From assembly GCA_947247005.1 (NCBI GenBank), contig OX365948.1, positions 10,281,455 to 10,345,454 on the forward strand: 64,000 bases of DNA, given 5' to 3'. Position 1 is the first letter of the stretch; each line of letters starts with the position of its first letter. The notes beneath the pieces are model-generated. The model was not told where the DNA came from and did no database searches. It saw only the letters and a program-made list of their open reading frames with translations. Shown here piece by piece: positions 1 through 64,000 of the stretch. The position numbers were made by a program, and so were the translations under genes. The stretch is from Spisula solida (Eukaryota > Mollusca > Bivalvia > Venerida > Mactridae).

Positions 1-830
1 TTTAAAATAGTTATGGTGACAAAGTTATGCCACGGACAAGAAATGCTTATAAAATCAATCAAAGGGAAAAAATTGAAAAATGGCACAAGGTAGAGTTACG
101 GTTCTTGTGTACTGAACTTGGACTTTTTGTAAGAAACATGCATACCAAGTTTCAAGTCATTCAACCTCATGGTGACAAAGTTATCCTCCGGACAAGAAAT
201 GCTCAAATTAAATCAATCTAAGGGAAATAATTAAAAAACGATGCAAGGCAGAGTTATGGTTCTTGCACACTGGGTTTCCGCTTATTGCAAGAAACATACA
301 TACAAAATCTTGAGTCATTTGAACTTAAGGTGACAAAGTTATGCTCCGGACAAGAAATGACTAATAAAATCAATCGAAGGGAAATAATTCAAAAACTATG
401 ACAGGTAGAGTTATGGTTCTTGCGCACTGCACTCCGGCTTATTGCAAGAAACATGCCTATCAATTCTTGAGTCATTTGAACGTAAGGTGACAAAGTTATG
501 CTCCCAACAAGAAAGGCTCTAATAAAATCAATCAAAGGGAAATAATTCAAAAACTATGACAGGTAGAGTTATGGTTCTTGTGCACTGCACTTCGGATAAT
601 TGTAAGAAACATGCATACCAAATCTAGAGTCATTTGAACGTAAGGTGACAAAGTTATGCTCCGGACAAGAAATGCTCTAATAAAATCAATCAAAGGAAAA
701 TAATTCAAAAACTATGACAGGTAGAGTTATGGTTCTTAGCACTGCACTCCGGCTTATTGCAAGAAACATGCATACCAATTCTTGAGTCATTTGACAAAGT
801 TATGCTCCGGACAAGCAATGTGTGACGCAG
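1..830. repeat. Tandem ~150-bp repeat array
   Basis: About five to six diverged units follow one another. Each has the same landmarks in the same order: 'gacaaagttatgctccggac', 'aagaaatgctctaataaaat', 'aaagggaaataattcaaaaa', 'gtagagttatggttctt' and 'attgcaagaaacatgcatac'. Unit starts are visible near 170, 330, 490 and 640. Short open frames in it (for example 27-221) are chance readings of the repeat. The left end runs off the window. I associate this repeat type with molluscan intergenic DNA, from memory and not checked. Confidence 0.85.
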
Positions 831-862
831 CCGCAGCCGCCACCGCCAAAGTAACACCTATA

Positions 863-882
863 TGTCGCCTTTTCAGGCGACA
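863..882. other. Short perfect hairpin at the end of the satellite
   Basis: TGTCGCC and GGCGACA form a 7-bp perfect stem around a 6-base loop, directly after a short GC-rich stretch of gccgc/ccgcc runs. It sits where the 150-bp array ends and probably marks the terminus of that repetitive element. No coding or RNA function is evident. Confidence 0.5.
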
Positions 883-949
883 CAATAAATTATTGGTATT
901 ATAGATAATAAAGAACTTGTGTTGTGTGCAGTATTTATTATAATTTCAG

Positions 950-1197
950 ACTCCATTTGCTGTGCTGGTATAACTCGTCCAAGGATGATTACTACACAGA
1001 AAGTTAGGACACTGTCTGGCTCTGTGTTTGATATCGGTAAAAGGTACAATGGTGATAATTACCTTGGTAACGCTGATGTTACTCAATGTGACATCATGGC
1101 AACTAACGGAATAGTACATGTCATCGATGATGTCATTACAGGACAAAAGCCGGGTCCATCACCTTGGGATTATTATGACTCATTTTTCTTTAAATAG
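950..1197 (+). CDS. Last exon of a fasciclin (FAS1) domain protein, partial
   Basis: A splice acceptor (tttattataatttcag) ends at 949 and an open frame runs from there to a TAG at 1195-1197. The translation contains GNADVTQCDIMATNGIVHVI, which fits the C-terminal H2 box of FAS1 domains (the 'ATNGVVHVID' strand). A short tail rich in Pro, Tyr and Phe follows. FAS1 proteins are usually secreted or membrane-anchored adhesion molecules. No signal peptide is expected in this exon, and the rest of the gene must lie left of the window, beyond the satellite. The exon has no frameshift, but it could belong to an inactive copy, because the upstream exons cannot be seen. Confidence 0.72.
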
Positions 1198-3333
1198 TTT
1201 ATACCAGTATGGTACTGGTGCCAAAAACTGAGTACATGTAATATGTTATTGTGCACCACACTATGCTAGATTATTTGCTAACATAATATAAAAATACTCT
1301 TCAAGGAAAGTGTGATTGAAATTCAGTTCTAGCTCTTGTTCTTTGCAGTATGAAAGTTGTAGTCCATGGTGTGTAAATAAACTGTTTCTGCTTAAGTTTG
1401 TTTGATACTTTTTATTTTTCCCTGAAGACCCCAGTATGTTATTATATAGAATATCACTATACAAACAGCCAAACCTGTGTTGAAAACCACCTGTGAACAA
1501 ATACTACTATTAAATAACCTGCATTGACAATCAATTATATGTTTTTCAATTAAGAGAGTTCACAAGAGTAACAACCACATCAATGGTGTCAGAAGTGGGA
1601 TAGTACCACCATTCAACAAGTCCACTTTTCCATTCCCATGAGTGGTTTTTACACACCAGTTTGACCCTATCAAATACTAGACTATTAATCATTTTCTTCT
1701 GGAGTCTCTTTCTACATATGGAACCTAGTCCATATAACAACAAAGTCCACAACAATATTACCATACTAGAACCAATGAACAATATCTTCAGTAAACTTTA
1801 TTGAAAAATGAACATCGTAAATATCATAGACCACTGGTTAATTCTTTTGATATCAAGAACAGATATCAACATTATTTAACACATTCACAAACTCTGAACA
1901 TAAATAGATCGTCTAACCAGCAGTATAAAACAGTAAATTAAACACTCATAACAGTAATGAAATACAAACAAAATAACAAACAATAAACAAAGTATCAAAA
2001 ACATCATAATTTTATACAATACAGCGTAAATAGGAATCAATGTATAATTTTTACAAAGATTAAAGGAAGATCATCATATTTAATTTATACAGTATTACAT
2101 GGACAGACAACAACTTATCACAGTTAAATGATCCCAATTACTGTCCAGTTAGGCTTATGTGAGAGTGACATTTTGTTTTATGTGTACACACAAGATTACA
2201 ACCACTGCCTCAGAACAGGTAAAGCGAATATAGTATTTCCGTTTAGCATATTAGATGTCTGGATAAGCCTATATAATTGGTTTGACACCGTAATAGTGGA
2301 CCCAACCAATGTGTCAGTCTATTATTATCCTGACTGTACAGTAACCATGTTTGCATGTGAGCCTTCTCCAAACATATCAGCCTGGACACTGCCACAATCT
2401 CCACAACACAAACAACAGTTTTCAATCAACAAACATGCAAAGACTAAGTCCTGAACCCTGAGATATAAGTTCTGGAGACCTGTATACTGACAGTGGAAGA
2501 ACAGATATGAGACCATGGAGTAAAGGGTTAACACAATGTAGAATAAAACAGTGGAACATGGTATGGCAGTCGTAAGTAAGTCAATATGTAAAATCATAAT
2601 TTCCAAATGCAATACAACTATGCATGGATCACAACACATTATACCAGTTCTAGCATTCAGGCCATCTATAATGACTACAAGCCAATGCAACTCACATGTA
2701 TATCTTTGATGATTGCAACTTAGTTACAAACCACAAGAAAAAGCATAACCATATAATATGGTAATATATTTTGTACCTTATGCGTTTGGGATATAAGAAA
2801 TCACCCACAATGAACATACATGATGTAACTGTTGAGTTACAGACTTTATTACCGTCAATATCTGAATACAACAGCGCTGTTGGTTCCCAGGCAAAATGTT
2901 TAGTAACGAATATGTCCGTATACTATATTGATACAAATAACACTGTAAAGCATTTGTCTCCAACAAAATGATGTGAGTATAATTATGAAAATGTCAATAT
3001 AACAAGTATAATTGTATCAAGACCTGACAATAAATTTCTTGGAAGAATTATGATCGGATTGATTATCAGTGTGAACACTAGTACAATGTACCATACCACA
3101 GCTTGAGTCTCCTCCATGTCACTGTCCATCATTTCCGTAATTCTAGGCTGGCAAACTTCAAAACCTGCAATAGATTGTTTTATAACAGTATTAGATGCAT
3201 CTTTGCAGACATCATTACTTTATTTTGTCGGTCAATAGCTATACATAGCTTATGTGTATTTTGTTATAACCAAATCCCAACAATAAATTAATTTTGACTG
3301 AAGACTTTGGTTTTGACTTACATACTACATGTA
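1198..3333. other. Gene-poor stretch between FAS1 exon and mariner
   Basis: This is probably 3' untranslated and intergenic DNA, AT-rich and without a convincing exon. The best open frame is on the minus strand (1546-1782, 78 residues), with a hydrophobic helix near its start and a Trp/Tyr-rich C-terminus. It has an in-frame stop just upstream and matches no family I know. The frame at 2128-2454 (+) looks like chance. Confidence 0.45.
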
Positions 3334-4358
3334 CGAGGGTTGTCCCAGTAAATCGTAGACTTTGTTGATAATATTTTTATTTGACGTCACATAACCATTA
3401 TATTTGACAATTACCTTTATAAATTATATTTTTATAAATATCATGCATGTAAATTAAAATTATATGTACTCAACTTATATAATCATTGATTGTCGCACCC
3501 TATGTAAGCGCGGGCGGCGCAACCCGTTAAACGTGTCGTTATTTATTTAATGTCAATGAAGTTAACATGCTATTTTGAATTCGTTTTTTAATTTGGCGTC
3601 TACATTTCATGTCTGCTTTTTGTACGTTATTATGACATCATCTCCGCAAATTTCGATGAATCAACGTCATTCGCACGCGAACCACGCACATTTGAAATTC
3701 ATCACTGAAAATCGAAATATGCTCAAAATGGCGACGTTAGAGGATAGCATGGCCCGCATTACGGCTATTGAGTTTTGTGTACAGGCGGGACTGACACCAA
3801 TACACTTTCAAGAAACTTAAAAATACTGAGAGATATAGTGGTGTGTCTAGGGCACTTGTGTACAAATGGCATGGCAGGTTAAGTGATGGATGGACTGATA
3901 CATTGCCTTGAGGAAGAACGCCATATAAAGATATACGGAATGTTAAGGCTGTACAAAACGTCATAGATAGCGAAGTTGAAGGCGTATTTACGGGGTTCGC
4001 GCTTTCAAGATCGAGCAGAAATCATGTTCAATCGCTCATTAAACTGTGAATGGTTTGAGGAGGTGTATCAAAAGTGGGTTGAAAGACATCATTCGTGTAT
4101 TGCTAACAACGGGGAGCAGTATAAACTGATCTGTGTAATGACGTTATTATGTTACTGAAGTGACGTCGGTGTGCGCCGCACATACGTACCATATGTTGTT
4201 ATAATGTTAATATTTTTTTTATTGTTAAATGTATTTTTATGAAATTATGTATACACATTCATAACATATTTATTAAATGTCTGTAAACATTTAAGGCTAA
4301 AGCATAAAATACTCTTTTGTTAATAAGCAAAGTCTACGATTTACTGGGACAACCCTCG
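3334..4358. mobile_element. Internally deleted mariner-like element
   Basis: The ends are perfect 31-bp inverted repeats that begin CGAGGGTTGTCCCAGTAAAT. They are flanked by TA on both sides (3332-3333 and 4359-4360), the target-site signature of Tc1/mariner transposons. At 1.03 kb the element is close to full length, but the coding part keeps only the two ends of the transposase, so it cannot move on its own. It lies downstream of the stop codon of the minus-strand LRR gene, possibly in its 3' untranslated region. Confidence 0.9.
3728..4158 (+). pseudogene. Mariner transposase remnant
   Basis: Two fragments of a mariner-type transposase survive. The N-terminal one reads ARITAIEFCVQAGLTPI and, after a frameshift, a piece resembling the second helix-turn-helix (SRALVYKWHGR-like). 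The C-terminal one reads RGSRFQDRAEIMFNRSL, followed by a 'YQKWVERHHSCIANNGE'-type end. The catalytic middle carrying the DD(34)D residues is absent, and there are several frame breaks. It is a dead copy inside the inverted repeats. Confidence 0.8.
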
Positions 4359-4552
4359 TATATCTAATATATATATATCTAATATCACTAGTAGAGATTA
4401 TTGATATCAAAGATTTATATTTAGTATACACAGTGTATTATAAAATCTCAAATAGTTTACATGACAATAAGTTGAAGATGAAATCTCAAAGTTTAATCTG
4501 TTAGTTTTAAAGACATTTTGTAAGTCAGTAGTCTTAACCAAGTTTTCAGGAT

Positions 4553-7500
4553 TTAATCTGCTGGTGCTAACTTTCTGGTCCAGCTAGAAAATGACAATAT
4601 CTCGGTCTGTGGAGGACAAGACAATAAACAACTTGTTGGAATCAAGACGAGGTCTACTGATCACAGTTTATCACTCTAAAACTGAGTTTACTAAGGCTCA
4701 AAGTTTGAGGGCGAAAAGAGCAAAGCAATTACATATTTTCTAGGTAGAGGAACCACATGGACAATCATTAAATTTATGACTAGTTTATATACTATACATG
4801 TACAGTGCAACCTCTCCAGAACCACCCTATTGAGTAACAGTATCGTTTTTACAACACTTACATTTTGTTCCAGAAGTAAACACTCCAATCACAACCCATT
4901 CCACCTCCCCTTAGAAACAACATCTATACAACAACCAGACTGTATGAATATTTTACCTCCCAATATAAACAACCTCTATACAACAACCAAACTTGTGTAT
5001 CGCAAAAAGGGTGTTATTCTGAAGAGGTTGTACTGTTAAATAAAACCATACCTCATCTGTACGTTTGATACCGGTATAGTCGTTTTTGTCATCTCTTTCA
5101 ACATGGTGACGAGGCCTTTGCCGATTCTGTAAATTCAATGATTGTATTATAAAACAATCAAAAAGAAAGTACTTAAGGTCAGCAGTACATATATAATAGA
5201 GACTACACACGATCCCAACTTAGGTGGTACACATTCATAAAATGTTGATAAACATAGTTATAAAATGACATAAAATCTGCTCAATAATTCACAACTGTTA
5301 AATTTTGTTTGGAACTTTTTTGAGAAATGGGAGTATAGGCACATAGACTGGCAGGGGGATTAGTTGACTGGTGTGTCACAAAGTGCTGAAGGAAATCTTG
5401 AGGGATGAACCATTACACTCATCAAACGAGAGCCTCGGTCAAAATATTGTAGACATACATTTTGCATGTAATAAACATCAGATAATAACTCTTGTGTTGG
5501 TTGGTATTCTCATATAGATCCGTCCACTGTTTGACTGGTTATGATTTTGACAATTATCATTTTCAAATAAAAACCTGTACTTGACCGTCTATTCTATATA
5601 ATTCTACATTAATTCTCATACGACCCCCTATCACATGTCTATAGTCAAATAATTTTCAATATTAAGTATGAAAGGGAGAGAATCCAATTATAACAATAGA
5701 CTTAACAAGGACACTTTATCAAGGGAGATCATTCTTGATATTTGTTCACAAAGGCTGCATATGAGATGTGTACACAATAGATTGACTAGATCATTACATA
5801 TAGAATAGAGTCGGGTGCAGGGAATATAGGGTGACTATATTATGGTGATTATTTGTTCAGTACTTTCATAAACTCCAGATCTAAAGATGTGTTCTATTTA
5901 GAGATATTTACCCATGGTTTAGGCGCTGGTGTACCTATAGTGTCCCTCACAGCATGTCGATCAAACGATCCAATATCTGTATGTCCTAGGTTGTCTAAAT
6001 ACCTGAATCATAAATACTGTCTATATGCGACAATTCCCAACACAAATGTTCAGAATAATTTTATAGAAATGCCAGTAAAACCATGTAAACATGCAAATTA
6101 GTTCTCCAAGTTTTGCTGATTACTCGTGTCTAGCAGATATGATTTAAAAAGCTATAGTACCTGTGTTACCACAGTAAACATCACGAGAGCATCATTAGTA
6201 TTGTTACAGTTTGAAAATTGACACATTCAGTAAGTTCTTCACATGTTCTTTCATTTGTCGAGATTTTAATCAACTTAATTTTTGAACACATTGATTGGGA
6301 GGAGGATATTTCATTATTATATGGTATAGGTTATATTTAGAACTGACCTTAAACACGAGTCCAGATCATTCCTCAATGATGATTCATACTCCTGATATTC
6401 TTTCTGTAAAATGCTGAAATCATACGAAACTACCAATGTATTGTTTCTCTGAAGTACCGGGAACCAGCACTATCTAAGCAGGTCGCAAACTCAGCTGTGT
6501 TAACTATATCGGTGATAAAGTTAGTGAAGTGGAAATTTGGGCAAATGTTGTGAATTTACAAAACTCATGAACATTTCCTCTGGCATAAATCTCAGTCTAC
6601 AAAGAACTCTTCTAAGAAATAATAAATTGCTAATATTTCTGCACGCCTTATTGGCCCGCTGAAATATCAACTTATACAGTAGACCATGAAAATCAGTTCT
6701 GATGTACAAAGTTGTCATGATTGAGAACCCATATAAAATTTGTTGTGTTGTATATGTAAATTATATGAAGAAAAATTCATGATTTTATACCCAACTGATC
6801 AATTCATAAAACTACAGATTTGGGACAAATGCTTTTGGAATAGTCGACAATGCTGCAGATTAAAGGTTTTGAATAAAATCTTTTTCTTATATAATTCTAT
6901 TGAATGCATTCAACACTATGTTTAAAACATTGATGGATGCATGGTGAATGAAAACTACAACACTATACTGCCAAGGGTATATGATTTTGCATTTCAGATT
7001 TGTTGGTTCAGTCACTGTTATAAACTGACGAGTATTCACATAATTCTTGAATTGGAATATGAATTGACTTTGTGAATATTTGACAAAAAGAATGAAATAT
7101 CATGAAAATTAGATAAAGGACAGTATTTATTGACCAAAGCAAGCTATTTTGTTATGGGATAACTACTACAACCAAGCCAGTATTAAAGACCTTCTGTAAA
7201 CAGACGCTCATTGCAGAACCTGTCTGCAAAGATCACAAATTGTATCTCCATGCAATCAGGCCATTTTTACTGATAATTAACCTGTCAACAAAAATACTTT
7301 TTACCGTTCCAACAGGTTTTCTTTACATTATTATAACAGGTGTGGTATCCAATATTGATCTTACTTGATTTAAGGACAACCAATCAGATCACGCCATATT
7401 AAACTCTTAGCCAGTAACAGGCATTACCCTACCTCTGACAAATTAGTAGCTAAATCAGGGAATATGATTGGTCCATTGCGATCACGTGGTGACACAATAT

Positions 7501-10500
7501 CATCCCATGTCGGGTCACTAAATTCAATACCAGGTCACTAAATTCAATAGCCGGTGCCCACGTGACCAGGCCTATTCAATACCTAGTCACTAATGCTAAG
7601 GGTAGAAACTCTAGCTGTTACTGTTTACATCAGTCAAGGTCGCTCGAACAAAAACATCGTGTGCTCCACAGTACGAGTTAAATTAAGATTAACATCAGAC
7701 GCTAAGTAACCAAAGGGTAGTATTTTGACAGGCTTTTGACAATGGATGGATTCAGGATTGATCGTCTACCGAGTTGAGCAGTCATGTGGATGTGGATCGT
7801 AAATTTGAAACTCGTCGCGAAATCATGTTGTACTTTCGGATTATATGCATGCACAATTGTATGATGTTTGTAGCTGTCTTTTGATTATGATTTAGGCCAG
7901 CATTTAACTGCATACCGTGTCGCTTTGCAATAATCGATTTTCTGAGTGGATAGCCTACTGTGGTCATTGGACGAAATATTTAAGACGAACATCACGAAGT
8001 CCTAGATGGTTAAATTGTTTCTAAACAAAATGCAAAGCCTCTCATGAAATCCTTTTGTAAGTAGGTCGCCGATTTTATCTATTTGAAGTATTTTATGACA
8101 ATTAAACGCTGTGTTCAGTGCCAGTGGATAATTATGAGCAATATTTATATTGTTGTCTCCCTTGACTAATATATGCGTTCTGTACCAGTTTGCTCCCTTT
8201 TGGTCTGGGGCGGATCCGGATACTGTATGCGGTGAGGTGTAGTTACAATAAAATCTCAGTAATAGGCCAACCCTTTAGAGACGTGTCGTGATGATACCTG
8301 GTCAGTAAATATCGTACCATGACTCGGCTTCGCCTCGCCAGGTATGATATTTATCCCGTACCAGGTCACTAGATGACCATGTAACTAATAATATGATTGA
8401 CAACCAATCAAATCACGCCATATTAAACTTTTGGCCAGTAACAGGCAATATGATTGGCTATCCTTATTCTCCAATAAAAAAAGATCAACATTGAATACCA
8501 CCCCTGGTTTGACTTGAGGTGTTTTCTGGCATTAACATACATACACTATTCGTCTCTGTAGAAAACCAATTTGATCTCCCATCTTAGTTTTAGCATCTCT
8601 CATCCTTTCTTCAAATGCTTGCCGTGCTGCTTCTTTCAATGTATTGATATTTTGTACATGTTTGTAATTATCATCATACTATAAAGAAATCAAAGTAAAC
8701 AGAGATAAATTTTTTATTTAAATTGTGTTAACATACTGAAAAATCACATAATTTCGTAGGTATTAAATTTCATGCATTTTGATAAAATTCAATCTTCGAG
8801 GGGTCGTAAATTTGTTGATTACAAAACATGGAAGGGTAACTGTGACCATGTTATGTATTTGGGAGTTCGATAAATCATGGGAATTAGATATTGTGGTCGA
8901 GTTTAACAACGAAATCAACGAAAATTCAACTCCCTCAAAAAATAATGATTTTACAGTACACAGAGTTACCATCATCACAAATAACAACCCACAATCATAC
9001 GTCAATATAATAGATGACAATTATCTATTACCATATTTATAGAGTACAATGTACATGTTCTAACTTTGTCCAAGCAGACAAAAAGAAATTGCATACAAGA
9101 TAAAAAGTTGTCGTGTGTTCCACTGTACTCCTTTATTATTGTATAAGATAAAAAGTAATATAATTCTTGCATTTTCTAATATAAAATTACATATAATGCA
9201 AGAAACAAGATAAATATGGGTGTACCTTTATGGGCACGTAATTGTAACCATAATAATAGGGGTACTTAGACCAAAATTAAAGTTTGATTTACTGAATATA
9301 CCAGAATTACATCTATATCACATTGCATATTGTATTCCTGATATATACTAGAATTGGCAAATTATCGGATTCATACAAAAAATTGTCTCATTAAAACACA
9401 TCATATTAGGTAACTTTGGAAAGTTTTATTACCTGTACTCTGTCCATGTCAGCAGGTTTTGGTAAAGGTCGTACTGAGATATTATCTAAGGTCATAACGT
9501 TGGTAGATCGGATGATCTCTGTTCTATACATGGGATCTGTATCTACTGGGTTACCCTGGAAATGTAACAAACATATGTTTATTAAGATACAGTTTCTGAT
9601 TATTACAAATGTTCGTTCAGTACGTATATAATTAGTATGGGCATCATTCATTTGAGAATTTCGAGATCTCGGAATTACTGTCTATGTTTTGATATTACCG
9701 GGCTGATTCAACAGGATTGTGTGTGTGCATTTAAACTTAAATTCTTCATCATTCTTTAACAACTGCAAATTGGTAAAGGATATGGTTTTTGGAGTTCATT
9801 AACTGATGCAGTATTAATATTGCAGCTCTATTTACCACACTTTATGATTGTAAACAAATTATAAAGAATTTAAATTTGATCATAAATATACGTTTTTCGT
9901 AAGTGCTTTGATAAAACATTACACAGTTGTATAGGGCAGTAACCTAGTATTCTCTATTTTTTACCCCAGATGATTCAATTGCAAATTTGGACAATATTTA
10001 TAAGAGGCAAACACTATGACCATAGAGATTAAGACAAAACTGTGTCTTCTAAAGTGTTAACAGTCAAATTGTTGACGGCACTCAATAGGCAAAGGGCCAT
10101 CACAATGTGTCCTTCTAAGGCATAATGCCCAATCCTGAAAATTAGGCGCAAGTCTATTTCGAGTGCAATTTGCACACATCCCTACACCAAAACACTGTTT
10201 CAAACATTGTTCTAAAGTTAAATTCAGCTTTAGAATCAGCCATAACTTTGTTAATACTTTGAATTTTTTCATCAAATCACTCATTCTGGAATTGTAGTAC
10301 CCCTGTCACAATAGCTAAAAATACGGAAAGAAAATGATGCACTTACATGTAAGCTGAGGACTTCCAGTAGCTTCAACTGGGCGAGAATGTCTACTGTATT
10401 ATGTAAGGCTGTTATATGGTTGTCAGCAACATTCAATATATGTAGATGAAAACAACTGGTGAGTGGTACCACATCTTCCTGCAAGATGTATAACAATAAT

Positions 10501-13500
10501 CACATCAGTACATTGAGTATCTACTATAAAGTCAATAATATACACTTAACAAATCTTATAAGTGTGCATGTATATATTTAAATGTGTTTGATTTTGTTGA
10601 AATTTTGAACATATGCAGCTTGGATACGGTATGCGGAATTACAATTTAATTGATTTTTTACAATCTGATAACAATTTTCACAAACAGAATAAACAAATGA
10701 TGACATCAGCAAAAGCTAATGTCACACGTTTTTGCCGAGTGTTCATCAAATGTTTATCAGGTTATTTATGCAGCTATGTATCCTCTTAGCTGATCAAGTT
10801 TGTGTTCAAGTGTATGTACTTATCACCGAGACAGAAATAAAGAAAACAATGATAAGAATAAAGCCCAATTTACCAATTAAGGTTTATAACTACTCACTTT
10901 TTGTGTTAAAATGCAATTTTGGAAGAGTTACCTCCCTTTGACCACAAAATTTAAACTGTATTTTCAAAAGTTAAAAAACACAATTTTGTTAAGTGAAAAC
11001 TCGCATAATTTTGTGTTTTTTAATGTAACAATATATTATCTAAAATTATAATTGACCATAAATATAAATAATTTGCACCTACGCTTAAATTTCTTGTGCA
11101 TTTTACGTGTTTTAATGTTTCATGGTTCAGTGATCTGCTGTATTTAATTTTGCAGAAAACACTTTATTAATCTCATCTTGTGTTATTCAATAGCATGTAC
11201 ACAAAATTTCATGCAGAAAAATTCATAAATAAAAAAGTTATATGATAAAAACACTTGCACACTTATAAAGTTTGTAAAGTGTATGTGAAATGTATAGGGC
11301 AGGATATTTAATATATATTTTATATCAAACAATTTTTCAAGTAGATATTTTTAATCATACATTTATTTTGTACAATTTTTTAATACTAGCTGTTACGGTA
11401 TGTGTTGGTGGTCATCTTCAAATAGTGAATTGTCATTAAAACGGTTTCGAGAACCAATGGTTTCTATTTTCAAGTATATAATCAGTTTCAGAACTGGACT
11501 TTTATCAAGAGTTTGAAACAACCATAATGGTTTCATAAAACCAAGGTCAGATATAATTTTATAAACATATAATGTTAACTGGGTCTCATACACAATATCT
11601 GGATGATTTATTAAACAATGATTGTGTTTAATGTATGAACTATTGAACACAGATAACTGGATGTAGGGAAACTAACTTACAATACTGTTTCTTTGTGCAT
11701 GTAATTCTCTCAATCTACCCAGTGATTGTACACCATCCAGAGATCGTAACTGAAATATACATAAATCTATTGTCATCATGTTACATAACACCGCTTATTC
11801 CAATATACTATGTAGACTCAGGGTTCAGCCTCATTTCCAATGCCTTCTAAAAACCATCTTCCCAATTCCAGGAAAAAAATTCAAAGTCCTGATATACTGT
11901 ATACCGGTAAGTGCTTAAGTCACGTCATAAATATGTTTGCCTTTTTTCACGAATGACCTATTTGCGCGAACATTTCTGCTAGCGAAAATTACGGCCTAAC
12001 TGTTCTCAATATATAACAATCTCCTGAAATCACTTTTTGTGAACCTTAAGGCACACAAAATGCCTGGAATAACCAATTCCGCAAACTTTTCGACATGCAA
12101 AATATCCACTTATACAGTAAACTTGAGCAACATATGAAATTTTACAATATTATACATTCTTTTTGCCTTATATTTTTGGTTGTATTGTTGCTGTTCGTAG
12201 TATTTCAACTGTCTCTCCCTGTCAATGCACTTATTTTCCAATTTAGGGTTCTTAGGGACATGTAAGTCTTCCCAATTCTTTGTAAAATACTTTTCACAAT
12301 GGAGCCATATTTACACAAACCAGGTGAGTAGAAGCTTGCCTCCAAAGTTCAGTGGTTAGATCACTCGACGTCTAATCTGGCGAACCAGGTTAAAATACAG
12401 GTGGAGGCACTCATATGCCTGCCAATTTCAGCAGAAAACTGACTGGCAAAAAAAAGCTATGCTCAGACTCATACATGCCAGGTTTCGCCGAACCATTTGC
12501 AGGAGATTGGTGATGAAAATGCAGGAGATTTCAATGAAATGCAGGAGATTTTCCTTGCTCGAACTTCCCAATAAAATTAATGAAGTTGATAAGCAGTTTT
12601 CACCTATTTTATTTGATGTGTGACAACTGACAACACCATGTTTGCATGCATTCTTCGTGAAGCAATTTAAAATAAAGTTTGTGATCATTTTCATTAATGC
12701 AATCAACTAATATCTGAGGTTCCAGTATGTTCAAATCTGACCCACAGCTCAAAATATTTGTAAGTTACCAAAACAATGCTGGAAGTGGAAACAATTTTTT
12801 TCTGAATCATTTTCAGATTAATTCATAAAAAATAATTTTAAAAATAACTTTACAAAATAAATGATATGTTGATAACTTATTTACTCAAACACAAGAATGC
12901 ATTTATAATACAGAAATAAAAGCAATTAAGTTCATTTTACAGCTTCCAAAAAAGTCAGGTATCCAAAATTAATGTTGTGTGAATACCATGTGCAAGTTTG
13001 AAAAATAGACCCTTCTCTTATGCAAGGGGAAGTAACTGCTGCAGATGTAGTTCTGTAGTGTGGTACGGTCTAGTGTGGACTTTAGACACGACCAAAACCA
13101 AAACATTGTCGACTGCCCAATTACGATGTTTTATGACACCTTATCAGGGGTAATTATCGATTGTTTATTGAAGTAACCACTCTCATCAGATGTCATACAG
13201 GTTTGACATGTTGATTAATTGTTTATTCATCACCGGAAATTACGAGTGAAGTGAAAATGGCTCTATAAATTTGATGCTTACTCGATTTTTAACCAATGCG
13301 TGAGATTTTATCAATTTGCGTGAGTCCGGGAGTAGACTGTCAAATGCGTGAGACTCACGCATGATCCGGGAGGTCTGGCATGTATGCAGACTGGAATTTA
13401 AAAAATCGCTTAAACATAAAAATATGCAAATACATATGTGTACCTTATTATTGCTGAGATTGAGGACTTCTAGATTGATCATACTTGGCATATACGAGAC

Positions 13501-14908
13501 ATCAGCCAGCTCATTCATACTTAAATTCAGTTCCACTAACGAGGCGATTGGCACAAGGTTTGAGATTTTACTGATGAAGTTGTGAGCTAAATTCAATGTG
13601 TAAAGCTGCTTCAACACCTCAATACCTATAAAACTGGAAATGAATAAAACTGAATGAATTAATTAAATGCGAACAATCCTCAAAATCCATAAAAAAAGTT
13701 ATCTCCCTTTGTATAGAAATATAATCACAAAACAAAATATTTGCCTAAATTATCTCCCCTTAACCCAGCCAAAAAAGAAAATAAGCTAAATTACTCCCCT
13801 CAGTAGACAAGTCACAGCTTACCAATACCTGAAAATATGACCCCTGGGTGAATTGAAATTTGAACAATATTGCTTCATACAAAATATCAGGGTTATAGCA
13901 CTTTAGATAAAAGGATTTACAAATTGTCCTTTCCAAGTCTATGACAAGTATATCACGTGAGACCGATCCAGTTTTGACCTCTGAGCAGAACTAATATAAC
14001 ATAATTTAACATTCACTGTACAATGTTATTCACTGGTGCAAACGATCAAAGTCTTGGAGCTTGCAGTTTCCAAGGAGAAGAAACTTTTACGTAAAGTACT
14101 TACCAAATATACCCCAATATAGTACAAAACAATAAAAAATAACTAAATATTATATTTACTTGCTAATTCTGTTTAGAGAAGCGTTTAGTTCACGGACATT
14201 TCTGAATGGTTTCAGCCCAGCATGTTCAAGCACTCCTAACTCATTCAATGATAAATCGAGACGAACGATTCTTGATGGCACTTCAACTATTGATGCCATT
14301 CTGGGTAATGGTCCACTGAAAACAAGAAAATAAGCTGTCAAATGAAAAGATGGATAAAATGTATAACATAGACAAATACAATAAAGGAACCTGACTTTCA
14401 GTTTGATATCAGTTTAACAATCGTCAGTCTAAGTCTGATAGACAAGTTGGACTAGTTACAAGAATTCTGGTTTTCATACATTATAGCATAAAAACGGGCA
14501 CTACCCGTCCCTTGGGACTCTTCAGATGTTATAGCACAAAACAGAATGTGTAAACCCTACATGATTATACAACTGTTAATTACAAATTATATTTATTGAC
14601 TTCATCATCTTTGCAATAAATACTGTCTGAGGACAGGGACAGCAATATACAAGGTAAAAGTAACATGTCTTCAACAATTCATAAACAGGTGGGCAGTATA
14701 AAATATGTAATATTAGATATATTATATACAATATATTGTGTATAAAGAATTACTCTTCTTTTCCCCAACTGAATTCATATTGCAATTCTTTGAGTTGACA
14801 CATCTTAAGATCCAGTTCATAATACTGTCCAGTTGGATCCAGTTTCCATTGAGGTGGAATAACATGGGAAATGTGTGTCCTACGTTCAACAAAATCTTGT
14901 TTTAACAT
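4553..14908 (-). CDS. Leucine-rich-repeat and coiled-coil protein, 11 coding exons
   Basis: I joined eleven exons with consistent phases: 14908-14754, 14315-14160, 13633-13444, 11749-11681, 10478-10347, 9555-9433, 8678-8545, 6413-6348, 6002-5912, 5126-5052 and 4606-4553 (TAA at 4555-4553). All introns are GT-AG. The total is 1245 nt, or 414 residues. The ATG at 14908 is the first after an in-frame TAA in an exon that opens at a splice acceptor (14947), so a 5' untranslated exon lies upstream. Residues ~70-255 are SDS22-like leucine-rich repeats (for example LYTLNLAHNFISKISNLVPI and LEVLNLSNNK), closed by an LRR-cap-like GNPVDTDPMYR. Residues ~285-345 are charged and helical, probably a coiled coil; the tail is short and polar. 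No signal peptide or membrane helix is seen. This layout is common in cytosolic, ciliary or centrosomal scaffolds, but I cannot name the orthologue. Confidence 0.82.
4801..5037. mobile_element. MITE with TACAGTGCAACCTCT ends
   Basis: The left end TACAGTGCAACCTCTCC and the right end, read in reverse complement as acagtacaacctctt, are inverted repeats about 16 bp long. A related, shorter element lies at 57107-57260. It sits in the last intron of the LRR gene (between exons at 5126-5052 and 4606-4553). There is no coding capacity. Confidence 0.6.
7337..8506. mobile_element. Possible non-autonomous DNA element with imperfect inverted ends
   Basis: The left end starts caggtgtggtatccaatatt and the right end, reverse-complemented, starts caggggtggtattcaatgtt; the similarity runs about 28 bp with mismatches. 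A ~50-bp direct repeat (ccaatcagatcacgccatat near 7380 and again near 8408) and several 'ggtcactaaattcaatacc' motifs lie inside. It occupies an intron of the LRR gene and ends 38 bp from the exon at 8678-8545. No transposase is seen, and the target duplication is unclear. Confidence 0.45.
12340..12560 (+). mobile_element. tRNA-derived SINE, degenerate
   Basis: The stretch ttcagtggttagatcactcg followed by gaaccaggttaaaatac resembles the A and B boxes of a tRNA promoter. Repeated 'gcaggagatt' motifs follow downstream. The B box is decayed. It lies in an intron of the LRR gene, on the opposite strand to that gene. Confidence 0.4.
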
Positions 14909-15074
14909 CTGGCTGGCTTTAACAATACACTTTCCTTATTGCTGAATCTGAAAGACAAAATCAATAAACAAACATTGATTCAGACAATAAACATTTACAT
15001 GTAGCAATGGGGTAGCGATTACAAAGTTATTTCTCATGGAATAATCAACTGAGCTAAAGGTAACCATCTCCACC

Positions 15075-18000
15075 AATCAGCCGGGACTGTCTTACCATAC
15101 ACCACTACACTGGAATGAATATTATACCCTACACCATCACACCCATCAGCACAGATTGTCTTAACTACCGTACACCACCGCACTGCCCTACACATCAGCA
15201 TGGAATGTCTTAATTACTGTACACCACCACACTGCCCTACACATCAGCATGGAATGTGTTGATTGTTACACCTGCACACTGCCCTACACATCAGCACAGA
15301 TTGTCTTAACTACCGTACACCACCACACTGCCCTACACATCTGCATGGAATGTGTTGATTGTTACACCACCACACTGCCCTACACATCAGCACAGATTGT
15401 CTTAACTACCGTACACCACCACATTGCCTAACACATCAGTGATCAGCACGGAATGTCTTAATTACTGTACACCACCACACTGTCCTACACATCAGCATGG
15501 AATGTCTTAATTACCGTACACCACCACACTGCGTTACACATCACACCATCACACTGCCCTACACATCAGTGATCAGCGCGGAATGTCTTAATTACTGTAC
15601 ACCACCACATTGCCCGACACATCAGTGATCAGCGCGGAATGTCTTAATTACTGTACACCACCACATTGCCGACACATCAGTGATCAGCGCGGAATGTCTT
15701 AATTACTGTACACCACCACATTGCCCGACAAATCAGTGATCAGCGCGGAATGTCTTAATTACTGTACACCACCACACTGTCTTACACATCAGCACGGATT
15801 GTCTTAATTACCGTACACCACCATACTTCCCTACACATCAGCACGGAATGTCTTAATTACTGTACACCACCACACTGCCCTACACATCAGCACAGATTGT
15901 CTTAATTACTGTACACCACCACACTGCCCTACACATCAGCACAGATTGTCTTAATTACCGTACACCACCACACTGCCCTACACATCAGAACGGAATGTCT
16001 TAATTACCGTACACCACCGCACTGCCCTACACATCAGCACTGAATGTCTTAATTACCGTACACCACCACACTGCCCTACACATCAGCATGGAATGTCTTA
16101 ATTACCGAACACCATAGCACTGCCCTACACATCAGCACGGAATGTTTTAATTACGGTACACCGCCACACTGCCCTACACATCACACCACCACACTGCCCT
16201 ACACATCAGCATGGAATGTCTTAATTACTGTACACCACCACACTGCCCTACACATCAGCATGGAATGCCTTAATTACCGAACACCATAGCACTGCCCTAC
16301 ACATCAGCATGGAATGTTTTAATTACGGTACACCGCCACACTGCCCTACACATCAGCATGGAATGTTTTAATTACCATACACCACCACATTACCCTACAC
16401 ATCACACCACCACACTGCCCTACACATCAAGACGGAATGTCTTAATTATTACACCACCACACTGCCCTACATATCAGAACGGAATGTCTTAATTACCGTA
16501 CACCACCACACTGCCCTACACATCAGCATGGAATGTGTTGATTGTTACACCACCACACTGCCCTACACATCAGCACAGATTGTCTTAACTACCGTACACC
16601 ACCACATTGCCTAACACATCAGTGATCAGCACGGAATGTCTTAATTACTGTACACCACCACACTGCCCTACACATCAGCATGGAATGTCTTAATTACCGT
16701 ACACCACCACACTGCGTTACACATCACACCATCACACTGCCCTACACATCAGTGATCAGCGCGGAATGTCTTAATTACTGTACACCACCACATTGCCCGA
16801 CACATCAGTGATCAGCGCGGAATGTCTTAATTACTGTACACCACCACATTGCCCGACAAATCAGTGATCAGCGCGTAATGTCTTAATTACTGTACACCAC
16901 CACACTGTCCTACACATCAGCACAGATTGTCTTAATTACCGTACACCACCACACTGCCCTACACATCAGAACGGAATGTCTTAATTACCGTACACCACCG
17001 CACTGCCCTACACATCAGCACTGAATGTCTTAATTACCGTACACCACCACACTGCCCTACACATTAGCATGGAATGTCTTAATTACCGAACACCATAGCA
17101 CTGCCCTACACATCAGCACGGAATGTTTTAATTACGGTACACCGCCACACTGCCCTACACATCACACCACCACACTGCCCTACACATCAGCATGGAATGT
17201 CTTAATTACTGTACACCACCACACTGCCCTACACATCAGCATGGAATGCCTTAATTACCGAACACCATAGCACTGCCCTACACATCAGCATGGAATGTTT
17301 TAATTACGGTACACCGCCACACTGCCCTACACATCAGCATGGAATGTTTTAATTACCATACACCACCACATTACCCTACACATCACACCACCACACTGCC
17401 CTACACATCAAGACGGAATGTCTTAATTATTACACCACCACACTGCCCTACATATCAGAACGGAATGTCTTAATTACCGTACACCACCACACAACCCTAC
17501 CCATTAGAATGGAATGTCTTAATTACCGAAAACCACTGCACTACCCTACCCATCAGAATGGAATGTCTTAATTACCGTAAACCACTGCACTACACTACCC
17601 ATCAGAATGGAATGTCTTAATTACCGTAAACCACTGCACTACACTACCCATCAGAATGGAATGTCTTAATTACCGTAAACCACTGCACTACCCTACCCAT
17701 CAGAATGGAATGTCTTAATTACTGTAAACCACCGCACTACACTACCCATCAGAATGGAATGTCTTAATTACCGTAAACCACTGCACTTCACTACCCATCA
17801 GAACGGAATGTCTTAATAACAGTAAACCATCGCACTACCGTACCCATCAGAATGGAATTTCTTAATTACAGTTAACCACCCCACTACACTACCCATCAGA
17901 ATGGAATTTCTTAATTCCCGTAAACCACCGCACTAACCTACCCATCAGAACGGAATTTCTTACCGTACATCACCTGCACTAGCCGACATGTGGAAAACCA
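15075..18000. repeat. Large ~49-bp minisatellite upstream of the LRR gene
   Basis: Some 55-60 units carry the core ggaatgtcttaattaccgta then caccaccacactgccctaca. Units vary from ~47 to ~58 bp, with subfamilies: a 'cagtgatcagcgcgg' form near 15430-15760 and 16620-16880, and a 'cccatcagaatgg' form with an exact 49-bp period at ~17500-17950. A ~1-kb block (about 15345-16500) recurs at about 16526-17480 with the same order of variants, so the array has grown by duplication of long segments. It lies between the coding start exon and any upstream untranslated exon or promoter of the LRR gene. Confidence 0.92.
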
Positions 18001-18589
18001 CGAAGTTTAATTTAATTAACGTGCGTGGGAAAACCGAGTTTCTTACTATACACAGCTACACTACCCTACCCATCAGCACTGGGTCTCTTACCTAAAACCA
18101 CTAAAAACACAGGTTTTGATCAAGTGAAATTGTGCACAATTAAGGACTGAAACAATGCTCTAGAACGCAAGCGATTTCGAAATTTGCAAGTTTTAAAAAT
18201 AAAAGAATGTTGCTGTTTACATAAGGGACGTAACTCTAACACACCGGTGCGTGTATAATATCAACATTGAAGTTAGATTTACTCACAATCCTCTTTTCAG
18301 TTACTTCCCTTTTCAGTTCAGGTTACTTACAGATACTTACAGATGTCCTTCTGGTAGAAGGCTGTCGTCAGCCTGTAACATACTTGAAACAAAGGCACTA
18401 AAGCCAATAGGTTTCAAATTATCTCAGGGTTACCTATATTTTGTACTTCGACGTGTAAGGACTTGATAAATACTGAAACCATGTGCCTATGACTTGAATT
18501 ATGTGATTGTTCCCCTTACATACTACAGTGAATTATGGTTACATACATGCTGTATGTAAACAACAACATTCTTTTATTTTTAAAACTTG

Positions 18590-20100
18590 CAAATTTCGAA
18601 ATCATAATCTACCAGACCTGGCGGAATCTGATGTTTACTTATTCGCATATGACACTAAAGTCTTAATTCAATACTATAAAAGAGACAAAGGACTGCGACA
18701 TAGTATTACTTCTGAATAACCTCAATTCTATGTCCACCTGGAGCGGCACATGGTTATTGAGATTCCACCAAGAAAAATGTAAACATATTACAATAGGGAA
18801 GAAGAGTGAAGAAGAACAACCCAACTACAAACTGGGAAGTAATACTCTGTAACATGTTCAGTCTGAAAAAGATATTGGTGTTACAATTGATGATCGAGGG
18901 ACTGAAGTTTGAAGAACATATTGGAGACAAAGTGAAGAAAGCCAACCAAATGTTTGCTATAATACTATCTAAACGACAAGACATTCATCTCTCTATACAA
19001 ATCACTAACTAGTACGACCCACCTTGATTATGCGAGCCACAACTGGTACCCCACTAGTGCCAAACTTTTGGATCAGATTGAGGGTGTTCAACGAAGAGCA
19101 CTGAAACAACTACATGTACAGGGATTTAAGGATCGGTTAAAATTACCAACACTTAGTTATAACTTTAAATTTTGGCGATTTCTGTGATACCTTAGGTTAT
19201 ATACTAAGCATGTTATACACTTGCACGTTTACTTTTTCCCATACTTTTTTCCATTAGTATACATTGAACATGTATATATCGACTTCAGCTGGGGTGTATA
19301 CGTCGATGACGACGTTTGGACAAAGTGACGACTTTAAGACACATTAATTGACGACTATAGGTCATACCATACCTAAAGTCGTCAGTCGTGCATCGGGGTT
19401 GTAAAATGCTTTATACCATTGGAAATAAACCACTGAGCAACATTAAAACTGTTTCATAGAACAGAGTGAGTAGTCGTTCCTGTTTCGTAAAGTATCTGTT
19501 TAGTTTGTGTACAAGCTATTGGAGATGCACAATGAAGGTGTAACTGGGTCGACCTGACGACTTTATGTCCTCGTACGTTAGGACACTTTCTTCATTTAAG
19601 AGCAAATTTTAAAGTGGAACTTTACTGGTATTTCATAATTATTGCCAATACATTTAAAAATTTATATCGAAATTGTTGTTTATAAATGACTGTTTACGCC
19701 CATATATCTGATTCATTAAAAATAATAAGCGCTTAAGGGGAGATATGATCGAGCTTTACAAGATCCTAACACGGAAGCATGCAACTTCATCAAACTTTGG
19801 AAAGATGTGGCACCTAAAACTGGTACCAGAGGACATTCACTAAAAGAAGAAACTCGTTCTCCATAAGAACTACCAACATATGGAACTGTCTACCATCCAA
19901 TGTTGCCAATGCCAAAAATGTGAACACTTTAAAGAACCGATTAGATAAATTGTGGCCAAACCAGGAAGTAGTCACCTCTGTAGAAAGAATTGGTAGCGGA
20001 ACGTTCAGAATGGAATATATGTACATGTATACTAGTGTATGCCTTGCACCGGGGGACACAAACTGAAGTCTGAAACGTTGGTCTCGCAAGCTTCTCTGTG
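18590..20100 (+). pseudogene. 5'-truncated LINE reverse transcriptase, copy 1
   Basis: Broken frames give the C-terminal half of a non-LTR reverse transcriptase of CR1/Jockey type. Recognisable pieces are an altered 'FADDTK'-like catalytic box (seen as LFAYDTKVL), LGS and VTIDDGLKFEEHIGD-like stretches, 'LDYASHNWYPTSA' and 'NSFSIRTTNIWNCLPS'-type segments. Frameshifts and stops are frequent. A ~570-bp block (19162-19729) interrupts it. Copy 2 at 31626-33215 lacks that block, so the block entered after the duplication or was lost from copy 2. Confidence 0.78.
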
Positions 20101-20119
20101 ATCTTTAGGAATCATACTA

Positions 20120-20530
20120 TTGTATATCATGAGTGGTGCGTGGTCGAAAGAGTAAACCGTCTTGGCTACGGATCGCAAGGTCCCTGGTTTGAATCCTGAC
20201 CCGGGCACTGGAACTTTCAGAAACGCTTTTCAGTGTTTCCCACCCTGCTCGAGATGATCTGGTTTGGAAACCCAGAGGTAGTCAGACTCGCTCGTATCGG
20301 TGCTATACACCCGGAACATTGAAGAACCAATGAATCTACTAGTATTTGGGAAAGTGCTAGGAAAGCGCACCAGGCTTTCTTGTATCACACAAAGTTTCTG
20401 TCTCTCTCGATGCCGGATGCCATTGGGGATTAAACTGAATGATCACGTACTTACTACCCATTTTGAATATATCCTAAAGACAGCTGAAATTTATATACAC
20501 ACGCAGGGACATTGCTTACAAGTATAATTA
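20120..20530 (+). mobile_element. tRNA-derived SINE-like segment, copy 1
   Basis: A tRNA-like head (gtggtcgaaagagtaaaccg, then a B box seen as ggtttgaatcctgacc) is followed by a body with 'agtcagactcgctcgtatcg'. The second copy (33225-33620) has a perfect B box, ggttcgaatcc. It directly follows the LINE remnant in both units, so the two may form one composite element. Confidence 0.6.
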
Positions 20531-21077
20531 AAATAGATTACACTCGTGTGATTTTTCAAATTTAAATCTTACGTAATCCACTCTAAAAATCCTGTGGGTG
20601 AACGAGTGGATCTATTTATAGTAAACTTGTGAGGTGGTTAGTATTTGAAAGCTTAATTTGTGACGCAATGTAATATTTTCAGCGTATGTATTAAACTCCG
20701 AGTTTTGGAAACGAAGTCGATCAACTTAATTCTTGTGTACTTTTATATTATGTTTGAAACATACGTGGAAATAAGAAGGACAGAGAAACGATAGATAACT
20801 GTTAACTTATCTAGGGTATCTGGTTATCTAAATATGTAAACTCATCAATTACACAAGTCGTACGGTTGATTTATGCAATTAATGGCATTTCAAAGCGTCA
20901 GAAGTGAAGGCCACTGCCAGAAACTCATGTGACAAACGAACATAAGAGCCCTAGACTAGGAATAAAATGACATCTCGGATAAATGTCTAGTGCTTTAATC
21001 ATAGACCACAGGAATTTGAAGTTCTACCAATAAAATATTATACAAGTCGGTCCATCACAAATCACTCTACATACATA

Positions 21078-21675
21078 TGAGCCGTTCTCCAGTAAAACCG
21101 GGCTTAGTGACATTGTATTAGTATTTATGCATTAAGGTTAAGAAAACCCTCTTAAATGACAAAAAAGTCATGCTCTTTGATTTAAGTTTAAGTTCTTGGA
21201 TAATATAGATACTTATATATTTTCTCATGAATCATGTTAAAATATATTTTGTTGTTGCTATGGTGACCAATTTCTGAAGAGTATCCATATTGAGAAAACG
21301 AGGGGTTAGTGGTTGAAAACAGTAGCTACGCTTCTCTAAAAGCTAAAATTCACGATTGAGATACGTTTTATTTAAAGAGAAATATAGTTCTAAAATGTGA
21401 TACAATTTTGAAAGGTTTACGTCAAGAACTCATCAAATACTGGATGTATGTACTTCTTGTTCAAGTAACGTCAAATAACGATTGAACGACGTTTGTGACG
21501 TCACTAACAAAGTAGGGAGAGTGGTTAGTTTTAAATGTCTGTAACTTTGTAATTTGATGTTCTATTTTGCTCAAACTTTCAGAAACTGTTCAAAAGAGTC
21601 TTGTCTTTCTAATGCTAAATTATAATGGTTTTCATATTTTTGTCACTAAGCCCGATTTTCCCGGAGAACGGCTCA
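21078..21675. mobile_element. MITE with ~35-bp inverted repeats, TA-flanked
   Basis: The ends TGAGCCGTTCTCC...GGGCTTAGTGAC are inverted with a few mismatches. TA precedes at 21076-21077 and follows at 21676-21677, which suggests a Tc1/mariner-mobilised element. Length is 598 bp with no coding frame. It lies in the part of unit 1 that unit 2 lacks. Confidence 0.75.
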
Positions 21676-21784
21676 TATATATAATACAAAGAACGCAACG
21701 CCTTTTTCCCTCTAAAATGGAATCCCGTAGCCTGTGCTAACAAAATAAAAGATACAAGCGATCAAGTGATCTCATTCGAAAACA

Positions 21785-23760
21785 CTTGAAAAAATAATTC
21801 ACAAGCACGCATACAACTTCCTCAAGTCCAACAACATTATTACCCCACTTCAGTCAGGTTTCGTTCCCAATGATTCAACTTCCAACCAACTTGTCTCTAT
21901 ATATAACTCTTTCTGTAAAGCCTTAGATGAGGGCAAGGAGGTTAGAGCTGTTTTCTGTGATATATCGAAAGCATTTGACCGAGTTTGGCATCGGGGTCTT
22001 CTACATAAACTGGAAACAAATGGGATTTCCGGTCAGCTTCTCTTATGGTTCAAAGATTATCTTTCTGGTAGAAGGCAAAGGGTCGTTCTTTGTGGTTCCT
22101 CTTCTGAAACTGTACCTATAACTGCTGGTGTTCCACAAGGTTCCATTCTTGGTCCCCTCTTGTTTATCCTTTATATCAACGACATCGTTACTGACATCGG
22201 TTCTAACATCCGTCTCTTCGCTGATGACACAAGCCTCTATATAACGGTTGATGATCCAATCAATTCAGCAATTGCTCTCAATACAGACCTCAATACTATC
22301 TCAAACTGGGCCGAAAAATGGCTGGTCGATTTCAATCCAAATAAAACAACTGCCTTGCTTATTTCTCGAAAACACAACAAGCCATTTCACCCCCCTCTCT
22401 CTATGAATAATACAATTATATCAGAAGTTAGTTCTCACAAACATCTAGGAGTTACATTCTCTCATGACGGAACTTGGCATGAGCACATCGACACAATGAG
22501 AAGGAAAGCATGGCAACGTATCAGTATCATGCGCTCACTCAAATGCATCCTTGATAGAAAGTCATTAGAAACTATATACTCGTCTTTCATTCGACCTCTA
22601 TTGGAGTATTCAGACATTGTTTGGGACAATCTTTCTCTCCATGATCAAAACGAGTTGGAGAAAATACAACATGAGGCTTGTAGAATCATATGTGGAGCCA
22701 CGAAACTTAACTCCATTGAGAATCTTCATAAGGAAACCTGCTTTGAAACTCTCAAACAAAGGAGGGAAAAACACAAACTAACACTCTTTTATAAAATGAC
22801 AAATAACTTATCTCCTCAGTATCTCAATTCTCTAGTACCGGAAATCGTAGGCGATACAACAACGTACAATCTGCGAAACGCCAACAACACGAGAAGCATC
22901 CCATGTCATACTCAGCTCTATGCAAACTCATTTTTACCATCAGCTGTTCATGCATGGAATCAACTTCCTCTGAACCACCGCAACTGCTCATCACTCAATG
23001 CTTTCAAAACCCAACTCAATGTTAATAAGCCCAAGGTCTCTTTTCATTACTACTCTGGCGACCGCAAACAGCAAATTCTACACACTCGTCTCAGAACCCA
23101 CTGCAGCAACTTAAACGAACACTTATTTTCTAAAAACTTGATACCGAGCCCTCTCTGTGAATGCGGCTTCATCGAGAATATTCACCATTACTTCTTTGAG
23201 TGTCACTTGTACCAGCAACAACGCAATGATCTCTTCGAGCTCATTCAACACCTTACTACACCTTCGCTGTCTACCTTTTTATATGGTGATCCAGTTCTCT
23301 CGAATGACTCAAACAGCGAAATTTTCGCACATGTCCAAAACTACACTAGATCAACAAATCGTTTTGATGCATAACATTCTTCTTTATTAATGCTATACAT
23401 GCAACTGAAATAATTTCTAATTATTGGCACAATGTATCAATCCACAAACACGTTTAGGCATGCTCATATTTTAGAACCAACTACACGTCCCGTTGGTATA
23501 TGTGACCATACCTCTATATATCTATATCTCTCCATCTTTTCTATCTCTATCAATCTGTCAAACACTCTTTTCCATTCTTTTCCCTCCCAAAATCATCATT
23601 TATGTACATAATTTCCACTGTTTACAACTTCATAAAGTTACCAATTATTCCCTGCTATTCATAAGGAACGAGTTTATAAATAAGCTTTGCTTTCTACTCA
23701 ATCCTTAATATGTGTAAATGAATGTTATCATATTATATGTTTATAAAGAAATAAATATAT
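21785..23760 (+). mobile_element. 5'-truncated non-LTR retrotransposon
   Basis: This insert begins abruptly inside a reverse-transcriptase reading frame and ends in an AT-rich 3' tail with aataaatata. The 5' truncation is typical of target-primed reverse transcription. Its coding part is nearly intact, unlike the LINE copies at 18590 and 31626, so it looks young. It is absent from unit 2 of the duplication. Confidence 0.82.
21793..23374 (+). pseudogene. LINE reverse transcriptase (C-terminal two thirds)
   Basis: One frame stays open to TAA at 23372-23374. Typical RT blocks appear in order: LQSGFVPNDSTSNQL, VFCDISKAFDRVWH (first catalytic Asp), ITAGVPQGSILGPLLF, IRLFADDTSLYI (catalytic ADD, Asp pair intact) and LGVTFSHDGTWHEHI. 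A C-terminal region follows with a Cys/His cluster (CECGFIENIHHYFFEC). The N-terminal endonuclease is missing, so the copy is not autonomous. It resembles Jockey/CR1-group elements; I cannot fix the clade. Confidence 0.85.
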
Positions 23761-23954
23761 TGTTTAAACTAAAATTCGTTTGTATTGTAATGATTTTATG
23801 TTCTTGTCATATTAGTTGAATTATATTCAAAAATATATTACCATGAACATGATCAAACAAAGAAAAATATATACATCACAAATCCTAAATACTAACAAAG
23901 AGAATATAAAAAATAATTTTAAAATTATTATTATGTATGCACAAAAATACTTCT

Positions 23955-24015
23955 TTTAAGGGTTGAACTTAGAATTCCTGGGCTTTACCATCTGAGCCAT
24001 TACAACATACCGAAC
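23955..24015 (-). mobile_element. tRNA-like SINE head
   Basis: Read on the minus strand, tggctcagatggtaaagccc is a good A box and aagttcaaccc a fair B box, about 30 bases apart. There is no full tRNA cloverleaf, so I read it as a SINE promoter and not a tRNA gene. Confidence 0.45.
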
Positions 24016-24504
24016 TTGACAAGCATGACGATAAGGCCAACCAATTTAACGGCCTGGATAACTGCCTATGTTAAATCACGGTTACACTTCGTCGTTCAGT
24101 GGATGGTAAAGGATTAGCTGCACAAGACATTCATACTAGTATGAAAAGTAAACAAACACTAGTCCATATTACGAATGTATTTCAACAATTTCTACTTGCA
24201 TGGTATTTAATAAAAAAACACACAAACAACAAACAATTAGATTTTTTTAAAGTTATCCGTTATCAAAACCGTGTTTGCCTATAGTGAAATAGACTCGACT
24301 GCCACATTATCTAGCACGAACTATAACTTGACCTGAGATAGTTTGTTTGTAAACGGCCCGTGTATTTGTCTCCTTTCCGCTGTCACTGACAGTCATTACA
24401 GCAATGTGGGTTGAAGAGGCGGTTCTTCACATGATCCACTGTCCAGTTCACGGATAACTTGACTTCCTGTGTGGACTCCTAGACAGGGGCAAATTTCTGT
24501 ATCA

Positions 24505-24866
24505 TAAATGTGTAACTAACTCCAATCAAATCTTAACGTAGTCACACGACTAACCCTAACTTCAATCCAATCGTAATACTCGTAGTCACACGACTAACCC
24601 TAACTCCAATCCAATCTTAATACTCGTAGTCATGCGACTAACACTAACTACAATCCAATCGTAATACTCGTAGTCATGCGACTAACACTAACTACAATCC
24701 AATCGTAATACTCGTAGTCATGCGACTAACCCTAACTACAATCCAATCTTAATACTCGTAGTCACACGACTAACCCTAACTACAATCCAATCGTAATACT
24801 CGTAGTCATGCGACTAACCCTAACTACAATCAAATCTTAGAACAAGTAGACATGCGACTAACACTA
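24505..24866. repeat. 44-bp tandem repeat
   Basis: About eight units with the consensus taaccctaactacaatccaa then tcgtaatactcgtagtcatg. Alternating variants carry 'cacacgac' or 'catgcgac', so some units repeat as pairs. It directly adjoins the hairpin element at 24870. Confidence 0.85.
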
Positions 24867-24869
24867 ACA

Positions 24870-25026
24870 CAAATTTTTAATAACGTGTGTAACCTCGACG
24901 TGCCCGGATGAAAAGAATGGCAAAATTTATCTCAAAATCGCATTAGACGCCTTACTGGTAGTACGAGGAGAAGGGTTGAGGATGTCGTCCGGGCACGTGG
25001 CAGTTACACACGTTATTAAAAATTTG
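24870..25026. mobile_element. Hairpin MITE next to the 44-bp array
   Basis: The ends caaatttttaataacgtgtg and its reverse complement at 25007-25026 are near perfect, and the match continues through a 'cgtgcccgga' block to about 38 bp per arm. The whole 157 bp could fold back on itself. It has no coding potential. Confidence 0.75.
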
Positions 25027-26141
25027 GCTACATAATGTCATTTAAGGTTAAGTAATCGTCAACATTTACCAAAAATATCCTCCAGTAAATGTTTTGTAAA
25101 CGCTCCAACACCATACTTATAACACCTACATTCTTGGTAAAAAACAACACATTTGCTTATGATAAGAATAAACTAAACTCATAAATTTACTGGTTTATGA
25201 TTACTAAATTGCTATCGCTACTTTTCAAATTACTATTTCTTAGCTCATTTAAGTCGTCCTCTCATGACAGTGCTTTCAATCACAACCAATTTTAAATTTC
25301 CGAGGTGTGCTTAACTGATTTCCAGGTGTATATTATGATATCGTTATATGATCTATATGAAAGGTATGGGATTGAGTATTTATCCTTTTATAGTGTTACC
25401 AAAAATACATACCATCCGTATCTACAACATGTACCCATATAATCATGTCAACATTGAAGGGTATTTCCACCCAAACTAGGGTATTGTCAATGTTAAAACT
25501 AGTACGCAGTTAACAAGGATATTCTACTATCACAATTAATGACATTTAATTAGATCCAGGACTTTGGTGAGGTTGCACGACAGTATACTAAAAAGGTCAG
25601 TGTAGTTATATCAATGTGTTCGAAAATTTCAAACATTATTTCGGATATTTATTTAAATTCTTATTAATACAAACGTAGATATCTTACAAGGTACCAATGT
25701 TTGATAAAATCATAAATCAAATATTATGTAGTCGATAAATTTCTATTAAGTTGTCCTATTTACATATTTAAGTGCATAGGTACATAGTGTCGCTTGTGTT
25801 ACGTAGGCTACTTTGTTACTTTGTTCGAGTCAATTATATTCCCGAGTGTTTAGAACTACAATTAAATGAATACAGCTTACAAAATACGCATGAAAAATAT
25901 TTACGCGTATCATACCTGATAAATATAGTTAAAGTTGGTTTTCCAAATATGAATTTCGTCATATTATTATCAATATCACGGTCATAAAGGTCACCAAACG
26001 CATCGAAGCAGAAGATTATGTCTTAAGCAAACTCAGTAAGTTATACTCCTTATTGAAAGGAATGTAAACATATCGTGTTACCATTATGAACTATAGGACT
26101 AACTTGGAAAGAATGTTTGATATATACCGATTGTAGTCATG

Positions 26142-26150
26142 TATATAAAT
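26142..26150 (+). promoter_or_regulatory. TATA-like box, RHIM gene copy A
   Basis: TATATAAAT lies 127 bp before the start codon and is conserved at the same distance in copy B (35294). An alternative is an upstream untranslated exon ending at a conserved donor (ca|gtaagt, 26035), spliced to an acceptor at 26231. Both units keep both signals, so I cannot choose. Confidence 0.4.
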
Positions 26151-26268
26151 ATAATTGCGTATACGAAAAGCTACGGGTTGTATGAACGTCAAGGATAAAT
26201 AAATAAGCGTTTTCTTTCATTTCGATAACAGGAGGCATTTGTTACATAATAACCCATTCGTCGGCACT

Positions 26269-29200
26269 ATGTCGTCGGCTAGAGATAATGAATCAGAAAC
26301 CGAGGATGAGGTTTTCGAAGCAGCGAATCATCTCCCAGAAGAAGCCGAAGTGCCACGTGAACCGCTACTCGACGAGGACCAGGAGTTGACGTCCAATATG
26401 TCCCAAAGTTTTGAAGAGGAGGAACAGATATCCCCATTTCTATACGATGACAACCCGACAACAGCATCATCACCGCATCAAACAGAATCGTTATCACAAT
26501 TTGGACGCGGTGCTTCATTCTGCAGACATCGCAGCTCAATGACGAGAACGAAGGCGAAAGAACTGAAACGAAACGTTAAAGAATATAAACAACGTATTCA
26601 ATTTTTGGAACAAAAATTGAAAGAAACAGAGCAGGTAAAGTTCATGCCACAGCGTTAGTATGAACGATTTGGCAATACATGTAGATGTAAAATAAGTAGA
26701 TATATAGAAATGTCTGCTTTCCTGAGATATGTGTAAAAGACATTGCCTTGTACAAGCTTTATTTACGTGTTGTTCGTACCAATAGCAACTTATTCCTTTA
26801 TTTATAAACGTTGACAAAATATATCTTCATTTGTAGGCCTACATGTTGATACACGAGTAAGTTTTTGTCCAAAGTACATTTATCATGCACTCGTGAAATA
26901 CACAATTAACATAATATGCAAATTGATAGCTACTAGTTAAATTGAAATCCATACGAACGATATTCAATTTTAAATTTTGTCGTAACTCGTGAATAGGAAA
27001 TATTGAAGAGGACATGATATGTGTATATTGAAATGAATTCATGGCGTGAATATTAAAGTAAACTTCGAATAGTGGACCATAATGAAAATTGATTTGCCAA
27101 TTATGTTATCCACAGAAAATAAAGACGTTATTATAATTCCATATACATTGTAGTTTAAAATTTCACAAATTCACGATTTACTCGAAATGTCGACACTGAA
27201 ATGTCACTTTTCGTGCCTACTATAACTTGTTATTGGTGTTCCACTTTTAGAGAGTTGTCTCGTTGCTACAAGGAAGTCAGTACTATGTATATATTACTGG
27301 AGAATGTAAAAATGTTCTAGTTGGTAGTGGTAATAGCATAGTGGACGAACACCCAGTAGACGAGACGATGGAAGCAATTGCTGGTCTAGAAGAATTAATT
27401 CAAAAGTTGACATCAGCTGTAGATGTGAATATACAAGAAAGGGTCAACATTGAGAACAAGTTGGAGAAAACCGAGGTCAGCTTTATGTCATTTACTTGAA
27501 GTAAACGGTCATTAACTACTTTAAGATACTTTCGATTAGATGATCACAGAAAATATAGCTCAGATAAATATCAAATTTAGTTAATATTCGGTATATCAAT
27601 TTTAGACGATACTTGTTATTATCACGTGCGAACTTGGTAGTTAGTACATGCGCACGTGATACACCTGCACACTTGATAACTAACACATGTATACGTGGTA
27701 GTAACAGGTGCGCACGTGATAAATAACATATTTCCTGTGGTGTCCCCTCTATGCCATCGTAGTTTATATAATTAGAGAAAATATAGCTATAAATGTCGAA
27801 TGTAGTGACTGTTTTTTTTTACGTAACAAACATAACGGTTGTTTTCGCAATTTCTTGGTATCATTCGTACATGAAATATCGTGTCGACCATGTTTGTATA
27901 AGCGAACCTGTTGCCTTCGAACGGACAGCAAATGCTAACAAATATGATATTTTATCGGGTGATTTCATAATTCAGAACATCATATTTTATATAAAATTAT
28001 ATCTTGGTTTGGACCACTACCCAACCTCTCATATCAGCAAAAACATGAACTAAATTCCAGGGTGTCAATGTCATTGTACGTACAGGCCTATATGTTTGTC
28101 ATATTTACATATTTGAAATATCATTTGTATTTGAAAAACCTCTGATTGTTTAAGGTGTATTTAGAAGAATTAAGAAACTCAGTCAAAGTCTGCACAGAGA
28201 CCGTACACTCACACGACGAAACAAACGAGGCCAATATGTGTGATCTAAAACGCATGCTAGAAACCTTAACATCAGAACGGTCAGACCAGAATGTTATAAC
28301 TGAGGGTGTGGCCGTTTTGAGAACTCTAGATAAAGATACATTAACTGCAAACGAGTTTCCATCGGACGTGAGAAATCTGGCAAAACTAATGATGAAAAGA
28401 TTTGGTGAGTGGCATGTTCTATACCCTAATGATTTTCCTCTAAATAGCTGTTACCTCGATAGCTGGGTCTAAGCCACATTTATGGCGTTTTCTTAGTCAT
28501 ATAAGATAGAAAATTCATTTAAAAATCAATTTTCCAAGAAATAAGTACACTAATCAACCAGTACTAACGTGTTCTTCCTTAAAGGGCGGGGTAAAACTAT
28601 AAAAATCAGCAAGCCAGAAAAATTGCCACTTGGTTTGAACTACAAAATGTATCTGAGCTGTCTACCAGCAGAAACGGAGAAATGAGAATTATAAAAACAA
28701 ATTTCTAAAGACACAGCGCATACTTTAGTTTGAAAGTTGGTATACTTCTTATTTAGAACACAGGCTAAGATATCTGAACATTTCATTTCATTGTGACGCT
28801 TATAAAATTTAATGTGTTAATCCAAAAATGTTTTTGAAAACAGTTTTAAAAAATTCAAATCTGACAGTTGTTTCACCCCACAATCCATAAAGGCTTAATG
28901 GCCGTCCACCCGGATATTGGGTTCATGGACCCGGTCTTTAAGAATCTGACGATATCAACTAGCTTTCAATAGAACACACACGCAATATACTATACAAGGG
29001 AAACAACTCATATAATAACCATTGTGACAAAGTAGAGTTGTCTTTCTTAGACAATGATATTACCTACATTTGTACCTATACGCGATATTTATCATTATAT
29101 TTCTAGGATTTCTGACATGGCCACAGTTTGCGCGGCGCCTTGGTGTGAAACCATCTTCTACTACCTCTAACAAAGATCTGACCATAGAAAGTGGCATTGA

Positions 29201-29924
29201 TCAACACACGTGTGTCCAGATTTTGGTCCAGTTTCTACATTCTCCGACAAACAATGCTGACAAATTGATGACAATAATACATATGTACGACGAAGAAAAG
29301 ACCAAAGGTACAAAATAGTTTGTTCTAATTAATTCGGCTGATAATTACGTGCGTGCAATTATACTCATAAGTGTATCAATTAATTGTGTGTAGTGATTGA
29401 GATATAGCTCGCTGTTTCTGGTTTAAAAAAATGAATCGTTTCTCTGGAACTTGGTAAAATCCAAAATATGCAGTTTATCTCGTGTATTAATATTCTACGT
29501 TTCTATTTGGTCACTCCTGTATCAGATGTTGGCATGGCTACACTGCCAATTTCACAAGTTCTGTTACTATGATATAGTTTAACTTATCCATAGTGGACAG
29601 ACTGCACTTGAAACAATAATTTATTATTGTACATTGGATTTGTTTATTCCAGAAAAGATGGATTTGCTTCGGAGAAAGACAATTTGTGGCGATTCAAAAT
29701 ATGAGCCCTTTGCCGGTATAGTGGGAAACGGCACGCATGCTATGGGACATGGAGTTAGTGATATCTACAGACTACTTGATATTATCCTTAAAAGGGTTGA
29801 TCTCAATGATAAAAACATAACTGCCGTCAAGGGTATGACAACAGAAAACTATAAATTGTTAAAGGGCAATGTGAAAAAGAAGGAAGAACGCAACGTGATT
29901 GTTACCGAAGAAATGTTTGTTTAA
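26269..29924 (+). CDS. RHIM and death-domain adaptor, copy A (IMD/RIPK1-tail-like)
   Basis: Five exons join in phase: 26269-26634, 27251-27475, 28155-28404, 29107-29307 and 29653-29924 (TAA). All introns are GT-AG; the product is 437 residues. Residues 1-90 are acidic and Ser/Thr-rich; ~91-122 form a coiled coil (YKQRIQFLEQKLKETEQ). Exon 2 holds YYVYITGECKNVLVGSGNSI; its VLVGSGNSI (144-152) fits the RHIM consensus (V/I)Q(V/I/L)GxxNx(M/L/I) except that Leu replaces the usual Gln. Residues ~265-345 fit a death-domain fold: FPSDVRNLAKLMMKRFG, LTWPQFARRLGVK, then VQILVQFLH and a final helix. No kinase, membrane helix or signal peptide is seen. RHIMs assemble amyloid-like signalling filaments and death domains recruit partners, so an adaptor in innate-immune or cell-death signalling is inferred. 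Its tandem paralogue lies at 35421. Confidence 0.85.
28584..28941. mobile_element. TTAA-flanked insertion in intron 3 of copy A
   Basis: Copy A has TTAA at 28580-28583 and again at 28938-28941 around 354 bp. Copy B shows a single TTAA at 37707-37710 with the same flanks, a clean empty site. TTAA duplication is the mark of piggyBac-type insertion. The ends (agggcggggt and, in reverse, agaccgggtc) are only loosely inverted. Confidence 0.65.
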
Positions 29925-29945
29925 TTAAGAAATAATGAATATGTA

Positions 29946-30891
29946 TCTTTGTCTTATCGTAGAATAAAGCACAAGTTCGGTGCGTAGTAATGAAATCACG
30001 AGTGCGTAGCATCCGATTAAGTGACCGTGCTTTATTATAAATAAAACACACGTACATATTCAATATTTCGATTCTAACATAGCCAATATTCCGCATTTGA
30101 CAACACAACCGTTGAAGACATAATATGAACTAAGGCACAGCCTATTTTAGCGAATTATATCTTAAATTGTTCATTTTCATAATTTTGATCAATTCTCACA
30201 GCTACATGTCAGTATTGAAACACAGCAGTAGACACTTGTCAGAAGTCCTTTATTATTAGTAACATGATCATCCAGTACAGAATAATTTAGAATTGTAGTC
30301 AGTATAAAATTTGTGACATTTTGGGTACGAAGTAACGGGGACAATACGAACAATACGAACCTGCTTTCTTTTTTGAGTTCACTGTATAACTACGTTGATT
30401 ATGTGTATAATAATACGATTTTCCTTGTTTAGAACAAGTACTTTCATGGCGTAATCCGTTGATCAATAACTGATTCTATGCCGGCTGTCATATTCTGTGT
30501 TTTCTCTCTATTTTCGAAGCGTTCCAAGATGGCGGTCGATCAAAGTGCTATACGAAGCACAGAGTATTTATCTCCCTTATCAAAGTGTATTCTAGATGGG
30601 TCTACTAGAGTTTTGGAATATTTTTAATCATCATTAAAATAAAATTTATGAGCTATAGAATAACGCATTTTAGGTAACTTTTGTTATTCTATTGGCGGCC
30701 ATTTTTCAGTATCTTTCTGTCAGTGCGAGACTGTAACACAAATTGTCTGATCCATAAGTGAATTCAAACTCTGACCAAACCACGTGACACGTTGATTTAA
30801 TGCGAAATTTATTCGGGCGCCTCGCGCCCAAAAAGTTCGCTTTTAACCGCTGCACTATTTTCTTCCGCGAAATGCTAAGTTATTTGCCGTA
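29946..30891. mobile_element. Insertion in the 3' flank of copy A
   Basis: The sequence after the stop codon matches copy B up to 'gaatatgta' and resumes at 'gctgtgttttatcggtaatt'. The ~946 bp between is absent from copy B (38690). It contains a local hairpin (aataaagcac ... gtgctttatt, 29963-30038) but no clear inverted ends or coding frame. It lengthens the probable 3' untranslated region of copy A from ~0.4 to ~1.5 kb. Confidence 0.6.
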
Positions 30892-31041
30892 GCTGTGTTT
30901 TATCGGTAATTTATGTACACCTTGGTTTGCTCTTTGTGTAGGAGAAATTGTTGGTTGTGTTTGACTCGTGTATCACCTACCTCTGCTGTGGATGTGGTGA
31001 TTTATTAGTTGTATCAAATTAATGCCAGTATGTTTGTTTCC

Positions 31042-31200
31042 TATATGCGGCAGAAGATTAACGTGGTGGATTCCGAGTCACTTGTCTCTCGTCAATGTGG
31101 GTTCGAACCAAGAAGCCATTGAATCGGCTTGGGATAGATCTACCGTGCTATATATGACCAACAAGAAGCAACTTGGAAGAAACAGCATGTAGATAGAAAC
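31042..31200 (+). mobile_element. tRNA-derived SINE in the 3' flank of copy A
   Basis: It is missing from the matching place in copy B (near 38871). Inside, gtggtggattccgagtcact and a B box gggttcgaacc are spaced as in a tRNA promoter. The junctions are AT-rich and were not resolved to the base. Confidence 0.5.
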
Positions 31201-31383
31201 AGCTGTTTCGAAAAGTAGATATATATTATTTTATCTATAACCCAGTATACTTATATATGAAGCGTATGACTGTACATACACTTATTTATATGACGTTGTG
31301 CAATAATTTTCTTGTCTTTATTGTCTGTGTATTTTAATATATTGTGCCAAATGAGACTACAGTATGTATGTATAATTATTATG

Positions 31384-31389
31384 AATAAA
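31384..31389 (+). terminator. Polyadenylation signal, RHIM gene copy A
   Basis: AATAAA in a block (gactacagtatg ... gaataaagtacaattatg) that is conserved after copy B too. It implies a ~1.5-kb 3' untranslated region, including the two insertions. Confidence 0.5.
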
Positions 31390-31625
31390 GTACAATTATG
31401 TTAACCAGAAACATGCATATTTGGTGTGCACTATATCAATGACAAAACATCACTTATAGTATATGTGGTGCTCTCATATAATTGAGCTGGGTGTCGGATA
31501 TAACACAACTGTGTGTGGAAATAAGTGTAATACGTCGGACGTACGACTTTCATATTGAGACGCTTGCCCGAAGTTTTATCTAATTAACGTGCGTGGTTCT
31601 TGGCCTTCTGCTGTTTATAATATTC

Positions 31626-33215
31626 ATGAATAATCTACCAGACCTGGCGGAATCTGATGTTCACTGCTTTCTCATTGAGTCGATCCCCTAAGAGATAAAA
31701 ACCTAGCATGCACACTTCAAATTGTTTGGTCTGCAACTAAATATCATTTTCTGACAGAGAAATAACTGAACTACAGTAAAATGAACCATTTTTGCAATAA
31801 AAAAGCTTTTATTTACTGTGAAGCAAGTACCAGTCAAGAGGCTTCGTCATTCAGAAACTTTCTCATCGACCCGATCCCTCTGATTGGTCAGTCTATGATT
31901 AACCCAAAGACTGAATTATTTTATGAAACACAGTGGTAACATAAAGTTCGTTCATCATAGATACTATTCACAGAATTTAATTATTGTGGATAAGTATGTT
32001 GACAAAAATATGGACAAAACAAAAACCCATGGTTACAAGCTTAGGTATTACTTCTCGCCAAAAAGGATTTTTCAGGGTTTATGCACATTTTTTTGCTGTG
32101 ATGACAGGAAACGGTCCATTTTCAAACTTGTGTATGTTTTGGAAAGGAACCATCGCTGCGCGTGTTTATATTCTGCCAAAATAATTAGGGCTCGGGTCGA
32201 TGAGAAGGATCGGGTAGATCGGGATGAGAATCAAGTATATTCGCATATGACACTAAAGTCTTCAATACTATAAAAGACACAAAGGACTGCGACATACTTC
32301 AGAATGACCTCAATTCTATGTCCACCTGGAGCGGCGCATGGTTATTGAGATTCCACCAAAAATTGTAAACATATGACAATAGGGATCGAAGAAGAATGAA
32401 GAAGAACAACCCAACTACAAACTGGGAAGTAATAGTCTGCAACATGTTCAGTCTGAAAAAGATATTAGTGTTACAATTGATGAGGGACTGAAGTTTGAAG
32501 AACATATTGGAGACAAAGTGAAGAAAGCCAACAAATGTTTGCTAAAATACTATCTAAACGACAAGACATTCATCTCGCTATACAAATCACTAACTAGTCC
32601 GACCCCATCTTGACTATGCGAGCCACAACTGGTACCCCACTTGTGCCAAACTTTTGGATCAGATTGAGGGTGTTCAACGAAGAGCACCGAAACAACTACC
32701 TGGATTTAAGGATCTTAATACCCGAAACGATTGAAGCGGTTACAATTACCAACACTTAGTTATAAGCGCGTAAGGGGAGATATGATCGAGCTTTACAAGA
32801 TCCTAACAGACAAATATGACACGGAAGCATGCAACTTCATCAAACTTTGAAAAGATGTGGCACCTAAAACTGGTACCAGAGGACATTCACTAAAAATCTA
32901 CCCTCAACAATGTAAAACTCACTAGAAGAAACTCGTTTTCCATAAGAACTACCAACATATGGAACTGTCTACCATCCAATGTTGTCAATGCCAAAAAATG
33001 TGAACACTTTAAAGAACCGATTAGATAATTTGTGGCCAAACCAGGAAGTAGTCACCTCTGTAAAAAGAGTGGGTAGCGAAACGTTCAGAATGGAATATAT
33101 AAATTATATTATGTATACTAGTGTTTATGCCTTGCGCCGGGGGACACAAACTGAAGTCTGGAACGTTGGTCTCGCAAGCTACTCTGTGATCTTTAGGAAT
33201 CATACTATTGTATAT
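31626..33215 (+). pseudogene. 5'-truncated LINE reverse transcriptase, copy 2
   Basis: It matches copy 1 at 18590-20100, starting from the same 'aatctaccagacctggcgga', so the truncated LINE existed before the duplication. It is split at 31661-32237 by a block whose ends share 'ttctcat...cgatcc' in inverted orientation, probably a DNA element. It keeps segments lost in copy 1, for example gacaaatatgacacggaagc. Multiple frame breaks show it is inactive. Confidence 0.78.
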
Positions 33216-33224
33216 CATGAGTAG

Positions 33225-33620
33225 TACGTGGTCGAAAGAGTAACCGTCTTGGCTACGGATCGCGATGTCCCTGGTTCGAATCCTGACCCGGGCACTGGAA
33301 CTTTCAGAAACGCTTTTCAATGTTTTCCACCCAGCTTGAGATAATCTGGTTTGGAAACCAAGAGGTAGTCAGACTCGCTCGTATCGGTGCTATACACCCG
33401 GAACATTGAAGAACCAATGAATCAACTAGTATTCGGGAAAGTGCCAGGAAAGCACACCAGGCTTTCTTGTATCACACAAAGTTTCTCTCACCCTCGATGC
33501 CGGATGCCATTGGCCAATTACGCCGGAAATAAAAACAAATGATCACATACTTACTACCCACTTTGAATATATCCTAAAGACAACTGAAATACATAAATAC
33601 ACAACCAGGGACATTGCTTA
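33225..33620 (+). mobile_element. tRNA-derived SINE-like segment, copy 2
   Basis: The tRNA-like head ggtcgaaagagtaaccgtct and a perfect B box (ggttcgaatcc) are followed by 'agtcagactcgctcgtatcg'. It is the counterpart of 20120-20530. Confidence 0.62.
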
Positions 33621-33889
33621 CAAGTATAATTAAAATAGATTAAACTCGTGGCGTTGATCATTGGGGAATATCCAGTGACTTTTCAAAGTAAAATCTTACG
33701 AATTCCACTCTAAAATTCCTGTGGGTGAACGAGTGGATCTATTTATAGTAAACATGTGAGGTGGTAAGTATTTGAAAGCTTTTAAACGGTTACGCTATGT
33801 TATATTTTCAGCGTATGTACAAAACTCCGAGTTTGGTAACGAAGTCGACCAACCTAATTCTTGTGTATTATTATATTATTTTGAAAACA

Positions 33890-35290
33890 CGCATGTTAAA
33901 TGTATAAGACACTCTATATTAACGTATGTAAAAGGAGTAAAAGTGTTGTCGCTCACACATATCATATCGTTCGGCCGATTAACGATGTTACCACGGTAAG
34001 CGTAAAACGCACTAGTCAAATTCTACCCTGAGACCTAATACTTTTCGTATCTATTATCCAATTTTAAATATTTAAAGCTTGTAATGAAGCAGAGATATAT
34101 GTCTGTCTTTTAATACAAAATTCATCACGATACCCGAATTATTTAATCCACGGCGACGAGTAAGAATCTGTTCCGCGTAAAAGTAAGTTTAAAGTATCCC
34201 ATTTTTTAGCAAATAAAAATTCAATCAACGGTCGAAAATCATCAAATATTAATCAAGTTTCGATCGATTTTGTTCATTTAAGCTTGTTTTAAAAGCTAAT
34301 ACTTTTTGCGAACTGTACAGGGAAGGCACAAACAGTGTAGAAACCAAATGCGTTCGGTTGGAAACCTAGACCGAACTCGCGTTCCATGTGAACTCGCCCT
34401 AAAAAGAGACAATACGTCAGATTCTATTTATACTTGTATTGTGATATCGTTTTATAAATGATCTATATGAAAGGTATGTGATTGAGTGCTACCAAAAATA
34501 CACACCTGCCGTATCTACATGTACTCATATAATCGTGTCAACATTGAAGGGTATGTCCACCCACAAACTAGGGTAGGTTCAATGTTAAAACTAGGAAGCA
34601 GTTAATCAGAAAAAATACTCAAGGATTTTCTACTATCACAATTAATGTCATTTAATTAAAGCCGGGACTTTGGCGAGGTTGTACGGGAGTATACTAAAAA
34701 GGTCAGTGTAGTTATATCGATGTGTTCCAAAATTTCAAATATTTCGGATATAGTGGATGTTAGATTTTCAAGACACTTACCAACTTTCAATAAATTAACT
34801 TTCGCGTGTAGGCGCTATATAAATATTTTCAATTATTATTACTTGATAAAATCATAAATCAAATATTATATAGTCTACAAATTTCTATTAAGTTGTCTTA
34901 TCTAAATACGTAAAGTACATAGGTACATAGTGTCGCTCTTGTTATATACGTGGGGACTTTGTTTGAGTCAATTGTATTCCCGAGTCTTCAGAACTACGAT
35001 TTTAAATAACTATATCTAACGAAATACGCATGAAAAATATTAAACGTGTCATACCTGATAAATATAGATCTAGTTAAAGTTGGTTTTCCAAAATATAAAT
35101 TTCGTCACATTATTATTAATGACACGGTCATAAAGGTCACCAAACGCATCGAAGCAGAAGAGTATGTCTTAAGCAAACTCAGTAAGTTATACTCCTTATT
35201 GAAAGGAATGTAAACACATCGTGTTACCATTTAGTGTGAACTATAGGAATAACTTGGAAAGAATGTTTGATTCATAAACATTTTGTAGTC
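33890..35290. other. Upstream region of RHIM gene copy B
   Basis: No coding exon is seen. From 34440 onward it aligns with 25330-26140 upstream of copy A. A conserved piece (ggtcaccaaacgcatcgaag, 35136) ending at a donor (ca|gtaagt) may be an untranslated exon. Two GGGACTTT motifs, at 34664 and 34953, resemble NF-kappaB half sites and are altered in copy A. Confidence 0.4.
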
Positions 35291-35293
35291 ATG

Positions 35294-35302
35294 TATATAA
35301 AT
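35294..35302 (+). promoter_or_regulatory. TATA-like box, RHIM gene copy B
   Basis: TATATAAAT lies 127 bp upstream of the ATG, as in copy A. An extra upstream ATG (35398-35400), absent in copy A, opens a short frame that overlaps the true start in another frame. Confidence 0.4.
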
Positions 35303-35420
35303 ATAATTGCGTATACGAAAATCTATGGGACGTATGAACGTCAAATATAAATAAATAAGCGTTTTCTTTCATTTCGATAACAGGAGCTATCTGTTACATG
35401 ATAACCCATTCGTCGGCACT

Positions 35421-38400
35421 ATGTCGTCGGCTAGAGATAATGAATCAGAAACCGAGGATGAGGTTTTCGAAGCAGCGAATCATCTCCCAGAAGAAGCCAA
35501 AGTGCCACGTGAACCGCTACTCGACCAGGACCAGGAATTGACGTCCATTATGTCCCAAAGTTTTGAAGAGGAGGAACATATACCCCTATTCCCAAACGAT
35601 GACAACCCGACGACAGCATCATCACCGCATCAAACAGAATCGTTCTCACAATTTGGACGCGGTGCTTCATTCTGCAGACATCGCAGCTCAATGACAAGAA
35701 AGAAGGCGAAAGAACTGAAACGAGACGTTGAAGAGTATAAACAACGTATTCAATATCTGGAGCAAAAACTGACAGAAACAGAACAGGTAAAGGTCATGTT
35801 ACAGCGTTAGTATAAACGATTTGGCAATAGATGTAAAATAAGTAGATAGATAGAAAAGTCTGCTTTCCTGCTTTAAATGACATTGCCTTGTACAAGCTTA
35901 ATTTACGTGTTGTTCGTTTCAATAGCAACTTCCTTTATGTATAAACGTTGACAAAATAAATCTTCATTTGTAGGCCTACATGTTGGTACACAAGTAAGTT
36001 TTTGTCACAAGTACATTTATCATGCACTCGTGAAATACTCAATTAACATAATGTGCAAATTGATAGCTACTAGTATTCAAATTGAAATCATACGACATTC
36101 AAATTTTATAATTTGACGTAACTCGTAAATAGGAAATATTGAAGCGGATATGTGAATATTGAAATGTATTCATGTCGTGAATGAATATTGAAGTAAACTT
36201 TGAGTACTGAACCATAATGAAAATTGATTTGCCAATTATGTTATCCACAGAAAATAAACACATTATTATAGTTCCTTATACAGTGTACTTTAAAATTTTC
36301 ACAAATTTACGATTTACTCGAAATTTTGACACTGAAATGTCACTGTTCGTGCCTATCACGTGTTACTTGTGTTCCACTTTCAGAGGGTTGTCTCATTACT
36401 ACAAGGAAGTCAGTACTATGTATATATTACTGGAGAATGTAAAAATGTTCAAGTTGGTAGTGGTAATAGCATAGTGGACGAACATCCAGTAGACGAGACG
36501 ATGAAAGCAATTGCTGGTCTAGAAGAATTAATTCAAAAGTTGACATCAGCTGTAGATGTGAATATACAAGAAAGGGTCAACATTGAGAACAAGTTGGAGA
36601 AAACCGAGGTCAGCTTTATGTCATTTACTTGAAGTAAACGGTCATTATCTACTTTATGATACATTCGATTAGATGATCACAGAAATTATAGCTATAAATA
36701 TCAAATTTAATTAATACTCGGTATATCAACTTTAGACGATACATGTGATTATCACGTGCGAACGTGGTAGTTATTACATGCGCACGTTATAGCTAACACC
36801 TGCGCACGTGATTAATAAAAAAGTTCCTGTGGTGTCCCCTCTTTGCCACCGTAGTTTATATAATTAGAGAAAATATAGCTATAAAATGTCAAATGTAGTT
36901 AATGTTTTAACTTTTTAGGCTTTACTTTGAAAATACGACAACAATTTTTACGTTACAAACATAACGGTTGTTTTCGCAATTTCTTGGTATCATTCATGCA
37001 TGAAATATCGTGTCGACCATTTTTGTATAAGTGAACCCGTTGCCTTCGAAAGGACAGCAAATGCAAACAAATATGATGTTTTGTTGGGTGATTTTATAAT
37101 TCAGAACTTAAAATATTTCATATAAAATTATATCTTGGACCACTACCCAACCTCTCATATCAGCAAAAACATGAACTAAATTCCAGGGTGTCAATGTCAT
37201 TGTACGTACAGGCCTATATGTTTGTCATATTTACATATTTGAAATTTCATTTGTATTTGAAAAACCTCTGGTTGTTTAAGGTGTATTTAGAAGAATTAAG
37301 AAACTCAGTCAAAGTCTGCACAGAGACCGTACACTCACACGACGAAACAAACGAGGCCAATATGTGTGATCTAAAACGCATGCTAGAAACCTTAACATCA
37401 GAACGGTCAGACCAGACTGTTATAACTGAGGGTGTGGACGTTTTGAGAACTCTAGATAAAGATACATTAACTGCAAACGAGTTTCCATCGGACGTGAGAA
37501 ATCTGGCAAAACTAATGATGAAAAGATTTGGTGAGTTACATGTTCTATAACCTAATGATTTTCCTCCAAATAGCCGTTACCTCGATAGCTGGGTCGAAGC
37601 CATATTTATAGCGTTTTCTTAGTCATATATAAGGTAGAAAATTCCATTTAAAAATAAATTTTCCTAGAAATAATTACAAAAACAACCAGTACTAACTTGT
37701 TCCTCCTTAAGAATCTGACGGATATGAAACAGCTTTCAGTAGAATACTATACAAGGGAAACAACTCATATAATAACAATTGTGGCAAAGTAGAGTTGTCT
37801 TTCTTAGATAATGATGTTACCAGTACTTATACGCGTATATTTATCATTATATTTCTAGGATTTCTGACATGGCCACAGTTTGCACAACGCCTTGGTGTGA
37901 AACCCTCTTCTACTACCACTAACAAAGATCTGACCATAGAAAGTGGCATTGATCAACACACGTGTGTCCAGATTTTGGTCCAGTTTCTACAGTCTCCTAA
38001 AAACAATGCTGACAAATTGATGACAATAATACATATGTACGACGAAGAAAAGACCGAAGGTACAAAATAGTTTGTCCTAATCAATTCGGCTGATAATTAA
38101 GTGCGTGCAATTATACTAATAAGTTTATCAATTAATTTTGTACAATGATTGAGGTATAGCTCGCTGTTTCTGGTTTAAAAAAAATGAATCGTTTCTCTGG
38201 AACTTGGTAAAATCCAAAATATGCAGTTTATCTCGTTTATTTGAAAATATTCTACGTTTCTGTTTGGTCACTCCTGAATCAGATGTTGGCATTGTTACAC
38301 TGCCAATTTCACACTCTGTTACTTAGATATTGTTTAACTTAACCATAGTGGACAAACTGCACTTAAAACAATAATTTATTATTGTATTTGTTTATTCCAG

Positions 38401-38672
38401 AAAAGATGGATTTGCTTCGGAGAAAGACAATTTGTGGCGATTCACAATCTGAGCTGCATGTTGGTATAGTGGGAAACAGCGGGTATGATATGGGACATGG
38501 AGTTAGTGGTATCCACAGACTACTTGATATTCTCATTAAAAAGTTTGATCTCAATGATAAAAACATAACTGTCGTCAAAGGCATGGCTACAGAAAACAAT
38601 AAACTGCTCAAGGACAGTGTACATAAGAAGGAAGAAAACAACGTGATTTTTACCGAAGAAATGTTTGTTTAA
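35421..38672 (+). CDS. RHIM and death-domain adaptor, copy B (canonical RHIM core)
   Basis: Five exons mirror copy A: 35421-35786, 36384-36608, 37281-37530, 37859-38059 and 38401-38672 (TAA). Exon lengths and phases are identical; the product is 437 residues. The RHIM core reads VQVGSGNSI (residues 144-152), a full match to the consensus, with Gln145 where copy A has Leu. The coiled coil (~91-122) and death-domain-like region (~265-345; WPQFAQRLGVK) are kept. Exons 2 and 3 each differ from copy A by about two residues. Exon 5 differs by more than twenty, nine of them within residues 363-377 around a conserved GIVGN. That glycine/asparagine-rich patch could be a second amyloid-type motif, but this is weak. 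Introns are shorter and lack the TTAA insertion. With no kinase domain, the protein would act as an adaptor, by analogy with insect IMD. Confidence 0.87.
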
Positions 38673-39031
38673 TTAAGAAATAATGAATATGTACCTGTGT
38701 TTTATCGGTAATTTATGCACACACCTTGGTTTGCTCTTTGTGTTTATAGGAGAAACTGGTGGTTGTGTTTGACTCGTGTATCATCTACCTCTGCTGTGGA
38801 TGTCGTGTTCCGAATAATATTTATTGGTTGAATCAAATTAATGCCAGTATGTATGTTTCCTATATGCGGCATTATTATTATTATTTTATCTACTATAACC
38901 CAGTATACTTATACATGAAGCGTATGTCTGTACGTATTAATATGACGTTGTGCCATAATTTTCTGATGTTTATTGTCTGTGTACTTCAATATATTGTGCC
39001 AAATGAGACTACAGTATGTATAATTATTATG

Positions 39032-39037
39032 AATAAA
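39032..39037 (+). terminator. Polyadenylation signal, RHIM gene copy B
   Basis: AATAAA about 360 bp after the stop codon, in the block shared with copy A. Confidence 0.5.
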
Positions 39038-39511
39038 GTACAATTATGTTAACCGGAAACATGCATATTTAGTGTGCACTATATCAATGACAAAACATCA
39101 CTTATAGTACATGTGGTGCTCTCATATAATTGAGTGTCACATATACTGAACATAACTGTGTGTGGAAATAAGTGTAATAATACATTAACTCGGACGTACG
39201 ACTTTCATATTGAGACTTTGTCATCTTGAGAACTCGGATTTTTGTTAATCACTGAGTTGATAATTTCGTAAACAGTTTTATGTGTGTATTAAAACATATG
39301 CACAAAGGTTAACTTGTAGTAAATCGCAAAAGAATCAATGAAAAAATAGAAGGTTTTATAAACAACATTCATAAAGTCTATTTGTATGCGCTGTGCCCAC
39401 CAGTAGTCTATTGGACGAGATACAAACAGTTGCCACCCACCAGTAGCTAGATGGTGGGTACATTTGTACATTAATTACCCCCATATAAAAAAGTTCTACT
39501 ATTTTTGTCCC

Positions 39512-39772
39512 CTGGTCCCGATCTCCCGAAACATCTCAAGAAGAAATCTCATCTCAAATTGATATTTTAATCAAATCAGAGTCTGAATTTGTGATAAATC
39601 TGAAGTTCGAGCTCTTGAGAATTTACAGTAATAAACTTAGAATAATATTTCTGTTTTGTAATGCCATTTTTAGTCAAGCTTCCAGTGGCAATAATCACAA
39701 AGACACCAAGACAAGGTAATATTTGAGGTGAGATTTAGCTCAGACTGAGATGTTTTGGGAGATTGGGATCAG
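39512..39772. mobile_element. MITE, 'CTGGTCCCGATCTCCCGAAA' family, copy 1
   Basis: The left end ctggtcccgatctcccgaaa and the right end, reverse-complemented as ctgatcccaatctcccaaaa, are inverted over about 45 bp with mismatches. A second member is at 43564-43800. There is no coding frame; the two copies flank the CABIT gene at 40431-43396. Confidence 0.78.
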
Positions 39773-39854
39773 TTATGGTTATGTCAATTGGGAATTTCTT
39801 TGAAGTTTCCAGTTTGTTTCTCGAATCATCTTGTAAATTAAATGTTGATACATA

Positions 39855-40004
39855 AGGCCTTTTCGACTGGGCTGTTTCGTGAAGCAAGTTTTAGCCTGGT
39901 TCCCTTCCCCACAATTACAGCACTACTACAGAAATACAACTGTAAAATTAGAACGGGAACCAGACTGTAACCTGCTCCACGAAACAGCCCAGTCGAAAAG
40001 GCCT
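39855..40004. mobile_element. 150-bp hairpin MITE with 27-bp perfect arms
   Basis: Both ends read AGGCCTTTTCGACTGGGCTG inward, perfect for 27 bp and recognisable for about 50 bp. ATA flanks both sides (39852-39854 and 40005-40007), a likely 3-bp target duplication. It lies ~430 bp upstream of the CABIT start codon. Confidence 0.85.
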
Positions 40005-40430
40005 ATATTCACCGAACAATATTAACCACGCGTGTATTAACGAAATCGTATACATGTACAAATGTACAATGTAATTACAACGTGTGTTAAATCGTATAAT
40101 GTTACACTCATAATTAATCACAGTCTATACCAACTTGGAGTTTAAAAATCTTAATTATGCAAAGAACAAAACGGTTTAAAAGATGACTAATGTCAAAACG
40201 AATGTAAACATAAAACCAACAAACCGGTTTTGAATTTAAGCTATTAATAGCAAACATAAAACCATGCAGGCGTAAATCCAATACGAACTATTGAATACCT
40301 GTATGAAGTGTACGGTGTAGTGACGGTGAATTGGTATTTATAAGTAGATTATTGAATGAAAACGTTTGTCGTGTTTAAACAATCTTCTAAATACTTTACT
40401 ACATAGTTTTGAGTTTCGTCATTTAAAATC

Positions 40431-43396
40431 ATGGCGAGTAATGAGACGGTTGATGGTGAGACGAATGAGCCTGTGCCTGTTGTAGAACCTGTAGCAGTAG
40501 AACTCACAGAGATTCAATGGAATACTGGTGACACGGACATAAATACATTAGAAAATGGATCAGGATTACCACAAGTTGTTAAATTTGAGGGAGAGACAAG
40601 TTCGTCCCTGCCACCGGGGCTGAAAATCTACGCCGAACAACCGGTATTGTTTCACACACGCACGTGTAAAAGACATGTGAAAGCCCGGACAATTTACCAT
40701 GACAGGAATGGACCGTACTATGAAGTTGGACAGACTTTAGATATACCTGATGATTTTGCTGGTAAGTTAGTTTTGCGTTACAATTTAAAATAACTTGTTT
40801 TAGCTTATTTATCAGTTTATAACGCTGTAAAGTGTCCGCACTGTCAAATCAGCATCAGCTTAAATCAGCACTACAATCAATGTTATTGATTTCCTTCCTC
40901 GAACTCAAACAGCCTGATTTAGTGTACAAAGATGTGTATCACTACTAGGTTTGGTCGGATACTAGTATGGTGCACAGTGGTACAGAATATGTGCCCTACG
41001 TGATTATTTAGAATGTATTAACTGTTTGTGTAGTATGATGTACAATAAAAATCCAAGACAACACTTCATCAACACTTCATCAACACTTCATCAACACTTC
41101 ATCAACACTTCATCAACACTTCATCAGTTCATTATGAGGAATAATTCTTGAACATTACCTCAATTGAAACATTACTATTATGTCAAGAAATAAAATTCCA
41201 CACGTGAACTCTGGAAGGCTGGTGCACTTGGTAGTGTAGCTGGATTTAAAGCGAACCAATGAAAATCAACATTATGATTCTCGTTTTAATTCTTGACTGT
41301 GAGGTGGTCTTATTATAGAGATGGTCAGTCAGTGGGGTTATACAGTATTAACTATGCTTACCTATAAACTATGATAGGACAGGCATGAAACGCCTGACTA
41401 CTTGGATGCTCTGAGATCGAGAAGTCTGTTCAAATCGTTCAGGCTCCTCCTTTATACCCTGTTGTTTCTAGTATTACTTTACCCTCGATAACTATATATA
41501 TATATATAAGTAATATTGCTAATCAGTACTTTGAATGGCACGCAAAGAACGAAGGATACGTTAACAATGGCCATAAACATCAAACACATTCCTCTTGGTG
41601 AAGGTCACCTCTTGTAAACGTTTATTAACCGCCGATGGGAGTAACCAATCCCATTTTAATAAAGATACGCCCGCTAAACTCCTTTTCGTACGTTTTAGTT
41701 ATTCAGTCAAACAGAATTACTACTGGTGCTAGAGGGAAATAAGATTCGTCGTCCAAGTTAAATCAAAATTTCGTTGCTAAGTCAAATAACGTATCTAAAG
41801 CGTTCCAATGAAGAAGGTGGGACAATGGCTATATATATATATATATACGGTGTTTTGTTGTATTGTTAAATGCTGTAATAACGGCTATGTTAGAATCGAA
41901 ATAGTTAATCTTACCTGTGTTTTATCTATAATAAAGTATAGTCTCTTGTTCGGATGCGCACATTAAAACACTAGTTTGTAAAACTCGTGGTTTTGCTTTA
42001 TTCTTTGATAAAACACCAGTATAGCACGGAGAATTTGACACGATCCTGGCCTTTATGCATGAATATATTACAGGGTTCTTGTGTTGAATATATAATTTTC
42101 CGCGAGCAAATCGTGCAAAATCGGTCCTTCAGATGTGTGTTAGTATTACACCTCGAGCATCTTCGTGATACTCCCCGCTTATGAAAACACACAACCGGGG
42201 ACATTACTTTAGACAATAAATCAACCGTGAAATTATGCTAATAGAAGTTCGAGAGTCGTGTCAAATTCTCTGGACTATACATATTTATCATGTCTTAACA
42301 CATACCATAACTAATTGATTGTGCTCATTCAGAATCGTTTATACTCGCACATATTAATACTCGACCAGTATAGAATGTAACATTGTGTATCATTTCAGGC
42401 TGGTTCGAGATCGTACCTCCAGATTTTGGAAGAGCACCGGTGTTCCGGACAATCGGGCAGTTAGCGGAAGTAAATCCTCGAAAGTTCTTCACGCGCAGCA
42501 ACATCCGCGCCATTCGAATAGAAGAGGATGCTAATGGAAACACAGAAGGAAGTGACGAGACCAAGGGTCAAGGTGAGGCTCAAAGTTTTAAAGAAAGGAA
42601 AATCTTGGCCGGTTCTATTTTGACTGTTAAAGGAACGTTTGCCGCCAAATGGCAGACGACAGCCCAGACTGGTTTACTGAAACGAAAAAGCAAAGAATGG
42701 ACGACGGTAGAGATGATATATATGAAATGTATAGACACTGACGACATGGAAATCCTGGTTCCTATGACGGCGAGGGGAAAGTTTAACATAGTGTACGAAA
42801 AAGGGATCAAAGACGTGAGAACTGTTTACAGAATGAAAGATATCGTGTCTGACTTTGAGGTTCCTTTAAAAGTGAGGATGGTGTATGGAAAGGCTCCGGT
42901 CGTTCCGTGTATATTCACTGGTATGTTAGCTTTAAAAGACAAGGCCAGAGAAGACACAGTAATAGCAAGTACTGTTTTAAATAAGAGAAATGTATTATTT
43001 GAACTTCCGGTGTCAACAAAGTGCAGTATTAAGACAGCAGCGAATGAGTCGGATTATGAAAATAGAAGAACTTATATAGACGCTCAATTGCTATGTAAGA
43101 AATATGCGAGCGCCTACGGGAGCTTGATCAAGCTTTCACCGGAACAGGATACTGACCAGCAGATGATTCAGCATATTCCAACTGAAAGAAAGAAAACACG
43201 AGACGAGAGTTTGAAAACTCTTGATTTGATTACAAACATTAGTTTAACAGACGATGAACCACGTGACTATTTCTTGGAATCGTCTGATTCTGATTCGATT
43301 CAAAGTGGAGAGGTCACGCCTTTGGGATTTGGCGAAATGATGGAACTTCGAGAAATTGCTTTACCGCGAACGAGTCAAGCATTTAGTAACGCCTAA
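40431..43396 (+). CDS. CABIT-domain protein 1 (THEMIS/GAREM-like)
   Basis: Two exons, 40431-40761 and 42399-43396, give 442 residues; the intron is GT-AG and splits the Gly codon of 'AGWF' in phase 1. The CABIT domain covers roughly residues 45-320. It begins with LPQVVKFEGE; the first signature is LDIPDDFAGWFEIV and the second is MKC followed by ILVPMTARGKF, fitting the family pattern hxC...hxLPhxxxGxF. The C-terminal ~100 residues are polar, with an acidic Ser-rich patch (ESSDSDSIQSGE), and look disordered. CABIT proteins are cytoplasmic signalling adaptors (THEMIS in T cells, GAREM with GRB2), but no proline-rich SH3-binding tail is obvious. The paralogue at 55739-59803 shares the same first-exon length (331 nt) and intron position. 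Confidence 0.86.
41060..41125. repeat. 11-bp tandem repeat in the CABIT 1 intron
   Basis: Six perfect copies of aacacttcatc. Simple AT runs lie further on in the same intron (about 41495 and 41828-41849). Confidence 0.9.
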
Positions 43397-43563
43397 ATTG
43401 TTGTTTCTAGTGTTCTTTCTTTATTGCATTGTACTCAAAGTATGTGAAACGTTGAGTAGTATTCATTTCGTCCTAAAGTTCGAGGAATATTCAGTTATAT
43501 CAGGAACATTCTGTATTGTATAAATATAGACTCAAGTGTTCATGATTATAATGATAATAATAA

Positions 43564-43800
43564 GGTCCCAATATCCCGAAACATCTCAATCTCATCTCAA
43601 TTATTGTCATGTCTCTATAAGTTAATTTCCACAGGAGGCTGGACTCAAAACTTGCATCACAAAACAGCAACATTATTCTGAGTTTATTATAGTAAAGTTT
43701 CAAGAGTTCCTAATTAAGATCTTAAATTCAGAATCTTATTTGGGTAAAATTTCAATTTAAGCCGAGATTTCTACTTGAGATGCTTCGGGAGATTGGGACC
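43564..43800. mobile_element. MITE, 'CTGGTCCCGATCTCCCGAAA' family, copy 2
   Basis: Inverted ends ggtcccaatatcccgaaaca and, at the right, ggtcccaatctcccgaagca in reverse complement. The interior is AT-rich and non-coding. It lies just after the CABIT 1 stop codon, perhaps in its 3' untranslated region. Confidence 0.75.
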
Positions 43801-44150
43801 AGGATGCGTTATGTGCAGCACAGCCAGCTGTCAGTGTCATAGGCTGAAGTATGTGTTCTAATGATGGTGCGTCTCTGGTGTAAAATGAATAACTACAATG
43901 TTTATGTGCAATGCCATTTGGTTTTCTGATATAATAAATTATGTTTTTTTGTGAAGACGTTTTGGTTTCCGAAGTATGAAAGTACGCACAGGCTACTTGT
44001 CAGCTCGATATGACCACATATGGACATATAATAGGTGGTCGTTTAATACTAAGTAAGATGGTAAAAACGATACGAACACCTGTGGATTTCACCGCTGTGT
44101 ATTTTTCATGAATAGCTTGAAACAGAGTAACAGAACAAGTAACACATCTA

Positions 44151-44656
44151 TACTACTCAACTTTGCTAAGGGCCAAGGAATCAATTTTGATGTCCGTCTG
44201 ACGTTAAATGTACAAAACCGATGAAGAAAACATTACATGCAATTAAAAAGTGTCATCTTATCTGCTGCTAAATTTCGAAACTTGATGCCTTGCATTTGAT
44301 ACGCATTTCCAAAATGACGTCGTTTTCCAGGTAACTGATAAGCCCTATTGGCGGGGACCAAAGTGGCTAGATTAACATGGAAATGTTTATCCCGTTTTTA
44401 ATACCATATCATGCAAGACACAAAATTCCAAGAAAATGGCCCCATTCCGTTACTAAACAGGCTTGAATACAGCGCTAACATTTTAATGGGGTTGGGCTTA
44501 TCAGCACTTAGACATTAAATTTTGAAGTAATCTTTATTGGTTTACAATATTGCAGATGTAGCATTTTGTTTCTGAAAATTCTACTAGTCAATCTTATTTA
44601 ATTTGAAAAATATTCAAATTGAAAATTGCTTGGCCCTTATCAAATTGTGAGTAGTA
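44151..44656. mobile_element. MITE, 'TACTACTCA' family, complete copy
   Basis: The ends TACTACTCAACTTTGCTAAG and, reverse-complemented, tactactcacaatttgataa are inverted, then share ggrccaag. TA dinucleotides flank them. The interior is non-coding. Parts of the same family recur at 51515-51695 (same strand) and 63392-63836 (opposite strand), so it is a dispersed repeat in this genome. Confidence 0.72.
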
Positions 44657-46504
44657 TATTACCGCAGTCGATATTATGATCACTGACTTGCTGCGTTTTA
44701 GAAAATTAAATGCAACTTTAATTTAATAATATTATGTTTATATGAAATGTTCATCAGTTTGTGTGACAAATTATACTGAATAAATTAAGATCTCTTAAAA
44801 TGAATTTATATTACGATGTTACGTTATGAGTTATACGTCATGGTGGATGCATGTGCACAATTACATATTCTTCACATTTTCACACTCAGTCAGTTTCGCC
44901 TACGTTCAATTAAATACTGATTTCCGATTGATGTGTTTGAACCACAACGTCGCCGTTTATTTCTCATCTGTTAAACATGATAGGATTTTGAAAGTTTTAT
45001 TTGAAATAACACGAATAGTTTACACATTATGATTAAAAAAAAATATTATATCAAGTACATGTAATGAAAATGTAATCCAGCTTTTAGCGAGGGTTGGGCG
45101 GATTTCGTGTGGGCAAATATTACTCATGTTTGGGAATAGGCGTGCGCGTAACCAATGCCAAAGGATGAGTATTTTACGTAGGTCAACCAAAAAAAAACAT
45201 TTTTGTGTGAACATGGGGTAGAAAATAAAACTACAAGTATATTAAATAACATTAGGCAGTCGAAGTGGTGAATACATTATCGTTACAAAGACAAATTTTA
45301 AATATTGAATTTTGTTTAAAATGTTTTACTTTAATGCCGATAAGAGATAAGACTTGATTTTTGCTATGAGGTCAAAAAACATAGGCGTGCCTCACTATAA
45401 CTATTGATTGTACACATACATTTGTAAATCAATTTTTTTCATTCGTACGGATGCGCACATTAAATCATTCGTGCTACACATTCATGATTTAATCACTCTA
45501 TATTCGAGCATGTGACCATACTTGATCATGCGATAAAACGCAGGTTACATATTTTTTATTATTTAATTTTATTCAAACAAAGCCTTTTCTCTAATAAACA
45601 ATGTGGAATGTGTATATTTTGTTTGAAGTGAAACATGCCTGTAAGGTACGAGTGTATTTTGTCCAAATTTAATTGTTCATGTCTAATTGTCTGTGTGGAT
45701 GTGATTTATCAAGATCATCTGTCTAGTACATAGACGCAGTCTGTACGGTCAAATGAAACTTTATCCTGTCTCTTCCGGCAATATTCAATTTGCCCGGTTA
45801 ACAGGGTGCCGAATAAACTTCGTTTCATCAGGTTACTTGGTCATGTGACTTCTGATACCCGAAGATGAACGTATGATTTTCACGTACTGATGGATAGATA
45901 AATTTTATTGCAAAGGAAACATTGCCTATGAGCGTAAAACAAACAAACACAATGTAGAAATACATGTATGAATGATACATACTATAGTTATTTACGATTT
46001 TCAGTCACAACATAAATTGCATTTGGTATAATAAGATGTGATCGAACAAAAGTGATTCAAAAACGTTTTTATATTTCTGGTATTATTTGGGCAAAGCTTT
46101 ACTACAACATCGGACCCTTTTTAACACTTTTGTCATTCTCAACTTGAGCATGAAACTTGATTTGCTCCTTCGCAGTGAGGCAACAATATTAAAAAACGCC
46201 TTAAATAGAGGATATTAGTTGATTTTGTTGTAAGATCGAATTTTATTTCACCGAGTGATCACAGAAAATCAATATTTTAATTTAACTTTCTGTGATCACG
46301 AGTGAAATAAAATTGATCTTACACCGAAAATCAACACATTTTCTGTTTATCCTCCATATAGCCCATTCACGTATGTCAACAAAATGTAACCAACATCAAT
46401 ATGACAAACCAAAAGACAAAGTCTAGAGTATTCTTTATTTTTATAAGAGATTGGAAGACGATATGGTATAATGCCAGATATCGGTGAGTTTAAAACTAGT
46501 AAAT
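44657..46504. other. Gene-free stretch upstream of the inverted duplication
   Basis: AT-rich DNA without a supported exon. The only structured part is the hairpin at 46218-46335. Open frames here (44826-45032 and 45020-45214) are short and show no family motif. Confidence 0.5.
46218..46335. mobile_element. 118-bp hairpin MITE
   Basis: Two ~48-bp arms starting gttgattttgttgtaagatc are inverted around a ~20-base AT-rich loop, with few mismatches. The centre includes gtgatcacagaaa and its complement. It has no coding capacity and is probably a foldback MITE. Confidence 0.72.
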
Positions 46505-46930
46505 GAATTTAAAAAATGTAATAAATCATCAGAAATGTGTAGACGCATTCCTGTCACAAAACAATCTTCTATCTGTACCAGCTCAGGGTCAGTAAATCAC
46601 GTGTCTTATCTTGTCATCACGTGATATCAAAGTGCTGCTTAATTGCTATTAATGGATCACGGTGTGAGGTTCTTACACTGGTAGCGAGTAATTAGTGAAA
46701 CAATTATCAATGTTTTGATTTTTATCGAACCGTAATAATGTACACAAGTTGCAGATTAGATTACCAAGAAATGTCCCCTGGCTATAATATCATATAATTA
46801 TATTTTCATGTTCACGTGATTTTATCTCTAAGATGATCTTTATCTGCAATAAGAGACATTTCGTAACGACACGAGTTTCCTCATTTATCACCAAATTACT
46901 GGAGTTATTCAACACTGACATATACATGTG

Positions 46931-46938
46931 TATAAATA
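46931..46938 (+). promoter_or_regulatory. TATA-like box, RA-domain gene 1
   Basis: TATAAATA, conserved in the inverted copy at 54193-54200. It lies ~180 bp before a conserved untranslated-exon end (gcatcaag|gtaagt, 47113). Confidence 0.4.
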
Positions 46939-47473
46939 ACATGCACACGTTGAATTGTCAACCATATTCGTTTGAACTTCAGTTAAAACACGTTTATTAT
47001 CTGTTCAGTATCAACACAAGTTAAAATTGTTTCATTTTAGAAGGATTTAATCATATTGTTTAATTTTCTTTTATTATTTTTCTTGAAGGAAGCACACTTC
47101 AAAAAGCATCAAGGTAAGTTATTGTTCACAATTAATGACATTTAAGTATTTGTTTGTTAATAAGGAAAATAAGCCAGTCAATTGCGTAGGAAAGTTTACA
47201 AAGAATTGTCTTTCTTTAGACTGACATTTTGAGACATAAATCTAAACCGTAGTCTATGTTTGATAAGTTATTATATACTCTTCCGCGACATTAGCCTTCA
47301 CAGGAGGATGTTGTACGTTGCTTACGAAGGGACAAATGTGTACTGCTTATTTAGTAATTACTCGAATCTTGTTAGGTTTACTGTCCACCAATAGTGTAAG
47401 CCTAAAATGCATACACCCCTATACAAAAACCATTGACTTTTCACACACTAATTCAAAACATTTTCATTCACAG

Positions 47474-48472
47474 ATGAGACTGCAGAACTTCGGGAAATTT
47501 AAAATACCATTTGAATTTAGCGGGACGACATACGATCTAAACGTCACTAAATATTCAACTGGTAATGACGTCATACACATGCTTCTACACAAATCTGGAG
47601 TTCCGATTTCTAAACTGAATACATTCGGTTTGTTTGAGATGACTGACACAATGGAACGTTTGCTGTCGGGAAATACTCTGGTATATAAAATATGGCGGTC
47701 ATGGGGAAATGAGAAACGTCACTTTAAGTTTAGCGTTAAGAACAAGGAACCAGGCCTGAGAATAAAGACTGGACATCAACGTACACAAGAACCTGTGGAA
47801 TGTGATATTGATGCTTTATATAAAAGTCATTACAGACAAATGGATAACGCAGTAAATAATGTACAAAACACTGAGGGCGATTGTACTGAGTATACTGAAT
47901 GTTCTACTCGGAATTCCACGAATAAAAGTAGAAGTCAACTTGCTGGTAAACAGATGGTTCTGGCACGCTATCTCTATGATATATTTACAGAGAGACGAGC
48001 TACTCAGAATAAACTCAGTATTCGGGAAAATGGAGACGGTGAAGATAGTTTTTATTGCCTAACAAGAGGTCGTGACTCTGTGTATGGTGATATACCTACA
48101 ACACCTAAGGCTACTAGTAACAAAGATACAAGTAATACCCTTAATGACAGTACAGCAGATACTACAGCGACATTAGCATTTTATGCCAGTCAGATTACCT
48201 TAGATACCGCGTTCGTAAAGGGCTCGTGTGATTCGGACAGTGACGAAGGCATAGACGTCACTAGTGTTGAGTCTGTGGATCTTGATGCAGCATTTATTGG
48301 AGAGAGCACACATTTTATTGAAGACATTGAATTGGATATAACCGCAACGAAAACTAGTCAGATTAATGTATCAAGGGACAATGTGATAAAAGGATTATTT
48401 GCAGGAGAACAAAATGTTATTTCTGAAGATGATGAAATGGAAAGTTTTATGCATTCCAGAATAGAACATTGA
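47474..48472 (+). CDS. RA-domain protein 1 (N-terminal RASSF-like)
   Basis: A single coding exon starts at ATG directly after an acceptor (ttcattcacag, ends 47473) and ends with TGA. It has 332 residues. The longer frame from 47318 crosses this acceptor and is not used; the conserved donor at 47113 and the sister copy support the 47474 start. Residues ~5-85 resemble the ubiquitin-like Ras-association domain of RASSF7-10: YDLNVTKYSTGNDVIHMLL, then a LVYKIWRSWGNE segment and FKFSVK. The remaining ~240 residues are polar, with an acidic stretch (SCDSDSDEGIDVTSVESVDL), and lack the long coiled coil of vertebrate RASSF7-10. It may bind a Ras-like GTPase or act as a scaffold. The near-identical inverted paralogue is at 52526-53527. 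Confidence 0.82.
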   Translation: MRLQNFGKFKIPFEFSGTTYDLNVTKYSTGNDVIHMLLHKSGVPISKLNTFGLFEMTDTMERLLSGNTLVYKIWRSWGNEKRHFKFSVKNKEPGLRIKTGHQRTQEPVECDIDALYKSHYRQMDNAVNNVQNTEGDCTEYTECSTRNSTNKSRSQLAGKQMVLARYLYDIFTERRATQNKLSIRENGDGEDSFYCLTRGRDSVYGDIPTTPKATSNKDTSNTLNDSTADTTATLAFYASQITLDTAFVKGSCDSDSDEGIDVTSVESVDLDAAFIGESTHFIEDIELDITATKTSQINVSRDNVIKGLFAGEQNVISEDDEMESFMHSRIEH

Positions 48473-48660
48473 GAAGGAATGGGTCACAGTGTGCAAAAAA
48501 TAGATATGTGCTAAATGTTCTTTCTCCGGTATTCACCTTTATTATGTTTTTTTACCGTTTTGAATATCATTTCTGTCTCTGATTTTCTGTTGTATATTTT
48601 CTATGTCGTTGCCATAAGAAGTCATATCTCATTGTTCCAATCCGACAGTATATACATGGT

Positions 48661-49190
48661 ACTCAATGAATAATCATAAAACATAATTTGTTGTCTTTAA
48701 ATAAATGTGTAGAAGAGCAGTTCGTATAGGCCTATTGTTTTATTGGTATGATTTGCACGCAGCCATTTGACAAGATGTAGGTATGATGTAAGACTCCCAA
48801 GTCAAAGTTGTACATTTTGTATTGCATTAAGATTCTATAATTGTTATTGAATTATCTATTGTCGTTATACGTTTCACTTAAAATAAACTTTGTTACAATA
48901 TTATTAATGTCATCGTCTTGTTTGTTTTGTTAGTATGTGAACATTGAGATGTATGATCAGTGCTCCATGAATTTATTATCTACCAATACTAACTGTTTGA
49001 ACCCTGTTCATAGGAACGCATATCAGTTTTGAACACTCCTCGATTCCTCCAAGATAAAGTGCTTAAAATAGCACAATTGCGTATTTCATGCGGATAACAT
49101 CGGACTTGATTGCATTGAAATATTGCATTTATTTCTCCGTGCAATTGACACATTTACTGGTCCTACTCACAACAACTGAGTATGTAGCTA
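48661..49190. other. Spacer of the inverted duplication, first part
   Basis: AT-rich, no gene seen. An AATAAA-type signal occurs at 48697-48705 and another near 48882, either of which could end the transcript of the RA-domain gene. Confidence 0.4.
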
Positions 49191-49720
49191 CTAGTATTCC
49201 AGGCCATATAAGGTACTCACCACAACCAAGCACAACCACCTCAGGCCCTAAGGGGTACTTAGCATCACCAATTACACCCAACCCAGGCCTAATGGGGTAC
49301 TCACCACCATTGAACTCAAGTTAATCCACCCTTTACCTTGTTAGGTACTCGTCACCATCAATTACAGCCATATTTGACCCGAATGGGTACTCACAACCAC
49401 TGAATTCAGCCATACCAGACCCTATCGTGAGTATAGTCATCCAATGCCCTATTGGGTTATCGCAATCATAAACAACAGCCATATCAGGCTCTTAGAGCTC
49501 TCACAAGCACCATACATTGCCCGAAGTACTCATCAACACCAACTACAGTCATACCAGGCCATAAAGAGTTATCGAAATACCACCAACTGGAGCCATGCCA
49601 TTTCCTAAGGAGTACTCACCACCACGGAGAACAACCATACCATACCATATGCAGTACCCACCAATCATGAGTGTAGCCATTCCTCACACTATTTGGTACC
49701 TATCAGAGCTAGACACAGTC
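49190..49720. repeat. Degenerate ~60-bp tandem repeat in the spacer
   Basis: About nine diverged units share 'ccaggcc-taa-gggtactcaccaccac' and 'caaccacagccat' elements. Open frames such as 49452-49670 and 49595-49888 are translations of this repeat (Tyr/Ser/Pro-rich) and not genes. Confidence 0.7.
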
Positions 49721-50329
49721 ATTCGAGTTCTATGGGTAACAACGCAGCTATCCATTGTTTTATGTGGTACCTTACACAGTCCGCCACATCAATTGCGTGC
49801 CTACCTAACTATGCCTTGCACATTCGTCCCCATTCTACATGATGTTATTATTCGAATTTATGACCCAATTAGAAATATTACTAAATAGCATGTTGTATTG
49901 GTCAGGTCAAATTGGAACACCGTTCCAACATACCCCACGCACATTCTTCCAATTTGCCCCGACCACACGTGACGTTTGACCTTCATTGACCGAAAAAGGA
50001 ACAGATTCAATACTTGCAAATTACAGCACACAGATATTGTTTACATATTATGCATAGGGATCATTGAATATTTTACCCACAAAAGGTGTGGAACAAATTA
50101 TGTACAAAATGAAAGTTTCGAAGCTAAATTTACTTGGCGATCTGTGTTCGATGAGGTTTCACAAGTTTTTCATCGTTAACCAAGTCCTCAGAATATGGCG
50201 ACGAAAAGTGCGGAACTATGTAGCGCTGTGGTATTTGTCACAGTATAGACTAAAGAACCATACTCAAAGCTTGAGATGGATGACTATCTATTAAAATATA
50301 GCATATAAACATGTCATTCTAGTGTTTAA

Positions 50330-50560
50330 AAGCTTTGTCAATAATACGGCTATAGAATACCTTTGTTCAAAATTTCAAATTACGAATTACCCCAATCAAA
50401 CGTTAAGGTCAGCTGCAAACAATCTCTTATACATGCCTAAACCAAATCTAGAAATTTTCAGAAAGTCAATCTCATGTGCTGGACCAAAACTATAGAATTC
50501 CCTTTCTCAAGACATCAGAAATGCAAAAAACGTCAAACATGTTTAAGTCAACATACATTA
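50330..50560 (+). pseudogene. LINE reverse transcriptase C-terminal remnant
   Basis: One frame gives LRSAANNLLYMPKPNLEIFR and SISCAGPKL, then a stop in place of Trp, then NSLSQDIRNAKNVKHV. This is the region after the RT domain in CR1/Jockey-type elements ('G...WNSLP..IR'). It lies at the centre of the inverted duplication and is inactive. Confidence 0.65.
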
Positions 50561-51234
50561 ATTACAGATTTCAACAATGGGCCGATAATATTGCTAATTA
50601 GTTTTTTAATCTATATCCTGTATCAGATACTTTTATATAAGGCTGTCTGCAAATTCCAGTTGCATTATTTCTGTAATATTTTACTGTTTATCATCAATGA
50701 CGTTGTAATTCACTCTATGTTGTGTATTATGCACATTGTCATGTAGACTTGACTTGACTTTTTTTCAAATAAAAATGTAAACTAAATGCATTTTCAATGT
50801 TCCATCCTGATGAAGGCTTGGTAAAAGCCAATGCGTTTTTGTTGAAATTATCCCTCCTATTAGAACTTAGAACTGCAAATGTGAAAGTTTATGTACACGT
50901 TTCTTAACCTCGAATAACTTCAAAGTGCATTGTCATATGCCTTTGATACTTTGCTTGCTTGTTCCACAATCATGCACACAAGACAAACACAGGAGTAGGT
51001 AACTCTGTCCTGTATTTTTGTCGTAATTATCTGCCCTTTTCGACTTAGAAGCAACAACCAACCTCTACACAGCAAAGGGTAATGCTGCTTCTATGAAGAT
51101 TTTGTTTGAATATACATACATAATGATAATACTACCCTAGCATGACACTGCAAAAAGTGGAGCGCGCGGTTCAAGGACAGCTCTTGTTGTACAATCTTGT
51201 GCATATTCACTTGATTCAAATGATAAACTATTTA

Positions 51235-51340
51235 AATCATCACTGATAATAAGTGGTATGTCGACCTTGTAGTGTTTATATTACGCATGCTTGTTTATTG
51301 ATAGGTCCAGGGTTATCTCCGGCGAACTATACATACATGC
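51235..51340. repeat. Dispersed ~90-bp repeat, copy 1
   Basis: The stretch gtgtttatattacgcatgct ... gttatctccggcgaac matches 61782-61870 on the other strand. It is short, non-coding and probably a fragment of a longer interspersed element. Confidence 0.55.
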
Positions 51341-51514
51341 ATGTTTTCAGTGTTGTTTTTTATTATGTTGTTTGTTGGTCTGTTTTTCTTTTCCAGTGGA
51401 CCATATTGAAAATTGATATAACTGTTAAATATGTAATTCACAATAAATAAGGTTATTGTTAATAATAATATTAATAAAGCCAAAGACGGACCACATTCTC
51501 TTATCATAGAGGCT

Positions 51515-51695
51515 TCAATGCAGCACAAACATATTAGTGAGGTTGGGCTTATCAGCACATAGGAATCACATTTTGAAGTGCTCAGTATTTATTCGTTTAC
51601 AATATTGCATTTGTAACATTATGTTTCTGACAATTCCTTTAGGACATCTTATTCAATTTGCAAAATATGCACAAGTAAAATTTGTTGATCCTTAA
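51515..51695. mobile_element. Fragment of the 'TACTACTCA' MITE family
   Basis: Shares ggttgggcttatcagcacat and 'tttacaatattgca...tgtttctga' with 44490-44620. Both termini are missing. Confidence 0.6.
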
Positions 51696-51696
51696 G

Positions 51697-51990
51697 TAGG
51701 GTGCGCGCTTCGGGATCGAGAAGTCCCTGGCTCAACCCCCGTCTGGACCACTGCTTAATTTCTCTGAGCAAGAATAACCCACATGCTCCATTCGACCAAG
51801 GTGTGAATTGGTACCTGTGAGGGCAGTGTCTGAGCATGTTCGATAGTCCTGGGCGCCGCAGATCGATGTTGGCTAGCTGCACACCCAACAGGAGAGAAAT
51901 AGTCTCCTCAGGGAGACTCGAACGCAGGTAGCCCAATGGCCAGGGGGGAGTAAGAATATTTGTCTAAGGGTGACTGAACGGCTGAACGGC
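51697..51990 (+). mobile_element. Probable tRNA-derived SINE
   Basis: The head gggtgcgcgcttcgggatcg with a weak B box (ggctcaacccc) is GC-rich compared with its surroundings. A body follows with 'cctgggcgccgcagatcgat' and an AT-rich end. The minus-strand open frame here (51649-51936) is a by-product. Confidence 0.5.
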
Positions 51991-52525
51991 TGAACTACTG
52001 AAAGCAGCCCTCGAACATGGTAAACTTAACTTGTTTGACGTACATCTCGTCCAGATGTCATAATCGAATAACATTTACAAAGAGACGGTAATGTTATAAT
52101 ATTATCTATTTTATGTAATGCAAATAATTGTAAATACAAAAATGTATATAATTTAATAACAAACACAACAATATAACATATCAATGAACAATCACTAGTC
52201 GTACCCACTGTCTTCGTGCACGATCGTCAACTCGTCAGACGAGACAACGCATATACTATACGTAGTTACTAGTATAGGCATACACGAGTTGCTCTCCCAA
52301 GACAACATACGGTCGTTTTATGAATATTCATTGAATTTCAGGTAAATAAACACTGTCGGACTAGAACAATAAAGTCAATATGCATATGGCAACAACGTAG
52401 AAATATACAGCAGGCAGAATTGATAGAAAAACTAGAAAAGGAATAAAAAGGAATACAATAGACAAAATCATTTAGCACATAGAGCAATCTATCAAGTATT
52501 TTTTCACAAGTTGTGAACCATTTTC

Positions 52526-53527
52526 TCAAGGTTCTATTCTGGAATGCATAAAACTTTCCATTTCATCATCTTCAGAAATAACATTATGTTCTCCTACAAA
52601 TAATCCTTTTATCACATTGTCCCTTGATACATTAATCTGACTAGTTTTGACTGAGGTTATATCGAATTCAATGTTATCAATAAAAGTTGTGCTCTCTCCA
52701 ATAAACGCTGCATCAAGATCCACAGACTCTACACTAGTGACGTCAATGCCTTCGTCACTGTCAGAATCACACGAGCCCTTCACGAACGCTGTATCCAAGG
52801 TAATTTGACTGGCATAAAATTCTAATGTCGCTGTAGTATCTGCTGTACTGTCATTAAATGTACTACATGTATCTATGTTACTGGTAGCTTTAGGCGACGT
52901 AGTTATCTCACCATACACAGAGTCACGACCTCTTGTTAGACGACAATAAACACTATCGTCACCGTCTCCATTTTCCCGAACACTGAGTTTATTCGGAGTT
53001 GTTCGTCTGTCTGTAAAGATATCATAGAGATAGCGTGCCAGAACCATCTGTTTTCCAGCAAGTTGACTTCTACTTTTATTCGTGGAATTCCGTGTAGAAA
53101 GTTCAGTATATGCAGTACTATCACCCTCAGTGTTGTGTACATTATTTACTGCGTTATCCATCTGTATGTAATGACTTTTGTATAAAGCATCAATATCACA
53201 TTCCACAGGTTCTTGTGTACGTTGTTGTCGTGTCTTTATTCTCAGGCCTGGTTCCTTGTTCTTAACGATAAACTTAAAGTGACGTTTCTCTTTTCCCCAT
53301 GACCGCCATATTTTATATACCAGAGTATTTCCCGACAGCAAACGTTCCACTGTGTCAGTCATCTCAAACAAACCGAATGTATTCAGTTTAGAAATCGGAA
53401 CTCCAGATTTGTGTAGAAGCATGTGTATGACGTCATTACCAGTTGAATACTTGGTGACATTTAGATCGTTTGTCGTCCCGTTATATTCAAATGATATTTT
53501 AAATTTTCCGAAGTTCTGCAGTCTCAT
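52526..53527 (-). CDS. RA-domain protein 2 (N-terminal RASSF-like)
   Basis: One coding exon starting at 53527 directly after an acceptor (cattcgcag, ending 53528) gives 333 residues. The conserved untranslated exon ends at 54000 with a gttagt donor. The RA domain (~5-85) reads NDLNVTKYSTGNDVIHMLL and KIWRSWGKEKRHFKF. The acidic C-terminal region and the end MESFMHSRIE match copy 1. It has one codon more than copy 1 (VYCRLTRGRD against FYCLTRGRD). Both frames are intact, so selection probably maintains both, unless the duplication is very recent. Confidence 0.82.
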   Translation of the reverse strand: MRLQNFGKFKISFEYNGTTNDLNVTKYSTGNDVIHMLLHKSGVPISKLNTFGLFEMTDTVERLLSGNTLVYKIWRSWGKEKRHFKFIVKNKEPGLRIKTRQQRTQEPVECDIDALYKSHYIQMDNAVNNVHNTEGDSTAYTELSTRNSTNKSRSQLAGKQMVLARYLYDIFTDRRTTPNKLSVRENGDGDDSVYCRLTRGRDSVYGEITTSPKATSNIDTCSTFNDSTADTTATLEFYASQITLDTAFVKGSCDSDSDEGIDVTSVESVDLDAAFIGESTTFIDNIEFDITSVKTSQINVSRDNVIKGLFVGEHNVISEDDEMESFMHSRIEP

Positions 53528-54192
53528 CTGCGAATGAAAATGTTTGGAATAAGTATGTGAAAAAATAATTGTATTGCATTATTGTTTTTGCCACTTTATG
53601 CGTATATGGCGGAGAGTAACCTAACCAATGTTCACGTGATTGCAAATTACCAGTACAAACTTGTTCTGTCTCCAGCAACATACAACAGCCTTCCATGGGG
53701 TTGCTTGCTAATGCCACATATGAGTATAACCTGTTAAATCAGGAGTATTATAACGTAGACAAGCTAGCGATGTACCGTCGCCGACGGTTTAGAATTATGC
53801 CTCAAAATGTCTGACTAAAGGTTAAATAACAGTAACGAAAGACTGACTAATTTCCCTGTTTAACAAGCAAATTGATCCATCGGTACATCAAAACTACCTT
53901 GTGTGTGTAAACAGTTGGAACAAATCAAACATTTAAACAAATAATTTGTAAGAAGAAATAACAGTTAATTATTTCTGATTAATGTAAACAAGAACTAACC
54001 TTGATGCTTTTGAGGTAGGTTTCCTTCCAGAATATATACTATAATAATCCTAAATGATAAAATTTTTCCAAAATCAAATAATGGTTTACGTGAGTTGATA
54101 CAGTATCCAATAATATACTAAACAACAATGTATTTGTTTCAACAGAAGTCTGAGTTCAAACGAATATGGTTGACAACTCAACGTGTGCAGGG

Positions 54193-54200
54193 TATTTATA
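54193..54200 (-). promoter_or_regulatory. TATA-like box, RA-domain gene 2
   Basis: TATAAATA on the minus strand, the mirror counterpart of 46931-46938. Confidence 0.4.
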
Positions 54201-54625
54201 CACGTGTATACGTCAGTGTTGAATAACTCCAGTAATTTGGTGATAAATGAGGAAACTCGTGTCGTTACCAAAGGTCTCTTATTGCAGATAAAGATCATCT
54301 TAGAGATAAAATCACGTGAACATGAAAATATATATGATATTATAGCCAGGGGACATTTCTTGGTAAACTAATCTACAACTTGTGTACATTATTACGGTTC
54401 GATAAAAATCAAAACATTGATAATTATTTCGCTAATTACTCGCTACCAATGTAAGAACCTCACACCGTGATCAATTAATAGCAATTAAGCACTTTGATAT
54501 CACGTGATGACAAGATAAGACACGAGATTTACTGATCTTGATCTGGTACTGATAAAATATTGTTTTGTGACAGGAATGCGTCTACACAGTTTTGATGATT
54601 TATTGCATTTTTTTAATTTATCTGA

Positions 54626-55738
54626 TTGCATTTACATGTTTGAACTTGCCGATGATTTTCACCATACATGCATTATCCACATTAAATTTATAAATACAAA
54701 ATATTCTTAATATTTAAATAAATAAATGAAATGTTCGATATGCATGCATGATATGTAGCCATACTAAAGTTCTTTTGAATTTAGAAATAACTAATTTATT
54801 TGGTGTGATATGTATGAAACAACCTAAATATGTACACTGGGTTGAAGAGTGTGGGTTGGTATATACATCATGTACCTGCCCACCTAGGTATTATTGCGGT
54901 CGGTCTATATGGGGACATGATGGGTGCCTGTGCTTTTAACGTATTGGTTGGTTTTCATCCGAAATGTTATCGAGCTAGAAAAGTTCTCTGACAAAATTAT
55001 TGCATTCTTAAAGGGAGCTAACCAGATGGATGTTTAGTAACACGGTACTCAATTCATTACCTCCCTTTCAATTACATACATAGATAACAAAATTCTTCTA
55101 CTACACAGTATTAACTTTATTTCTAACGTATTTGGTACCAGTTGATGTCAAGTCATCGTAGAATATCACTTTATGGAATACATTTAATGCATTTATGTGT
55201 GTTTTGTAAACATTACAAACGTTACATCTGTAAATAGCACCCGTGAAAACTATAAAAAAGTTAAGCCTAGGACCCACTGAGGAATTCCAGTCGGCGATGT
55301 TCTCCCGATATCTTCCGATACCTACCGATTGATCACAATTCCTTCCGATATTACAAACTGTCTCATGATTTCCACGAAACTTCCCTTAGAACATGGGGAA
55401 CCAGTTCCCGATGTGTTGATAGCTAATTAATTTCAATCAAGAGTACATCACCGAGTCAAAATATGTTCAGTGAGACCTAGGTCTTATTTTTTGACTGGTT
55501 GTCTCTCTTTATATGTTAACTTATATTAAAAATCCTCTGGCTGGACGGATACAATTGCTGGTCTTTGAAGACAGGTTTTTGTTATAATGGTCTTTGTTCA
55601 CAGGTGGTCTTTAACCGTGAAATATTTGACTGCACATGTACTTACAATGATGAACAATTGATATATCACACACGATTCCGACAACAAGTGAAGATGTATT
55701 AATTACTTAAACGAGTACAACAATACATATTTCAAACT
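54626..55738. other. Gene-free stretch between RA-domain gene 2 and CABIT 2
   Basis: No exon supported. A run of 'cttccgata' motifs lies at ~55310-55350. The frame at 54748-54939 shows no domain. Confidence 0.45.
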
Positions 55739-58700
55739 TTAATCTACTTTCTGCCACGGGCCACCTTTCATTGGTGACTGAAAGCTAAAATCAGATGATT
55801 TTCTGCTTGATCTTTTATGTTCACCTCTTCCTTTTACCGGAGGCAATTCTAAGGGTTCAACAGACTGTTTCGGGGGCGGCTCTAGATTAAAACTTGTTTT
55901 CACTTTTATTTCCTTGGCGTATTTATCCGCCGCACCATTACTCATGTACTGTAACTCAGAACGTAGCGATCCAACTTCTAAGAGATCGTTTCCGTTTGTA
56001 GACGGAGTGAATTCTGGGAATGGTAGAACCGGAAGTTCGAGAAGTTTCTGACTTCCGTCAAGCGCTTCTGCGACAACAGTCCAATCTTTAACAATGTCAA
56101 AGACTTTCATTACACCAGTAAATCCACATGGTTTGTTTGGTGGATCTCCTGTTAGGAGTTTTAGCATCAAAGGTCGCGTAAACACTCCCATAGCAACTAA
56201 CTGTTTCAACGTATAAGCAAATGAGTTCTTCTCTGCTTTAACACTTTTTGACATTGGATTCTTATATTCTATGATGTAAAACTCGCCTTGCACATCAAAC
56301 GGAATAAGAACATCTAGTCCATCTTCGGTCACACAAACCAGGCAGCGCAGAAGTTTACGTTTTATTGCGCTTTTCTCAGCTATGTATTTCACGTAATCCT
56401 CAAATACGCTATGAACAATGAAAACGCCAGTCGGGAACTCAAGTTTTTCGTACATAATGTCTTTCCGGTTAAGAGGATCTAACAATGTGAAACCAGTCAA
56501 TCGTTTAGCTGCTAGAAATTTGTTGGGCATCAATCGTGCTAGGATGGCAACACTTAGAATTGGCACACTGTCTTCTTCAAGAACACGAAACCAACCTGCA
56601 ACAACAGAAAACTCAATAGTAACTATTAAAACTATGGTATTTTCATGTAATTGTTTCCCAAACAATGCACTCAATCATACGAACAGGTGAACGAACGAAC
56701 GGTTCTGTGTCATGAAATAGGTCACGAGTGGAAACTAATAATTTGACTAAACATGTGTGTTGTGTTATTCATGAAATAGAACCACATGTCAAACTATTAG
56801 TACGTTGTACATTGTTTGGGCCTTACACTTCAGGACTCTCATGTTGGTGGTTTGGACTACTTTATTTTGTGCTGGCTGGCAAACGTATTTAAATCCCACT
56901 ATAAGCGGATTAAACTTGTTGCGTTTCTTTTCATTTGAGTAGAATAACAGAAAACTAAAGTTGTACATTTGAAACAAAATAAAATACACTTTCAAAATTT
57001 AGAATAAGTCATGATTGACAGTTGTGATACGCTAATTGAAATAAACCATGGTGTTATAGTTCTTCTACACAATGCAACATGGTGTGTTTCTTTTGCTATT
57101 GAGTGTACAGTGCAACTTCTCCAGAGAGGCCCTCCATAGTGCAATAACCTCTCTTGAGCAACCAATTTTTGTTCCAGAAATACCCAATAGCAATAACCTC
57201 TGTACATCGGCCACATTTCGTGTTTCCCAACGGGTGTTGCTGCAGAGAGGTTTTACTGTACTTACTTAATATAATAAATACGCCGTACACGTACCTTCCA
57301 ACACCACATTAGTCGCTGTTAGAATTTATTCCCGTAGACTGTAAGGTTACGTGTTGTGCCGAGACATTGTTGTTAAATGATTATATCAGTGTATCATTAA
57401 CTGTCACCTTTTAAACTATTTAGCACTGATTGTGGACAAATAAACTAGACTTGAAAGGGGTATCGTAAGATCCTAACTTGATAAATAAGTCAAATAAATA
57501 CATGTATATTAATACAACTATTCGTTGTATTTGCTATTGTTTCTGACGACAGATGAAATTAACCGCGTTTATATCAGGTTATATCATTGATTTGAATTAA
57601 CCGTGTTTATATCAGGTTATATCGTTGATTTGAATTAACCGCGTTTATATCAGGTTATATCGTTGATTTGAATTAACCGCGTTTATATCAGGTTATATCG
57701 TTGATTTGAATTAACCGCGTTTATATCAGGTTATATCGTTGATTTGAATTAACCGCGTTTATATCAGGTTATATCGTTGATTTGAATTAACCGCGTTTAT
57801 ATCAGGTTATATCGTTGATTTGAATTAACCGCGTTTATATCAGGTTATATCGTTGATTTGAATTGACCGCGTTTATATCAGGTTATATCGTTGATTTGAA
57901 TTACCCGCGTTTATATCAGGTTATATCGTTGATTTGAATTAACCGCGTTTATATCAGGTTATATCGTTGATTTGAATTACCCGCGTTTATATCAGGTTAT
58001 ATCGTTGATTTGAATTAACCGCGTTTATATCAGGTTATATCGATGATTTGAATTAACCGCGTTTATATCAGGTTATATCGTTGATTTGAATTAACCGCGT
58101 TTATATCAGGTTATATCGTTGATTTGAATTAACCGCGTTTATATCAGGTTATATCGTTGATTTGAATTAACCTCGTTTATATCAGGTTATATCGTTGATT
58201 TGAATTAACCTCGTTTATATCAGGTTATGTCGTTGATTTGAATTAACCGCGTTTATATCAGGTTATATCGTTGATTTGAATTACCCGCGTTTATATCAGG
58301 TTATATCGTTGATTTGAATTAACCGCGTTTATATCAGGTTATATCGTTGATTTGAATTAACCGCGTTTATATCAGGTTATATCGTTGATTTGAATTACCC
58401 GCGTTTATATCAGGTTATATCGTTGATTTGAATTAACCTCGTTTATATCAGGTTATATCGTTGATTTGAATTAACCGCGTTTATATCAGGTTATATCGTT
58501 GATTTGAATTAACCGCGTTTATATCAGGTTATATCGTTGATTTTTTTTCCGAAGTGTTCTACTGAAGACTTGATAAAACATAAGATTACTACTTGATTAA
58601 CTATGTACTTCACAGACCCTTATGTTCACTATTTACTAATACATGTAGTTGCCCTATAAGGGGCTAATTATACAATTATTATATAGGCCTACATCATTTC

Positions 58701-59803
58701 AATACTGGTTGTTTAAACGTATTCAAACTGGTAAGTAACGCTTCTGCACGGACATAAAGAAATACACCAAAGATATAAACATGTTTTTTTAAATCTTTGA
58801 ATACACCAAAACTTGTCGACAATGCACCTTCATGAAGATAGGGTAACTTCGTCAAACGGCGTTTTATAGTGTAAAGGGTCAATTTACTAACATTGGTAAT
58901 CAACTAAACCTTCATGAAGATAGGATCGTTTCGTCATAAGGCGTCTTTATAGTGTAAAGGGTCAATGTACTAACATTGGTAATCACCCGGACCTTTATGA
59001 AGATAAGATCGTTTTGTCAAAAGACGTCTTTATAGTGTAAAGGGTCAATGTACTAACCTTGGTAATCACCCGGACCTTCGTGAAGATAGGTTCATTTCGT
59101 CAAAAGGCGTCTTTATAGTGTAAAGGGTCAATGTACTAACCTTGGTAATCACCCGGACCTTCGTGAAGATAGGTTCATTTCGTCAAAAGGCGTCTTTATA
59201 GTGTAAAGGGTCAATGTACTAACCTTGGTAATCACCCGGACCTTCGTGAAGATAGGATCGTTTCGTCAAAAGGCGTCTTTATAGTGTAAAGGGTCAATGT
59301 ACTAACCTTGGTAATCACCCGGACCTTCGTGAAGATAGGGTAACTTCGTCATAAGGCGTCTTTAAAGTGTAAAGGGTCAATGTACTAACATTGGTAATCA
59401 ACTGGACCTTCATGAAGATAGGATCGTTTTGTCAAAAGACGTCCTTATAGTGTAAAGGGTCAATGTACAAACCTTGGTAATCAACCGGTAGTACGATCAC
59501 TGAGCCACTTTCTTGAATCCTAACGCCATCTTTGGAAGTCTTCACGGGCACAAGATTAGATACATTCCTGGCTACGATTTTAAATCCCCTCACTTCTTTG
59601 TACAACATTAGGGGTTGGTGTAACACAGAGCTAGCCTCCTTCTTATGTTTACTTTTGTCGTCTGCGTTCATTTTAACTATGACAGGTAATGAATATTCCT
59701 TTAAAAGTGCTTCAAGACTCAGCGAATGTCTCGACCACATAAAAGGGTTTGATTTTCGTGGTGATTTCATTTCAGTTTCACTACCAGCTTGTTTAGTTGC
59801 CAT
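55739..59803 (-). CDS. CABIT-domain protein 2 (THEMIS/GAREM-like)
   Basis: Exon 1 is 59803-59473 and exon 2 is 56595-55739, joined in phase 1 to give 395 residues. The split Gly codon lies in DYQGWF, exactly as in CABIT protein 1, and exon 1 has the same 331 nt. The domain starts at LEALLKEYSLPVIVKM; the first signature is VIVLPVDYQGWFRVL and the second is LVC followed by DVLIPFDVQGEF, both fitting the CABIT pattern. The tail (~320-395) is basic and Pro/Ser-rich (EPPPKQSVEPLELPPVKGRG), possibly a docking site for SH3 or kinase partners. Similarity to CABIT 1 is low outside the signatures, so the pair is old. The 2.9-kb intron is filled with two minisatellites and a MITE; one minisatellite overlaps the splice donor. 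Confidence 0.85.
57107..57260. mobile_element. MITE with TACAGTGCAAC ends, copy 2
   Basis: Starts tacagtgcaacttctccaga and ends gagaggttttactgta, inverted over ~16 bp. Same family as 4801-5037. It lies in the CABIT 2 intron. Confidence 0.6.
57555..58543. repeat. 38-bp minisatellite, ~26 near-identical units
   Basis: The unit is ttgatttgaattaaccgcgt then ttatatcaggttatatcg. Only a few positions vary (aaccg, acccg, aacct, gaccg), so the array is young or homogenised. It occupies about a third of the CABIT 2 intron. Confidence 0.95.
58826..59488. repeat. 83-bp minisatellite that includes a splice donor
   Basis: Eight units read, on the minus strand, ccgggtgattaccaag then gttagtacattgaccctt and so on. 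The last unit overlaps the final 16 bases of CABIT 2 exon 1 (59473-59488) and its donor (ccaag|gtttgt). Every unit therefore carries a copy of the exon end and a donor-like site. Confidence 0.9.
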
Positions 59804-59849
59804 GGTTACTGTATTTATACTTAGTTCAATATCCGCTTCATAAATATTT

Positions 59850-62352
59850 CAATTCCTTATGAGCGGGTTAAAGTTGTTTAAAATACCGGTTTACATTTAT
59901 TCGTTCAAATTTTGTTCACTTTTAAAGAGAACTTTAAATGATCGTGAGAGCACCTTGAAAATCACACCACATACATTGTATTAAACATCCTCATTTACAT
60001 CGTGTGTAGCACAATATATCGATAGTTTAACAATGTCCTTTTGTTATTCATTAAACTTGGTCTCTGCAGTTAAGACGTGTTAAACTAGAATTCATGGGAT
60101 TTAATGTTTGATTTCACATGAAATCCTGATGTTTATCCATATCCAACAGGAGATCGATATCAAACTGAATGAAGTATTTAGTCCTTTCAATAAAAATCGA
60201 TTTTGGTCTTTTTTATTATACACACTTTATTCAGTGCGAATTTCCCGTCATTCAATGTATTAAATCGCACGTAAAATATTATTTACATGATATCTATAGA
60301 ATATACATGTACATGTCTACATCTAGTGCTTTTATCATCTCATTTTCCAGTTTTTTTTGGTTTCCGAACATTAACACTGAACATCCAGTATTTGTTTTCA
60401 CACGAGCATCGTTTCTGTACGTTTAAATCTTGATTTACCTCCAAAGTAATAAACTTTCAATTTGATCAACCATGAAATGCAAATAAAGTTGTCCAATTTT
60501 GTCACGAACAGCTTTAAGTGGCAATTTAAATTTAATGCTGTATGCGTACATCAATTTTATCATTACGTATTTTGAGTAGGATTTATTCAGTTTAAAAGAT
60601 TTAAACCGTTAAGATTCACTACCTGCATGTTTAAACTGACAATTTAAAAAAAACATTTATGAACATCTTAAATAGAATAGCTACGTCTCTGACAATAGTG
60701 TTGTCATACAGACAATGGTGAAAGCTCGGTAATATTCGTTCGATAATAATGTTGCCATACACAGTTCATGAAGAAACCAAGTACAAGACAATGCATTTCG
60801 ACTCCTGGTAGAATATCACAAACGTTTCATCTTGTTCATATTGTTTTAGACTAATATAAGTAACCTTGAATATAATTACCCTTAACTCCCTCAAAACATC
60901 ACACCCCTATCCTGTGCCTGTAAAGGACAGGAGACAAGTGACGTTGTGGACGTTATTGATGTCATGACATGCGGCGCTGAAGGATTAGTGAGTGTAAATA
61001 AGATTATGTAGGGTAATTTAACTAGTTGTCGCATGTAACTGAAATATGCTGTATTGTACGTAAGTGCATTGTTTATTGCTTTGGATGGAGTTTTACATTG
61101 AAATCTTGTTTTGTTTTTGTTTTGTGGTATGTGTCTACGAACTTTTTGGACACATCTCGTACGTGTATTATCATGTGAGATCATTATTCATATTTGTCTC
61201 AAATTGCTGCGTGCTCCTGGGGTATTTATATGTTCTAGTTCATTTGTGATCAGACCATACTCGTCCATCAGTGTATCCCACTTCACCAGTGGCTACTGTT
61301 ATATCAAAGCACTTACACAAATCTTAAAGTCATGTCCACTGAATTTGAATTCGTTCGGACCGAAATATGTCATTGTTCATTCTGACGTCGTTAAAACAAG
61401 CGTATTTTTGTTACCACCATGACCCCAACTTTTGACGTTACGTCTTCATTAAAGTGGACCCCTACAAACCATAGCTGTCACCAAACTGTAGGTTTTGAAG
61501 AATAATAACTTTCGTCACTGTTTTGATAAAATAATACCTTCAAAATCATCGTTGCTGGAAACTTGACTAACCACTAATGTATGGGTAGGGGTCAGATAGG
61601 TGTACGGAATATGTAGTAAAGGGTTATCATTGTCTAATGATAATGTGTGATAACCATGGTTACAATGTTACAATAGCTAGGCTTGTCGCAAAGCTGGGTG
61701 GAATTAGGTGTTGCCGTATTAAATTATAACGTAATCGGATGGGTCGTTACATTTATAATACATGTATGTGGCATCATAAATTAAAGCTCACCGGAGATAA
61801 CTCTAGACTTAACATTAAATAAACATGCATAATATAAACACTGCGCGGTCGACTGACCGCTTAGTATATCACTAAAAAGTAAAAGTGAATATTCACATGA
61901 TTGAACAAAAATGAACATCGAAATTGCATTAATTTTTAATTTTCATTTGTAAGCAAAGCTAGTGTTATCATCGGCGGACTGTAAATGAGAATGAAATAAA
62001 TAAAGAAAATGTAAATCCACTGACTATATCGAATAAAACCCCGTTTTTATAATCGTACATTTTTAGCCAGTCTACAAACAAGTGACAGGTGAAGCATCGA
62101 TGCGTTTCAGTTTAGTTACGACGTGTAGCATATATTTTAAACTACAGTGGGTAAATGTATAACAAAGATAAGATCAAATTAGCATTTTATATGAAGCAAA
62201 TCAAATTAGCATTTTATACGAAGCTAAGTAGTGATGTTAGTGATATTAGATCGTCCATACTTCTCCAGTTACTGTAATGTGTGTGTTTTTACATTCGCCT
62301 TTAAAAAAGTTTGGTTATTTGTACCAAACTACAGTAATTTTTGGATAACATA
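59850..62352. other. Gene-free region upstream of CABIT 2
   Basis: It would hold the promoter of CABIT 2, but no distinct element is seen. The frames at 61064-61249, 61111-61422 and 60891-61184 overlap on both strands and show no domain. A dispersed repeat (61782-61870) matches 51235-51340 in inverse orientation. Confidence 0.5.
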
Positions 62353-62536
62353 TACAGTCAAACTTGTAACGATCATCCATGGAAACAGCATTAGTGTTCT
62401 TTATTGACAGGTGGTTTCTCTAAACAGGTGAATTACCATCGGAATGGTCATATAGGGGATAAAAATGGTGGTGCTTGTGGACATGTTTGTACTAGTGGTC
62501 TTTGTTCACGTGGTATTGGACATGTGTTTGACTGTA
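62353..62536. mobile_element. 184-bp MITE with TACAGTCAAAC ends
   Basis: 11-bp perfect inverted ends, tacagtcaaac and gtttgactgta, with further partial complementarity inside (ggtggtttctctaaacagg). A decayed relative may lie at 55560-55640 (tggtctttgttcac, tttgactgca). Confidence 0.6.
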
Positions 62537-62629
62537 CTTATCCAAAAGCAAACGTTCCAGACTGTTGAAGTATCAGTGTTGGGATACTGGCTATATCGAA
62601 TACAAGTATTGTAGAACCACAACCATTTA

Positions 62630-62862
62630 TCACATATTTGGTACGAATGTACCCACAGTTGTTAACAAAATTTAGTCGCATATTTGGTACGAATGTACCC
62701 ACAGTTGTTAACAAAATTTAGTCGCATATTTGGTACGAATGTACCCACAGTTGTTAACAAAATTTAGTCGCATATTTGGTACGAATGTACCAACAGTTGT
62801 TAACAAAATTTAGTCGCATATTTGGTACGAATGTACCCACAGTTGTTAACAAAATTTAGTCG
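62630..62862. repeat. 46-bp tandem repeat, five units
   Basis: Unit: gtcgcatatttggtacgaat then gtacccacagttgttaacaa and aattta. Units are identical apart from one c/a change, so the array is recent. Confidence 0.93.
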
Positions 62863-63391
62863 ACATTAATTAAAGAAGACAGATACAAGTTCTGTGTCGA
62901 ACTGACATAAAATAAAATCTGATTACCATTTGTTTCAAGTTTTTATTAACAAAATCGGACCATGCCTTTGGCCAATTTACGAACGTATATACACGAATAC
63001 ATATATGCACGTACATACAATAAACAAACATGTGACATAGTATTTCACAGAGATATAAATTCAAAGAGTAATTACCAAAGCAAATAAACTATGTTCGACC
63101 ATACTTTATGTACAATTGTACCTTTTTGCAGCTATATTAATGTGTTAACATGTGTACATTTTATCATGCTCCTACTAGGCAATTTGCCTTTGCAAAACAA
63201 TGTCTCACCAGAGCAACGATGAATTATAACTCATTCGGAAGACATTTTAGCACAAGAACTGAACTGTGTTTTACCAGCGAATTATCTTGCCTTGCTATAC
63301 TATTCATGTCTGTGAATATATATGTGTGTATGGTTGAAGTATACGATCCAAATTATAGAGGGTCACCAATTTTTCACTATAAATAGTTTAC

Positions 63392-63836
63392 GAATCGAAT
63401 AAGATGGACTGATGGAATTTTCAGAAACATAATCTTACAAGTTACATCTGCAATATTGTAATCTAGTAAAGATTGCTTCAAAAGCTGATGCCTAAATGCC
63501 GATAAGCCCAGTGTATGTGCTGAATTCAAGCTTCTTAAGGAATTCGGTCGGTTTTTTATCACTTTTGGTCTTTAACAATATGAGAACAGAAAAGGGACAA
63601 CAATTTCCATTTTACTCTTGCCACTTTGGCTCCTGCCAATACGGCTTATGCGTCACCTGGAAAAAGACGACTTGTATCAATGCATATCAAATGCTGCTCA
63701 TGATCTTTTTTTATTTAGCTGCAGATTAGATAATGTATCAATTTTTGCACAACGTTTTTTAATCGAAATTTGTTCTGTTAACATAAAACAGAAATGAATA
63801 TTGATTTCTTGTTCCTTATCAAACTTTGAGTAGTAT
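63392..63836. mobile_element. 'TACTACTCA' MITE family, truncated inverted copy
   Basis: Its right end (aaactttgagtagtatatt) is the family terminus, and the interior matches 44160-44600 on the opposite strand. The left terminus is missing. The open frames at 63377-63562 and 63496-63729 are readings of this element. Confidence 0.65.
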
Positions 63837-64000
63837 ATTAAACTAGTCAATGCCTTGACTATTTGCGAATTAAGAACATATCAAACTAAAACACCACCAC
63901 CCTTACGTCAACGACCGATCGTACCATCATGCCATTCTACGGAGCGAATTCAAAAATTTGAACGAAGTCCGTATTTTCTGACGTCACCAAAAGCTTACTT

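Follow-up and report, generated by a model that had tools for sequence, protein, structure and literature searches.

Proteins that join a RHIM-type motif to a death domain are best known from insect immunity and from the control of cell death in vertebrates. Insect IMD combines a cryptic RHIM with a death domain, and Kajava is said to have listed RHIMs of invertebrates in 2014. Outside insects, RIPK1 homologs carrying both a RHIM and a death domain occur in the zebra mussel, Lingula and the lancelet, and the study describing them defines a RIPK1 homolog by its homologous N-terminal kinase domain (PMC12119088). The zebra mussel homolog has a kinase, a RHIM and a death domain. The kinase-free part of RIPK1 alone activates NF-κB: the zebra mussel C-terminus, with RHIM and death domain and no kinase, does so in human cells in a RHIM-dependent manner (PMC12119088). 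A nemertean Imd has a death domain (PMC9835746). In the literature searched, RHIM amyloid signalling beyond vertebrates and insects is thinly documented, and we found there no kinase-less family with a layout of coiled coil, RHIM and death-like domain.

Here we describe two such genes in tandem in a 64-kb stretch of DNA (the window). Their products resemble the C-terminal half of RIPK1, in which a death domain lies C-terminal to a RHIM; in the window genes the RHIM or RHIM-like segment precedes a domain that is death-like. RIPK1 has an N-terminal kinase, whereas in the window genes we found none, and coiled-coil-like stretches flank the RHIM. Likened by description to insect IMD, they share the plan of a kinase-free adaptor with an amyloid motif N-terminal to the death domain, yet differ from it in the canonical V-Q-V-G tetrad of copy 2, the two coiled-coil-like stretches and the tail that follows the death-like domain. 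TRIF (TICAM1), a TIR domain plus a RHIM, is also a RHIM-using adaptor, and a TIR-RHIM locus lies on contig C9 of the same genome; the window genes, unlike TRIF, have no TIR domain.

Results

Both genes lie on the + strand and comprise five exons, encoding 437 amino acids each in 1314 coding bases including the stop, with GT-AG internal junctions and intron phases 0, 0, 1, 1. Both proteins run from an acidic N-terminus through a coiled-coil-like stretch, the RHIM core or segment, a further coiled-coil-like stretch and a death-domain-like helical domain to a variable tail. In copy 1, exon 1 (26269–26634, residues 1–122) encodes the acidic N-terminus and a coiled-coil-like stretch, and exon 2 (27251–27475, residues 123–197) a RHIM-like segment, whose core VLVGSGNSI occupies 27314–27340, and the second coiled-coil-like stretch. 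Exon 3 (28155–28404) holds a coiled-coil-like stretch and a possible first death-domain-like helix, exon 4 (29107–29307) the bulk of the death-domain-like region, and exon 5 (29653–29924) the C-terminal tail and the stop. Copy 2 repeats this arrangement at 35421–35786, 36384–36608, 37281–37530, 37859–38059 and 38401–38672, with a RHIM core, VQVGSGNSI, at 36447–36473 in exon 2.

The two proteins are identical at 391 of 437 positions, and the exon 5 tail is the fast-evolving part of both. Over the 1314 coding bases the copies differ by no indel, whereas their four introns have accumulated 26 indel events. Base differences amount to 40/1042 in exons 1–4 and 157/1884 aligned positions in the introns (Fisher p 1.5e-6). 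Because the coding alignment is gap-free, frames and splice sites are conserved and exons 1–4 diverge more slowly than introns, we regard the pair as genuine, in line with the two intact five-exon genes of a preliminary description of this DNA. That description also called the pair freshly duplicated, which holds as a relative term only, the introns differing by a K2P distance of 0.07–0.11. No further copy lies within the 10 kb flanking either side of the window. A database of 5.8 billion proteins held no homologue of the full copy 1 protein or of copy 2 exons 2 and 4, and a PDB sequence search returned nothing relevant to the full protein, the death-domain-like domain or the RHIM segment.

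A strong-looking splice acceptor, overlooked in the preliminary description, stands immediately 5′ of each ATG and opens exons at 26232 and 35384; from sequence and frame, 26232–26268 of copy 1, and likewise 35384–35420 of copy 2, would be the 5′ UTR portions of the first coding exons. A candidate donor lies ~200 bp upstream of each acceptor, so that a non-coding exon of copy 1 would end at 26035. Such a joined upstream exon would be 5′ UTR, because it contains in-frame stops and no in-frame methionine after the last of them. Pfam scans found no kinase domain in either protein, and nine chosen + strand frames (four upstream of copy 1, five between the copies) gave no kinase match at E 0.1. The homologous N-terminal kinase domain that defines RIPK1 homologs was thus found in neither protein and in none of these frames, which agrees with the earlier statement that the genes lack a kinase.

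The RHIM core is described by the expression [VI]-Q-[VIL]-G-x-x-N-x-hydrophobic, which we used in its strict form. Copy 2 matches it, and when its sequence was shuffled 20000 times, a match arose in 7. Copy 1 does not match: it reads VLVGSGNSI and lacks the conserved glutamine of the RHIM tetrad, V/I-Q-V/I-G (PMC12119088). The preliminary description, right about the tandem genes, their exons and their phases, had therefore erred in giving the core VQVGSGNSI for both copies. The search with RHIM models that it proposed gave no match above threshold. Against the curated gathering cut-off of 20 bits for Pfam RHIM (PF12721), a 51-residue segment of copy 2 scored 13.6 bits; RHIM was absent from the 18 families listed for full-length copy 2, and copy 1 gave no match, its segment included. 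The RHIM function of copy 1 is probably altered. Without the RHIM glutamine, copy 1 probably serves as a partner whose activity is tuned or impaired, either a modifier or a decoy, and not as another complete adaptor. In human RIPK3, every tetrad variant tested still supported ZBP1-dependent cell death (PMC12119088), and a changed tetrad therefore need not mean impairment.

Searching the same genome with the RHIM pattern revealed a diverged paralog on contig C2 (locus L084), with exons at 2132–2584, 2926–3231, 6211–6436, 7049–7234 and 7793–8028, phases 0, 0, 1, 1 and 468 amino acids. It opens with its own ATG coiled-coil exon, followed by a RHIM (NIQIGDHNSM), another coiled coil and a matching helical domain; by eye, none of its upstream frames of at least 45 residues in this locus is kinase-like. 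Its core, IQIGDHNSM, occupies the position of the window cores and is closer to a canonical RHIM. Pfam RHIM scored 15.4 bits on a 50-residue piece and 13.4 bits on a 152-residue frame, so that paralog and window copies alike remain under the cut-off. Compared with copy 2, the paralog's exon 4 was matched in quality by none of 2000 shuffles and its exon 2 by 18 of 2000, and tblastn aligned the two genes over one exon (E 0.002); exons 3 and 5 show no sequence similarity, being equalled by 1488 and 1766 of 2000 shuffles, respectively. The RHIM reading is supported for copy 2, through its motif, its sub-threshold Pfam score and the paralog's RHIM at the matching place, though the full-length scan does not list it; copy 1 has the segment without the tetrad glutamine.

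Elsewhere in the genome, the C9 locus encodes a TIR domain, with TICAM2 as its best match, plus a RHIM. The DNA form of the motif occurs at 115 places, versus 91 in a reversed control; among the 100 of these 115 that were listed, 22 sit in one tandem array on contig C12. We read the flanks of 33 matches, chosen by eye from their residues among those 100, and judged two credible by eye (L074 and L077) and 31 not. A PF12721 search of the genome gave four matches at E <10, none above the cut-off and none credible by eye; this search is insensitive, as the window genes themselves are absent from its matches. In 28 death-domain loci the RHIM-like expression returned nine entries, none credible by eye.

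The preliminary description had also proposed a death-domain fold, to be checked against the Pfam Death model (PF00531), which matched neither copy nor the paralog exon tested. A PDB profile search likewise returned no death domain, only weak matches, some of them helix-turn-helix-like. The proposal fared better in profile-profile comparison (hhalign) against 28 death domains that this genome encodes, the sole helical family compared. The profile of all three copies aligned over 44 columns with a score of 28.35 (E 2.8e-5), and none of 500 shuffles did as well (best 16.8). The two window copies alone scored 21.6, again above all of 500 shuffles (best 18.2), but each of the 28 leave-one-out positive controls scored higher (minimum 32.9). 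Most of this signal comes from one helix segment: windows from residue 301 onward scored 9.3–10.1, like the rest of the protein. With a plain HMM of the same death domains, the paralog exon reached 11.8 bits among the open frames of its locus (E 4e-4; the next, an unrelated frame, scored 7.1). The copies scored 5.5 and 5.8 bits, a match unconvincing as stand-alone proof, since 2 of 500 shuffles were better. Exon 4 alone was predicted to form three helices. Because the pLDDT of this prediction was 53, we grade a death fold of the exon 3/4 region as likely and no higher.

Discussion

We think it probable, on balance, that the window holds a tandem gene pair encoding kinase-less scaffolds that work like IMD or the RIPK1 tail; by analogy with these systems, they would act as signalling adaptors. 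The helical region of exons 3 and 4 might instead be some other small helical domain, in which case the protein would be a scaffold of coiled coils and RHIM whose output differs. The segment that carries the signal, TWPQFARRLGV/TVNEFADKLGV, is also helix-turn-helix-like. Over this segment a transcriptional regulator (E 0.46) and, at E 2.1, a Cro-like antirepressor appeared as weak PDB profile matches, and in windows without it the two-copy death-domain signal vanishes; the paralog exon drew IF2_N at E 0.069, and Pfam Death is silent on both copies and on the paralog exon tested. We consider this reading unlikely, if still a serious one, in that the three-copy alignment extends past the segment with no shuffle as good, the paralog exon stands out from other frames at its locus under the death-domain HMM, and IMD and RIPK1 are established examples of a RHIM paired with a death domain.

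Two further explanations appear very improbable to us. The genes could be kinase-less remnants of RIPK1 homologs, or possess an unrecognised upstream kinase exon, given that a published spiralian RIPK1 has a kinase as well as a RHIM and a death domain (PMC12119088) and that a splice acceptor precedes each ATG. Yet the exon that would be joined there contains in-frame stops, the nine chosen frames yielded no kinase, and the C2 paralog begins with its own ATG and coiled coil, with no kinase-like frame seen by eye among the upstream frames of at least 45 residues in its locus. Just as doubtful is that the VQVG core arose by chance in an ordinary coiled-coil protein. The sub-threshold Pfam scores, the missing glutamine of copy 1 and the frequent chance occurrence of the DNA-form motif fit such a coincidence, but the strict motif rarely arises in shuffles of copy 2, and the paralog, built to the same plan, has a core in the corresponding position that is closer to a canonical RHIM.

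If the window genes are indeed IMD-like scaffolds, the coiled coils of the adaptor would form dimers or trimers, and an upstream RHIM protein, for which the C9 locus is a candidate, would seed cross-beta assembly of the adaptor RHIM. Once clustered, the death-like domains would draw in a partner with a death domain, for instance FADD, leading to a caspase-8-like or NF-κB output, as with IMD in flies and the RIPK1 tail in vertebrates. Provided that the host is a protostome, we tentatively entertain a TRIF-like route, in which the TICAM-type TIR-RHIM adaptor nucleates the kinase-less RHIM/death-domain adaptors, and these engage death-domain partners. Were this route true, the RHIM link between TIR adaptors and death domains would be older than chordates, and the tandem copy whose tetrad is changed would act as a natural regulator of the amyloid.

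The proposal of an adaptor family outside insects is plausible, but RHIM plus death domain outside insects is already known from RIPK1 homologs (PMC12119088). Two tandem copies that differ naturally at the tetrad glutamine, in a kinase-less RHIM/death-domain family and in a genome that also has a TIR-RHIM locus, would open the age and the wiring of amyloid-based innate signalling to direct tests.

The tandem genes and their surroundings

The two genes, both intact, lie head-to-tail on the + strand of the window (copy 1, coding exons 26269-29924; copy 2, 35421-38672). As the preliminary description had it, each comprises five exons, with intron phases 0,0,1,1, and encodes a 437-residue protein; the proteins are identical at 391 of 437 residues. 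The coding alignment contains no indels in 1314 bases, the four introns carry 26 indel events, and exons 1-4 differ at 40 of 1042 bases versus 157 of 1884 aligned intron bases, which argues that the coding sequence has been kept as such (whole-coding dN 0.051, dS 0.096). The duplicated block spans about 25331-31561 on the copy 1 side and about 34437-39216 on the copy 2 side, the former carrying additional sequence within intron 3 and 3' of exon 5. Intron divergence amounts to 7-11% (K2P), probably exceeding that expected between alleles, and indicates a duplication that is not very recent; the proposed fresh duplication is fresh in a relative sense.

Exon 5 (+ strand; copy 1, 29653-29924; copy 2, 38401-38672) differs at 36 of 272 bases, above the intron proportion (p 0.012, uncorrected), and alone gives dN 0.143 and dS 0.160, which marks the tail as relaxed or diversifying. 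A glycine-rich stretch, GIVGN....MGHG, is retained in exon 5 of both copies.

In line with the claim that the proteins lack a kinase, Pfam finds none in either one, the exon that could join ahead of the ATG in each copy is non-coding, and a kinase match at E 0.1 is absent from nine chosen + strand frames of the window (four from the transposon frame to copy 1, five between the copies). One further frame, at 21770-23371 (+), matches the reverse transcriptase model RVT_1 of Pfam.

Downstream of the pair are open frames with CABIT domains (40413-43393, +; 55742-59848, -). Among four CABIT-region pieces, 42374-43393 and 55742-56674 score above the Pfam cut-off, 59435-59848 falls below it, and the fourth has no match. 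Ras-association open frames form an inverted pair (47267-48469, +; 52529-53578, -), both over the Pfam cut-off and about 92% identical in DNA over 1070 bases. Repeated DNA is common to 18640-20759 and the inter-copy stretch 32238-33886, and self-alignment displays a tandem-repeat-array pattern at 15141-17984, 57557-58543 and 58826-59488.

One codon separates the two RHIM tetrads

The core VQVGSGNSI, initially assigned to both genes, occupies residues 144-152 of copy 2 (36447-36473), whereas copy 1 reads VLVGSGNSI (27314-27340), a single-codon difference in the tetrad. The Pfam RHIM model scores 13.6 bits on the 51-residue segment of copy 2 (cut-off, 20) and matches neither the corresponding copy 1 segment nor either full-length protein. 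Shuffling copy 2 reproduces the strict motif 7 times in 20000. Since the tetrad glutamine is retained in a distant paralog on contig C2 and in a TIR + RHIM candidate on contig C9, comparison of these three sequences suggests that copy 1 probably lost it. Of the natural tetrad variants introduced into human RIPK3, most reduced NF-kB activation and two abolished it, and all still supported ZBP1-dependent cell death (PMC12119088). Every variant named there leaves the glutamine unchanged, so that they offer no precedent for the change in copy 1.

A distant paralog shares the layout

A degenerate DNA search of the genome for N-[VIM]-Q-[VIM]-G-x-x-N returned 115 matches and its reversed control 91; with 22 of the 100 matches listed (out of 115) lying in one tandem array, the motif shows no overall excess. 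Among the matches listed, 33 flanks were examined and two had a credible RHIM context. One, locus L084 on C2, can be joined, with splice sites chosen by us, into a 468-residue protein of five exons with phases 0,0,1,1, as in the copies. It contains, in order, a coiled-coil-like stretch, the RHIM VHVHSPINIQIGDHNSM, a second coiled-coil-like stretch and a domain that matches copy 2 exon 4. Against copy 2, exon 4 was equalled by 0 of 2000 shuffles, exon 2 by 18 and exon 1 by 95; exons 3 (1488 of 2000) and 5 (1766 of 2000) show no such resemblance. Whole-protein BLAST gives E 2.6e-8, a value inflated by the coiled coils, as neither composition correction nor filtering was applied. When an HMM of the genome's own death domains was run within L084, the exon 4 frame ranked top (11.8 bits, E 4e-4), followed by an unrelated frame (7.1 bits). 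By these matches, the layout, the RHIM and the death-domain-like domain predate the tandem pair.

A probable death fold

Direct searches do not recover the death domain that had been proposed. Pfam Death (PF00531) matches neither copy, nor the tested paralog exon; a PDB profile search of the region yields four weak matches, two helix-turn-helix-like and none a death domain; and an AlphaFold model of exon 4 in isolation is uninformative (pLDDT 53). With the plain HMM of own-genome death domains the copies score 5.5 and 5.8 bits, and 2 of 500 shuffles do better. By contrast, profile-profile comparison with 28 death-domain matches of the same genome, reoriented and aligned, gives the two-copy profile a score of 21.6, reached by none of 500 shuffles (best, 18.2). 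Preceding windows of the protein score 9.3-12.8; real death domains, left out one at a time, score 32.9-81.7, all above the copies. The signal centres near residues 284-300, and windows from residue 301 on fall to 9.3-10.1. Adding the C2 paralog raises the score to 28.35 over 44 columns (E 2.8e-5); 500 shuffles reach at most 16.8. On balance we consider a death fold in the exon-3/4 region of the copies quite probable.

A proposed signalling route and its candidate partner

The genes, their domain layout and the C2 paralog, all demonstrated here, invite a mechanistic proposal. Coiled coils, in stretches recognised by eye, would drive oligomerisation; a TIR-RHIM or similar protein would template the adaptor's RHIM; a death-domain partner would be recruited; and copy 1 would tune the response. 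For the signalling role put forward in the preliminary description, the closest counterpart with functional tests is the C-terminal part of zebra mussel RIPK1, which carries a RHIM and a death domain without the kinase, and which drives NF-kB RHIM-dependently (PMC12119088).

Spiralian proteins combining RHIM and death domain are already published as RIPK1 with its kinase (PMC12119088). Another study describes an Imd from nemerteans that carries a death domain; its nemertean data yielded no RHIM, and according to its authors molluscs and brachiopods had given neither Imd nor RHIM-bearing PGRPs (PMC9835746). Searches of the openly licensed literature, as far as its text was available, turned up no family of kinase-less adaptors that joins RHIM and death domain in this layout.

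The second credible RHIM match lies on the - strand of C9 (L085/L087, G000:C9:4652300-4656100). The TIR domain carried by a 721-residue open frame there scores 22.3 bits with Pfam TIR_2 (E 1.9e-4), short of the cut-off of 28. Three TICAM2 sequences head its PDB matches (E 2e-5 to 6.5e-5), followed by TIRAP (0.23), with no TICAM1 chain among the matches listed. Glutamine-rich sequence follows 3' of the TIR and, about 1 kb on, a separate exon-like frame contains the RHIM INVYQAQNVQIGDHNLT (Pfam RHIM 14.0 bits, below cut-off); the two frames would belong to one transcript. Three published accounts take TRIF/TICAM to be missing outside chordates, or confine TRIF-like TIRs to jawed vertebrates. The C9 locus is possibly TRIF/TICAM-like and a candidate upstream partner of the adaptors; it may represent, in a bivalve, a class that this literature confines to chordates.
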